A stretch of DNA of 47,106 nucleotides from Fibrobacter sp. UWH6 (GTDB lineage Bacteria > Fibrobacterota > Fibrobacteria > Fibrobacterales > Fibrobacteraceae). Positions within the stretch are counted from its first letter, which is position 1; each line of letters begins with the position of its first letter. The stretch lies in assembly GCF_900142465.1 (NCBI RefSeq), contig NZ_FRAX01000018.1:16000-63105 (forward strand), written 5' to 3'. The position numbers and the translations under genes were made by a program. Positions 1 through 47,106 of the stretch are shown one piece after another. The notes below the pieces were generated by a model, which saw nothing but the letters and a program-made list of their open reading frames with translations, did no database searches and was not told where the DNA came from.

Positions 1-1
1 C

Positions 2-433
2 GGCAACCGCATCCCCGACAAGGGCAACATCTTCGTATCCCTCAAGGACGAAGACAAGGAACGTGCAGTGCCTCTCATCAAGAAGCTTGCAGACCTGGGC
101 TACGGCATCTACGCCACCCGCGGTACTTCTACCATCCTCTTCAACGCTGGTATCAAGACTCGCGCCGTGTTCCGTATCTCCCGTGGTCGCCCAAACCTGC
201 TGGACCTCATCCACGATAACGAAGTCCAGTGGATCGTGAACACCTCCGAAACCGGTGCCGAAGCCATGGTGGACGAAATCCAGATGCGCAGTAAGGCAGT
301 GGTCAGCGGCGTGCCTATCACTACTACCATCGCAGCCCTCACCTCTACCGTTGAAGGCCTCATGGACAAGTACGACTACGGCCGCTTCGAAGTCTGCAGC
401 TTGCAGGAATATCATCGTCACATTGTGAAGTGA
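2..433 (+). CDS. carB: Carbamoyl-phosphate synthase large subunit, C-terminal end (carB-1, partial)
   Basis: This is the last 143 residues of CarB, the large subunit that makes carbamoyl phosphate for arginine and pyrimidine synthesis. The visible part is the MGS-like allosteric domain, with the motifs ATRGTSTIL, RGRPNLLDLI and NTSETGAEAM and the C-terminus SLQEYHRHIVK. The frame is open to the window edge, so the gene continues upstream and may be intact. No insertion interrupts this copy. It is followed 9 bp after the stop by an interspersed repeat and then a strong terminator. A second copy at 10478-11318 encodes about 91 percent the same residues, with many silent differences. The copy at 46619-47106 belongs to a different CarB subtype (NTP..RRGAVADD signature). 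Whether this is the working carB of the genome cannot be decided from the window. Confidence 0.93.
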   Translation, partial: GNRIPDKGNIFVSLKDEDKERAVPLIKKLADLGYGIYATRGTSTILFNAGIKTRAVFRISRGRPNLLDLIHDNEVQWIVNTSETGAEAMVDEIQMRSKAVVSGVPITTTIAALTSTVEGLMDKYDYGRFEVCSLQEYHRHIVK

Positions 434-442
434 CACGCTAGC

Positions 443-540
443 GTGTCATCCCTTCGACAGGCTCAGGGCAGGCTCTGAGCGAAGCGAAGGATCTGGCAGC
501 AATCCACGTGTCATCCTGAGCGAAGCGAAGGATCCAGGGC
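443..540. repeat. Interspersed repeat downstream of carB-1 (two copies)
   Basis: A full copy (443-498) begins GTGTCATCCCTTCGACAGG and contains CTGAGCGAAGCGAAGGATC. A shorter second copy (508-540) carries only GTCATCCTGAGCGAAGCG plus flank. The full form recurs at 11387-11442 after carB-2, and the short form at 46581-46612 after carB-4. This looks like a common intergenic repeat, but here it sits right behind every carB 3' end in the window. Confidence 0.85.
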
Positions 541-572
541 GTTGCCCTGGCGGGCCGGCCCTCTTGCGCTAT

Positions 573-610
573 AAAAAGACCGAGCTGGAAAAATCCAGTT
601 CGGTCTTTTT
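573..610 (+). terminator. Rho-independent terminator after carB-1
   Basis: A 16-bp stem with one mismatch (AAAAAGACCGAGCTGG pairing with CCAGTTCGGTCTTTTT) encloses an AAAAAT loop and is followed by a T run. A-rich sequence on the other arm would also let it work on the minus strand, where it lies beyond the 704-1816 gene. Confidence 0.88.
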
Positions 611-612
611 TT

Positions 613-694
613 CGTTCAGCCTCGCGCTCCGTGCGACAGCACAAGGCAAGCGCCGCGCGAGTCCGACCCCATGCGGGCTGCGGGGCCTAACGCG
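613..694 (-). repeat. Partial hairpin-rich repeat (element D, related to 10325-10462)
   Basis: Read on the minus strand this starts CGCGTTAGG, like the elements at 10325 and 31104, then runs through GC-rich short inverted repeats such as CCCGCATGGGG and ACTCGCGCGGCG. It lacks the AAAATATAGCCCGACCC block of the other two, so it is either a truncated or a diverged member. It lies between the carB-1 terminator and the 3' end of the 704-1816 gene. Confidence 0.45.
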
Positions 695-703
695 AAAGCA
701 TTA

Positions 704-1816
704 TCAGAACTTCACATCCCTTAATGAAATCTTGCGCAACCGGATTCGTGTCGAAGTGTTTTCTACAAAAACTTTCCAGTAATCGACTTCCGCCCAGAAG
801 GTTTCCGCCAAATCGAAGCGCCAGTAACTTAAGGATTTCTTGCGCTTGCCAAGCCACCAGTAGAGCCATTTGAGGCGACCGCCTCCTACATGGCGACCAA
901 AGTTGCCACCCTGCAGGATTTCCCGCAGGAGCCACCGTCCACGGAATTCATCGGGCTTGCAAAGCATCAGACTTTCGTCAAGACCAAACGATTCACGAAG
1001 CAGCCACATGAGGGCCCCCGCAATTTTTCGCAATCCAAAGCTGTTCAGGTTCGCCTTCAGTTCGTGGCGATCACTTTCGCTGGAATGCCTAAGCAACACG
1101 TAATAATCTACAATCTGCCGGAGCCCTACCCCGCCACCAATAAAATGGCGATAGATGTGCGATAGCTGCATGGCCAGCGCAAACTTCATGGAATGGGCGC
1201 AGAAACCTTCGGGAACCTCCACCGAGTTCAGGATTTCCCTGTCCAGATATTTCAGCAGCCGCCTTGTCGTAAAAGGATTGTAGTTGCCCGAAGACGTGCG
1301 GAAATGAACTTCCACATCAATTCCACGGTCATTTTTCATGTGGGTGTGGTGCGGCGAAGCCTTCTGCGATTCCTGCATTCCAGTTTCCCGCAGCAAACCC
1401 ACGACGCTCTTTTTCCCGCCGGAAACCCAGATGTCAATATCTCCCGGTTGCCGGCAAAGCGGATTCGGATAGAGTCTAGCGTTGGCCTGGCCTTTCAAAA
1501 CGGCGCAGCCTCTGCCATGCCCCTTGAAAAATTCCGTAAGTTTTGCGGCTTCCTGATTCAAAATCTTGTTCAAGCCATTAAAGGATTCCGCTTCGCTCGC
1601 CCACTGGAACATCAGCTCCATGGGAGGGCGCAGCTCCTGAGGCAACTTCATCACCCCGTCAAACGCAAGCCCCAGAAGAGTCTGCCGGTCCGCCTCGTCG
1701 TAAATACGCTTCCACTCTTCCGCAGACAGCCGCGGAAACGCACCAGCACTTGCCCCCGGACACCCAAGCGCAATACGCAACAGAAGGAAAAAATTATCGT
1801 ATCTGGAAAAATCCAT
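704..1816 (-). CDS. Nucleotidyltransferase-fold family protein
   Basis: This 370-aa protein resembles the uncharacterised nucleotidyltransferase family (NTP_transf_5 type) often found with polysaccharide or cell-surface genes. Residues 106-109 read VLKG. The core motif PGDIDIW is at 124-130, with Asp126 and Asp128 as the expected metal ligands. A third acidic strand, DVEVHF, is at 167-172 (Glu169). These match the three-carboxylate layout of the fold, so catalysis is plausible, but the substrate cannot be read from sequence. There is no signal peptide, and the C-terminus is rich in Trp, Arg and Lys. The gene starts 6 bp downstream of the toxin stop codon, so it may be co-transcribed with the toxin-antitoxin locus. 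It could therefore be cargo riding with that locus. Confidence 0.75.
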   Translation of the reverse strand: MDFSRYDNFFLLLRIALGCPGASAGAFPRLSAEEWKRIYDEADRQTLLGLAFDGVMKLPQELRPPMELMFQWASEAESFNGLNKILNQEAAKLTEFFKGHGRGCAVLKGQANARLYPNPLCRQPGDIDIWVSGGKKSVVGLLRETGMQESQKASPHHTHMKNDRGIDVEVHFRTSSGNYNPFTTRRLLKYLDREILNSVEVPEGFCAHSMKFALAMQLSHIYRHFIGGGVGLRQIVDYYVLLRHSSESDRHELKANLNSFGLRKIAGALMWLLRESFGLDESLMLCKPDEFRGRWLLREILQGGNFGRHVGGGRLKWLYWWLGKRKKSLSYWRFDLAETFWAEVDYWKVFVENTSTRIRLRKISLRDVKF

Positions 1817-1821
1817 AGCAT

Positions 1822-2277
1822 TCAGACAAAATACTGTAAGGCCGAATATTTTATTTCGGGAAGATCCTTCAAGTTAGCATCATCTTTTGATGCTATGTAA
1901 AACTCATAGTATCTTTTGAACATTTCCACAATTCTAGTGTAATTTGAATTAAGCTCTTGGAACTCCCGTTTATCAATAGACGCAGGAAGACCAACATCTT
2001 CATCTACAATTACAACAGCCTTGCAAAAATCTAGTGCAGGAACTTTTTGTTCATTACTTAATTCGGAACGGCCAGATGATCCGAAAAAATATACGGATTG
2101 AGGAACGCCTTTTCGTTTTTTTGGCTTATGAGCATTTGTCCTAAAAGGAACAGCAAACTTTTTTCCAAAGGCCTCTATTATTAACGTTAGGTAGGGGCGC
2201 TGCTGCTTGCAAAGAATTTCGGAATCCAATACATGCTTTGCGTAAAATGCTGGCGTCAGTACAACAATGTTAATCAC
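1822..2277 (-). CDS. Type III toxin, ToxN/AbiQ (TenpN/CptN-like) endoribonuclease
   Basis: This 151-aa protein has the layout of the ToxN/AbiQ toxins: a short N-terminal strand (MINIVVLTPAFYAKH), then KKFAVPFRTN at 39-48, then ALDFCKAVVIVDEDV at 81-95, and a helical C-terminal third rich in Tyr and Phe. Family members cleave RNA and are held inactive by a small repeat RNA made upstream of the gene. The GTG start at 2277 is supported by a strong AAGGAGG five bases upstream. Directly upstream are a terminator hairpin, two 51-52 nt repeats and a consensus promoter, the exact arrangement of type III loci. The family call rests on this context as much as on the protein motifs. The most similar published groups are likely TenpIN or CptIN rather than ToxIN, given the shorter length, but this is an inference. 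Confidence 0.8.
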   Translation of the reverse strand: MINIVVLTPAFYAKHVLDSEILCKQQRPYLTLIIEAFGKKFAVPFRTNAHKPKKRKGVPQSVYFFGSSGRSELSNEQKVPALDFCKAVVIVDEDVGLPASIDKREFQELNSNYTRIVEMFKRYYEFYIASKDDANLKDLPEIKYSALQYFV

Positions 2278-2297
2278 TTGTTCCTCCTTACAAGAAA

Positions 2298-2317
2298 TGC
2301 CGGATTTTACTCCGGCA
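2298..2317 (-). terminator. Terminator between antitoxin RNA and toxin gene
   Basis: TGCCGGA and TCCGGCA form a perfect 7-bp stem around a GTAAAA loop, followed on the minus strand by TTTCTT. In type III loci such a leaky terminator sets the excess of antitoxin RNA over toxin mRNA. It sits about 20 bases before the toxin start. Confidence 0.85.
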
Positions 2318-2422
2318 CATCTAGTTGGCCTTTCTTTTTTTTCTCAGGTGGCGACCTACCACCCTGTTTCATCTAGTCGGCCTTTCTTTTTTTCTCAGGT
2401 GACGACCTACCACCCTGTTGCA
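2318..2422 (-). ncRNA. Type III antitoxin RNA (two tandem repeats)
   Basis: Two near-identical units of 51-52 nt lie head to tail (2318-2369 and 2370-2420). Each reads on the minus strand from AACAGGGTGGTAGGTCG, through CACCTGAG and an A-rich tract, to GGCCRACTAGATG. The units differ at only a few positions (GTCGTC versus GTCGCC, GGCCGAC versus GGCCAAC, and seven versus eight A). Toxins of this family bind one repeat each and process the precursor at the repeat boundaries; that is family knowledge, not seen here. The predicted start lies about seven bases past the -10 box, at the first repeat. Confidence 0.82.
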
Positions 2423-2428
2423 CTACTT

Positions 2429-2457
2429 AATATAGTTTTCCGCAGAACCTTTGTCAA
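2429..2457 (-). promoter_or_regulatory. Sigma70-type promoter of the type III toxin-antitoxin locus
   Basis: On the minus strand there is a perfect TTGACA (2457-2452), a 17-bp spacer and TATATT (2434-2429), immediately upstream of the first antitoxin repeat. This is one of the best promoters in the window and fits the high antitoxin RNA expression expected. Confidence 0.85.
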
Positions 2458-2482
2458 GCACCTACCCTAAAATCCGCACAAA

Positions 2483-2514
2483 AAAGTCCCTCCGATTTTG
2501 GTCGGAAGGACTTT
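2483..2514. terminator. Bidirectional terminator upstream of the toxin-antitoxin promoter
   Basis: AAGTCCCTCCGA and TCGGAAGGACTT form a 12-bp stem with one mismatch, flanked by A/T tracts on both sides. It closes the minus-strand operon ending at 2550 and separates it from the toxin-antitoxin promoter. Confidence 0.8.
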
Positions 2515-2549
2515 CGTTTTATACTTCAAGGCGAAATCGTAAAAAAAAA

Positions 2550-2675
2550 CTAATCGTCAACGACAACACCCATTCTGTCGGGAAGGCTGCTCTGCAGCAA
2601 GTTTGAACGGTGCTTCAGCTTGATCACCTTCACCTGGGGCTTTTTGTACTGTTTCTTCTGCTCTTGCTTTTTCAT
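2550..2675 (-). CDS. Small peptide, 41 aa (KPQVKVIKLKHR family), copy 2
   Basis: The peptide starts MKKQEQKKQYKKPQVKVIKL and ends DRMGVVVDD. AGGAG lies six bases before the ATG. It follows a paralogous 45-aa peptide gene with an 11-bp gap. The N-terminal 30 residues match that paralogue closely (KPQVKVIKLKHR and NLLQ are shared), while the last 11 residues are unrelated. Short peptides with a KPxV..L..LL.S pattern are frequent in Bacteroidetes and Fibrobacter, but I do not know a confirmed function. A conserved leader with a variable tail would fit a modified or exported peptide precursor, yet no modifying enzyme is adjacent. A plain regulatory or assembly peptide for the large upstream protein is equally possible. 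Confidence 0.72.
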   Translation of the reverse strand: MKKQEQKKQYKKPQVKVIKLKHRSNLLQSSLPDRMGVVVDD

Positions 2676-2686
2676 TTCTACTCCTA

Positions 2687-2824
2687 TTACTGAAATTTGC
2701 CGCCATAACCCTTGGGACCGTCATTTTCAAAACCGCTGTTTTGCAGCAGGTTCGCACGGTGTTTTAGCTTGATCACTTTTACCTGGGGTTTGCAATACAG
2801 TTTCTTCGGTTCCGGCCTTTTCAT
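2687..2824 (-). CDS. Small peptide, 45 aa (KPQVKVIKLKHR family), copy 1
   Basis: The ATG overlaps the stop codon of the 1547-aa protein gene (ATGA), so translation is probably coupled. The peptide begins MKRPEPKKLYCKPQVKVIKL, continues KHRANLLQNS, and ends in a Gly-rich tail, GYGGKFQ. It has one Cys. Together with the following 41-aa gene it forms a tandem pair with conserved N-termini and different C-termini. Synonymous differences between the pair support real coding: for example CTA AAA CAC versus CTG AAG CAC encode the same LKH. There is no signal peptide or membrane segment. Function is unknown. Confidence 0.74.
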   Translation of the reverse strand: MKRPEPKKLYCKPQVKVIKLKHRANLLQNSGFENDGPKGYGGKFQ

Positions 2825-5800
2825 TTTACGATAACCTTGCTCTTGTTATTGAAGAAGGAGCCCTTAACGCTGGGTTTGCCGTTGAGTTTACGGCCCTTCA
2901 TGTCAAACCAGCGCTCTCCCGCGGCGTTGAACTCGCCGGTGCGGGTATTGAGTTTACCGATATACAGAGTTCCGCCCTCATCGTCATCCACGACCACATC
3001 CAAGTAATTCGGGGTCTCGATACTGGAAGTCGAACGAGCCATGGGAGCCATGCCACGGAAGGACGGTTTCGGAGAAGGTGCCGGAGTTGCGACAGGATTG
3101 TAATAGAGGTAGGCTCGCATAGGCGGCAGATTTGCACCAGCGGTAGCTTTCACAAATTCGCCAATATGGACATCGGCAACATTCTCGGCAGCAAAACCAT
3201 AAACATACCCAAGATCCGGATGACCTTCCTTCCAGACCATTTTTCCATAGGTTCCGCGAAGTTCCCAGCCATCACCCTCATCCTGGCCCTGGTCCGTGGG
3301 AGAGGCATCCAATGTACGTTCCAAGGTAGCCCCAGTCTTAAAGGAGATGGTCTCGCCAGTAGTTTTCACTAGGTACGGGGTGTTTGCGATCAGTTCGTCA
3401 CGAACGGAACCCACGTGAACAGTCCAGTCATCCGAAGAAACATACTTAAATCTGTAGAATACAGCGCCCTCCACATTTTCCACATACATGCTAAAAGGCA
3501 GCGTAATGGTGGAGATTGTGCCAGCGGCAAAGGTCCTATTCAGCTCAATTGCGTCCACATCGATACTCCAAGGGAGCAGTACGGAGGTTTCGGAGTTTCC
3601 GTCGATAATTGCCTTGCTATCGTCATTGTATATACAAGCTGCGCCGTAGGTTGTGCCAAGGGCGGCCACCGGGGACATTTCAACATGGCCATCCACATCG
3701 GCAAAGCGCTTGTGGCACTCATTGCAGACATAGCCTGCTTCCCAACCTGTTTCAGAGCATGTGGGTACTACAGCATCATCGGTCCAGACCAGCATAGATG
3801 CGTCGTGATCAACAATGTGGTCCTCGTAATCCTTCCAGCCATCGGCAGACCTGTAGGCATCGGCTGAACCATGAGGCACGTGAATCAAAAATTCATCAGG
3901 AACGTTGAGGAAAGTCAGCCATTCCCCCAATTGAGGGGGCACTTTTGACTTCATATCCACACGAATCAAAGGAGTTTCTGTAAAAGCGAAATGCCCAATA
4001 GTTTCAATACTGCTCGGGATTTCAATACTAGTCAAGCGTTTATGATTATTAAATGCGCCATCGTCTAGTTCTGTAACACCATCGCCCAAAAACATGACAC
4101 ACAGACCGTCCTCGCACTTATTTTTCTTAATATCATACATAGATGAAAGCACAGGCAAAGCAGTATCACCGTCGCTGGTTGTGTAAGCAATATAGTGATT
4201 GCTGAAAGTTGCTTCTAGGCTATTCTGTTCTGCATCAACCGTGTATTCAAATGTTGCAGGAACATCGACATCACTGTTCCAGCTAAGGAACTTGTATCCG
4301 TCTGCAGGCTCCGCGGTAAGGGTAAGTACTGTACCAACAGGGTAGAATTCGTCGGGATCGTAGCCACTTACAGAACCGTCGCCAACCACGGTCACATCAA
4401 CACGAACCGGCACCTGAATTTCAACACTCCCTGCGGCACCAGACCAGTTGCCACTTTCTTCGACCTCGTAGTAAACCGTATAATCGCCGCCTTTATCCGC
4501 ACAAGGAATATTTTCCGAGTAATCATCATCTAAACTGTAAAGCATCGTTCCAAAGTTCGTAGATCCGGCGGTGACAAGTGCGACGCATGCACCAGCGTAC
4601 TTCGGATTGGCAGAAGTCGGAGGTTCAACTGTAGGCGTAGCCTTCGTGATATTAAAGGATTTTGTTACAGGTTTTACCCAGTCATATTCACCACGGAAAG
4701 TAACTGTTACAGTTGCGGCGCCAACATTTACATTGTTGGTATAAGAATATTCGTAGTCGGTACCTTCTGTAAGACTGAGTGAGCCTGCTAAAACAAGTGG
4801 CTCAGGCTTTATCTCGCTACCCGTATAAGTCTGGTCGGGAACATTGTCCAAAGCAGCAACAGTTTTCAGAATAGACACCGACCATCTATCATCGCCAAGA
4901 TCGGTTAGTATGATATCGTAGAAGCCCGATGGGATATTGCGAAAATAAAATATCGTCGATTTATCATCATCAATAAACTCCCCTACGCCATCGGAATATG
5001 GAATATCGACAGTGCTTTTATCTAACCTCAAATAAGTTTGGTCTTTAGAAACAATTTTATAATTACTGTTAGCTTCAAGATTTAATGTAGTCACACCATC
5101 GTAGATAATGTTTTCTTTAACTATACTGCCAGATACATTTTGCCACACAAACTCCGTCGTACCGTGAGGGCCTTGCTCAAAAATTGCACTTACCGTTACA
5201 TTGCCCTTTGGCATCACGAAAGAATTCCCATCAATTACAACATCATTGTTATTGGCATCCTTTACGATAAGACGGCTAATTCTGTATCCAAAGTCTGGAG
5301 TAACGGTAATTGTCACCTTTTCCGTATACTTTGCCGCCCCTGCTCCTGTCAATGTACCATGCTCGATGTCGTTAGCAATGGAAATGCTATAATCGGCATC
5401 GTCCTTTGGTGCGATAACGCGTCGGTTGCCATCTTCGCTGATATTGAAATAATCGGTTTTATTGGCGGTCACATTGCTCTCGCCATGCATATAGGTAATA
5501 TCTTTTCCAATACTTGATGCATCAACGAGTACTACGCTATCGTAAATGGTTACCGTACCAAATTCATTCGTACTACCAGGATTTACCAAACCCGAACCAA
5601 TGCCTTCAGCTGACCCACCACTAGTTGCCTTTACCGAGCCCCCCTTAATGGTAATATTACCAAGTCTTACAATATTTGCGCCACCATACGCAAAGCCAGT
5701 TCCAATTCCGGCTCCAGATCCACTTCCGATAGCATTAATTGTTCCTCCTTCGATAACAATATCTCCACCATAAGCATCAACATACCGTACACAATCTAAA

Positions 5801-7464
5801 CCAATACCTGCAGCTCCATCACTACCAATTGCTGTTAAGGAACCATTACCTTTGATAGTAAGTACAGTCCCTTCGCCACCAACCTGGATACCCGCTTTAA
5901 ATACATTTTTACTTATACTTGAATATCCCTTAACATTATTTGAACCTTCAAGAATAATTGTTGCAGAGCCTTCGCAAACTATACCTCCATTTATTGTCGC
6001 ATTAGAAAGTGTAATATTTGCACCATTGGCAATTGTTACCGTGCGTTCTGTTGTACCACTAAGAACATCATTATTTAGAGCAGTAAAATCATATGGTGCC
6101 TCCGCTAGATTTACATTGTACTCATGATTTATTGTAGCCGTAATATTTATGTCAGAAGTTCCAACTGTCACACTATAAACACCGTTTGATGCAACCAAAG
6201 CATTGGTTCCATCAGAAACATCAAATACCGTATAAGTATAGTTAGGTCTAAACTCAACAACCGTTCCTGAAATATATTTGCCGTCACCATCTGGAGGATT
6301 TGTGGAGCTTACAATTTCCATCTGTTCAGGGATAACGACAGAATATGTATCAGAGGCTCCTGCTGTCACATTTACATCACCATCTGGCATAACAAAAGTG
6401 TACTGACCATTTCCTGCATCCAATAACGATACTGCGCCACCATTTAATTTAATCGATTCAACATCAACTGCCGCGCCAATAGAAAGTGTAACCATCTCTC
6501 CTGTAAAAGCATATTCTGTATTTGCTGTTATTTGAGCCTTGATATTATCACTAATTACTATATGATGATTTAATGCTTTGGTTCGAACATATCGCTGTTC
6601 GCCCTCACCAGAATCATAAAACAATTTATCCTTGGCATTCCCTTCGACTGTCGACTCGCCGTCCTTAAATATCACATTGATAGTGGTTTGTCCATTTTCA
6701 CCTTGACCGATACATTCAGCGCCAGATGATCCCTTAGTTGAAACAATTTTCTTTACAGCACTACTAATTGTGATGGTCATTGTACCACTCTTGGCCATAT
6801 TTCCTGTTCCAATACCTGCTCCTCCATAACTGTTTAGTGCTGCACCAGTTGCAGTAATGCTTCCACCATTTAGCGTAATGCTCGATACATATCCATTCCC
6901 GCTACCGCCGATGCCAGCACCACCATATGCAGAATGTGTTGTTGCATCGATAACACCACCATTAATGGTAATGTTTCCACTTGTTGAATTATAACCACCA
7001 CCAATACCAGTAGTTTGGCCTATTACCGTAATCTTTCCGCCATTGATAATGATGTTACCAAAGCCCGCCATATTAGTTCCACCAATACCAGCGCTGCCAA
7101 ATACGTTTTTTGCATTAGCCACAAGCGCACCCATCGTCGCTTCATTCTCCGACTGTGCATAGACATTGAATGTCGCACTACTGCTAACGCCAATACCTTT
7201 ATTTGCATTAAGAGTCGCTCCGTCAGCTAATATCAAATGCACATCACCATTTACCGTGATGCGCTCATCAATTGTTACATTGTCCGATACAACATACCAG
7301 CCTGCACTCCAGGTTGTCATAGAGCTAGTAATCGCTGTTGCAGATTCTTCTAGTGTTTTTAGAGAGCCTTTTTCGTCAAGATATGCCGTTTGGGCAAATA
7401 AAGCCGTGGGCAAAACTAGCATAGCCAGCACCGACAGAATGTTCTTAAATCCACGAAACTTCAT
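2821..7464 (-). CDS. Large exported surface protein with beta-helix, InlB-type and LRR-like regions
   Basis: This 1547-aa protein has a signal peptide (cleavage likely after ALFAQ, about residue 25). Two stretches (about 40-270 and 450-650) are runs of INGG, AGIGG and similar short strands, typical of right-handed beta-helix adhesin-like proteins. Between and after them lie repeated Gly/Val sheets ending in MPDGDVNV or MPKGNVTV, an MBG-like segment (TYTGSEIKPEPLVLAG), an InlB-type repeat (GTVLTLTAEPADGYKFLSW), and a BspA-like leucine-rich segment (SSIETIGHFAFTETPL). The end, GERWFDMKGRKLNGKPSVKG, resembles the C-terminal signal seen on exported Fibrobacter and Prevotella proteins. A role in adhesion to plant cell wall or host surface is an inference. 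It is the first gene of an operon with the two small peptides. The 43-bp tandem array starts 97 bp upstream. Confidence 0.82.
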   Translation of the reverse strand: MKFRGFKNILSVLAMLVLPTALFAQTAYLDEKGSLKTLEESATAITSSMTTWSAGWYVVSDNVTIDERITVNGDVHLILADGATLNANKGIGVSSSATFNVYAQSENEATMGALVANAKNVFGSAGIGGTNMAGFGNIIINGGKITVIGQTTGIGGGYNSTSGNITINGGVIDATTHSAYGGAGIGGSGNGYVSSITLNGGSITATGAALNSYGGAGIGTGNMAKSGTMTITISSAVKKIVSTKGSSGAECIGQGENGQTTINVIFKDGESTVEGNAKDKLFYDSGEGEQRYVRTKALNHHIVISDNIKAQITANTEYAFTGEMVTLSIGAAVDVESIKLNGGAVSLLDAGNGQYTFVMPDGDVNVTAGASDTYSVVIPEQMEIVSSTNPPDGDGKYISGTVVEFRPNYTYTVFDVSDGTNALVASNGVYSVTVGTSDINITATINHEYNVNLAEAPYDFTALNNDVLSGTTERTVTIANGANITLSNATINGGIVCEGSATIILEGSNNVKGYSSISKNVFKAGIQVGGEGTVLTIKGNGSLTAIGSDGAAGIGLDCVRYVDAYGGDIVIEGGTINAIGSGSGAGIGTGFAYGGANIVRLGNITIKGGSVKATSGGSAEGIGSGLVNPGSTNEFGTVTIYDSVVLVDASSIGKDITYMHGESNVTANKTDYFNISEDGNRRVIAPKDDADYSISIANDIEHGTLTGAGAAKYTEKVTITVTPDFGYRISRLIVKDANNNDVVIDGNSFVMPKGNVTVSAIFEQGPHGTTEFVWQNVSGSIVKENIIYDGVTTLNLEANSNYKIVSKDQTYLRLDKSTVDIPYSDGVGEFIDDDKSTIFYFRNIPSGFYDIILTDLGDDRWSVSILKTVAALDNVPDQTYTGSEIKPEPLVLAGSLSLTEGTDYEYSYTNNVNVGAATVTVTFRGEYDWVKPVTKSFNITKATPTVEPPTSANPKYAGACVALVTAGSTNFGTMLYSLDDDYSENIPCADKGGDYTVYYEVEESGNWSGAAGSVEIQVPVRVDVTVVGDGSVSGYDPDEFYPVGTVLTLTAEPADGYKFLSWNSDVDVPATFEYTVDAEQNSLEATFSNHYIAYTTSDGDTALPVLSSMYDIKKNKCEDGLCVMFLGDGVTELDDGAFNNHKRLTSIEIPSSIETIGHFAFTETPLIRVDMKSKVPPQLGEWLTFLNVPDEFLIHVPHGSADAYRSADGWKDYEDHIVDHDASMLVWTDDAVVPTCSETGWEAGYVCNECHKRFADVDGHVEMSPVAALGTTYGAACIYNDDSKAIIDGNSETSVLLPWSIDVDAIELNRTFAAGTISTITLPFSMYVENVEGAVFYRFKYVSSDDWTVHVGSVRDELIANTPYLVKTTGETISFKTGATLERTLDASPTDQGQDEGDGWELRGTYGKMVWKEGHPDLGYVYGFAAENVADVHIGEFVKATAGANLPPMRAYLYYNPVATPAPSPKPSFRGMAPMARSTSSIETPNYLDVVVDDDEGGTLYIGKLNTRTGEFNAAGERWFDMKGRKLNGKPSVKGSFFNNKSKVIVK

Positions 7465-7560
7465 AAATTTTCCTTACTTTTTCCTAATTTTCAAAAAAGA
7501 TAGAAAATACACACAAATTTACAATAGCACAAAGGTCCTAAACAAAAGCTATTCATCCCC

Positions 7561-8033
7561 GGATAGACATAGCATCTCCACGAACTGAGGAACTTGCTTC
7601 TTCACATAGACATAGCATCTCCACGGATTGAGGAACTTGCTTCTTCACGTAGACAAAGTATCTCCACGGATTGAGGAACCTGCTTCTTCACGTAGACAAA
7701 GCATCTTCACGGATTGAGGAACTTGCTTCTTCACATAGACAAAGCGTCTTCACGAATTGAGGAACTTGCTTCTTCACATAGACAAAGCATCTACACGGAT
7801 TGAGGAACTTGCTTCTTCACATAGACAAAGCGTCTTCACGAATTGAGGAACTTGCTTCTTCACATAGACAAAGCGTCTTCACGAATTGAGGAACTTGCTT
7901 CTCCACATAGACAAAGCATCTTCATGAATTGAGGAACTTGCTTCTTCACATAGACATAGCATCTCCACGAACTGAGGAACTTGCTTCTTCACATAGACAT
8001 AGCATCTCTACAGGTTCGTAGAGCAGCTTCTTC
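7561..8033. repeat. Tandem array, 11 units of 43 bp
   Basis: Eleven units follow without spacers: 7561-7603, 7604-7646 and so on to 7991-8033. The consensus begins ACATAGACAAAGCATCTTC, continues ACGAATTGAGGAACTTG and ends CTTCTTC. Units differ by 1-6 substitutions with no length change; the last one has a diverged second half. 43 bp is not a multiple of three, so it is not a coding repeat, and it is close to four helical turns. It fills the space between the 1547-aa protein gene and the next plus-strand gene. Confidence 0.95.
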
Positions 8034-8323
8034 ACCGAAAACAAACTCCTTGCAAGTTTTTTTTGAGGCAATCGATTCCAATCGGGAATATTTTTCTTTA
8101 TAAAAAAAGGCCTGCAAGCCTAGAAAAACCGGCGTTTTTTGAAAAATTTCGCGTGGTGCAAAATGGTTGCATCCTTTTTAGAAAACCTTCATTTACATAC
8201 AAACTTTGTATAGATTTTTAAACTTTTCTTTAGCGGCGGACCCTTGTAGTTTAGTGATCAATGAGCCGGGAATTGCTCGGACAGATTGACCTAAACATCA
8301 ACACTCTTTACGAGGGTACCTAT
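8034..8323. other. Intergenic region with one small palindrome, no gene seen
   Basis: This AT-rich stretch holds a hairpin with GGC and GCC arms (8109-8120) and a 15-bp palindrome, ATACAAACTTTGTAT, at 8197-8211, which could be an operator for the following gene. The frame of the next gene is open from 8261, but the GAGGG upstream of 8324 marks the likely start, so 8261-8323 is treated as leader. Confidence 0.4.
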
Positions 8324-9163
8324 ATGAAAAACGTTAACGCAATCAACTTCAACCGCATCACCAACGACGGCTTCATCGGTTTCCACAACAACGTGGCAAC
8401 GGCAGCCGCATCCATCAATCTCAAGGATGTCCGTACCCAACTTGACGCATACAAGGCAACCATCGGCAAGTTCTCCGACTACACCACCAGTGTGGCGGAG
8501 GCCGCGGCAAAGAAGGGCGCATCGGAACAGGATTCCAAGCGCACCATCGCATTCCGCAATTTCCGTGGAACGGTAAAGGTTCTCACAGGCTCCCTGGACC
8601 AGCAGCGTTCCGCCCTGGCCAAGGAAATCTGGGAATACGTAAAGGGGTACGGCAATGCAGGTTCCGTTGACCAGAAGAGCCTCACCGGTATCATCGAATC
8701 GGTCATTGCTAACGTCCAGGCGGTTATTGGCAAGGAAGAATATGCCGGGGCCCTGGCCGGGAGCGAACTGGAGCTTGCCTTCAACGCCCTGAAGGAGGTG
8801 CAAGGCGCATTCGCCGAAGCCAACCAGACCCGTGCCGAGGAACGCCGCATCCGCGAGGAGACCACCAGCAAGAATCTCCGCAACGATTGCATCAGCGCCT
8901 TCCGCCAGCTGATTAACTTCGCGCAGTACAACGCGGCCACCAAGGGTGACGAAAGTTGCACGGCCTTCATCGACAAGGTGAACGTATTCATCGCCAACAG
9001 CCGTTCCCTCTACAAGGCTCGCGCAAAAGCCCGTGCAAAGGCTCGCGAAGACACCCCGCCCACCACCGAGGCTATCGCACTTCCTGTGGAGCCCACGACC
9101 GGTGCAGCGAACACCGTAACCACAAACGGCGTTTCGGCCGAAAGGAGGATTAATGCCGCATAG
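8324..9163 (+). CDS. DUF6261-like helical protein
   Basis: This 279-aa protein starts MKNVNAINFNRITNDGFIGF, with GAGGG eight bases before the ATG. An upstream in-frame ATG at 8261 lacks a ribosome binding site and would add an unrelated 21-residue stretch. The body is almost entirely predicted helix, with no cysteine cluster, catalytic motif or signal peptide. A basic stretch (YKARAKARAKAREDTPP) leads into a low-complexity Thr/Pro/Val tail. N-terminal INFNRITNDGFIGFHNNV and overall length suggest the DUF6261 family of Bacteroidetes and Fibrobacter, whose function is unknown; this is from memory and should be treated as tentative. The gene stands alone, closed by a strong terminator at 9204. 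Confidence 0.72.
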   Translation: MKNVNAINFNRITNDGFIGFHNNVATAAASINLKDVRTQLDAYKATIGKFSDYTTSVAEAAAKKGASEQDSKRTIAFRNFRGTVKVLTGSLDQQRSALAKEIWEYVKGYGNAGSVDQKSLTGIIESVIANVQAVIGKEEYAGALAGSELELAFNALKEVQGAFAEANQTRAEERRIREETTSKNLRNDCISAFRQLINFAQYNAATKGDESCTAFIDKVNVFIANSRSLYKARAKARAKAREDTPPTTEAIALPVEPTTGAANTVTTNGVSAERRINAA

Positions 9164-9203
9164 TTCCGAAATAGAATACCGACTGCGCATCTCGCACACA
9201 AAG

Positions 9204-9225
9204 ACACCCTGCCGACGCAGGGTGT
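9204..9225 (+). terminator. Rho-independent terminator
   Basis: ACACCCTGC and a matching GCAGGGTGT arm form a tight stem with a short loop, followed by seven T. It closes the 8324-9163 gene. Confidence 0.92.
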
Positions 9226-9248
9226 TTTTTTGTTTCATCGGGAGATTT

Positions 9249-9328
9249 TACCCTACAAAGTTCAATTTTCAAGCACTTGTAGGACAACACTACCCTACAA
9301 CCGTCAAATATTTTTATATTGTAGGGTA
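9249..9328. promoter_or_regulatory. Duplicated palindromic operator upstream of the 9331 cassette
   Basis: Four half-sites alternate in orientation: TACCCTACAA (9249-9258), TTGTAGGA (9277-9284), TACCCTACAA (9291-9300) and TTGTAGGGTA (9319-9328). They form two inverted repeats with identical 38-bp geometry, offset by 42 bp, which is four helical turns. The last half-site ends two bases before the ATG at 9331, so a bound protein would block both promoter and start. An AT-rich -10-like TATATT (9315-9320) lies inside the second palindrome. Confidence 0.75.
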
Positions 9329-9330
9329 AG

Positions 9331-9660
9331 ATGAGCGTTGTGAAAGGAATATTGCTAGAAGAACTCGATCGCCTGGAAAAACTTCAGGCGAAGTATGCCT
9401 CCGAACAAGCAAAACTCCCCTCATGTTCTCTTCGAAGAAAAAAAATAGGCAAGCAGGTATATCTTTACCATGTATCCCGTCAAAACGGGAAAGTTGTTAC
9501 CAAATACCTCTGCAAAAGCGTCGATCCGCAAGCCGCGCAATTTGAAGAACAAGATGCAAGACGAAGAGAGTTAAAGGCAAAATTAAAGAAATTGCAAAAA
9601 GACATTGAAGAAGTAGGACGAAGCCTTGGAAAAGTCAGCAGAAACAGACAAGTCCTTTGA
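9331..9660 (+). CDS. Small charged protein with YLYHV..GKVVTKYL motif, first gene of cassette
   Basis: This 109-aa protein has a coiled-coil N-terminus (EELDRLEKLQAKYASEQAKL), a central SLRRKKIGKQVYLYHVSRQN segment followed by GKVVTKYL, and a second helical, Lys/Glu-rich C-terminus. The centre resembles the beta-hairpin of small proteins with a YYYLQ..GGKVVSKYIG pattern that I have seen near nucleotidyltransferase or toxin-like genes; no function is established that I can name. The ATG begins two bases after the last operator half-site, which suggests autoregulation. It overlaps or abuts the next small gene, and three genes run in the same direction to 10319. Its pI is basic, consistent with nucleic acid binding, which is an inference. 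Confidence 0.68.
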   Translation: MSVVKGILLEELDRLEKLQAKYASEQAKLPSCSLRRKKIGKQVYLYHVSRQNGKVVTKYLCKSVDPQAAQFEEQDARRRELKAKLKKLQKDIEEVGRSLGKVSRNRQVL

Positions 9661-9703
9661 CAAGGCCTCTTCAAAATCCTATATTATGGATGAGGATAAT
9701 GCT

Positions 9704-9826
9704 ATGAAGCAGTTTACTACATCCGAAGCAAGGAAGCTTTTGAAAGACATTCTTGCCGAAAAGAAACAAAGGGCGGAATATTTCAAAGCCAACGGTACTT
9801 TGAAGGGCTTTGCTCCCACAAAGTAG
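9704..9826 (+). CDS. Small protein, 40 aa, second gene of cassette
   Basis: The sequence begins MKQFTTSEARKLLKDILAEK and ends GTLKGFAPTK. The ATG at 9704 has GAGGA eight bases upstream; in-frame ATG 9686 and TTG 9626 are alternatives that extend the N-terminus, the latter overlapping the first gene. It is one helix with a short tail and carries no known motif. Position between two cassette genes and its size would suit an antitoxin or adaptor peptide, but that is only a guess from context. Confidence 0.55.
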   Translation: MKQFTTSEARKLLKDILAEKKQRAEYFKANGTLKGFAPTK

Positions 9827-9833
9827 TTTTTTT

Positions 9834-10319
9834 GTGATTTATCCAGTAATTGAAGATTGCGACACCTTTTATTTTGAGACCGAAACTCAAAATAAAATTT
9901 CTGTCATATTCAACGACTTGACTTCGCAATTTGAAGCCAACTTCCCTATCTTCTGCGTGGACATCTATCGCGTAGAAAGCAGTTTGCTGCCAAATAATCA
10001 TGTAAACGATATTTCTGGAAGTAATACTAGAGATACCATTGTTTCGATCATTCGAAACTTCCTGGACAAATTCGACAGCGCCTTGGTTGCGTTCATCGAC
10101 ACATCGACCGACAGTAAGGGGCGGGCAAGACACAGGCTTTTTCAGTCCTGGTTCCGTATGTATGGCGAAAATGAATTTTCCATCACCCCAAGAGAAATTT
10201 TCTTTAGCGAAACAGAGTCCTATTCGTTCTTGATTATCCGCAAGTCTTATGCAAATGCAGACTCTATAATCGAGGTTTTTGACAACTTCATCAAGTTGGC
10301 CAATGAGGCTGAAGACTAG
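9834..10319 (+). CDS. DUF6169-like protein, third gene of cassette
   Basis: The protein is about 161 aa with a GTG start at 9834, eight bases after the previous stop codon; a TTG at 9810 is an alternative that overlaps the previous gene. Features are an acidic N-terminal sheet (YPVIEDCDTFYFETETQNK), a central TRDTIVSIIRNFLDKF helix, a strand ALVAFIDTSTDSKGRARHRL, and FQSWFRMYGE. The pattern of a hydrophobic strand ending in Asp, then R.RHRLFQSWF, matches what I recall of DUF6169 from Bacteroidetes, which has no assigned function. The last base lies five bases before hairpin repeat A, so the cassette ends at a recombination-prone junction. Toxin-like or defence roles are possible but unproven. 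Confidence 0.62.
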   Translation: MIYPVIEDCDTFYFETETQNKISVIFNDLTSQFEANFPIFCVDIYRVESSLLPNNHVNDISGSNTRDTIVSIIRNFLDKFDSALVAFIDTSTDSKGRARHRLFQSWFRMYGENEFSITPREIFFSETESYSFLIIRKSYANADSIIEVFDNFIKLANEAED

Positions 10320-10324
10320 CGTTT

Positions 10325-10462
10325 CGCGTTAGGGATAGTTACCCGTATGGGCGGAGACTCGCGTAGCGAGGCTCCGTTTTAACAGCGTTGCGGGCGGTCC
10401 GTAAGGGCCGACCGGAACGCGTTAAAATATAGCCCGACCCACGCAACGCGTGGGGAACGCCC
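10325..10462 (+). repeat. Hairpin-rich repeat, element A (138 bp)
   Basis: It begins CGCGTTAGGGATAGT and ends AAAATATAGCCCGACCC, a hairpin, then GGGGAACGCCC. Between are four short hairpins, for example CTCGC-GTA-GCGAG and CCCACGC-AAC-GCGTGGG. Element B (30978-31104, minus) shares the same end blocks but carries different stem sequences. Both elements are fused directly to a broken carB fragment at the GGGGAACGCCC end. Confidence 0.75.
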
Positions 10463-11318
10463 TTATAAGAAGCATTCATGAACATGCAGCTGGCCGTCAA
10501 GGATGGCGAAAACGACGAAGCGAGTCAAGCGAAAATATGCTTGCATATTTTCATTTGACGAGCGAGGAAGTTGCACGCAAAGCGTGCCACTCTACATGAT
10601 CGAAGTGAACCCCCGCGCCTCCCGCACCGTGCCCTTCGTCTCCAAGTCCATCGGCGTGCCTCTGGCAAGCTACGCTTCCCGCTGCATGCTGGGCGAAACC
10701 CTCGAAGAAATCGGCTTCACCGAAGAAGTCCACGTTCCGTACGTGAGCGTGAAGGAAGCCGTGTTCCCCTTCGTGAAGTTCCCGGGCGTCGACGTGACCC
10801 TCTCCCCGGAAATGAAATCTACGGGCGAAGTCATGAGTCTGGATCGCGACCGCGGACTTGCCTACCTCAAGAGCCAGCTGGCCTCCGGCAACCGCATCCC
10901 GGGCCAGGGCAACATCTTCGTCTCCCTCAAGGACGAAGACAAGGCCCGCGCAGTGCCCCTGATCCGCCAGCTGGTGGAACTGGGCTACGGCCTCTACGCC
11001 ACCCGCGGCACCTCCACCATGCTCTACAACGAAGGCATCAAGACCCGCGCAGTGTTCCGCATTTCCCGCGGCCGCCCGAACCTGCTGGACCTTATCCACG
11101 ACAAGGAAGTCCAGTGGATCGTGAACACCAGCGAGACCGGCGCCGAAGCCATGGTCGATGAAATCCAGATGCGCAGCAAGGCAGTGGTCAGCGGAGTGCC
11201 TATCACCACCACCATCGCCGCCCTCACCTCCACCGTCGAAGGCCTCATGGACAAGCACGACTACGGTAGGTTTGAGGTTTGCTCGCTGCAGGAGTATCAT
11301 AGACATATCGTCAAATAG
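10463..11318 (+). pseudogene. carB: Truncated carB copy with palindromic insertion (carB-2)
   Basis: The fragment starts abruptly at the end of element A and reads MNMQLAVKDGE from 10478. A 79-bp palindromic element (10511-10589) then breaks the frame (79 is not a multiple of 3). The frame after it runs LYMIEVNPRASRTVPFVSKS through the second ATP-grasp tail and the whole MGS-like domain to EYHRHIVK. About 730 codons that a full CarB would have upstream are absent. The intact part could be translated from 10503 (a 271-aa open frame), but it has no good ribosome binding site. Against carB-1 the last 143 residues differ at about 13 positions, while third codon positions differ much more often. 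That means both copies evolved under protein-level selection before this one was broken, as expected for a copy from a related strain. Confidence 0.85.
10511..10589 (+). mobile_element. Palindromic insertion element E1 in carB-2 (79 bp)
   Basis: The insert lies between GAT GGC GAA and CTC TAC ATG of carB. Hairpin 1 (10532-10551) is AAAATATG-CTTG-CATATTTT. It is enclosed by GTCAA...TTGAC pairing with a GCG/CAT internal loop. A linker, GAGCGAGGAAGTT, leads to hairpin 2 (10573-10587), GCACGC-AAA-GCGTGC. The same two-hairpin plan, with different stems, is seen at 46748-46839, 46864-46938 and 30443-30512. Confidence 0.75.
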
Positions 11319-11386
11319 ACGAGAGAACGGACCTGCGGTCCTTCAGACGAGAGACGAGAGGAACGCAGGATAAAAACGCCCTCTGC

Positions 11387-11442
11387 GTGTCATCCCTTCG
11401 ACAGGCTCAGGGCAGGCCCTGAGCGAAGCGAAGGATCTGGCA
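11387..11442. repeat. Interspersed repeat downstream of carB-2
   Basis: This is a near-identical copy of the 443-498 repeat, running from GTGTCATCCCTTCGACAGG to GAAGGATCTGGCA with one or two differences (GGCCCTGAG versus GGCTCTGAG). It lies 68 bp after the carB-2 stop codon. Confidence 0.85.
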
Positions 11443-11450
11443 TTACAAAA

Positions 11451-11473
11451 GGACTTGAGTTTTTCTCAAGTCC
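11451..11473 (+). terminator. Rho-independent terminator after carB-2
   Basis: GGACTTGAG and CTCAAGTCC make a perfect 9-bp stem around TTTTT and are followed by TTTTTCTTT. An A run precedes the stem, so it may act in both directions. Confidence 0.9.
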
Positions 11474-11512
11474 TTTTTCTTTATGTACTATCCCAGCCGC
11501 AAAATTTCCCCC

Positions 11513-11542
11513 TTGCCCTCCCCTCTCTCCGTTTGATATACT
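11513..11542 (+). promoter_or_regulatory. Candidate sigma70 promoter of the QueD-like gene
   Basis: TTGCCC (11513-11518), an 18-bp spacer and TATACT (11537-11542) lie about 45 bp before the start codon. Confidence 0.55.
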
Positions 11543-11586
11543 GCAGGTACAACCATCAACGTTCGCTATGCGGACAAGGAGAAATC

Positions 11587-12156
11587 ATGAGAAGCTACAC
11601 AACGTTCAGCCTGCAGTACGCCCACCGTTTCTACGGTTTCAAGGGAGAGGCGCAGTATCTTCACGGTCACACGGGGATCTTGACCATCGAAGTGGAGGAT
11701 TCCATCAATGCGGGGGTGAACATGGTGTTCCCCTGCAACGAAATCCAGAAGACGGCCTGGGACATTCTGCGGAATTTCGACCACGCACTCATTCTGCGTG
11801 AAGACGACCCGCTGCTCCCCGCGATTCTGGACGTCTACGAAAAGCAGGGCATCAGGAATGGCCATCCGCAAAACAAGATGAAGGGGCCTGCGTTCAAGAC
11901 GGCACTAGCCACGGCTTACCCGGATTGTCGCCTGGTGGTGACGAAGGAGACCATGACAGTGGAAGGCATGATCAAGATTGTCTATGACCTTCTGAAAATG
12001 AAGCTGAACATCGCAAAGATTACCTTCACCAGCGGAGCGAATGCTGCCTCCCAGGAATTTCCTGTTGCGGGCACGGTCAAGCGCTGCCCCCTCTGCGGAA
12101 TCGCCCTGGACGAAAACGGCGTTTGCCCCAAGTGCGGCTACAAGGAAAAATCGTAA
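11587..12156 (+). CDS. 6-pyruvoyl-tetrahydropterin synthase / QueD-like protein with C-terminal zinc ribbon
   Basis: This 189-aa protein of the PTPS/QueD fold acts on dihydroneopterin-type substrates in pterin or queuosine-precursor synthesis. The zinc ligands are visible as AHRF (His13) and LHGHT (His26, His28). In QueD the catalytic Cys stands three residues before the Leu of LHGH; here that position is Ala22 (EAQYLHGH), so the standard mechanism may not apply. Residues 167-183 add a CPLC...CPKC zinc ribbon that ordinary QueD lacks. The ATG at 11587 has AAGGAG six bases upstream; the frame is open further up to 11455, but without a ribosome binding site. It is a single gene between terminators at 11451 and 12181, with its own promoter. 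No preQ1 riboswitch or other que gene was seen beside it. Confidence 0.82.
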   Translation: MRSYTTFSLQYAHRFYGFKGEAQYLHGHTGILTIEVEDSINAGVNMVFPCNEIQKTAWDILRNFDHALILREDDPLLPAILDVYEKQGIRNGHPQNKMKGPAFKTALATAYPDCRLVVTKETMTVEGMIKIVYDLLKMKLNIAKITFTSGANAASQEFPVAGTVKRCPLCGIALDENGVCPKCGYKEKS

Positions 12157-12180
12157 CATCCCCGCTGCCTGTCTAATTTA

Positions 12181-12211
12181 AAAGGCCCTGAGCATTTCGC
12201 TCAAGGCCTTT
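12181..12211. terminator. Terminator between convergent genes
   Basis: AAAGGCCCTGAGC and GCTCAAGGCCTTT pair with one mismatch around ATTTC, followed by TTTTTT on the plus strand. It lies between the QueD-like gene and the convergent lipoprotein operon. Confidence 0.85.
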
Positions 12212-12234
12212 TTTCCTAACCCAAATTTTCCCTG

Positions 12235-13731
12235 TTATCGATTCATAACCGGCATATCCAATTCTTCGGCTATGATTTCAATTCTATAAACCCTTCGACC
12301 AATTTTCAGGAATCTTGTTCCGGGGTAGGAATTTTCAAGGTTCACCTGCACGTCATTAGCGCAGAAGCAATCGGTCACCGGTTCATTGCGATTGTATAGG
12401 CGGGTAACAACCAGCGTATCCCCGGAGCATTCAAAGCTCATGGTGCTCCTATTCGAGCAATCCCCGACCAGCTGCGGAATGATCAGCGCTGTACGGCCGT
12501 TGCTTTTCAAGAGCATCGTTACCGGCACCGCAGGCAGGATTTCATCAGAGCCCGTGGCGGACGCGTCACAATGCCCTGTACTTGCAAGTCCAACAGCCAC
12601 TTCAAATTCTTCTTTCCGTTCCACATCGTAAACCTCGCCACGGAATTCCACAAACTTCGCATTTGCGAAATTAGAATTCAAGACAAAGTCATGATCACTT
12701 GTGCATTGGCACTTTGAAAGTGTAATTTTCTCACAAGTGCCAGCCGGATATTCAGACTGATATTCGCAAGGGAAATCATAGGACACATGCAGAGTGTCGC
12801 CATCCATTTTCATCACCACAGGAGCCGTGATTTCGCAATAGTCTTCTATAGCCGGGAGGCGAAGCACCAAGGAAGCCAATTCCTTATCCACAGAAATGGA
12901 GGCCACTTTATTGGAGGGAGAAGATTTTGCCAAGGCAACAACATCTATGATTTCAACATCTTCAACTTCCCCGATCAAGCAGCTTCCCGTTTTAACCCCA
13001 CCGTTAAAAGTCACGACGGTATTTTCGCTGACGGCACTCATTTCGAAATGGTCGAAATCAGCGAAAGTTTCCTGAGGATTTTCTACGGGAGTTTCCTTAG
13101 GCGGTTCGTCACCATTACCGATCGGATCAACCGCGAGAATGGAATCCGGAACACTGATGCCAAGGCAGGGAGAAACTACCAAGTCGCTGAACAAAGCCCA
13201 ATACTTATTATCATAGTGACCGAAGGCAAGATTTGCCTTACATTCATAGGAGTTCATGGCCCGATCGTGAACCATTTGGCCACCCAGCTCAGAGCAAGAC
13301 GCTTTCAGCAATTCCGAAGCACGCTTGGTATATTCTGGAACTTCATCACCCTGATCACCAACAGCGGACTCACTGACAATTTGCACCAATACAGAATCTT
13401 CTATACGAGCATCATAAAGTAGTTCGCTACCATTATTTCGTTCACAAAGAACGTAGGCTCTAGTGCCCTGGTAATCCGCAGTTACAACACCAGCCTTGCG
13501 CGTAGTGGATTTACTGCAGAATTCACCTTCGCAAGGATCAACCATAACGAGGTCATCCAAATGAATTCCCAGATTTCGATAAGAATTCAGGACATCATCT
13601 TCTGACACAGTTTGGTCGGCACCGCCTTGCTCTTCCGGAATCACCTTAGTGGTGCCTTCATCGGAACAGGCCATCAGGCTCATGCCACAAGCCATCAAAC
13701 TGGTCATCCAAAAATTATTCGTCAGCTTCAT
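12235..13731 (-). CDS. Lipoprotein of unknown function, 498 aa
   Basis: The start is taken at the second ATG (MKLTNNFWMTSLMACGMSLM), which sits seven bases from AGGAGGA; the first ATG, two codons up, is too close to it. The signal peptide ends in a lipobox LMAC|S, so the mature protein is a lipoprotein. The body is acidic, Cys-rich and mostly beta, with repeated VVTADYQGTRAYVLC-like and MKSNGRTALIIPQL-like blocks. I recognise no domain. It is the third gene of an operon with a TIGR02147-type regulator and another lipoprotein. In Fibrobacter such regulators are commonly paired with lipoprotein genes, so the regulator may control this pair. Confidence 0.8.
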   Translation of the reverse strand: MKLTNNFWMTSLMACGMSLMACSDEGTTKVIPEEQGGADQTVSEDDVLNSYRNLGIHLDDLVMVDPCEGEFCSKSTTRKAGVVTADYQGTRAYVLCERNNGSELLYDARIEDSVLVQIVSESAVGDQGDEVPEYTKRASELLKASCSELGGQMVHDRAMNSYECKANLAFGHYDNKYWALFSDLVVSPCLGISVPDSILAVDPIGNGDEPPKETPVENPQETFADFDHFEMSAVSENTVVTFNGGVKTGSCLIGEVEDVEIIDVVALAKSSPSNKVASISVDKELASLVLRLPAIEDYCEITAPVVMKMDGDTLHVSYDFPCEYQSEYPAGTCEKITLSKCQCTSDHDFVLNSNFANAKFVEFRGEVYDVERKEEFEVAVGLASTGHCDASATGSDEILPAVPVTMLLKSNGRTALIIPQLVGDCSNRSTMSFECSGDTLVVTRLYNRNEPVTDCFCANDVQVNLENSYPGTRFLKIGRRVYRIEIIAEELDMPVMNR

Positions 13732-13742
13732 AATCATTCCTC

Positions 13743-14558
13743 CTAATCATGACAATTGTTTACAATTTCGGTAGCAAGAGGATTCCAAACCGGATCCCTA
13801 TATTCCGTTTCCTCACCCGGATTATCACTAATCTTAATTTCGCATTCAGCGATATAGCCCATTCCATCTTCCGTGGGAACGGTTTCCTTTCCAGCACCAT
13901 TTTCCGCAATGCAGGCAACCGTAAAGATTTCCACCGCTTCCATAGATGTGGTTTCCAAATGCTTCTTAATCACATTGAAATCATTTCTGACTTCGTACAT
14001 GTGGTTAAAATCGGCACCGCATCTCACGGTATAAACATAAAGCTGTTCTTCCATGCTCAAGAATCCAGAAGCCGTATTGCCGCTAACCGTATGGTAATCG
14101 CATTCCGGCATGCCGCAGTTTCCCGGGGCATTTTCATGAACAGTGCGATCCGCCACAATGTAGGCGTACACGCTATCCAAGGCGGCACCGGAGAAGTCGA
14201 TGTCCTTAACATCGCTCGAGGGAAGATCCGGATTAAAAGGAACATCGGGGGCATCAATGTCTTTGCTGCTGCAGCTGGGCGTAAGCGTTTCCATACTAGA
14301 ACTGGAGAGCAGAGAAATATCATCCGAGTTGGAGCCCGGTTCCCTATCAGAACTGGAGGTCGGCATTTCTGCAATAGAGCTGGAGGCCGGCGTATCGGCG
14401 ATAGAATTTCCCTGGTCATCAATGCCAGACAAATTGTCGGAACCGCAAGCGGCAAATACAAGGGCCGCGAGCAAGGCTGCGCCCATCTTAGTTGCAAAAC
14501 CTGCAGTCTTTTCGGCCGCAAGAACCGCACCAAACTTTTCAAAATACTTTGTTCTCAT
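13743..14558 (-). CDS. Lipoprotein with Ser-rich linker, 271 aa
   Basis: AGGAGG stands a few bases before the ATG. The N-terminus carries an unusually long pre-signal stretch (MRTKYFEKFGAVLAAEKTAG), then a hydrophobic segment ending in the lipobox VFAAC|G. A Ser/Asp/Pro-rich linker (about 50-100, with SSSIAEMPTSSS and LLSSSSME) precedes a small beta-rich domain with six or more Cys. Ser-rich linkers after the lipobox are typical of Fibrobacter surface lipoproteins. The gene lies 9 bp after the TIGR02147-type regulator gene and 11 bp before the next lipoprotein start, so the three are co-transcribed. No function can be assigned. Confidence 0.78.
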   Translation of the reverse strand: MRTKYFEKFGAVLAAEKTAGFATKMGAALLAALVFAACGSDNLSGIDDQGNSIADTPASSSIAEMPTSSSDREPGSNSDDISLLSSSSMETLTPSCSSKDIDAPDVPFNPDLPSSDVKDIDFSGAALDSVYAYIVADRTVHENAPGNCGMPECDYHTVSGNTASGFLSMEEQLYVYTVRCGADFNHMYEVRNDFNVIKKHLETTSMEAVEIFTVACIAENGAGKETVPTEDGMGYIAECEIKISDNPGEETEYRDPVWNPLATEIVNNCHD

Positions 14559-14567
14559 TTTCGCCTC

Positions 14568-15383
14568 CTAAACCCTTTCCGTCAACGGGAAAAACTGTAA
14601 ATTCAAACGGTAAACCTGATCGATATTATCGCATTCATTGGCAATGGCCATCACTCGCTTGCGACAACTTTCCACTTCTTCATAAATGCGAGCGAAAGCA
14701 TTGGCGTCCACCCCCAAGGTCACGCCAGAGATGTTGCGTTCGCGAGGATCCACCTTGTCGATAGCTTCACGAGCCATGTCAATCATTTCACGATTCAAGG
14801 AACGGAGGGCCAGGGGAATGGCTTCCGTGGAACCGGAAATGGCACGGTCGGTTTGCTGATAGGAATTCTCCCCAGTTTCCTGGAGGAGATCCGCCTTCAC
14901 CAACAGGTTGAGAGAGTCGCGGACCTGCTGGGCGGTAAATGCATGTTTAATCTTCTTGGCCATTTCCAGAGGCAAGGCACCGGGCATCAGAGGAGCCAAT
15001 TCGCGAACGATGGTGTTGACCGCAGATTCATAATAGGCAAAGGTGTCAGAGTCTATGACACGCGCCTTCTGTTCCTTGGCAATCTTAGTCATCTCTTCGA
15101 AACAAGCCTTTTTCTTGGCGTCTATTTTTGCATTTCCAAACTCAACCATCTTTTCAAAGTAGGTCAACTCAAAACCAGCCAGTCCCATAGCGGCAGCCAC
15201 CTTGGGCACACCCACCCGACTCAGAGAAGTTTTACCATCACACACCAACTTCAAATAAGAAGGTGACGAAAAATCAGCCATCCTGGAAAACTCGCGCCAG
15301 GTAAAAGCGGACTTTCGCTTCCGTTCCTCGTAAAAATCCTGCATGTAGCAGCGATAATCTTGATACTCAGTAATCGGTTTCAT
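14568..15383 (-). CDS. TIGR02147-family regulator-like protein
   Basis: This 271-aa protein belongs to the Fibrobacter paralogous family TIGR02147. The N-terminal part (YQDYRCYMQDFYEERKRKSA, then FTWREFSRMADFSSPSYLKLVCDGKT) is an HTH-like unit. The middle and C-terminal parts contain the family patterns ALPLEMAKKIKHAFTAQQVR and ERNISGVTLGVDANAFARIY. Members are thought to be transcriptional regulators of adjacent lipoprotein or surface genes, but this is not proven. It is the first gene of a three-gene operon with two lipoproteins, driven by a consensus promoter at 15404-15432. Autoregulation is possible. Confidence 0.85.
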   Translation of the reverse strand: MKPITEYQDYRCYMQDFYEERKRKSAFTWREFSRMADFSSPSYLKLVCDGKTSLSRVGVPKVAAAMGLAGFELTYFEKMVEFGNAKIDAKKKACFEEMTKIAKEQKARVIDSDTFAYYESAVNTIVRELAPLMPGALPLEMAKKIKHAFTAQQVRDSLNLLVKADLLQETGENSYQQTDRAISGSTEAIPLALRSLNREMIDMAREAIDKVDPRERNISGVTLGVDANAFARIYEEVESCRKRVMAIANECDNIDQVYRLNLQFFPLTERV

Positions 15384-15403
15384 ATTTCCTCTCTTGCATG
15401 TTC

Positions 15404-15432
15404 AATATAACTAGGTTTTTTCAAAAAGTCAA
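15404..15432 (-). promoter_or_regulatory. Sigma70-type promoter of the TIGR02147-lipoprotein operon
   Basis: On the minus strand there are TTGACT (15432-15427), a 17-bp spacer and TATATT (15409-15404), 20 bp before the start codon at 15383. Confidence 0.78.
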
Positions 15433-15551
15433 CAGAAAATGATACAAAATATTAGTTTTTCTTTAATTTTACCAAATTTCATCAATCATTTAAAAATTTT
15501 ATTCCATATATAAAACAAATCTTACCTTATATGATACAGAAGAAAAAGAAA

Positions 15552-15573
15552 CCCCGTACCATTCGGTACGAGG
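15552..15573 (-). terminator. Terminator after amtB
   Basis: On the minus strand CCTCGTACC and GGTACGGGG pair around GAAT with one mismatch, followed by TTTCTTTTTC. It is about 70 bp past the amtB stop codon. Confidence 0.8.
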
Positions 15574-15642
15574 TCCTTGTTTTTATTATGGCTTTAACTT
15601 ATTGCGACGTTTGCCGCGAAAGTCCAGGCGGTTTTCCTGATC

Positions 15643-17052
15643 TTACATGTTGCTGAAGATCTGGAAGCCACCGTAGGATTCTTGACCGTGTTCTGCAAGA
15701 TCGAGACCGCGGAGTTCTTCCTTTTCGCTAACGCGGAGGCCCATAGTCTTCTTGATCACGATGAAGATCAGGCAAGCAGAGAGGAAGCAGGGGATTGCGT
15801 AGGCAACGACACCGAGAAGCTGGGTGGAGAAGTTGAAGCGGCCGGTGTAATCGAAGATACCAACTGCGAGGGTACCCCAGATACCGTTGACCAGGTGAAC
15901 GGAGAGAGCACCAACCGGGTCGTCCAAGCGGAGCTTTTCGAAGAAGTACACAGCCAGGACTACGATCACACCACCGATTGCACCAATGATCCAGGCACTG
16001 AGCGGGGAAACGGTATCAGCAGGAGCGGTGATTGCAACCAGACCAGCCAAGCATCCGTTGAGAGCCATGGTGGCATCGGGCTTCTTTGCGATAATCCAGG
16101 AAGTTGCAGTTGCGGTAATGATGCCAGCCACAGCAGCCAAGTTAGTAGTCACAAGAATCAGAGAGGTATCGAAGGGGTTGCCGGAGAGAGCGGAACCGCC
16201 GTTGAATCCCCACCAGCCGAACCACAGGATAAACACACCGATAGTTGCCAGCGGAACGTTGTGAGCGGGAATTGCATGAGCCTTGCCGTTCACATACTTG
16301 CCGATACGGGGTCCGAGAATGATTACGCCAGCGAGAGCGCCCCAGCCACCAACGGAGTGAACCAGTTCAGAACCAGCCAGGTCGTGGAAGCCTTCTGCAC
16401 CGAATGCAGCGAAGTTGGAGAGCCAGCCACCACCCCAAACCCAGGAACCAACTACCGGGTAGACGAATGCTACGTAGAAGAAGGTGAACACCAGGAAGGA
16501 GGAAAGTTTGATACGTTCAGCAACGGCACCGGAAACGATGGTTGCAGCGGTAGCGGCAAACATAGCCTGGAACAGCCAGTCAGTGAACAGGGAGAAGTGA
16601 CCGTTATAAGCGGCAGTGAAGTTGGCGGGATTCATCCAGTCGCCAATGCCGAAGCCTGCAAAGCCAAGCCAACCGTTAAATTCACCCGGATACATCAAGC
16701 CAAAGCCCAGCAATGCGTACACGGAAATACCGATAGCGGGAACAGCCACGTTCTTAAAGCAGATGTTGGAAGCGCTCTTTGCACGGCAAAGACCGGATTC
16801 AACGCAAGCAAAGCCAAGGCCCATGATGAACACCAGCATTGCGGAAATCATGATCCAGATATTTTCGGTCATGAAGATTGCTTCACCTACAGAGGGAGCA
16901 GCTTCTGCAGCGGGAGCGGCAGCGGCTTCCACGGCGGCAGCCACAGGAGCAGCAGCTTCGGCAACAGATTCAACAACAGCAGCGGCGGCGCTAGAAACGG
17001 TATCAGCTACAGCAGCGGCGGTATCGACGATAGTAGAAAGTGTATCAGCCAT
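15643..17052 (-). CDS. amtB: Ammonium transporter AmtB with Ala-rich N-terminal extension
   Basis: This 469-aa inner-membrane ammonium channel has about eleven hydrophobic segments from residue 66. The pore residues are recognisable: the twin histidines in LVHSVGGWGALAG and SVHLVNGIWGTLAVG, and the Phe/Trp gate region FAATAATIVSGAVAERIKL. Residues 1-60 are unusual, being almost entirely Ala, Val, Pro and Glu; they could be a cleaved leader or a flexible periplasmic arm. The gene lies 15 bp downstream of glnK, the usual pairing, so the PII protein presumably plugs the channel when nitrogen is plentiful. Expression probably follows the sigma54-type promoter upstream of glnK. Confidence 0.95.
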   Translation of the reverse strand: MADTLSTIVDTAAAVADTVSSAAAAVVESVAEAAAPVAAAVEAAAAPAAEAAPSVGEAIFMTENIWIMISAMLVFIMGLGFACVESGLCRAKSASNICFKNVAVPAIGISVYALLGFGLMYPGEFNGWLGFAGFGIGDWMNPANFTAAYNGHFSLFTDWLFQAMFAATAATIVSGAVAERIKLSSFLVFTFFYVAFVYPVVGSWVWGGGWLSNFAAFGAEGFHDLAGSELVHSVGGWGALAGVIILGPRIGKYVNGKAHAIPAHNVPLATIGVFILWFGWWGFNGGSALSGNPFDTSLILVTTNLAAVAGIITATATSWIIAKKPDATMALNGCLAGLVAITAPADTVSPLSAWIIGAIGGVIVVLAVYFFEKLRLDDPVGALSVHLVNGIWGTLAVGIFDYTGRFNFSTQLLGVVAYAIPCFLSACLIFIVIKKTMGLRVSEKEELRGLDLAEHGQESYGGFQIFSNM

Positions 17053-17067
17053 TTTTATACCTCCTTA

Positions 17068-17409
17068 TTAGCCAATAGCTTCCGGGCCAGTTTCACCGGT
17101 ACGGATACGGATACATTGTTCAAGGTTCGTCACAAAAATTTTGCCATCGCCGATGTTACCAGAACGGGCGCCAGCAATGATTGCATCGATGCAGGGCTGA
17201 ACGAATTCATCGTTTACGGCGATACGAATACAAATCTTCTTAAGCAGGTTCACTTCGGTTTCAACGCCACGATACACCTGAGTGTGTCCCTTCTGCTGAC
17301 CGCAGCCCAGAACATTGGTGACTGACATCTTGAAAATTTCAGCCTCGTATAGAGACTGCTTTACGCTATTTAGCCTTTCGGGTTGAATGTAAGCTGTAAC
17401 GAGCTTCAT
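17068..17409 (-). CDS. glnK: Nitrogen regulatory protein PII (GlnK type)
   Basis: This 113-aa PII trimer subunit binds ATP/ADP and 2-oxoglutarate and regulates AmtB. The T-loop [17 protein letters not shown] keeps Gln39, Lys40 and Tyr46, and the C-terminal [20 protein letters not shown] motif is intact. The position of the uridylylated Tyr51 of E. coli GlnK is Thr here (RGVET), so control by GlnD-type uridylylation at that residue is unlikely. It is first in the glnK-amtB operon. A sigma54-type promoter lies about 45 bp upstream of the start. Confidence 0.95.
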
Positions 17410-17455
17410 GATTTCATCCTTGTGTTGAGTTTATTTTTGTTTCCGCCACCCATAC

Positions 17456-17471
17456 GCAAAGACCATGCCAA
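17456..17471 (-). promoter_or_regulatory. Sigma54-type promoter of glnK-amtB
   Basis: On the minus strand TTGGCATGGTCTTTGC carries the -24 GG and -12 GC exactly 10 bp apart, as in TGGCAC-N5-TTGC, with one mismatch in the -24 box. The predicted start would be near 17444, about 35 bases before the ATG. Confidence 0.7.
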
Positions 17472-17531
17472 CTCAGATTTTCAGTTGGCAAAAAATAGAC
17501 GAAACCGTCTCAATCCCTTATTCTATAAGGG
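17467..17531. promoter_or_regulatory. Three successive inverted repeats upstream of glnK
   Basis: TGCCAACT...AGTTGGCA (17467-17491, overlapping the -24 box), AGACG-AAAC-CGTCT (17497-17510) and CCCTTAT-TCT-ATAAGGG (17515-17531) follow each other within 65 bp upstream of the predicted start. They are candidate sites for an enhancer-binding activator and a repressor. The remaining 17532-17765 is AT-rich with nothing recognisable. Confidence 0.6.
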
Positions 17532-17765
17532 TTTGAACGCATCTTCCTTTTTTTATCTGTTAGATTTTACCGCCCCGACGTTCCCCCAAAAAGGCTTACA
17601 CTTTATGAATTACCCAAATAAAATTATTTACACAATTTGTAATTCAAACAAAAATTTCCTATTAAAGAGCCTCCTAAGGCAACCTTCAACCCCCTCAATC
17701 CTATTTATCATATTTTTGTAATTTTCATTTTCTGTAAACCAGCAGAGACAACCACCGCAAATAAA

Positions 17766-17789
17766 AAACTCCCCCATGCGGAGGAGTTT
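17766..17789 (-). terminator. Terminator after the envelope operon
   Basis: AAACTCC and GGAGTTT arms pair around a GC-rich loop and on the minus strand run into TTTTTTATT. It lies 26 bp past the stop codon of the 17815 gene. Confidence 0.8.
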
Positions 17790-17814
17790 CGCAAAACAAA
17801 AATGTTCGAATCGA

Positions 17815-18756
17815 CTATTTCTTCTTCGAGTTTTTCTTGCCGGCAGCCTTCTTCTTGTCCTTCATTTCTACGCGGCGGCTTCCGGAGCGGAGGCGTTCCC
17901 AAGGGGCAAAGGACATAATGGGGAACTGCAGAACGAAGAACCACAAATTGAAAACGAAGAAGTAAAAGGCTGCGCCCCAGTAATTCAAATTAGAAGTCTT
18001 GGCGGCATCGGCGGCATTTGCAGCAGCATCGGACGCCTGGGCGGCATCCACAGCGTTAGCGGCAGGCATGTCAAAAGCCACGGCGCACACAGCTAGCAAG
18101 GAAGCCGCAAGCACCGGGACAAACATCTGCTTCGCAGCCTTTACCAAAGCACCCGCAGCAGGCACACCGGCAGACAGATGCTTGCCCGCCACAGCAGACA
18201 AGGACATCGCACTGGCAAATCCAAGAGCAGAAAGCACAGCCCACACAAGCCAGGTGGGTTCCAGGCTAGCTGGCAGAACGGCACAAAGTCCGCTCCAGAA
18301 AATCCAGGCCAAGACAAAGGGGAAAAGTCCACAGGCAAAGGGGACCTTCACCACAACAAGAGCCACCAGCGAAACAATCGCCAAAGCGCCAAACATCATG
18401 ACAGGCATGTTTTCGTTACCGCCCAAGATGTAGAGAGCGCCAAATGCCAAGCCAAAAGAAACGGCAGACGCAACCGCACCGCGAACGCTTCCAAAAATAG
18501 CGAACAGTACAACGGCGGCAATGGCAGCCACGCTCAGATACTGAGCATTAGCCCAGACCCCTGCAACACCTTCCACCTCGGCCATCCACATTCCCAGCGC
18601 TTCAGACGCTCCCAAGGGCAAGGAGGCAATGCCCTGCCAGCTGGAGGCCATAAAGCTGATGGAAGCAACGACGATAGCCACAATGGAAATCAGGCGTATA
18701 CGCAGCATGATCTCCAAAAAAGACTGAATCTTACCCGGTTTTTCTCTCAAATCCAT
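17815..18756 (-). CDS. Multi-pass membrane protein with Lys-rich tail
   Basis: This 313-aa protein has about eight to nine predicted membrane helices, an Ala/Asp-rich external loop (NAVDAAQASDAAANAADAAK) before the last two, and a very basic cytoplasmic tail ending KKKAAGKKNSKKK. I recognise no family. The ATG follows the stop codon of the PorU-like gene by 2 bp, so translation is probably coupled. Co-transcription with an exported C25 peptidase and two envelope proteins suggests a role in envelope assembly or secretion, but this is inferred from position only. Confidence 0.8.
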   Translation of the reverse strand: MDLREKPGKIQSFLEIMLRIRLISIVAIVVASISFMASSWQGIASLPLGASEALGMWMAEVEGVAGVWANAQYLSVAAIAAVVLFAIFGSVRGAVASAVSFGLAFGALYILGGNENMPVMMFGALAIVSLVALVVVKVPFACGLFPFVLAWIFWSGLCAVLPASLEPTWLVWAVLSALGFASAMSLSAVAGKHLSAGVPAAGALVKAAKQMFVPVLAASLLAVCAVAFDMPAANAVDAAQASDAAANAADAAKTSNLNYWGAAFYFFVFNLWFFVLQFPIMSFAPWERLRSGSRRVEMKDKKKAAGKKNSKKK

Positions 18757-18758
18757 AA

Positions 18759-21700
18759 TTACCTCGAAATCAATAGTTTCTGTTTTTTAGTCCAAGTTTT
18801 CTTTTTCACACCTTCCGACGCAGGAACTTCGCAACGTACCACATAGTGATACAGCCCATTAGCAAGAAGGCGGTTACGATCATCGCGGCCATCCCAGCGG
18901 GTCACACCCGATACGGCATCCTTCAAGACCTTCACCAGACGGCCATTCTGATTGTAGATGAAAATGTTTACTCTAGAATCAGCGAAATTCTTAAAGTAGA
19001 AAGTCGTTCCCTTTTTACCCATGGGGTTCGGAGCATTGAAAACATCGGCCAGGCCCGTCTCCATCTCGTCAGTAATTTCGACCACCAACGTTTTCGTAGC
19101 AGCATTTCCAACAACATCCAGGGCCCTCACTTTAAACAAGTAGGATCCCGCAGGATATTGTTCCGTACTAAAGTTCATACGGACCTTAGCATATTTGGAA
19201 TTCTGTTCAAGATAAGGGCTTGGATGGAACGGATCCTGAACACCTTCAACTTCAAAGGAAATTCCCTCATCAGCCTGTTCCCTAAAATCGAGGGCCGTAG
19301 AATCTTCCACTTCAACTTGCAAGCACGCAGGAGCCTGAAGCTTTACGTTTTGTCCGTCAACAAAGTAGGTTGCCATTGCCCCCGATATACAAGACTGAAT
19401 CTTGATTGTGGGGGGAACAGTATCCTTCAAGGAATCTGCATAGTTGGATATTCCTGCGATTCTCAAATGTCCAATTAGGGAGCGGCCAACAGCAGCGGAT
19501 TTCTTTGAATACGCCCACGTTGTAAATTCCGCCAGGGAATCACCAAAGGACATTTTACGCGGGGTGACAAATTCTGTAGAGAACCGTCCATTCTTCACAG
19601 CCACTTCTTCAGAATAAATCAGAGGACCATTCAAGAACACTTCCAATTCTTCGTTCATCGAATTTTGCAAATCAACCGTTTTGTACGAACGGCCTTCTTT
19701 CAAGTTCAACACGATATATCCATCATCAAGACCATCTACAGTTCCAGACAAAGTCAATTTATCAAGCGCCTTAATCTGTTCCAGAGGTTTATCTAGTTTC
19801 ACTTTATATTCAGAAATCGGCAGACCAATGACCGGTTCGCCTAACAATACATAGCGTCCTTCATTATAACGCTGGTTTCCAGATAAAGTGGAATAACGTT
19901 TGGAACCTACGTAAGCATCACCAATGCGACGGACGGAATCAGAGGTCAAGGCAAAGCTCATGAAATTCAATCCGAAGGTTTTATTCTCCGAGGCAAAAGT
20001 TTCTCTAGTCGCACCAATGGAAACAATAGAACCTGCGCCATTAGCCATTAACATTTCTTCTGAAAGTGACGGAACAGTTCCTTCATCAAAACGGCCAACC
20101 GTACAGGAGAACGAAGCCAATATGGTATATCGTCCCTTATTAGAAAGTTTCTTAACATAGCTGGGCTTCATCAAACCTTCTACAGCCCAGTCCGTCTTCG
20201 AACCATGTCCATAGTACGTGGTAATCAGGGCTCCCTGGTTCAAAATACTGATAAAGTTTTCGGCAGCGAGTTTTTTTTGTCCAGAAGCATCCCGTTCATA
20301 ATCCACCAGGTAAATTTTCTTCATATCCCAGCGAATATTCTTTTCTTCAGAACGATCACTGATTGTTTTAGCCGTATTTTCCTGAAAAGTGGTATGAGGG
20401 ATATTATCGACACCGCCATTATTCCAGGCATCATCTGCAGCCAACAAAATGACAGAACGCCAACTAGAATTGTCAAACGTTTTCAGCATTTCATGATCTT
20501 TCGCCTTGCGAACATAGTTGGCAAACGCAGACGGAGACTGGGCAGGAATTCGCCCAACGGCAACATCCAGCTCATAAGGTCCAAAGCGAATCACTTCACC
20601 CGAATCCAGTACGCCATAAAAATCCTCGGACACATAGTCTTCATCCTGGTAGGTCGGGAAATGATTTGGCGTCAGTCGGCTGTTCATGCCGCGGTAATCG
20701 AAAGTTCCCGAGCCGACCAAAAGGACATAACGGAAATCGGGGCATACAGAGTAAACGTAAGACAGGTAGTTTCTAATTGCAACCGGAGAAAGGCGCCCTG
20801 CCGTGTACGTTCTGTAAATGTCTTCAAGATTTACTACAGAGGTGGCAATAGAACTTACAGCAGAACCGCCGGCCCTAAACTCAGCCAAGGCAACAGCTTC
20901 ATTAATAAAGTCAGGAGGAGCAATGATCAAATACTCCAACTTTGAATTAGGGCGAGTCAAATCCTTAAGGACACCGCTATTGGGTCTAGAAAAACCAGCA
21001 ACCCTCAAGTTCTCTCTAAACGCATCCGAACGAACGGCAAGATAGCGAACATCATCCTCGCTGGCCACGCTATCCTTGGCAACACCGTTGGATGAACGCA
21101 AATAGCCGACAGGCTGAAGATTCTTAAACTTCATGACCTGCGTACCAGACGGAACCGGAACGTTGATCACACCCGAAACATTTCCCGGCAAAAGCCATTC
21201 CGCAGAATCGACAACAGGCTTCCACTGGTAGGCAAAACTGTATCCGTTAAAACGATCATACTGTGTGCCGCCCGGGAGCATATCCAGGGCAATGGAATTG
21301 CCAGTCTTCTTAAGTTCGACGCCATCGATCCTAAAGTTACCCCCCGGCATCAAAGTCGTCGCCTCACGGCGGACTCTAGTTCCGTTCACCTCTACGGCAA
21401 AAAAGATGGAATCCATTCTTTCTGCATAACTACGGCTAGACATATAGATGTCTTTTTTCTGGTCATTTGCTTTTTCTGCAGAAGCATGACTTACAGAACG
21501 GCGGGGCATGTACGTTACGGCAACATACTGCCTGCCGCCTTCCACAAGGCCAGGCAACGTATACGTTTCATCCGTTTTTAACTCCGCAGCAGAAATCCGC
21601 GTGGAATCAAACCTCGAGTGCCAATGCCAGAACCATTCCTTACCTGAAGCGGATTCCCAGTTCAGGTCCTTTCCGTAATAAGTATCCCTAAGCAAGGCAT

Positions 21701-22844
21701 CTTCTTCGGCATGTACATAGCGCATCCACTCCACATCTCGGCCCTTTCCCGCAGGGGATTCAACCAAGTCCGAGAGTCGCTTGCCCTTACCCGTATATTT
21801 CTTTCCAAGAAGGAATCCCTGGTCAAAGGAATAGGGAGAATAGGAATGGAAGTAGTCCATCTCGCCGTTTTTAAACGACGGATTTTCGCGGTCACAACGT
21901 TTCCAGAAGCCGTTTCCGTATCCAACAAATACAATGGAGTCTCCCTCGCCAAAAGTTCCGTCAGCCTTGGAACTAGAAGGAGAATGGTCTCTAACCTCAA
22001 TGGGGATTTCAAAAATTTGATTGGGATTGCGTTCCGCCGCGCCAGGACCAATTGCCGCAAGGGTATCCTGAGACGAACCATATAGGCAAATCTTATCTAC
22101 AGGTATGCCCACGAGATCGTCTTCTCGTTGAGCGGAAACCATTGCCGCACGAACACTTCTATACTCTACAGCATACAGGCCATCTTCAGAGAACGAGCCA
22201 AGCTTTTTATCGCCTACAAAGAACTGTGCCAGGAATTCAACGTCGGAGTAATCGCTAGAGGCGGACTTGCGAAGGCTTTTCTGCAAAGCCTTCTGGTTCG
22301 CGCCAAAGCGCGAAGCCCCGTTCACGTTCAGTGCACGGGCAAGTCCTCTCAGACCAGGCTTCACACCTGCAGCCCGTCCGTTAAACTTGACGTTCAGTCT
22401 AAAGTTCTTGCGAAGTGCAACAGAGTTTCCTCTTTTCACGTAAAGAGGCACCCGGATATCCGTAAGCCAGAGGCCATCTCGCTGAACTGCTTCAGACATC
22501 TGAATCGGACCAAAGCCAAACGACACCGGCTCCATTCTTTCCGGATCAGCACAGACAGGCTTGCCCAATTCAAGCAGACGCTCATCAGATATGAAAACCT
22601 GAGGCAATTCCTTCGTCGGCAAGGCAATGCTATACGTTCTAAACGGAACACCGTTTCCATCGAAATAAGTGGCATTTTCCGGTCGGAAAAAACCACCCTT
22701 GGAACCATCGCAATCCAGCACAGCCGTATTTGCGACTCCATCATCCATCACAAAGCGATTTTGGGAATCCTCCACCACTTTCGAGGCAAATGCAGGCACC
22801 GCCAACAGCGCCGCAAGAACAAAATTTGATATTGAAAACTTCAC
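18759..22844 (-). CDS. C25 (gingipain-type) peptidase, PorU-like
   Basis: This 1361-aa protein has a signal peptide (MKFSISNFVLAALLAVPAFA). The C25 catalytic domain spans roughly residues 640-1000. The presumed catalytic His is in ITTYYGHGSKTDW (about 878) and the Cys in ASFSCTVGRFDEG (about 912), with the usual spacing. An N-terminal PorU-like beta region precedes it. The C-terminus ends in a FlgD-like beta sandwich (NIFIYNQNGRLVKVLKD, then TRWDGRDDRNRLLANGLYHY). PorU is the outer-membrane sortase that removes C-terminal signals of type IX cargo and attaches them to the surface. The length and domain order match PorU better than secreted gingipains, but a related C25 protease cannot be excluded. 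Neighbours are exported proteins rather than porV. Confidence 0.78.
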   Translation of the reverse strand: MKFSISNFVLAALLAVPAFASKVVEDSQNRFVMDDGVANTAVLDCDGSKGGFFRPENATYFDGNGVPFRTYSIALPTKELPQVFISDERLLELGKPVCADPERMEPVSFGFGPIQMSEAVQRDGLWLTDIRVPLYVKRGNSVALRKNFRLNVKFNGRAAGVKPGLRGLARALNVNGASRFGANQKALQKSLRKSASSDYSDVEFLAQFFVGDKKLGSFSEDGLYAVEYRSVRAAMVSAQREDDLVGIPVDKICLYGSSQDTLAAIGPGAAERNPNQIFEIPIEVRDHSPSSSKADGTFGEGDSIVFVGYGNGFWKRCDRENPSFKNGEMDYFHSYSPYSFDQGFLLGKKYTGKGKRLSDLVESPAGKGRDVEWMRYVHAEEDALLRDTYYGKDLNWESASGKEWFWHWHSRFDSTRISAAELKTDETYTLPGLVEGGRQYVAVTYMPRRSVSHASAEKANDQKKDIYMSSRSYAERMDSIFFAVEVNGTRVRREATTLMPGGNFRIDGVELKKTGNSIALDMLPGGTQYDRFNGYSFAYQWKPVVDSAEWLLPGNVSGVINVPVPSGTQVMKFKNLQPVGYLRSSNGVAKDSVASEDDVRYLAVRSDAFRENLRVAGFSRPNSGVLKDLTRPNSKLEYLIIAPPDFINEAVALAEFRAGGSAVSSIATSVVNLEDIYRTYTAGRLSPVAIRNYLSYVYSVCPDFRYVLLVGSGTFDYRGMNSRLTPNHFPTYQDEDYVSEDFYGVLDSGEVIRFGPYELDVAVGRIPAQSPSAFANYVRKAKDHEMLKTFDNSSWRSVILLAADDAWNNGGVDNIPHTTFQENTAKTISDRSEEKNIRWDMKKIYLVDYERDASGQKKLAAENFISILNQGALITTYYGHGSKTDWAVEGLMKPSYVKKLSNKGRYTILASFSCTVGRFDEGTVPSLSEEMLMANGAGSIVSIGATRETFASENKTFGLNFMSFALTSDSVRRIGDAYVGSKRYSTLSGNQRYNEGRYVLLGEPVIGLPISEYKVKLDKPLEQIKALDKLTLSGTVDGLDDGYIVLNLKEGRSYKTVDLQNSMNEELEVFLNGPLIYSEEVAVKNGRFSTEFVTPRKMSFGDSLAEFTTWAYSKKSAAVGRSLIGHLRIAGISNYADSLKDTVPPTIKIQSCISGAMATYFVDGQNVKLQAPACLQVEVEDSTALDFREQADEGISFEVEGVQDPFHPSPYLEQNSKYAKVRMNFSTEQYPAGSYLFKVRALDVVGNAATKTLVVEITDEMETGLADVFNAPNPMGKKGTTFYFKNFADSRVNIFIYNQNGRLVKVLKDAVSGVTRWDGRDDRNRLLANGLYHYVVRCEVPASEGVKKKTWTKKQKLLISR

Positions 22845-22867
22845 GTTTTCAAAATAGAAAAATGCAC

Positions 22868-23764
22868 CTAGGGATTAGTCACCAGCAATTCGGAATAGCC
22901 GTTTCCATTGGTCCTAAATTCAACCACTTCGCCTCGAGCCGTCTTGGCCTTAAAAAGCGTAAAGAACGGAGGCATCACACCGCTACTGAGAATGGCATCC
23001 AGTTCCTCTGACGGCATTTTATAGTTAGCATTCCATTCCTGCATATACCAATGCCAGGGCTGCCAATTGAACACGCCTCGAACAGACTGGACAAAAGCAC
23101 GAAGCATCAGGGAATACTCATACTTGAAGTAATCCTCATAATCCCTAAGCATCGCCTTTTTCTCCACAAAAGTCTTGGTCGAATAAGTCGGATCCAAGGT
23201 TAGCGGAGAATCTACGCGGTTTTCATAAGTAAAGCGGAATCCATTGCTCATGGTCTTGATTTTCAAGTTAGGCTTATCTATATGAATAAATTCATTTTCA
23301 GAAACTTGTTTATAATCTCTAAACACCACGGAGTTAGAAAGTACAGGATTGATTGTCAATTTTTCGGGCTTTGCATCCAGCTTTTTCAGTTCATAAAACA
23401 TCAGCACTTCACCAGCACCTTTCTGCAGGAGTACAGCCAGCAAGGGAAGTTGACGTTCCGTAAGTACCCAAACCATTTCCGGCTTATTTTCAGCCTTGAG
23501 CATAGGATTCAGCACTTCCATCAGGGACGGATCCTTTACGCCGTTCACATCCCATTCCATCCACGTGCCCGTACCGCCAACAGAATCCAGCGTCGCAAAC
23601 AGACGGTCGCCACTAAAGGGTCGGCGGGAATCTACGGCACCAAGAATTTTTGCGGAACCCGAAGTATAGCCGGTCTTAGTTGATTTTTGGGAGGCCGGGG
23701 CGGATACGCACAAGGATACCGCTAACAGACAGAGGCCAAGCACACGAACAAAGCTTTTACTCAT
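22868..23764 (-). CDS. Exported protein of unknown function, 298 aa
   Basis: There is a clear signal peptide (VLGLCLLAVSLCVSAPA). The mature part is a mixed alpha/beta protein with Trp/Tyr-rich C-terminal segments (VFNWQPWHWYMQEWNANYKM) and no catalytic motif that I recognise. The gene lies between a lipoprotein gene and the PorU-like gene with gaps of 21 and 23 bp, so it belongs to the same operon. It could be a periplasmic partner of the secretion or attachment machinery, but nothing in the sequence proves this. Confidence 0.78.
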   Translation of the reverse strand: MSKSFVRVLGLCLLAVSLCVSAPASQKSTKTGYTSGSAKILGAVDSRRPFSGDRLFATLDSVGGTGTWMEWDVNGVKDPSLMEVLNPMLKAENKPEMVWVLTERQLPLLAVLLQKGAGEVLMFYELKKLDAKPEKLTINPVLSNSVVFRDYKQVSENEFIHIDKPNLKIKTMSNGFRFTYENRVDSPLTLDPTYSTKTFVEKKAMLRDYEDYFKYEYSLMLRAFVQSVRGVFNWQPWHWYMQEWNANYKMPSEELDAILSSGVMPPFFTLFKAKTARGEVVEFRTNGNGYSELLVTNP

Positions 23765-23785
23765 TATAAAACCAACGAAAAAGCG

Positions 23786-24493
23786 TTAGAATCCAATAGG
23801 ATTGAACAGGGATTCATCCAGTCGGCTATACTGCAGATGGTATTCCCTATCCAGCCAGTACAGGGCCAATTTCTTGTCAGTCCAGTTCTTCTTCACGGCG
23901 GTAGCTTCAACGCCCTTGGTAATCAGGGGAACCGTTCCCACTAGGTCTAACTTCCAGTCGTTATCATCCCATTCAAACAGCATAATGGGAACCTCGGGGC
24001 TATTGGCAAGACCAATGCTGCCGCGGTCATTTTTCACCTTCATGGGCCCAAGTTTCAGGCTGGTAAAGCGCTGGAACATCCCCGCCTTAGAAAGGTAGAG
24101 CCACAGCATGCGATCTTCGGAAACTTCCCACAGGTGTTCACGTTCGTATAGACGGTAAAGGAGAATGGAATAAATTTCGTAAAACTGGCAGGTATCCAGT
24201 TCCGCCTCGGTGTAGGACATGGCATGACGTTCCAGTTCATCCAACCAGTTTTCCGAAGGGTCGGTCAGCATTTCCAGCAAGGTGTCTGCAGGAGTATCGA
24301 CGCGAATGGCGGCAAGGAACTTCTGGAACATGGCTTCCAGGGCGGCCTGCTTATCAATTTCGCGATTCTGAGCCTTTGCATCCTTAACGGCAGCAGATTC
24401 GTTTAACGAGCTAGAGGAACCGGCACAGCCAGCAAAAAACATGAGAATTCCGGCAACAGCGGCCAAAACTATTTTATTTTTCAGTACATGCAT
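23786..24493 (-). CDS. Lipoprotein, 235 aa, first gene of the PorU-like operon
   Basis: The N-terminus KNKIVLAAVAGILMFFAGC|A has a lipobox and is followed by a Ser run. A helical part (EIDKQAALEAMFQKFLAAIR) leads to an NTF2/SnoaL-like-looking alpha+beta region ending LDREYHLQYSRLDESLF. No family is certain. It is transcribed with three further envelope genes down to 17815. Its first codons overlap by six bases the start of the divergent release-factor-like gene, so promoters of both must lie inside the coding sequence of the other. Confidence 0.75.
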   Translation of the reverse strand: MHVLKNKIVLAAVAGILMFFAGCAGSSSSLNESAAVKDAKAQNREIDKQAALEAMFQKFLAAIRVDTPADTLLEMLTDPSENWLDELERHAMSYTEAELDTCQFYEIYSILLYRLYEREHLWEVSEDRMLWLYLSKAGMFQRFTSLKLGPMKVKNDRGSIGLANSPEVPIMLFEWDDNDWKLDLVGTVPLITKGVEATAVKKNWTDKKLALYWLDREYHLQYSRLDESLFNPIGF

Positions 24494-24979
24494 CGCGACA
24501 CCTACCTAAAAATGACCTTGGATGAACTCCTTCGAGCCTGCACCCTCAAGGGGTATCAAGGCAGCGGTCCCGGCGGCCAGCACCGCAACAAGACCAACAC
24601 AGGAGTCCTTTTGACTCTTCGTGAATTCAATTTAGAAATCAAATCCTGCGAAGGTAGGAGCGCTCACGAAAATAAGATCCATGCATTGCACCGTATGCAG
24701 ATGGCCCTAGCCCTGCAAGTTCGAGAAACACCAGCAAACCCGGAAATTCCTTTTCCCGGCAGCAACGGTCACATCCAGACCTCCAATGCGTTATTCCCCC
24801 TTTTCGTAGCTCATGTATTTGATATTATGGCCGCCAAGGGGGGTGATACCAAGACCGCAGCAGCCGCATTCAACCTCAGTCCCAGCGCCCTGGTTAAAAT
24901 TCTTCGGCAAGATAAAGCCTGCGCCACAAAACTCCAAGGGAACAGGCAACAAAACGGCCAAAAGCCCCTTAAGCTTTAA
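24488..24979 (+). CDS. Peptide-chain-release-factor-like protein (GGQ domain)
   Basis: This 163-aa protein has the RF-1 domain core: YQGSGPGGQHRNKTNTGVLL with the GGQ tripeptide at 29-31, which triggers peptidyl-tRNA hydrolysis in the ribosome. The SAHENKIHALHRM segment that follows matches class I release factors lacking codon-recognition domains, as in ArfB/YaeJ. It lacks the Lys/Arg-rich tail of ArfB; instead the C-terminus (residues about 95-150) has a helical segment, DTKTAAAAFNLSPSALVKIL. A stalled-ribosome rescue role is likely but not certain. ATG 24488 or ATG 24512 could be the start; neither has a good ribosome binding site. Confidence 0.8.
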   Translation: MHRDTYLKMTLDELLRACTLKGYQGSGPGGQHRNKTNTGVLLTLREFNLEIKSCEGRSAHENKIHALHRMQMALALQVRETPANPEIPFPGSNGHIQTSNALFPLFVAHVFDIMAAKGGDTKTAAAAFNLSPSALVKILRQDKACATKLQGNRQQNGQKPLKL

Positions 24980-25084
24980 GATTTCGCAGGCCCCGAAAGT
25001 AAAAATCTTTTTACAGCGTAAAAGGCGATTTTCTGGATCAAAAACTCGTGTTAAGAAGTGGACCACTTCAAAACAGGAGGTTTT

Positions 25085-26320
25085 ATGAGTCCGATTCTTA
25101 ACCGCATCTCGACCAAGTGTTTCTTGGCCGCCATCTTGTTCTGCGCCGCATTTTTCTGGAACTGCGGGACAGACTCCACCAACAACCAGCTTTCGTCTGT
25201 TGACGTCGAAAAGACCAGCGTTTCCCTGAGGTTTTCCTATACCGAAACCCCTCTGGTAGACAGTCTTGTTCTTGACTGCCTCGGCCCGGACACGCTCCAT
25301 TTGATTCATGCCCCAGGAAATCCCGACTTCAGCCTGGACCTGTTTCCCAGCGACCACTGGAGTTTCAAGGCAAAGATTTATGCCAACGGAGACCTGCTGC
25401 AGATGGGAGAACTGGAAGCCAAGCTTTCTGCAGGCGCTGCCGTAAACCTGAGCATCCAGATGCACGCCATCGTAGGCTTTGTCTACATCGAGGTTCCGTT
25501 GGGTCTGAACAACAGTGCGGGAGTTACCCGGGGAACCATGACCCTTACATCCGACAAGGACAGTTATACCATCCCCATGACCCAGACGGCAACCGCCGGT
25601 ATTTTCAAGAGCGGAATGTTGAAACTGGGGGCCAACTACGATGTGGAAATCACACTGTTCGGCGAAGATGGAAAGGGCATCTACAAGCTGAAAGACAAGT
25701 TCCTTTTGACGGAAGACAGCCCCGTTCCAAATCTGACATTAAATTCGCTCAGGAGCCAGGTTTCGCTGATGGTGAACCTCGCACCAGAAAAGAACGTGGA
25801 ATTGACACTCCCCCTGCCAGCAGGATACCGCAAGCCCAGGGCCAACGAACTCCTGATTACCGAAGTGATGGCCGCCCCCGACAATAAGGACACTACCCAA
25901 TACGAATTTGTAGAAATCTACAACGGCAGCCTGGACACCCTGATTCTTGACGACTGCGCCATCGGGCTCACCAGCTCCAGTTCCACCAAGTTCATCCCCC
26001 TCACCGTCAGCGAGATTCCGCCTAACGAGATCCTCGTTCTGGGAAACCCCAACAGCCAAAATACACCCGCCCTCCACATCGGGACCGACGGCTGGAACGA
26101 CATGGGAAATTCCAAAGGGTTCGTCATCCTCAAGTGCGACGACATTACGCTGGATTCGCTTTACTACGCCTCGGAACCAGACTCGCTACACCCTAATGTA
26201 GTACCCGCAGTTCCCTCGGGCAAAAATGGCGCCTCCTCCCAACTGAACCTGGAGCAGTGGAAAAACCGTCAGGATTCAACCGCCTGGAAACTGGCCACAC
26301 CCACACCGGGAATCCTCTAA
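25085..26320 (+). CDS. Lipoprotein with C-terminal lamin-tail (LTD) domain
   Basis: AGGAGG precedes the ATG at 25085 by a few bases. The signal peptide ends in a lipobox AAFFWNC|G (about residue 27). The N-terminal half is beta-rich (two Ig-like parts, LVLDCLGPDTLHLIHA and GVTRGTMTLTSDKDSYTIPM). From about residue 255 (RANELLITEVMAAPDNKDTT, then YEFVEIYNGS) there is a lamin-tail domain, an Ig-like fold often found at the cell surface of Bacteroidetes and Fibrobacter, ending at ATPTPGIL. No enzymatic motif is visible. A binding or structural surface role is likely. It is a single gene closed by the terminator at 26328. Confidence 0.82.
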   Translation: MSPILNRISTKCFLAAILFCAAFFWNCGTDSTNNQLSSVDVEKTSVSLRFSYTETPLVDSLVLDCLGPDTLHLIHAPGNPDFSLDLFPSDHWSFKAKIYANGDLLQMGELEAKLSAGAAVNLSIQMHAIVGFVYIEVPLGLNNSAGVTRGTMTLTSDKDSYTIPMTQTATAGIFKSGMLKLGANYDVEITLFGEDGKGIYKLKDKFLLTEDSPVPNLTLNSLRSQVSLMVNLAPEKNVELTLPLPAGYRKPRANELLITEVMAAPDNKDTTQYEFVEIYNGSLDTLILDDCAIGLTSSSSTKFIPLTVSEIPPNEILVLGNPNSQNTPALHIGTDGWNDMGNSKGFVILKCDDITLDSLYYASEPDSLHPNVVPAVPSGKNGASSQLNLEQWKNRQDSTAWKLATPTPGIL

Positions 26321-26327
26321 CGAAAAA

Positions 26328-26353
26328 AACGGCCGCTCCAGAAAGCGGTCGTT
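26328..26353. terminator. Bidirectional terminator between convergent genes
   Basis: AACGGCCGCT and AAGCGGTCGTT pair with one wobble around a short loop, with A and T runs outside, serving the LTD lipoprotein gene (plus) and the 26380 gene (minus). Confidence 0.8.
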
Positions 26354-26379
26354 TTAAAATTTGCAGCCGATTAGGCGAA

Positions 26380-26838
26380 TCAAGCTCTAATCTGAGTGTT
26401 AGCGCGTTCCACGTCAAACAGTCTGCGGAGCAGTTCTGTACGGGCAGGTTCACGTTCTTCAGCAAGAGTCAGGGGAGCCATGTTGATAGCTACCAGGATA
26501 GAGCCCGGATAGTTATTTGCATTCTTGATGAATTCGCTGCTAGAAACGCCATCGGTATAGAAGTCAACCACAAAGGTATCCCAGTCGTCGTTTTCAAGCT
26601 GTTCCTGGGCTTCGGCCTCAGTCTTGACAGCCTTAATCGTAGCGCCAACCAGAAGATCGGTCAGCACTTCGAGGCAAGCCTCACGGCGAGCATCGTCTTC
26701 TTCCCACACCAAAATGCAACGGTCGCTGTAGTCACGGACAACCGGGGCAGAGGATTCTTCTTCGGACTCGAACTTTTCGAGGGCGGCCTCGTCCATTTCG
26801 TCGTCATCAAAATTATCAAGATCTTTATTCTTTGCCAT
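26380..26838 (-). CDS. Degenerate response-regulator receiver protein
   Basis: This 152-aa protein has a very acidic, disordered first 35 residues (DLDNFDDDEMDEAALEKFES), then a receiver-like fold: RCILVWEEDDARREACLEVL with the acidic pair, and FVVDFYTDG with a candidate phospho-acceptor Asp. The next conserved positions are lost: the strand ending in Ser/Thr reads SILVAINMAP, and no Lys follows. That suggests a pseudo-receiver that binds a partner without a normal phosphorylation switch. It is a single gene. Alternative reading as an unrelated alpha/beta protein is possible. Confidence 0.65.
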   Translation of the reverse strand: MAKNKDLDNFDDDEMDEAALEKFESEEESSAPVVRDYSDRCILVWEEDDARREACLEVLTDLLVGATIKAVKTEAEAQEQLENDDWDTFVVDFYTDGVSSSEFIKNANNYPGSILVAINMAPLTLAEEREPARTELLRRLFDVERANTQIRA

Positions 26839-26860
26839 AGTAGCCCAAATATAGTAAAAA

Positions 26861-26918
26861 AGCCATGAGTTACGAGCTATGAGCCATGAGTTACGAGCTA
26901 TGAGCTATGAGTTATGAG
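26861..26918. repeat. Short tandem repeat of ATGAGTTACGAGCT type
   Basis: The 23-bp unit AGCCATGAGTTACGAGCTA plus TGAG occurs twice, followed by two shorter variants (GCTATGAGTTATGAGG). It lies upstream of the typA promoter. Nothing suggests coding. Confidence 0.75.
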
Positions 26919-26999
26919 GCCTGTAAGGGTGTTTTTTGCGCAATGCTCACAGTTCCACACTCAAAGCTAACTTGCCACGATTGTGCTATTTTTCTAAAT

Positions 27000-27028
27000 T
27001 TGCGCCCAAAAATAAACCTTTCTATATA
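27000..27028 (+). promoter_or_regulatory. Sigma70-type promoter of typA
   Basis: TTGCGC (27000-27005), a 17-bp spacer and TATATA (27023-27028) stand 12 bp before the ATG, with AAGAAGG as ribosome binding site directly behind the -10. The leader would be very short. Confidence 0.6.
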
Positions 27029-27040
27029 TAAGAAGGCCCT

Positions 27041-28873
27041 ATGGATCAATCTAAAATCAGAAACGTCGCCATCATCGCCCACGTTGACCACGGTAAAACT
27101 ACCCTGGTGGACCAGCTCCTCAAGCAGTGCGGAACCTTCCACGAAGGTGAAGAAGTCAACGAACGCGTGATGGACTCCGACAACCTGGAACGCGAACGCG
27201 GCATTACCATCCTTTCCAAGAACACCAACGTGATGTACAAGGGCTACCGCGTGAACATCGTGGATACCCCGGGGCATGCCGACTTCGGTGGCCAGGTGGA
27301 ACGCGTTCTTGGTACCGTTGACGGTGTGATTTTGGTGGTGGACGCTTTCGAAGGTCCTATGGCCCAGACCCGTTTCGTAACCCAGAAGGCTCTCCAGATG
27401 GGCCTTATTCCTATCGTCGTCGTGAACAAGATCGACCGTGACGGTTGCAATCCCCATGGCGCTCTGGACAAGGTTTTCGACCTGTTCTGCGAACTTGACG
27501 CAACTGAAGAACAGCTGGACTTCGACAAGGTGTTCGGTTCCGGCCGTCGCGGTATCTGCAAGGCAGAAATGGAAGATCCGGATGGCGATTTTTCCATCCT
27601 CATGGACAAGATTATCGAACGCATTCCGGCTCCCAAGGGCGATCCGAATGCCGAACCCCTCATGCAGATTACCTCTCTGGAATACTCCGGCTTCCTCGGT
27701 CGCTTGGCAGTGGGCCGCGTCCAGAACGGTCTGTTCAAGCCGGGTCTGACTGTTGCACAGTCCACTGTCGACGGCAAGTTCAAGAACGTCCGTCTCCAGA
27801 AGGTTCTCCGCTACGACGGTCTTTCTCCCCAGCCGGTTGAAGAAGCCGGTCCGGGCGACATTGTTCTTCTGGCAGGTTTCGACAACTTCGACATCGGCGA
27901 TACCCTGTCCGATCCGAAGAATCCTGTGGAACTGCCCCGTATCCACATTGACCCGCCCACCATCTCCATGATGTTCACCGTGAACACCTCCCCCTTGGCA
28001 GGTAAGTACGGTGGTAAGTTCATGACTGGTAACCAGCTCCAGGAACGTCTGGAACGCGCACACATGGCTGACCCCGCCCTCCTGGTGGAAAAGGCTGACG
28101 GTGCTTCCAACTTCAAGGTTTCTGGCCGCGGCATTCTCCATCTGACCATTCTGGTGGAAAATATGCGTCGTGAACTCTATGAATTCACCATCGGTTCTCC
28201 CCAGGTGATTTTCAAGAACGACGAAAACGGCAAGCTCCTGGAACCGGTCGAAGAATTCAAGGTCGAAGTACCTAACGAATTTAGCGGCGCCTGCATTCAG
28301 GAAATCCAGCAGCGTAAGGGCGAAATGACCAACATGACCACCGATGAAAACGATCGCGTCACCTTGGAATTCAACGTTCCTTCTCGCGGCCTTATCGGTA
28401 TCCGTCCCAGACTCCTGTCCCTCTCCAAGGGTTACGCCATCAGCCAGTCCATCTTCAAGGGCTACGAACCGTACAAGGGAGAAATCCCGGCTCGTATCAA
28501 CGGCGTGCTCATTGCTAAGGAACCGGGTGAAGCCGCTAGCTACGCTCTCTCCAACCTGGAAGACCGCGGCTACCTCATCATCGGACCGGGCGCTGAAGTT
28601 TATCCGGGTATGATCGTTGGCGAACACAACCGTGATGTGGATATCACCGTGAACGTCACCAAGGGTAAGCACCTGACCAATATGCGTTCCAAGTCTGCTG
28701 ATGATATGATCCAGCTGACTCCGTATCGCCGTCTGACTCTGGAAGAATGCGTTACCTTCATTAACGAAGACGAATGCATCGAAGTCACTCCGGAAGTTCT
28801 GCGCCTCCGCAAGACCGAGCTGGATCCCATCAAGAGAAAGCAGCTCTCCAAGAAGCCCGCAGAAGAAGAATAA
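27041..28873 (+). CDS. typA: Ribosome-associated GTPase TypA/BipA
   Basis: This 610-aa translational GTPase is of normal length. G-domain motifs are complete: AHVDHGKT (13-20), [15 protein letters not shown] and NKID. The EF-G-like domains II, III and V follow, and the BipA-specific C-terminal region ([20 protein letters not shown], then [18 protein letters not shown]) is intact. TypA assists ribosome assembly and translation under stress and in the cold. Codon use is strongly biased, as in highly expressed genes. It is a single gene with its own promoter and two terminators, flanked downstream by the IS element. Confidence 0.97.
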
Positions 28874-28918
28874 TCGTTGTTTGCGGCACCAATGGCGCCG
28901 CGACACTTCTCGGATTAG

Positions 28919-28948
28919 AAAAGACCAGCTTTTTAAAGTTGGTCTTTT
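28919..28948 (+). terminator. Terminator after typA
   Basis: AAAAGACCA and TTGGTCTTTT pair around CTTTTTAAAG-type loop sequence, followed by CTTATTTC. It lies 46 bp after the typA stop codon. Confidence 0.88.
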
Positions 28949-28961
28949 CTTATTTCTACAA

Positions 28962-28991
28962 AAAGCCTGCGGAAAAATTTCCACAGGCTTT
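28962..28991. terminator. Second hairpin after typA
   Basis: AAAGCCTG and CAGGCTTT form an 8-bp stem with a further GGAAA/TTTCC pairing inside it, followed by CTTC. It is a weaker or backup terminator just outside the IS left end. Confidence 0.65.
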
Positions 28992-29012
28992 CTTCACAAT
29001 TCAGAACTAAAA

Positions 29013-29039
29013 TGGACTTGTAGATTTTTTAATAGAGGG
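29013..29039 (+). repeat. IS3 left terminal inverted repeat
   Basis: It begins TGGACTTGTAGATTT and ends AATAGAGGG. It matches the right end over most positions, with one or two gaps. Confidence 0.75.
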
Positions 29040-29108
29040 CTTTTCGCAAGCCATATTCATTAATTTGATGGTTTAAATATACTCTCTTTTCGTATCGATT
29101 GTTGAAGT

Positions 29109-29912
29109 TTATGCAATAAGTTTCTGCAATCGGTAAGCTACTGGAGTCAAATAGCCCAGACTGCTGTGCAGGCGTTTGCGATTGTAGAACAGTTCGATGT
29201 ACTTGAACAGGTCCTCCCTGACCTCATCAATATCGGCATAGGATCTATGGTGGACTTGTTCCTTCTTCAAGCTCGCAAAAAAACTTTCCATCGCCGCGTT
29301 ATCGTACGGACAGCCCGGAGCACTCATGGACGGCACTATGCCAAGACTATCAAGCATGTTGCGATATCCTCGGCTACTGTACTGCGAGCCTCGATCCGAA
29401 TGGAAAACTAGGTTCTCATGCGTGCCGCGGTTCGCCACAGCCAGATATACCCACCCGAGATTCGTGCGGATATACGTGATATCGCCACACCAAAACTGGT
29501 TAAGACCGAAAGGCGCAAAATTACGTTGCAAACGATTTTCCGCAAACATCCCGTCGCTCTTGCCCGGTTTGTAAGGCTTAAACTTCTTGATGGCAACAGA
29601 GTATAGGCCGTTTTCTCGCATTATGCGCCGGAGTTTGTACTCATTGATTTGAACGCCTCTTTCATTCAAGACCTTTAGAAGTTTCGTACAACCATAGACT
29701 CGATGGTGTTCCTCGAACACATCGCGTACAGTTTGTACAAGGTCGGCTTCCCGTTGCCTCCGTTGATTTCTCTTGGTTTCCTGCTTTGACCACTGGTAAT
29801 AGGAACACTGGGGTATTCCTAGCGCTTTGCACATCTTCTTCACCGAATGCTCCTGACGTAACTTGTAGACAGCCTCGCATTTCAGTCGTGTGGTCGCATA
29901 AGAGCGAGCCAA
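29109..29912 (-). pseudogene. IS3-family transposase OrfB, internally deleted
   Basis: This 267-aa DDE integrase-type transposase reads RVYGCTKLLKVLNERGVQIN and RRIMRENGLYSV, then the first catalytic Asp in FWCGDITYI, the second in VFHSDRGSQYSSRGY, and Glu in YDNAAMESFFASLKKE. Between WVYLAV and HSDRGSQY only about ten residues remain, where IS3 relatives have roughly 45 (the VIDL.SRKVVGW region). So strands of the catalytic core are missing and activity is unlikely. The first codons (MARSYATTRLKC) begin inside a palindromic insertion, so the natural OrfA-OrfB frameshift junction has been destroyed. Confidence 0.85.
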
Positions 29913-30100
29913 GCGAGTGTCGCAAAATTATGCTTGCATAATGTTCCCCAAAGAGGATAACTCAGCTACGAAACTAAAGTTTCAAGTTTCGTATATATGA
30001 CCGAGTGCAGCCGCTGACGCCGTAGGCGTCAAAGATGTGCAGGGATTTCCAGAAATCCAATCGCCTCAATCATGTCGATTTGCAAGCTAGCTTGCAATCG
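29893..30100. mobile_element. Cluster of five hairpins between orfA and orfB (E2, E3)
   Basis: Read on the plus strand, the cluster begins GAGCGAGCCAAGCGAGTGTC and contains hairpins at 29924-29945 (stem AAAATTATG, loop CTTG), 29967-29993 (TACGAAACT stem), 30015-30031 (TGACGCC-GTA-GGCGTCA), 30043-30058 (GGATTT-CCAG-AAATCC) and 30078-30098 (TTGCAAG stem). The linker ATATGACCGAGTGCAG between hairpins two and three matches ATGACCGAGGTGCAG of E4. It looks like two or three nested copies of the same two-hairpin unit. Confidence 0.72.
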
Positions 30101-30419
30101 CCGCGATATTCGGCTCATAGATTTTTTTTAGGATTTCTACGGTTTCCCGTTCCTCGGCAAGTTCCTTTTCTCTTTGTTTTAGTTTCCGTTCCAGTTCACG
30201 GTTCTTTGTCGCAAGTTCTTCAATGGAGACTTTCTTGAGTCGGTGTTCTTCTTCGTATGAAGGCAAATTATTCTTCTTTCTGTAATCCTGGACCCATCTG
30301 CATACGGTATTGGCCGTGACGCCGATTTCCTTCGCAAGTTTCGTCGCAGACTTTTCACCTTTCAGGACGAGTTTTACGGTCTGCAACTTCATTTCTTCAT
30401 TGTAATGGACTCTAGACAT
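30087..30419 (-). CDS. IS3-family OrfA, HTH protein
   Basis: This 110-aa protein starts MSRVHYNEEMKLQTVKLVLK at 30419, with GAGG upstream; the frame is open for 35 more codons that come from the palindromic element and are not expected to be translated. It has an HTH (SATKLAKEIGVTANTVCRWV) and a leucine-zipper helix (ELATKNRELERKLKQREKEL). In intact IS3 elements OrfA continues to the end of the LKKA helix and is joined to OrfB by a -1 frameshift. Here the end (EILKKIYEPNIAAIAS) runs into the hairpin cluster, so the original C-terminus is replaced. Confidence 0.82.
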   Translation of the reverse strand: MSRVHYNEEMKLQTVKLVLKGEKSATKLAKEIGVTANTVCRWVQDYRKKNNLPSYEEEHRLKKVSIEELATKNRELERKLKQREKELAEERETVEILKKIYEPNIAAIAS

Positions 30420-30442
30420 TGTTTTTCCTCTGGTTGAGAATG

Positions 30443-30512
30443 AAATGACTATGTCATTTTGATTCTGCACCTCGGTCATAAAAACATGTAAACATGTTTT
30501 TGCGACGCTCGG
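30443..30512 (-). mobile_element. Palindromic element E4 in the IS leader
   Basis: On the minus strand this reads CCGAGCGTCGC, hairpin 1 (30480-30501, stem AAAAACATG, loop TTTA), ATGACCGAGGTGCAGAATC, then hairpin 2 (30443-30459, AAATGAC-ATA-GTCATTT). The bases outside hairpin 1 also pair: ACC...GTC with GAC...GGT. E5 keeps GTC/GAC but has GGT and ACC exchanged, a compensatory change. Confidence 0.75.
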
Positions 30513-30552
30513 TTTGGCAATCATTTAACAATGAATATGACAGCATGATTTA

Positions 30553-30580
30553 CCCTCTTATTAAATCACGCCATAGTCCA
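30553..30580 (-). repeat. IS3 right terminal inverted repeat
   Basis: On the minus strand it begins TGGACTATGGCG and ends TTAATAAGAGGG. carB-3 coding sequence stops exactly at this end. Confidence 0.75.
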
Positions 30581-30977
30581 ATGAGGAGCGGGCGATCCGG
30601 GGTAACGCCAACAGCCTTGGCAACGTATTCGCGGAGCATGTTTTCGTCGTAGATGACTTCCATGCCGCGGCCGCCAAGCACGAAGCTGAGGCGGATCATC
30701 ACCGGGTAGCCACCGATCTGCTTGACGCAAGCGAGGGCTTCGTCGATGTTGGTAGCCATGCCGCTTTCCGGCATCGGGATTTCCAGTTGGTCCATCATCT
30801 TGCGGAACAGGTCGCGGTCTTCAGCGATGTCGATGGAATCGATGCTGGTACCGAGAATCTTCACGCCTTCGTCGCTGAGAGCGCGGGCGATGTTCAGCGG
30901 AGTCTGGCCACCGAACTGCACGATAACGCCAGCGGGCTGTTCCTTCTTGTAAATCTGGAGAACGTCGCCTACCATTT
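30581..30977 (-). pseudogene. carB: Central carB fragment (carB-3)
   Basis: About 130 codons come from the second half of CarB: MVGDVLQIYKKEQPAGVIVQ, FGGQTPLNIARALSDEG, KILGTSIDSIDIAEDRDLFR and VMIRLSFVLGGRGMEVIYDE up to GVTPDRPLLI. The fragment is bounded sharply by element B on its 5' side and by the IS right end on its 3' side. Reading frame and residues are well kept, so truncation is recent. Without the rest of the protein it cannot function. Whether it derives from the carB-1/2 or the carB-4 subtype cannot be decided, as the regions do not overlap. Confidence 0.9.
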
Positions 30978-31104
30978 GGGCGTTCCCCGCGCTCCGCACG
31001 GGTCGGGCTATATTTTATGGGTCGCACGGTTCACTCCGTTCCCGCCCAACCTCATAAAAACGAGCCCACAGTCTCGGCCCCAAGGGGTCACTATCCCTAA
31101 CGCG
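30978..31104 (-). repeat. Hairpin-rich repeat, element B (127 bp)
   Basis: On the minus strand this runs from CGCGTTAGGGATAGTGACCC to AAAATATAGCCCGACCC, a hairpin CCCGTGC-GGA-GCGCGGG, and GGGGAACGCCC. The first 15 bases and last blocks equal those of element A, but every hairpin between has a different sequence. As in element A, the GGGGAACGCCC end is fused to carB sequence. Confidence 0.75.
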
Positions 31105-31124
31105 AATGCTTTCAATGCAAAAAA

Positions 31125-31140
31125 GGCTCCATATGGAGCC
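31125..31140 (-). terminator. Terminator after the 31147 gene
   Basis: GGCTCC-ATAT-GGAGCC is a perfect stem followed on the minus strand by TTTTTT. Confidence 0.88.
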
Positions 31141-31146
31141 CCACTT

Positions 31147-31815
31147 TTATTCTATATCGAACATTTTGGGTGGCAACACCTTTCGTCGTTCGGCTTCAAG
31201 AATATCCAACACAACTTTAGTTGTATTTCCATCTGCAAGAGAGGTATTTGTCTCAACCTTCTTGAGCGTTCCAGGGAGCTTGCATGTATTATCGCAATAT
31301 TCAAAAGAGGTTTCAGCATTAGCACCATTAACTTGAAGCACCATCTTCATCACCCGCTTTTTTGTGGCGGAGTAATAAAGAGTTGGTTTTGAGGCATCCT
31401 TAGGGACAATCTTCCAAAGCGAACCGGCCTTAACAGGATTCTTGTAATCTTCTGGAGACCCCATCTTTTTATTTATGTCAGCAGGATTCTGTTGCTTAAT
31501 ATTTTGGGCAGGCAGAGTCTTTCCTGATTTTAAATCAACAACTTTCATTCGCGTTCCATTTTGAATCGTCTTCATCTGAATAAGACTTGAATTAATTGTC
31601 GTTACAGATTTATCGCTACCCGCATTAATCACAGACATGTCAACAGACAGCGACTTTTGATTTGGCAATATGACCGTAGTTCTAATCTGCATTTCACACG
31701 TGTCCGGGAAAGCGGATTTCGCCTGATTTTCAAATACGGTACTCAAGTCCAAGGCGAAAGATTGAGTAACCACCATCACAATTCCAAGCCCAATAATTTT
31801 AATTGTTTTTTTCAT
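31147..31815 (-). CDS. Exported LolA-like protein of unknown function
   Basis: This 222-aa protein has a signal peptide (IIGLGIVMVVTQSFA). The mature part consists of alternating strands (MQIRTTVILPNQKSLSVDMS, TTINSSLIQMKTIQNGTRMK) with a late LYYSATKKRVMKMVLQVNG element. The pattern resembles outer-membrane-lipoprotein-sorting proteins (LolA/DUF4412-like), which bind lipids, but the similarity is weak. The gene follows a FISUMP lipoprotein gene with a 12-bp gap and is the last gene of that minus-strand group. Confidence 0.72.
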   Translation of the reverse strand: MKKTIKIIGLGIVMVVTQSFALDLSTVFENQAKSAFPDTCEMQIRTTVILPNQKSLSVDMSVINAGSDKSVTTINSSLIQMKTIQNGTRMKVVDLKSGKTLPAQNIKQQNPADINKKMGSPEDYKNPVKAGSLWKIVPKDASKPTLYYSATKKRVMKMVLQVNGANAETSFEYCDNTCKLPGTLKKVETNTSLADGNTTKVVLDILEAERRKVLPPKMFDIE

Positions 31816-31827
31816 AAAATTCCTTTT

Positions 31828-32640
31828 TTAGTCCTTTACACAACGAACAGATACTCTGGCTTCTTTCCCAACACTTTCAAAATCATGGTATTCATAGCAA
31901 AAATAATTGGCGATAATGGCAAAATAGTTATCAGCCACACCACCTAAAATTTCTCGTTCATCACTTGTCCAAAAAGCGGCACAACGGCCTTCCTTGACGT
32001 ATTTTTGATAGTCATTACGCCAGCCCGAAGGCAACAAGGAAAAACCTAATGTATCAGAGCCATTTTTCGTTATTTCAGACATCCGGTAATTTGCATAGTC
32101 CCGCGAATACCCCCCATTGTAATCATTCTCTGGGCTAGTATTAATCCACCCATCTTTTGATTTCAGATAATACCATTTTATATAACCAATTTCTTCCAAA
32201 AAAGCCAAATCATCGGCACGCATCCACGCAAGTGCAAATAGTATTAAAGAATTCCATTCATCTTTTGTCGGCAAGTGCCACCCCTGCGGACATACACCCT
32301 GATATTTTTTCCCTTCCGTCCATTGACGAACATTAACTGCGGTCGTATCCAAAGCCATGGCCGATTCCCATCTGTAGAGACGCCCATATTTTTCGCAATA
32401 AGCGGGTTCATCATTGTAGCAAAAACTGCTATCGACAGCATAGTTCAAATTTTCCGCCATCCATTCAAGGCCATTTATAACCGTGGTCCTATATGTCTTG
32501 CCATCGCGTTCATCGAAAACAGTACCGAATTTAGGCGTATAATCTGGGAACTTCGGTCCCGTTGCAGATGGTTCGTCATCGCCACAGGAACAAACCAATG
32601 TCACAGCAGCAACTGGGATGAGTAATTTAACCTTATCCAT
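31828..32640 (-). CDS. FISUMP-domain lipoprotein (Fibrobacter major paralogous domain)
   Basis: This 270-aa protein has a lipobox VTLVCSC|G. The whole mature part is the FISUMP domain (TIGR02145): DERDGKTYRTTVINGLEWMA, ENLNY, CPQGWHLPTKDEWNSL, FSLLPSGWRND, AAFWTSDE and RVSVRCVKD. The domain is found in tens of copies per Fibrobacter genome and is thought to be an extracellular binding module related to C-type-lectin-like folds. Its function is not established. The gene starts only 7 bp after the end of the giant gene, so it is probably co-transcribed with it. Confidence 0.92.
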   Translation of the reverse strand: MDKVKLLIPVAAVTLVCSCGDDEPSATGPKFPDYTPKFGTVFDERDGKTYRTTVINGLEWMAENLNYAVDSSFCYNDEPAYCEKYGRLYRWESAMALDTTAVNVRQWTEGKKYQGVCPQGWHLPTKDEWNSLILFALAWMRADDLAFLEEIGYIKWYYLKSKDGWINTSPENDYNGGYSRDYANYRMSEITKNGSDTLGFSLLPSGWRNDYQKYVKEGRCAAFWTSDEREILGGVADNYFAIIANYFCYEYHDFESVGKEARVSVRCVKD

Positions 32641-32647
32641 ACATTCC

Positions 32648-35600
32648 TCACAGAAGGGTCAACAATTTTGTCGATTTTAAGGCTCCATTAATACGAAGCG
32701 CAAGATAGGTATTTCTCATGTTGATTCCAGACCAATCCACACGAATGTACTGTTGTCCCGGGGCAAGAGTTCCCGTATAGACATGACGAACAGGAATGCC
32801 GCCGGCATTGATCAAATCCAGAGATACATAGGTATATGCATTCATCGTTACCACGAGTCCATCCTCTGTACGAGTGATCGGAATAGAATCATCCGGAGCG
32901 GTATAGCCAAAATCTATGGCATACGATGAATCAGGACTTCCAGACCCATTGGGTGTTTCAACTAGGACCAATTGTCCCGTAGGCCAGCTAGGTTCTTTTC
33001 CATAAATCACATTGCCGAGCGAATCAACCACATTGAAGCCTACCGCTTCTGCAACAGAGGTGGTCATTCCGACATGCCCCGGGTCATCATTCGCGTTCCA
33101 ACCCATTTGCCAATCTGGAAGATGCAATGTAAAAGCACCCTCTCGATTCCAGGACATTCCCGAGCCAAGAATATTTTCACAATGGAGATTTACCATCCAC
33201 CGTCCATTACCGAGATTGGACTTTTCTGCGGTCACACCTTGCGGAAGACCGTCTCCATAGATTTCCATGACTGGAGTAAATCCAGCTTCGACATAGAAAT
33301 AGTAACGGACATCATATCCGGCAATAGGCATGTTACCTGTATTTTCAACCTTCAGATAAATTTCACTCGCTTGCGGATCTCCCGTCGTCCTAGCACGGAC
33401 ATCCCTTGCAAGTACACGGGCCGATGTGACATCCTCAATTTCATCTTCCATTTCAGCGCAGGAGCCGCCAATCAGGTTATTGTCTTTGTCAAGGACGATT
33501 ATACCCTTGTTTTCAACAAAGTCTCTAGCCGCATTAAGCACGAAAGATGGGTCATCCGCAGAATACCAGCCATTCCATTCAATATTGTTCAGTCCAAAAA
33601 GGGGACCTTCGCCAAAGAACGGTGAGCCATTTGCCTGAATTACGGAATCAGCAAAACGCCACTCCACATACCCTGTCCGATTGCTTTCGGCATGGACCGA
33701 GAGTGTCGAACTATCCTGAGGGAAGAAGGCCGATGCATGAACCAGAGCAGGAACTTCGCCACGGAAGTAATAGCGAACAGAATAACCATTGATAGCCTCG
33801 CCTGATGTATTCACGATACGGACTCGCGGACGCAACATGGAAGAATCGGCAAAGCCTTCGTAGCGAACAAACGTCTTTACCTTGCTAGATTGTACAGGTT
33901 GCAGGCCATTATCACCAGCCATATTCCACGCAATATCCGATGCGGAAATATCATCCGTAGCCAAGGCCAAGCCAGCAATATCGACTCCAGCAGGCACAAT
34001 CAATTCGAAGTTTTGTCTTCCAGAGGCAAGTTCAAGAGCCATATTTGATACCGTATAAGCTCTCCATACCTGAGCAAGCGGCATCACACCCTTCTGCTTT
34101 GAACCGGCACCGAATTGAACTTCGGCATTTTCCAAACTTGCAGAACGCGCATAGAGCACCAGATTGTACTTTCCGGCCTGTTCGACATTAATCGTCATAT
34201 TCAATTTCGCATCCTTAGCCGTCGAACGATAGAAATTATTGCCGACGACCGAGCAAGTAAATTGACGGTCAAAGCCATTCACAACATCCATGTCATTTAC
34301 ATTAACAATAATCAGTTGCGATTCCTCGCCCTCATCCGTAACAGGTTTCGATAATTCCAGCACCTGTTCAGTACTCAAGGCCGAAAGATACATGCGAATG
34401 TCCGCAATATGGCCAACAAAGCCCTCCATCGTCGAACTTTCGCCTACCGAGAACTTTCCGTTGAACACTCGATTCATAGAAATTCCAGCCGGTTTTGTCA
34501 TAACCATGTTCCCGTTCACGTAGAAATTGACATTGGAAGAATCAACCGTGACAACCACATGGCTCCAAGCCTTTTCTTGAGGCAACACATTTTCAGCAAG
34601 CCAAATATGGTTCTGTTCGACAAGGCGCATATCTTTACCCCTAATCTGAATTTCCATATTACGGCTAACACTGGAGAAGCCCATTACACGGAGCCAGTCA
34701 TCTTCCTGCGGATAGCCAAGATTTATGCGGGCCTCAAACGTGTAAGAATCAGATACACCCAGATTCACATTGCTGTTGGCAACAGCCTTATCTCCGTCTC
34801 GATAGAAATAAAGGCCGACATCGTTAAGCCAAGGCATAAACATGGACAGGTTCAAATCATGGGCCGTCCCAATCATCTCGCGAACAATTTTTCCCATACC
34901 TTCCCTTGCAGGATACCACAAGGCGAGAGATTGCGGATACGGATAAAGTTTAGACGATTCATAGGTTATTTCTTCATAGTTATGACCATAATCTTCCACA
35001 TGCATTGTAATGGCAAGATTACATCCGATGCAACTTGCCAACTCCTTACGGCTAAGACGAACCTTGGCAGAGACATTACCATTGGAATCAGGCATCATCG
35101 AAACATCCTTCAATGGTATCGAACTAAATACAGAACGAATATCCACCTTGGCAATTCCCGATTCGGAATCTTCAAGTTTCGCCGAAACCACAAAGATTCG
35201 ATCAAGTACATCGGAGGAATCAACAACATTCCATGAAGAGACCTTGGGACGGGCAGAATCCGTATAGACCTTCGGACCCATCACCTGCATTTCATTACCA
35301 AGGACAGACATGCCCAAGTAGGTCGACTCGTACACACCATTCTTTATCTTGCCAACAGAAGAACCTCCTATTTTCCTAGAACCATCGTAAACAATCGTGT
35401 CCGGGATTTCGGCACGAATTTCCGTAATAAGCCTATCGTTTAAATACAACGAGACGATTCCGTCACCCGGCTGATTGCAACTAGCACCATAAGCCATGAA
35501 ACCATTGTCAAGACCAAGCCATACAGAATCAGACGGGGTAGAACATGCAAAGTTCGCCGGAACAGTCAATGCACGGGCAGCGGCAGGTGCCAAAGGCAAC

Positions 35601-38600
35601 TCCGAAGTATCGTTCTTGGCAATGACAAACACGTAGTTCGTATCCGTCATCGTTCCACGCCTAGGCAACTGCACATGGGCAATTTCATTGGCATCTAGGC
35701 TATAAGGCAACAGTTTTGCCGGAGTCACATCATTACTATCGTTCCACAGGGAATCGTTATCAACATACAGATTAAAATTTTTCAAGCCGATTACTCGAAC
35801 ATCACGATCCGATGTGCCTGCTATTGCCGGCAAGATTTCTAGACTGAAATCGGGGATTTCCGCCAATCTAGAATCCATGGCTGCAAAAACCGAGAACGTC
35901 TTTGTTACGCCGGAAATCAAAATATATTCCCATAGGTCGTCATTACCCGGATAGCACTTTGAATCATTCCATATTTCACATTCCGCGGTATCAAAGCCAT
36001 TGGCAACCGCTGCATGCCCGTCTGCACCAAGATATCCATACAGTACCTTGTCAAGCGGGATAAACTTTTTATTCGTAAAATCGACCTTGTAGAGTTTCAA
36101 GGTACTCGGCGTAACATTCATATCCCGCATCTCCGCCTTGGAAATCTTGATTTCAATGCGAGGCAACGTATCGCCAAACACCTTCGGAGGCAAAACTTCC
36201 ACAATCGACCCTGTTATTGGCACGTTGTTAAACACCTCGAAATGGTAGTCTTCGGCAGCAACCGTACGAACCGTAAAATCGTCACTCGAATCAAGCGTAC
36301 CTTGCGGGAACGTAACAGAAACTTCGTCAAACAGCGATGTGACCGTACCCTGCTCAGTATCCTTTACTTGCTTTCCGATTACCAGATTGTAGTGACTGCA
36401 ACTATAGTCGCCACCCTCATTATCGCCACCCCAGGTCAAAAGGAACTGTGTATTCCCTTGAAGCCTATTCACATTGAACCAGGCAAGTCTGCGTTCGCCG
36501 GACGTCTTGACTTCTATGGCAGAATCTACAACCGGATAATACACGGAATCCTTCAAATATAGAAGATGATATTTCGTCCCCGGTATCAAATTCGCACGTA
36601 TTTCCACAAGTTCCTTGGGGCGTTTCACATCAATTTCATTTTTGTATTGGATATTGACACTAGATGGAGTTGTTGCATTCCCGACAGCATCAAGATGTGA
36701 ATGGACAGAATCATCCAAATGAACCAGTCTTGAAGATACGACTTCAACATCCTTAATCCACGGATTACGAGTCCATTCTTTTTCCGCAGCCGTGCCATAA
36801 TACAAATTATTATCGGATTCTCTTCTATAGTTCACTCCGCTTTGATACCGATAAAGATGATTTATCGTGAGTTCCTTGGCACTTGTCCGTTCCGGCAACT
36901 GGGAAGTAAAATCCAAAGAACGTCGATACCTGACATCCTGTTTCCAGTCGGATGCGGCAATATAAAGCGTATCGTTGGAAATTTTGTACTTCTCATTCGG
37001 GACACCTTTGAGCAATGTCGTATAAGTCGGAACAACATCACCGCTTATCGAAATCGGCAAAGCAATATAAGCACTAAACTTTTTCGAACTTGCATCATAA
37101 GAGTCTGGGCTAATAGACAGCGATCTAACAAGCGAATCACCATTTACAACCTTTGCGGAATCAAGATGCAATGAAGAAAGCGAACCTGGATCAAAATCAA
37201 CGTCAGAATTAGAATACAAAATCAAATTATCAGGATTAGTCTTAAAATTGGAGAGATTTTTGAAATAACTGGTAGTATCACCGTTCAAAGTGAACTGTTT
37301 CAACCAATCAACATCGCTGTAGTCATTATAATAATGATGAATCCTGGAACCCAGCAGATAATATGTTTTCCCATTACCCGGGTTATTTACGCCTTTACCA
37401 CCTGCAGGATAATCTAAACGTACGGATTTATCCGCATTTTCGGCAAATACGGCCCCAAAAGACTTGTTCATGCTGACATAGAAATCAATATCGCCAGGCA
37501 TAAAGTAGTCTGTTTTCAACGAATCACCATTATTGGTTATGTTCTGTGCATAACCTGGAGCAAATATATGCGCAATAAAATGGCGACTATTATAATTTAT
37601 CGTGTCATTTGGGTCGTTGTAGAATTTTAGAGTGAATCGGGATACCTGTTCAAACCCGACACCTTCATCCGCAAAAAGGAATGTATTTCCACCACCAGAA
37701 AGTTCACTAGCTTTAAAATATGGTAAATGCTGCGTTTCAAAAGGAGTCAACAAACCATAACTATGCTTAAGATTCCATTGAGAACCATCAAATAGGTTTT
37801 TCGCTCTCGATAAATTCATCGTTAGAGAATTTTTTTCGAGCGTATGGAAATATCCATCTTTTTCACCATAGAGGCTTATATTCTTAGAGTCAAAACGAAT
37901 GGTACGGTTCACAAGATTATCATAGCCGAAAGGAGCATTCCAATACTCGGGAGGAATGGTTAGTTTGATACTAAACTTCAATTTTCTATAGCGAGTGTTA
38001 TCACAATGATCTGGATTAATTTTTTGTTCATTTGTATAAAAATTGGATGCTGAATTTCCTACAAGTTCTACAGCAAACAGCTCCCTATTGGGGTCGTACT
38101 GATTTGAAACAGAATCTTGCGTATATATACACTGATGGACTCCATTTTCATTTACCTCTTCATCTGCCGCGCAAGAGCCCCGTTCTTTTCGAGGGAATGG
38201 CAAATACCCACCTTGTCCCGGAGCCGGAATAACTACATCATTAACATCAATTTTAGACAAGTCCCATAAAGAGTTTGTCTTCAACAGAGTATATGCGAGC
38301 AATGATCCATCCCATTGTCCATTATTATAAAAAGAATCCCATTCTCTCCATGATGTAACAAACATATCAAACTTCGTTTTCTTGCCAAATTCCGCCAAGT
38401 CTGGCCCACCTAAATAGCCATATTTTTTTGCAGCATCAATATCAATATCTATAGATGTTGACAAGGACTGCTCATCAAAATGTATCGGTCTAACATCGGC
38501 AAGAGGTTCATTCCTTGTATCTGTGGTATCACACCTTCCATCAGTACAAGACTGGATCCACCTATCTACCCATATGACTGCAACCAAATCCAAACTTTGT

Positions 38601-41600
38601 CTCTGTCTCTTAATACCTAGACTGAATCGTTCCGGCGTAAAGCCAAGCGGATATTGCGTTCCACTAAATTTTGTAACGAGATTCGCCTCGCGAATATTCT
38701 TGGGCAAGTATTTTCCACTCAATTCAGCATCAACAAAGTAATCCGCGATGGGTTCATACCTGTTGACAACTCGTCCCAAACTGGAATCAGTAACGGCCTC
38801 GGAAACATAAATGCTCACGGAATCGGTATGCGACCTGTCACCCGGAGTTTTGTCAATCATGCTATTTGTAGTAATTACCGACAATAGCGCTATCGCAGAA
38901 TCACCCTTAGGTTTATTTCCTCCCGTCGTATCAATGGTTCCAGCAGGGAAAGCCTTGATTACAACCTTATAAGTCCCAGCATCTACAGGATTATTATCCG
39001 AATCACGCTTCCCGTTCCATGTTACAGAATACGCCTTGCCGTTAGAATGCGCTGCAACGAATTTATTTGTCTCCAGCACTGAGATTGGATTATCGGCGGA
39101 GTCACGAATTTCAATGTTCACATAAGCATCTTTATAAAGAATGCCATAAGGAATGCTCATGGAACCCAATTTATACGAAGTCGGGTCCTTCACGATTAAA
39201 GGATAAACAGGCAGACTGTTGCTTAGCACGACCTTAACATCTTGAGAGGTCAGATCAATTTCCTTCGTCTGTACATCGACGAACGCATTTTCACCATCAA
39301 GTCCAGTCACCTCGGCATAAACCTTCACCTTTCCATCGGCCGGGAAGAACCGGGAATCCAGGCGGCCATCCCATGTAAACGACAACCCAAAGGCTTCCGG
39401 ATGAACATTCCAGCCCGTCTGCAGCACATTCATCGTATCGACACCAATGTTCTGACCGGCAAGCGTAAAGCCGGCCATTTCACTAGACCCGAAATACACA
39501 GGTACGTTATGCCCAGCCAGTGTATCGATATGGCTGCCAACTATACGGAATGCACCTTCCGACTTCATCACGACATGTCCAGAATCACCCGAGAGAATCA
39601 TGACATTGTCGGTTGTCGTAGGCGGCATCAACATCGGATAACCGCTCAAGTATTCCGAAGTAATTTCGGGGAAATTGTTCATTTGAGATTCAACACGGCA
39701 CCCCTTGTCAAGATTCATGATGACACTGCCCTTCAGGGCCATGCACGTTTCGCCAAAAGACGAAGACAAGAACGAGACTTGCAATTCAGACGTGTCGGGC
39801 AAACCGGACCATCTCAAATGATACAAGCTGTCATCTTGATAGAACCACACCCCAGCAGGGGACTTTGTGGAATCATAAACCAATCCAGCAGTCAAATCAT
39901 AAGGCGAACCATAATACGGGTTTGCCCAGGCTCGTTCAACCGACCTGTCAAAAACACCGACGCCCTTCGAGTCTTCTGCATAGATACGCAGCATGTACGC
40001 ACCAGACGGGTTACCCGTTAGACGGAGCGACATATTGACAGAATCCACCCCGACAACCATGGAGGTTTTCGAAACATCAAATGCGACTACCGGTTTTACA
40101 CTATCCGCCGCAAGTTTGCCCAAAGTTATAAGGACCGAATCCGTACGCCAGGAACAACTATCGCACGTCTTGACCCCAAGTTCAATATAATACTGCTTAT
40201 CATAGATGGTATCTCGATAGAAATAACCCAACACTCCTTCGTTACTCTGCGCAATTTTCGATATATTCGCGCTATCCTTCGAACGGTTGGCAGCAACAGT
40301 CATGATTTTGTCTGTTTCCCATTCCGTCGAATTTGCTTCCCTATACCTTAGACGATAAACAGCGGAATTTTCGTCATCGTCAAAATCGGGCGGAGCAATG
40401 CCCACAATCGGGATAACCGGCATCTTTAAATCACCAGATTCCGTAGGAGAAACAATATTCGGATGACGTTTTCCCACAAAGAACAGACTGGTGCGAACAC
40501 CGACATTTCCCGCCAGATCCACACAGGCTGCTTCAAAATAGCGTTTCCCGTCATTTGTTCCAATCAAGCCCTTATCAAGATAGAACTTGAATGTTTCCGT
40601 ATGCAATACGGAGCCAGTAATTTCACGCCACTGATTTTCATTGCCGCCGCCAATAATTCTATAGCTACACTTCATACCGGTACGGTTGACAGCCACATCC
40701 TTACTTTCGGAAACTTTGATGGAGGCTTCGAACGGTTTTGTAGATGCAGTATCATAGACGGGAATCGTACTTATAAGGCCTTCAATTTGCGGGGCTGTTC
40801 GGTCAATCAGCATCTTTTCAGGATACGACTTAATCGGAGTTGATGTATTCTTCGCCTCGTCACGAGTAACGGCAAGAACGCGATACTCGCCATCTTCCAA
40901 CAGAAGCCCCGTATTTTCGGTCCAGCTACCATCAACCTGGTCTTTGTCAAGCCACACAGAATCACCGGCACGGTCAACAGCATTGCTGTCAGGAATATGC
41001 TTAAACAACCAGTTTATAAAGACGGACGTTTCACTACGGCCGTTCAATGCTTCACGAACGGAATACGATATGTTCAGGAGGCTATCCTTAGACACATACA
41101 CACACTGATTGTCCTGGCGGGCTAGTTTCGGCAAGGAAGCGTATCTAGACACCTTCTGAGAATCCATCGGGGCTGCAACCAAATCAAATTTGGGCAAAGC
41201 TGGCGCAGTTTTATCTACCCTAAATTCTACCGTATCATAACCGACATTCAACTTGTGGTTATTAATGACCGAATTCCAGTCCGTTTCACTAGCGGTCTGC
41301 TTGACAACCTTTTCGAACAGCGCGTTCACCGCTCCGTAGGCAGTCAAGTTCGGCAAAGCATAATCTATCGCAGCCGCACTTAAACGATACTCACCATCCG
41401 TCAGAGATTTCTTGTTTACTCCATCCCAGGTTACAGCAAAGTCCTTCGAGACGACATCGTAAAGGAACGGCAATTTTGCATCAGACACCTTGTTGTAGGT
41501 TCCTCCTTTCTTCTGTTCAAGAGTCCATTGCATAATACGGATATCGGCGGCATCCCTGTTTTTCGTTGTCAAGGAATCATTACCATCGACCTTTACACGG

Positions 41601-43903
41601 GCTATAAAGACGGAACTGTCCGGATTCACGCAATAGCTATCTGTCGTCAATGTGAACTTCGGAGCCGTAGTATCCACGACAAACGGAACCAAATATATAT
41701 CGCCGCTATCAGACGAATTGTCCGTAGAATTAAAACTTGTCGCATTGAAAACCCAAAGATAATCACCTTCTGCCGGACTATCAACCTTTTGACTTGACGA
41801 GAATCTCAGTCCTTCAGCAGTAGGAGAACTCGTCATCGCATGCCATGACGCAATCGAATCCGAGGAATCGCACTTCGCTGTCACGCAACGGAAAATAGAA
41901 TCTTTAGCGCTGACGATGCTAAAGCCCTGATAATCCAGGGCACTTGCAGAACCCACAAAGCCGTCGATTTTATTCACCACGACATTCGGCAGCGGCCAAC
42001 TAGATTCCAAAAGGTCTTCAGTAGCCTTAAACAGATAATAGAACCTCTGCGTATTGGAAAGACCAATCTTGTTCACGACAGACACGATTACCGTATTCTG
42101 GTTATCCTTCTGTATTACAGAAAGATCATCATTATAGGAGGCATTGAAGTAGTCTCTTGCATTGAAATCAAAATGACCATCTTTTTTCACAGGATGCGGA
42201 ACAGTCATCAGAGGAGTAGTCGGCCAACTTTGACCAGCAATTCTCTTATAGACTTTGCAGGCATCATTTGCTGTCGGATCCTTTTCCACGTCACATTCCC
42301 AGACAAGTTCCTGCTGGAAGTTGAAATTCATATAGATTTCACGCAGACGGTGTGGCATCAAGTCGTCAACAACAAAGGAATATTTTTCAATGTAGTTCGT
42401 CACAGTAATTGGTGGAATTTCGTAACGTTCTACGTGACGAATGGGAACCTCATCCGAAGAAACTTTCCCATTAGCATCAATACCACTCACTCGTTCCCAT
42501 CGGTCAATCTTGACGCCCATTTTATTCCAATCGGCATCTGTCTTAAATTCAATCGGATTTTTCTGATATTCGTTATACCTTTTCTTTTGGAAGGAACCAT
42601 CAACTTTAAGCGTATCACCAGAAACAAGAACGGAATCTCGCTTTCCGTACAAACCAATTTCGCAATCAGTATTATTACTAGTCCGAGATTTTTCGTAATA
42701 GCAATTCGGATCTATGGCCTGCAAAGTAGGATCTGCAACGAAAAGACCTAAATTGACATAAGGTTTTTCATAAAGAAAATCTTCCATCAAGTATGGAGTA
42801 TGCGAAGACGAACCATCAACAGCCAAACTAAACTTATTTTCTGCGCCATGCCATTTTTTCTGGAAATGTGAATTTACGGGAACCTGATGCGAATACTTCA
42901 AATCTGCAATCGCCGCAATTGTAACATAACCCAAACCAACAATAGTCATGTTTATTCCCGTTCCACAAAGTAAAGCTCCTTTAGCTAATTTCAATGCAGG
43001 TTGATTCCAAAAAAGAGTTTCTTCCAGAACTGCCGCTGTTACACCAGCAATGGCGAGAATCGCGATAGCTTCATCAATAACGGTGCCGACCCTTGAAAAA
43101 GGAACACTAAGTTCATCAAGAAAGTAAGAAAACCAATCTTTAGCAGCGTCTATCGACAATTCAACATCAGCATCTGTAGAAAAATCATTAAAATCAGCAT
43201 ATAAAGCAATATTGCCATTATATGCTGATTTTTTCACATCCGTTCTTGAATCTTTAAAAACAGCAGTTTCGTTTCCACTTCCAGACCAGCTAGGAATCAA
43301 TGCTGTACCTTGCTCTTGTAAAGTTACACCAGCAAGAAAACCATACGCCATAGACGCAACCGTATTATAGGTTCGTTCAGAAATACTGCCTCCATCACTT
43401 AAATGCGTCCACGCATTACTTATTGAAGCGCTTATTGAACTAGGAACAAATTGTGAAAGTCCTGTTTTATTGAAAAAATTTTGATTAGGATCACTAAACG
43501 TTAACCCATTTTCGCCATACAGTAATCTGAACATTGGCAAGTTATCTTTATAAGGTTGTCCTTTCAAGAAAGAAACGCCGTCGTCGCGACCTGAATTAGG
43601 ATCAATATATGCAGTCAAAGAATCTTCTTTATAATAATCAAAGCCATCACCTAACACAGCAAGAATACCCTTACCAAGCAAAGGCGCTACAGAATTACTC
43701 CATACAGGAATAACAACCCCTAACAAAGCTATGCTAGAAGAGACTGATTCAAATCCCATTAAAAAAGCTGTTATCGCAAAAGCCTCCATAGTCGCAGCCT
43801 GCGTTATGGCCTTTCCCAATCTATCACCAAAATCAACCTCTTTCAATTCAAGCAACAAATTTAATGCACCTGTTCCCTCATGCGGGCTATCAAGAGTTAT
43901 CAC
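32648..43903 (-). CDS. Giant exported multidomain protein, downstream part (3751 aa open frame)
   Basis: This is the continuation, in the same reading frame, of the lipase start at 44494; one TAA at 43934-43936 separates them. The beginning (ITLDSPHEGTGALNLLLELK) is the strand that follows the nucleophile of alpha/beta hydrolases, so this part alone would be a headless lipase. Hydrophobic segments follow (about residues 40-80, 275-300 and 315-335). The long middle has many Ig/FlgD-like beta domains (e.g. YSVTWNGKRDSDNNPVDAG, coding 38990-39060). A LamG-type domain is encoded near 34330-34930, a CBM6/35-like domain near 33930-34300, and two CBM3-like repeats (INGYSVRYYFRGE, IAGYDVRYYFYVE) near 33060-33850. 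The C-terminus is a type IX-like sorting domain. Binding of plant cell-wall polymers is a reasonable inference. Confidence 0.8.
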   Translation of the reverse strand: MITLDSPHEGTGALNLLLELKEVDFGDRLGKAITQAATMEAFAITAFLMGFESVSSSIALLGVVIPVWSNSVAPLLGKGILAVLGDGFDYYKEDSLTAYIDPNSGRDDGVSFLKGQPYKDNLPMFRLLYGENGLTFSDPNQNFFNKTGLSQFVPSSISASISNAWTHLSDGGSISERTYNTVASMAYGFLAGVTLQEQGTALIPSWSGSGNETAVFKDSRTDVKKSAYNGNIALYADFNDFSTDADVELSIDAAKDWFSYFLDELSVPFSRVGTVIDEAIAILAIAGVTAAVLEETLFWNQPALKLAKGALLCGTGINMTIVGLGYVTIAAIADLKYSHQVPVNSHFQKKWHGAENKFSLAVDGSSSHTPYLMEDFLYEKPYVNLGLFVADPTLQAIDPNCYYEKSRTSNNTDCEIGLYGKRDSVLVSGDTLKVDGSFQKKRYNEYQKNPIEFKTDADWNKMGVKIDRWERVSGIDANGKVSSDEVPIRHVERYEIPPITVTNYIEKYSFVVDDLMPHRLREIYMNFNFQQELVWECDVEKDPTANDACKVYKRIAGQSWPTTPLMTVPHPVKKDGHFDFNARDYFNASYNDDLSVIQKDNQNTVIVSVVNKIGLSNTQRFYYLFKATEDLLESSWPLPNVVVNKIDGFVGSASALDYQGFSIVSAKDSIFRCVTAKCDSSDSIASWHAMTSSPTAEGLRFSSSQKVDSPAEGDYLWVFNATSFNSTDNSSDSGDIYLVPFVVDTTAPKFTLTTDSYCVNPDSSVFIARVKVDGNDSLTTKNRDAADIRIMQWTLEQKKGGTYNKVSDAKLPFLYDVVSKDFAVTWDGVNKKSLTDGEYRLSAAAIDYALPNLTAYGAVNALFEKVVKQTASETDWNSVINNHKLNVGYDTVEFRVDKTAPALPKFDLVAAPMDSQKVSRYASLPKLARQDNQCVYVSKDSLLNISYSVREALNGRSETSVFINWLFKHIPDSNAVDRAGDSVWLDKDQVDGSWTENTGLLLEDGEYRVLAVTRDEAKNTSTPIKSYPEKMLIDRTAPQIEGLISTIPVYDTASTKPFEASIKVSESKDVAVNRTGMKCSYRIIGGGNENQWREITGSVLHTETFKFYLDKGLIGTNDGKRYFEAACVDLAGNVGVRTSLFFVGKRHPNIVSPTESGDLKMPVIPIVGIAPPDFDDDENSAVYRLRYREANSTEWETDKIMTVAANRSKDSANISKIAQSNEGVLGYFYRDTIYDKQYYIELGVKTCDSCSWRTDSVLITLGKLAADSVKPVVAFDVSKTSMVVGVDSVNMSLRLTGNPSGAYMLRIYAEDSKGVGVFDRSVERAWANPYYGSPYDLTAGLVYDSTKSPAGVWFYQDDSLYHLRWSGLPDTSELQVSFLSSSFGETCMALKGSVIMNLDKGCRVESQMNNFPEITSEYLSGYPMLMPPTTTDNVMILSGDSGHVVMKSEGAFRIVGSHIDTLAGHNVPVYFGSSEMAGFTLAGQNIGVDTMNVLQTGWNVHPEAFGLSFTWDGRLDSRFFPADGKVKVYAEVTGLDGENAFVDVQTKEIDLTSQDVKVVLSNSLPVYPLIVKDPTSYKLGSMSIPYGILYKDAYVNIEIRDSADNPISVLETNKFVAAHSNGKAYSVTWNGKRDSDNNPVDAGTYKVVIKAFPAGTIDTTGGNKPKGDSAIALLSVITTNSMIDKTPGDRSHTDSVSIYVSEAVTDSSLGRVVNRYEPIADYFVDAELSGKYLPKNIREANLVTKFSGTQYPLGFTPERFSLGIKRQRQSLDLVAVIWVDRWIQSCTDGRCDTTDTRNEPLADVRPIHFDEQSLSTSIDIDIDAAKKYGYLGGPDLAEFGKKTKFDMFVTSWREWDSFYNNGQWDGSLLAYTLLKTNSLWDLSKIDVNDVVIPAPGQGGYLPFPRKERGSCAADEEVNENGVHQCIYTQDSVSNQYDPNRELFAVELVGNSASNFYTNEQKINPDHCDNTRYRKLKFSIKLTIPPEYWNAPFGYDNLVNRTIRFDSKNISLYGEKDGYFHTLEKNSLTMNLSRAKNLFDGSQWNLKHSYGLLTPFETQHLPYFKASELSGGGNTFLFADEGVGFEQVSRFTLKFYNDPNDTINYNSRHFIAHIFAPGYAQNITNNGDSLKTDYFMPGDIDFYVSMNKSFGAVFAENADKSVRLDYPAGGKGVNNPGNGKTYYLLGSRIHHYYNDYSDVDWLKQFTLNGDTTSYFKNLSNFKTNPDNLILYSNSDVDFDPGSLSSLHLDSAKVVNGDSLVRSLSISPDSYDASSKKFSAYIALPISISGDVVPTYTTLLKGVPNEKYKISNDTLYIAASDWKQDVRYRRSLDFTSQLPERTSAKELTINHLYRYQSGVNYRRESDNNLYYGTAAEKEWTRNPWIKDVEVVSSRLVHLDDSVHSHLDAVGNATTPSSVNIQYKNEIDVKRPKELVEIRANLIPGTKYHLLYLKDSVYYPVVDSAIEVKTSGERRLAWFNVNRLQGNTQFLLTWGGDNEGGDYSCSHYNLVIGKQVKDTEQGTVTSLFDEVSVTFPQGTLDSSDDFTVRTVAAEDYHFEVFNNVPITGSIVEVLPPKVFGDTLPRIEIKISKAEMRDMNVTPSTLKLYKVDFTNKKFIPLDKVLYGYLGADGHAAVANGFDTAECEIWNDSKCYPGNDDLWEYILISGVTKTFSVFAAMDSRLAEIPDFSLEILPAIAGTSDRDVRVIGLKNFNLYVDNDSLWNDSNDVTPAKLLPYSLDANEIAHVQLPRRGTMTDTNYVFVIAKNDTSELPLAPAAARALTVPANFACSTPSDSVWLGLDNGFMAYGASCNQPGDGIVSLYLNDRLITEIRAEIPDTIVYDGSRKIGGSSVGKIKNGVYESTYLGMSVLGNEMQVMGPKVYTDSARPKVSSWNVVDSSDVLDRIFVVSAKLEDSESGIAKVDIRSVFSSIPLKDVSMMPDSNGNVSAKVRLSRKELASCIGCNLAITMHVEDYGHNYEEITYESSKLYPYPQSLALWYPAREGMGKIVREMIGTAHDLNLSMFMPWLNDVGLYFYRDGDKAVANSNVNLGVSDSYTFEARINLGYPQEDDWLRVMGFSSVSRNMEIQIRGKDMRLVEQNHIWLAENVLPQEKAWSHVVVTVDSSNVNFYVNGNMVMTKPAGISMNRVFNGKFSVGESSTMEGFVGHIADIRMYLSALSTEQVLELSKPVTDEGEESQLIIVNVNDMDVVNGFDRQFTCSVVGNNFYRSTAKDAKLNMTINVEQAGKYNLVLYARSASLENAEVQFGAGSKQKGVMPLAQVWRAYTVSNMALELASGRQNFELIVPAGVDIAGLALATDDISASDIAWNMAGDNGLQPVQSSKVKTFVRYEGFADSSMLRPRVRIVNTSGEAINGYSVRYYFRGEVPALVHASAFFPQDSSTLSVHAESNRTGYVEWRFADSVIQANGSPFFGEGPLFGLNNIEWNGWYSADDPSFVLNAARDFVENKGIIVLDKDNNLIGGSCAEMEDEIEDVTSARVLARDVRARTTGDPQASEIYLKVENTGNMPIAGYDVRYYFYVEAGFTPVMEIYGDGLPQGVTAEKSNLGNGRWMVNLHCENILGSGMSWNREGAFTLHLPDWQMGWNANDDPGHVGMTTSVAEAVGFNVVDSLGNVIYGKEPSWPTGQLVLVETPNGSGSPDSSYAIDFGYTAPDDSIPITRTEDGLVVTMNAYTYVSLDLINAGGIPVRHVYTGTLAPGQQYIRVDWSGINMRNTYLALRINGALKSTKLLTLL

Positions 43904-43933
43904 TTTATCAACATCATCATTATAAACATTTCC

Positions 43934-44494
43934 TTACACATATTCACGAGACGCAACACCACCCATGCTGTGGGAAATAAGGATATTTCTTGATGGAATT
44001 TTACGATAACTATCTAAAGAATCATGACGAAATCCATGTAGCGCACTTTGGCCACCAGCATCAACTTCTTGAGCTTCCTCCAATAAGGAACGACGATTAG
44101 AACAACGATTCGGTCCAACCCAAGTTCTTTTTCCAATTTCACTTCCATTATTTCTCGGGGAATTCGCAGGATTCGTAAACGATCGATGAAGATAGACCTT
44201 TTCACCATAGTCCTTCTCAAATATATCATCGCGCAGCCAAGGACGTAGGTCTTTAATCATTCCTGCAGCCCTCGACTTTATTCCTTTGGGAATCAAATCA
44301 CCAAACATCGTATCCTGTGCGGCCTGCGGATAAGGGTCACCTTTATCATTATAACCCTCATCACAATTTAGGCCACCCCATTTAGATCCGGCCCCATGAA
44401 TTAAGAAAACATTGTATTCTGACAAAGCTTCCATCGGCTTTGCAAACAGGGACACAACCAAAGATAAAAATAGGATTACGTAGTTTGGACGCAT
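43934..44494 (-). CDS. Giant lipase/adhesin, N-terminal part up to an in-frame TAA
   Basis: The start at ATG 44494 has AGGAG six bases upstream; a GTG at 44509 is too early. There is a signal peptide (MRPNYVILFLSLVVSLFA). The alpha/beta hydrolase features are the oxyanion segment FLIHGAGSKWGG (about 30-41) and the nucleophile elbow ISHSMGG (Ser at about 176). Nine codons after the elbow (VASREYV) a TAA stops the frame. The next codons, GNVYNDDVDKVITLDSPHEG, continue the hydrolase fold without a frame change. So this is one gene of about 3950 codons with a single nonsense codon. Truncated here, the protein would be an inactive 186-aa fragment. Confidence 0.8.
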   Translation of the reverse strand: MRPNYVILFLSLVVSLFAKPMEALSEYNVFLIHGAGSKWGGLNCDEGYNDKGDPYPQAAQDTMFGDLIPKGIKSRAAGMIKDLRPWLRDDIFEKDYGEKVYLHRSFTNPANSPRNNGSEIGKRTWVGPNRCSNRRSLLEEAQEVDAGGQSALHGFRHDSLDSYRKIPSRNILISHSMGGVASREYV

Positions 44495-44582
44495 TTTTAC
44501 TCCTAACACAGAAAACTACGTAAAATAAAAAAAAATATATATATAATTTGTAAAGAGTTTTTTCTACAAATTTACACAAAAT

Positions 44583-45464
44583 TTACAAGTTGTTTTCACC
44601 ATAGAAGACTGATACGCTATCATTCGAGAAAATTATCGGAAACGATTCACCTTGTCGGCCAAATTGTATCTCAAGCCAATTTTTCCTATCTATTCCACCA
44701 TTTTCCAAAAGCCGATAAACTCTATCATCTATCTGCAATTTAGGTCCCCAGAATCGGATTTCTGACATTTGCTTCACCCATATTGAATCAAGAATTTCTT
44801 GTTTTTCATTCAATAATTTTAAGGTATCCGAATCTATGGCAAGACATATAAAAGAAGAATCCCTGTAATAGAAATCTAAACATCTCCCTTTCCACATCAT
44901 ACTCGATATTTCCACTTCTCTCAATAATTTCTCTTTATCATCTAGATAGAAATAAAATCTTCTAACCGCCGAGACGGAACCTTCCTCATTGGAATAAAAC
45001 GTATTTATTTGCATTTTACTATCTATCGAATCAATAGAAACTTTTTCATCAGATATTTCCAAATCTTCAACAACATTTTTGTCAAAATTCCATTTTAACG
45101 CTTTGTTCACTTTAAATGGAGGAAATTTATAATCATAAAAAATCAAATTTGTTTTATCTAATTGAAACACACATGCTCCACAAGGTGTTGACGGAGCTAC
45201 AAGTTCTCTTAGAACTTTTTCTCTATACATATTTACTAAGAAAAACTTTGACTCAACCAAATTCCATTCAGTATCATATCCCTGAAGATATGATGAATAG
45301 GATTCCACCAAGTTCTCATAATCCACATTCAACAAAGCTAATGAGTCACTATACACAGCAACAAGCGAAACACGTACTCTAGAATCAACAACCTTATCAT
45401 CTCTAGAACATGCACTAAATAACAGCATAGAGATCATTAACAAACAATATACCATCTTTTTCAT
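44583..45464 (-). CDS. Lipoprotein, paralogue of the 45654 gene
   Basis: The start is taken at MKKMVYCLL (45464); the frame is open 13 codons further without reason to use them. The lipobox is LLFSAC|S. It is a 293-aa beta-rich protein whose order of strands resembles a propeller-like or WD-like repeat (SLVAVYSDSLALLNVDYENL, VESYSSYLQGYDTEW, SSFICLAIDSDTLKLL). It shares YSSYL.G.D and the lipobox region with the 45654-46493 protein, so the two are diverged duplicates. AT-rich codon use differs from the housekeeping genes in the window. Function is unknown. It may sit upstream of the giant gene in one transcript (88-bp gap). Confidence 0.78.
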   Translation of the reverse strand: MKKMVYCLLMISMLLFSACSRDDKVVDSRVRVSLVAVYSDSLALLNVDYENLVESYSSYLQGYDTEWNLVESKFFLVNMYREKVLRELVAPSTPCGACVFQLDKTNLIFYDYKFPPFKVNKALKWNFDKNVVEDLEISDEKVSIDSIDSKMQINTFYSNEEGSVSAVRRFYFYLDDKEKLLREVEISSMMWKGRCLDFYYRDSSFICLAIDSDTLKLLNEKQEILDSIWVKQMSEIRFWGPKLQIDDRVYRLLENGGIDRKNWLEIQFGRQGESFPIIFSNDSVSVFYGENNL

Positions 45465-45537
45465 CTTATTATAAAGATAGTTATAAGAACAAAAAAATAT
45501 CAAGATGCTTTAAAAAAACATTGAATAGCAATAAGCC

Positions 45538-45633
45538 GGGCGTTGCGGGTGCGGCGTCTGAGCACCCGCTCGAAGGGGTGATGAGCTATAAGCGCAAGCG
45601 TGTGCGAACCAGGGGAAGGCTTTCCCCTATATT
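45538..45633 (-). repeat. Hairpin-rich repeat, element C (96 bp)
   Basis: On the minus strand this starts AATATAGGGGAAAGCCTTCC, runs through hairpins AGGGGAA-AGCC-TTCCCCT and CGGGTGC...GCACCCG, and ends GCAACGCCC. The AATATAG start and AACGCCC end echo the 3' half of elements A and B. It separates the two paralogous lipoprotein genes. Confidence 0.55.
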
Positions 45634-45653
45634 CTTGCAAATTTACATGAAAT

Positions 45654-46493
45654 TTACAATTTGTCCGATTCGTATATAAAACTATTGCCAACTCCATCCG
45701 TGATTTTTAGATTACCGGAATCAGAATGTTCAATATCATACAAATAGTGTAAGGATACATTCTCCCCATCATACAAGCCCCATATTTTTCCATTATAGAT
45801 ATATCGGCCTTTAAAAAACACATAATGTTCATCACCAACATGCAAAGAGTCAACAATATCCCCCTCACTATCAAGAACCATCATATAACAATCCTTTATC
45901 TGCAAACAATAGAGTCCTCTTTCGTCTTGCATCACATCACTGCACTCATAATTTACGTATTCAGCCATGGATATTTGACCATTTCCCCAATTCGCATACC
46001 CCTTACGTACATAATAATTATCACTCCTTATTGAAGCACCGCCTTTGACGACATTTGTAGGAAGCGTCTCTCGCGAAACTACAGACCAATTTTCCAATAC
46101 ATTAGAATGATAATTCCACGCCGAGGCTTTAGTTAATTCCGACCTTCCATTTTTTTCATAATACCAATAAAATAGAAGCAGAGAATCCGAGATAACAACC
46201 CAATTCATAGGTGTTGAAAGCGGATAATCAACCTCCTTATAAATTTTTTCTTCTCGCATATCTACATAAACATATTTTCTGCCAACAACATCAGTTCTTT
46301 CGTCCATACCCGAAATGTATGACGAATAGAATTCCACTTTTTCATTAGACTCCACTAAAAGAAGTCCAGTGGTATCATCAACCAATGTTACAAACTCAAC
46401 AGAATTAAACCGGTCTATCACCCGTTCTTCGTAGGAACACGCTACCAAAAAGAGCAATGCAACAAAGGATACACAGATTAACAAATTCTTCAT
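45654..46493 (-). CDS. Lipoprotein, paralogue of the 44583 gene
   Basis: This 279-aa protein has a lipobox LLFLVAC|S. The beta-rich body contains VEFVTLVDDTTGLLLVESNE, EFYSSYISGMDER, YLQIKD-like repeats and GKIWGLYDGENVSLHYLYD, giving the impression of a six-bladed propeller (6-bladed NHL/DUF4934-like proteins of Bacteroidetes look similar), but this is tentative. A candidate promoter ends six bases before the ATG, so the mRNA would be nearly leaderless. It is upstream of, and homologous to, the 44583-45464 lipoprotein; element C lies between them. Confidence 0.78.
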   Translation of the reverse strand: MKNLLICVSFVALLFLVACSYEERVIDRFNSVEFVTLVDDTTGLLLVESNEKVEFYSSYISGMDERTDVVGRKYVYVDMREEKIYKEVDYPLSTPMNWVVISDSLLLFYWYYEKNGRSELTKASAWNYHSNVLENWSVVSRETLPTNVVKGGASIRSDNYYVRKGYANWGNGQISMAEYVNYECSDVMQDERGLYCLQIKDCYMMVLDSEGDIVDSLHVGDEHYVFFKGRYIYNGKIWGLYDGENVSLHYLYDIEHSDSGNLKITDGVGNSFIYESDKL

Positions 46494-46499
46494 GTTTTA

Positions 46500-46527
46500 A
46501 ATATAGCTCTATACAACATAAAATCAA
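46500..46527 (-). promoter_or_regulatory. Candidate promoter of the 45654 lipoprotein gene
   Basis: On the minus strand there are TTGATT (46527-46522), a 16-bp spacer and TATATT (46505-46500). The predicted start falls on or next to the ATG at 46493, with no ribosome binding site. Confidence 0.55.
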
Positions 46528-46532
46528 GACAA

Positions 46533-46558
46533 AAAGGACTGCATCGCTGCAGTCCTTT
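46533..46558. terminator. Terminator after carB-4
   Basis: AAAGGACTGCA and TGCAGTCCTTT form a perfect 11-bp stem with a four-base loop, followed on the minus strand by TTTGTC. It ends transcription of the carB-4 copy. Confidence 0.9.
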
Positions 46559-46580
46559 GAATGTTTGGGTTCGCAGGTCT

Positions 46581-46612
46581 GGATCCTTCGCGCTTACGCA
46601 CTCAGGATGACG
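46581..46612. repeat. Interspersed repeat downstream of carB-4
   Basis: On the minus strand CGTCATCCTGAGTGCGTAAG followed by CGCGAAGGATCC is a variant of the repeats at 443-540 and 11387-11442. It begins seven bases after the carB-4 stop codon. Confidence 0.75.
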
Positions 46613-46747
46613 TTTACGTTACACTTCCTCAATGGAAGCATGATACTCCTGCAAGCTCTTCACTTCGCCCTTGCCAGCCTTGGCGGCCGCAATGCCCTTG
46701 ACGGTGTCGAGAACGGCGGCGAGAGTGGTGATGTAAGGAGTCTTGTA

Positions 46748-46839
46748 TTGGACGCCTTTGGCGTCCGTACTGCGGTTCGGTCATACAAAAATAGCTTGCA
46801 AAGCGCAAGCATTTTTGTGCGACGCTCACCTTGCGTACT
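46748..46839 (-). mobile_element. Palindromic insertion element E5 in carB-4 (92 bp)
   Basis: On the minus strand this reads GGTGAGCGTCGC, hairpin 1 (46785-46818, outer arms ACAAAAAT/ATTTTTGT, inner GCTTGC/GCAAGC), ATGACCGAACCGCAG, and hairpin 2 (46750-46766, GGACGCC-AAA-GGCGTCC). GTC/GAC and GGT/ACC pair around hairpin 1. It splits AAT|TAC of carB and shifts the frame by two. Confidence 0.8.
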
Positions 46840-46863
46840 ATTGATGGCAGCCTTACGGATGGC

Positions 46864-46938
46864 GCATGGGCATAGCCCAAATGCTTGGCTCAGCCATGCC
46901 AGAAAACAAGTTTTCTGTCGCGGCATTCGCCTTGTGCA
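46864..46938 (-). mobile_element. Palindromic insertion element E6 in carB-4 (75 bp)
   Basis: On the minus strand there are ATGCC, GCGAC, hairpin 1 (46901-46916, AGAAAA-CTTG-TTTTCT), GGCAT pairing with ATGCC, a linker GGCTGAGCCAAGCATTT and hairpin 2 (46868-46878, GGGC-TAT-GCCC). It lies 24 bp upstream (in carB sense) of E5 and keeps the carB frame. Confidence 0.78.
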
Positions 46939-47106
46939 TTTGTCATCGGCAACAGCGCCGCGGCGAGCCCACGGGGTGTTGATGATGAGGTTCACCTGCT
47001 TGTTCAGGATGACATCCAGAACGTTGGGGCGGCCTTCGGCGATCTTGTTCACCACTTCGCACTTGACGCCAGCCTTTTCGTAGAACTTGGCAGTGCCTTC
47101 GGTTGC

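Follow-up and report, generated by a model that had tools for sequence, protein, structure and literature searches.

The closest described counterparts of the elements reported here are short DNA repeats and insertion sequences that act as hairpins. Cleavage of E. coli REP sequences by TnpAREP requires a conserved mismatch in the stem (PMC8266576), and IS608 is cut 3' of a short target that is read by a guide located 5' of the hairpin (PMC5934647). CGTC-tagged REPs have also been surveyed, in a study that does not mention Fibrobacter (PMC3733652). In the open-access papers searched, which fall short of a full literature search, no earlier description of the present elements was found. We analyzed a window of 47,106 nucleotides from Fibrobacter sp. 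UWH6 (contig NZ_FRAX01000018.1, here C18, positions 16000-63105), the far end of which is also the contig end. Read on the minus strand, E4 is ACC-GAGC-GTC-GC-(AAAAACATG TTTA CATGTTTTT)-AT-GAC-CGA-GGT and E5 is GGT-GAGC-GTC-GC-(34-nt hairpin)-AT-GAC-CGA-ACC, identical to the readings from which the original prediction had proposed a folded RNA or single-stranded DNA. Both copies share the GTC/GAC stem, the GA.../...GA internal loop and the GC/AT mismatch, and their outer pair is switched, as that prediction held. Its observation is correct and understates the case.

Copies in the window and their distribution

R1, a covariance model seeded with nine sequences (E4 and E5 among them), retrieves exactly six sites in the window, E1 to E6, with E-values from 5e-19 to 1.4e-6 (Table 1). 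E4 is located in the leader of the IS3-type orfA, and a second copy of this leader with E4 occurs on contig C27. E1 adjoins a carB fragment. Apart from the elements, a GC-rich stretch at window positions 31000-31100 (minus strand, GACCCATAAAATATAGCCCGACCC...GGAACGCCC) resembles C18:5850-5950 and may be another repeat. The window also encodes, on the minus strand, a C25-type peptidase with a weak type IX secretion signal (18759-22844) and a 3751-aa open frame (32648-43903).

Table 1. Copies of the element and associated features, in window positions.
Feature	Position	Strand	Details
E1	10509..10587 (ends approximate)	+	core 10514-10567; uninterrupted GTCAA/TTGAC inner stem; hairpin 2 GCACGC-AAA-GCGTGC
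E2, long hairpin-1 region	29902..30032 (ends approximate)	+	core 29907-30010; hairpin 2 GACGCC-GTA-GGCGTC
E3	30047..30124 (ends approximate)	-	core 30058-30119; A-T replaces G12-C
E4, full unit	30443..30523	-	outer stem GATT/AATC; core 30465-30518; hairpin 2 AAATGAC-ATA-GTCATTT
E5, 93-nt insertion in carB 3' copy	46748..46840	-	core 46770-46835; R1 score 66.7 bits
E6, 76-nt insertion in the same carB 3' copy as E5	46866..46941	-	core 46883-46936; CTTG loop
ORF composed of E1 and carB 3' part (MGS domain)	10503..11318	+	
IS3-type orfA (30087-30524) and orfB (29109-29912)	29109..30524	-	E2 and E3 lie between the two
carB fragment split by the IS3-type element that bears E4	30550..30999	-	
carB 3' copy bearing E5 and E6	46620..47106	-	continues past the contig end

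The same genome contains at least 38 R1 matches at E < 0.01, and a fuller search gave at least 43 at E < 0.001. All 80 searched genomes of the gut bacterium Fibrobacter carry copies, with minimum counts per genome ranging from at least 5 to at least 72 matches, as do 13 further genomes from five other genera of the family. Copies are thus common to six genera in all, and among the other genomes searched in the phylum, none gave a covariance-model match at the threshold used. Across the family, an element spans roughly 70-130 bases. The near-complete Fibrobacter genome G042 holds at least 81 copies; among the 44 examined with a simple ORF caller, 33 are intergenic, and divergent genes flank none of the 31 that have both neighbours. 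Within gene remnants, either orientation relative to the gene is seen.

Conserved fold and covariation

The unit folds into a long hairpin that consists, from the base upward, of an outer stem, a GYAA/GMAG loop, stem A, a GA/GA loop with a bulged base, stem B, a GC/AT mismatch and hairpin 1. A second hairpin usually follows the main one and closes the 3' end. The G12 of GAG pairs with the C of CGA, so that the Y after G12 is a bulge, and this pair covaries as well (A-T in E3 and E6).

Covariation was examined on 135 matches from other genomes, 111 of which are distinct. Double changes occur at all 13 modelled pairs (386 cells), and 95.8% of these cells remain paired, compared to at most 48% when the partners are slid by one to three columns, although the numbers overstate the count of events: the sequences were aligned by fitting them to the model, and relatives among them are not independent. 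The covariation score of 0.700 drops to 0.204 in shuffles and to no more than 0.099 in slid alignments, and in none of 500 shuffles was the percentage paired, the score or the count of double-changed cells as high as observed. The outer pair, which the original prediction expected not to be broken freely, is indeed held: of about 330 cells at the three outer pairs, 4 are non-standard. Neither outcome named as a refutation of that prediction, a lack of covariation or freely broken outer pairs, was observed.

A control that is free of the model-fitting weakness is provided by an exact pattern, in which only the two flanks of hairpin 1 are fixed and the hairpin itself is left free. A scan of 84,980 species genomes yielded 99 stretches, of which 79 have a hairpin in the free part. 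The other 20 come from unrelated taxa and look like chance matches. Among the titles shown, nearly all hairpin-bearing stretches are labelled Fibrobacter; the exceptions are termite Treponema and single contigs of Clostridiales, Elusimicrobia, Bacteroidetes and Bacteroidales. One Treponema-labelled genome has six copies, and the copies under non-Fibrobacter labels may be real or misbinned. Stretches L105, L160, L166 and, presumably, L181 lie on contigs labelled Treponema or other non-Fibrobacter taxa, which may reflect either mislabelling or transfer. Carriage by viruses was considered and rejected, as all 15 exact-pattern matches on viral contigs lack the hairpin.

The unpaired letters are the most conserved part of the unit (GA 97-98%, the facing GA 98-100%, GC 96%, AT 96-97%). 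The stem cells comprise 1817 Watson-Crick pairs, 28 G.T and 13 A.C. At the second pair of hairpin 1, G.A or A.G mismatches are frequent (33 and 18 cells, respectively), while A.A or G.G almost never occur. An outer stem of at least 5 bp is present in 112 of 187 copies (about 27 expected from mismatched flanks), and hairpin 2 was found in 144 of 187, compared to 92 for upstream flanks under the same loose test. The pattern is beyond chance and the fold is conserved across copies: as the stems vary in matched pairs while the unpaired letters are fixed, it is the folded shape that is preserved. Repeat families are mostly discovered through their sequence; with this element, whose stems are nearly unconstrained and which keeps only its fold, the usual repeat searches fail, although it is present in all 80 Fibrobacter genomes searched. 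The many natural variants offer material for learning what an enzyme that binds folded DNA reads.

Insertion as DNA and the carB and thrS copies

E4, E5 and their relatives insert as DNA and are non-autonomous mobile elements of 67-93 nt where measured. The empty site of E5, CATCAA^GTACAAG, is found in paralogous carB copies. Copies of carB without the E6 insertion also exist, and the E6 insertion is shared with C18:6815+. When the carB copy at C18:6050-7041 is aligned to the uninterrupted one at C18:1-975, separate insertions are seen with carB resuming on both sides. Seven insertions, in carB copies and two in a thrS copy, measure 67, 67, 67, 76, 79, 79 and 93 nt; for thrS, the uninterrupted form was deduced from the coding sequence rather than aligned. 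Insertions into otherwise uninterrupted carB copies and thrS coding sequence therefore identify the elements as mobile DNA.

Most measured insertions start after AA and finish in AA, a pattern that equally fits a 2-bp target duplication. Exceptions are E6 (GATGAC), which lacks the left AA, and the thrS insertion at C14:61197, which ends in CC or CCA. Independently of these insertions, 72% of 187 copies have an A at position -12 relative to stem A and 70% have one at -11 (background about 25-30%, and about a quarter to a third further out), which places the 5' boundary ten bases ahead of that stem. One to three tandem units occur at the guaA 3' end (the gene being recognized by its C-terminal sequence alone); their order varies among species, and repeats of the end of guaA separate some of them (L130, L157, L164, L167, L118, L182, L187, L162, L110 and L074). 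Longer direct repeats at some loci such as guaA fall outside a scheme of cutting and joining at AA.

The genome of strain UWH6 contains carB in many partial copies, located on contigs C18, C6, C32, C39, C36 and C1 (for the window, see Table 1). Several contigs end near carB model position 679, as if the repeated region broke the assembly, and a run of N lies within the intact carB of contig C18 at about 15420-15998. The carB region is possibly an integration hotspot for islands. Elements can be dense: the carB stretch C18:6000-7222, about 1.2 kb long, contains four or five, and a 2.1-kb region surrounding a thrS copy of another genus (L255) gives ten model matches. Element-dense displaced carB and thrS copies, with codons that are otherwise nearly intact, were observed in more than one genus (L092 6000-7222; L255 4000-6600 and 11800-12800; L253; L256). 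This density could reflect preferred targeting, a burst, or survival of copies in which homology to the intact gene is interrupted. The codons of the carB copy are nearly intact (28 synonymous and six other codon differences, no stop in 260), and for this reason a functional, spliced gene was considered; it was rejected because three quarters of the gene, on the 5' side, are missing from the copy.

Alternative readings, moving enzyme and known systems

The elements are probably non-autonomous mobile DNA that folds as a single strand and of which the unpaired letters would be read by a host or mobile-element protein, a reading that draws on comparison with known systems. On whether RNA or single-stranded DNA is the folded form, which the original prediction did not decide, recognition as folded single-stranded DNA is favoured by the few G.T pairs, the loop types and the insertion as DNA. 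By the insertion data the element is in the first place DNA, and it may also have a role in RNA. So small a share of G.T pairs would be unusual in RNA. Tetraloops of hairpin 1 are CNNG in 123 of 150 cases, 101 of them closed by G-C, and those of hairpin 2 are often cGAAg or cGTAg. CNNG and cGAAg/cGTAg-type loops are unusually stable in DNA, and gCUUGc is also stable in RNA. The CTTG loop noted earlier in E1 (10514+), E2 (29907+) and E6 (46883-) is present, but it is no specific sign of RNA, as loops of this kind are favourable in DNA too. Folding energies do not decide the matter because both DNA (z -2.7 to -5.1) and RNA parameters (z -5.2 and -6.3) predict the fold. A replication-strand bias is expected of single-stranded DNA elements; in G042, about 25 copies run with and 15 against replication, which is suggestive in one replichore and not in the other.

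An unlikely alternative is a structured RNA with a function in transcripts (in 3'-UTR stability, termination or the binding of proteins), spread by ordinary transposition and keeping its fold for the RNA. The RNA energies, the abundance of gCUUGc loops and the mostly intergenic copies of G042, with none of 31 between divergent genes, agree with such a role. However, G.U-type pairs make up only about 1.5% of the paired cells, copies inside gene remnants take both orientations, and many loops are CTCG or other CNNG rather than CTTG alone. Nor did an Rfam covariance search of the window match any of E1 to E6 (three weak sub-threshold matches lie elsewhere), and a known Rfam RNA family was rejected on this ground. 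The low G.T share could alternatively stem from template-switch repair of palindromes. Taken further, replication template switching that copies one arm onto the other would generate neutral palindromes without selection for the fold, a distinctly improbable origin. Such arm correction is a known type of mutation (PMC7202029), and changes are nearly always from one Watson-Crick pair to another with few intermediates. Yet arm copying should erase mismatches, whereas GA/GA and GC/AT stay unpaired at 96-100%, and copies are common to six genera.

Two further explanations concern the enzyme. A true REP/RAYT or IS200/IS605-derived element, with its Y1 transposase lost from many genomes, would account for the hairpin with a conserved mismatch, the 5' tetranucleotide, the clustering and the preference for gene 3' ends, and Y1 genes (PF01797) are indeed detected in 27 of 80 Fibrobacter genomes. 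They are, however, undetected in the other 53; of 40 good genomes, 15 have one and 25 give no match, and G042, despite its at least 81 copies, is also without a match. The three resident Y1/IS200-type loci of the UWH6 genome carry neither the element nor shared ends, and the tag is GYAA instead of GTAG. This origin is hence very unlikely, and RAYT/IS200 was rejected as a partner. Variable stems with fixed unpaired letters, and tandem units ordered differently among species, are also reminiscent of an attC system of the integron type, whose hairpin-only cassettes would be mobilized by a tyrosine recombinase. This possibility is extremely slight: no integron integrase exceeds the curated TIGR02249 cut-off in any of the 80 genomes, which contain generic tyrosine recombinases only, and there are no cassette ORFs between units; an integron was therefore rejected. 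An autonomous parent element was rejected too, as no transposase recurs beside the copies. Clustering of ORFs within 1.5 kb of copies revealed no recurrent transposase and, by eye, mostly housekeeping genes, and no transposase was seen by eye at the loci of low-copy genera of the family.

As no enzyme was found, the mechanism of the preferred mobile, single-stranded DNA element is proposed by analogy with IS608 and REP (PMC5934647, PMC8266576). The unit would fold once the DNA is single-stranded. A host or mobile-element protein would then read the unpaired letters in their helix context, not the stem sequence, cut after AA at both ends and join the unit after AA at a new place. Stems could drift freely provided that they still pair. 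Tentatively, and with some doubt, this may be extended to the whole family: minimal single-stranded DNA mobile elements, recognized by shape and unpaired letters, moved by an enzyme other than a Y1 transposase or an integron integrase, and dense in displaced carB and thrS copies beside genomic islands. As no known transposase is present, the search for the enzyme becomes a direct, testable question.

Compared to known systems, the Fibrobacter elements resemble REP or IS200/IS605 ends in how they work, without belonging to either. With REP/BIME and RAYT of E. coli they share a short imperfect palindrome with a conserved unpaired mismatch in the stem (here GA/GA and GC/AT, unpaired at 96-100%), a 5' tetranucleotide, clusters (here tandem units) and a mostly intergenic location at gene ends (33 of 44 copies by a crude gene caller). 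They differ in stems that change almost completely between copies, in the second hairpin and outer stem, and in their tag: REP has GTAG (or GTGG), whereas the last position in 187 copies is A in 93% and G in 5% (consensus GYAA). Moreover, REP has RAYT, while most Fibrobacter hosts are without a detected Y1 transposase and the three resident Y1 loci of UWH6 are not flanked by the repeat. With the ends of IS200/IS605 elements such as IS608, and with MITEs derived from them, they have in common that the ends fold, that the two junctions carry comparable short sequences and that guide-like letters lie 5' of the hairpin (PMC5934647); insertion may likewise occur 3' of a short target, although AA at most junctions would also fit a 2-bp duplication. 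The junction, however, is mostly AA rather than TTAC or TCAA, no transposase gene is present, and no ends are shared with a resident full element. As in integron attC sites, structure is conserved while sequence is free, folded single-stranded DNA would be the acting form and arrays occur; in contrast, there is neither an integron integrase nor cassettes, and the core boxes GTTRRRY and RYYYAAC are not visible in the column frequencies of the copies. Like CGTC-tagged REPs and Rickettsia palindromic elements, they are short palindromic repeats without a dedicated transposase that also occur inside genes (PMC3733652). Their fold is more elaborate, and the consensus has no unpaired CGTC tag, GGCGTC being found only paired, in hairpin 2 of some copies. 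Our verdict is that the Fibrobacter elements are a new, enzyme-orphan variant of short palindromic mobile elements.
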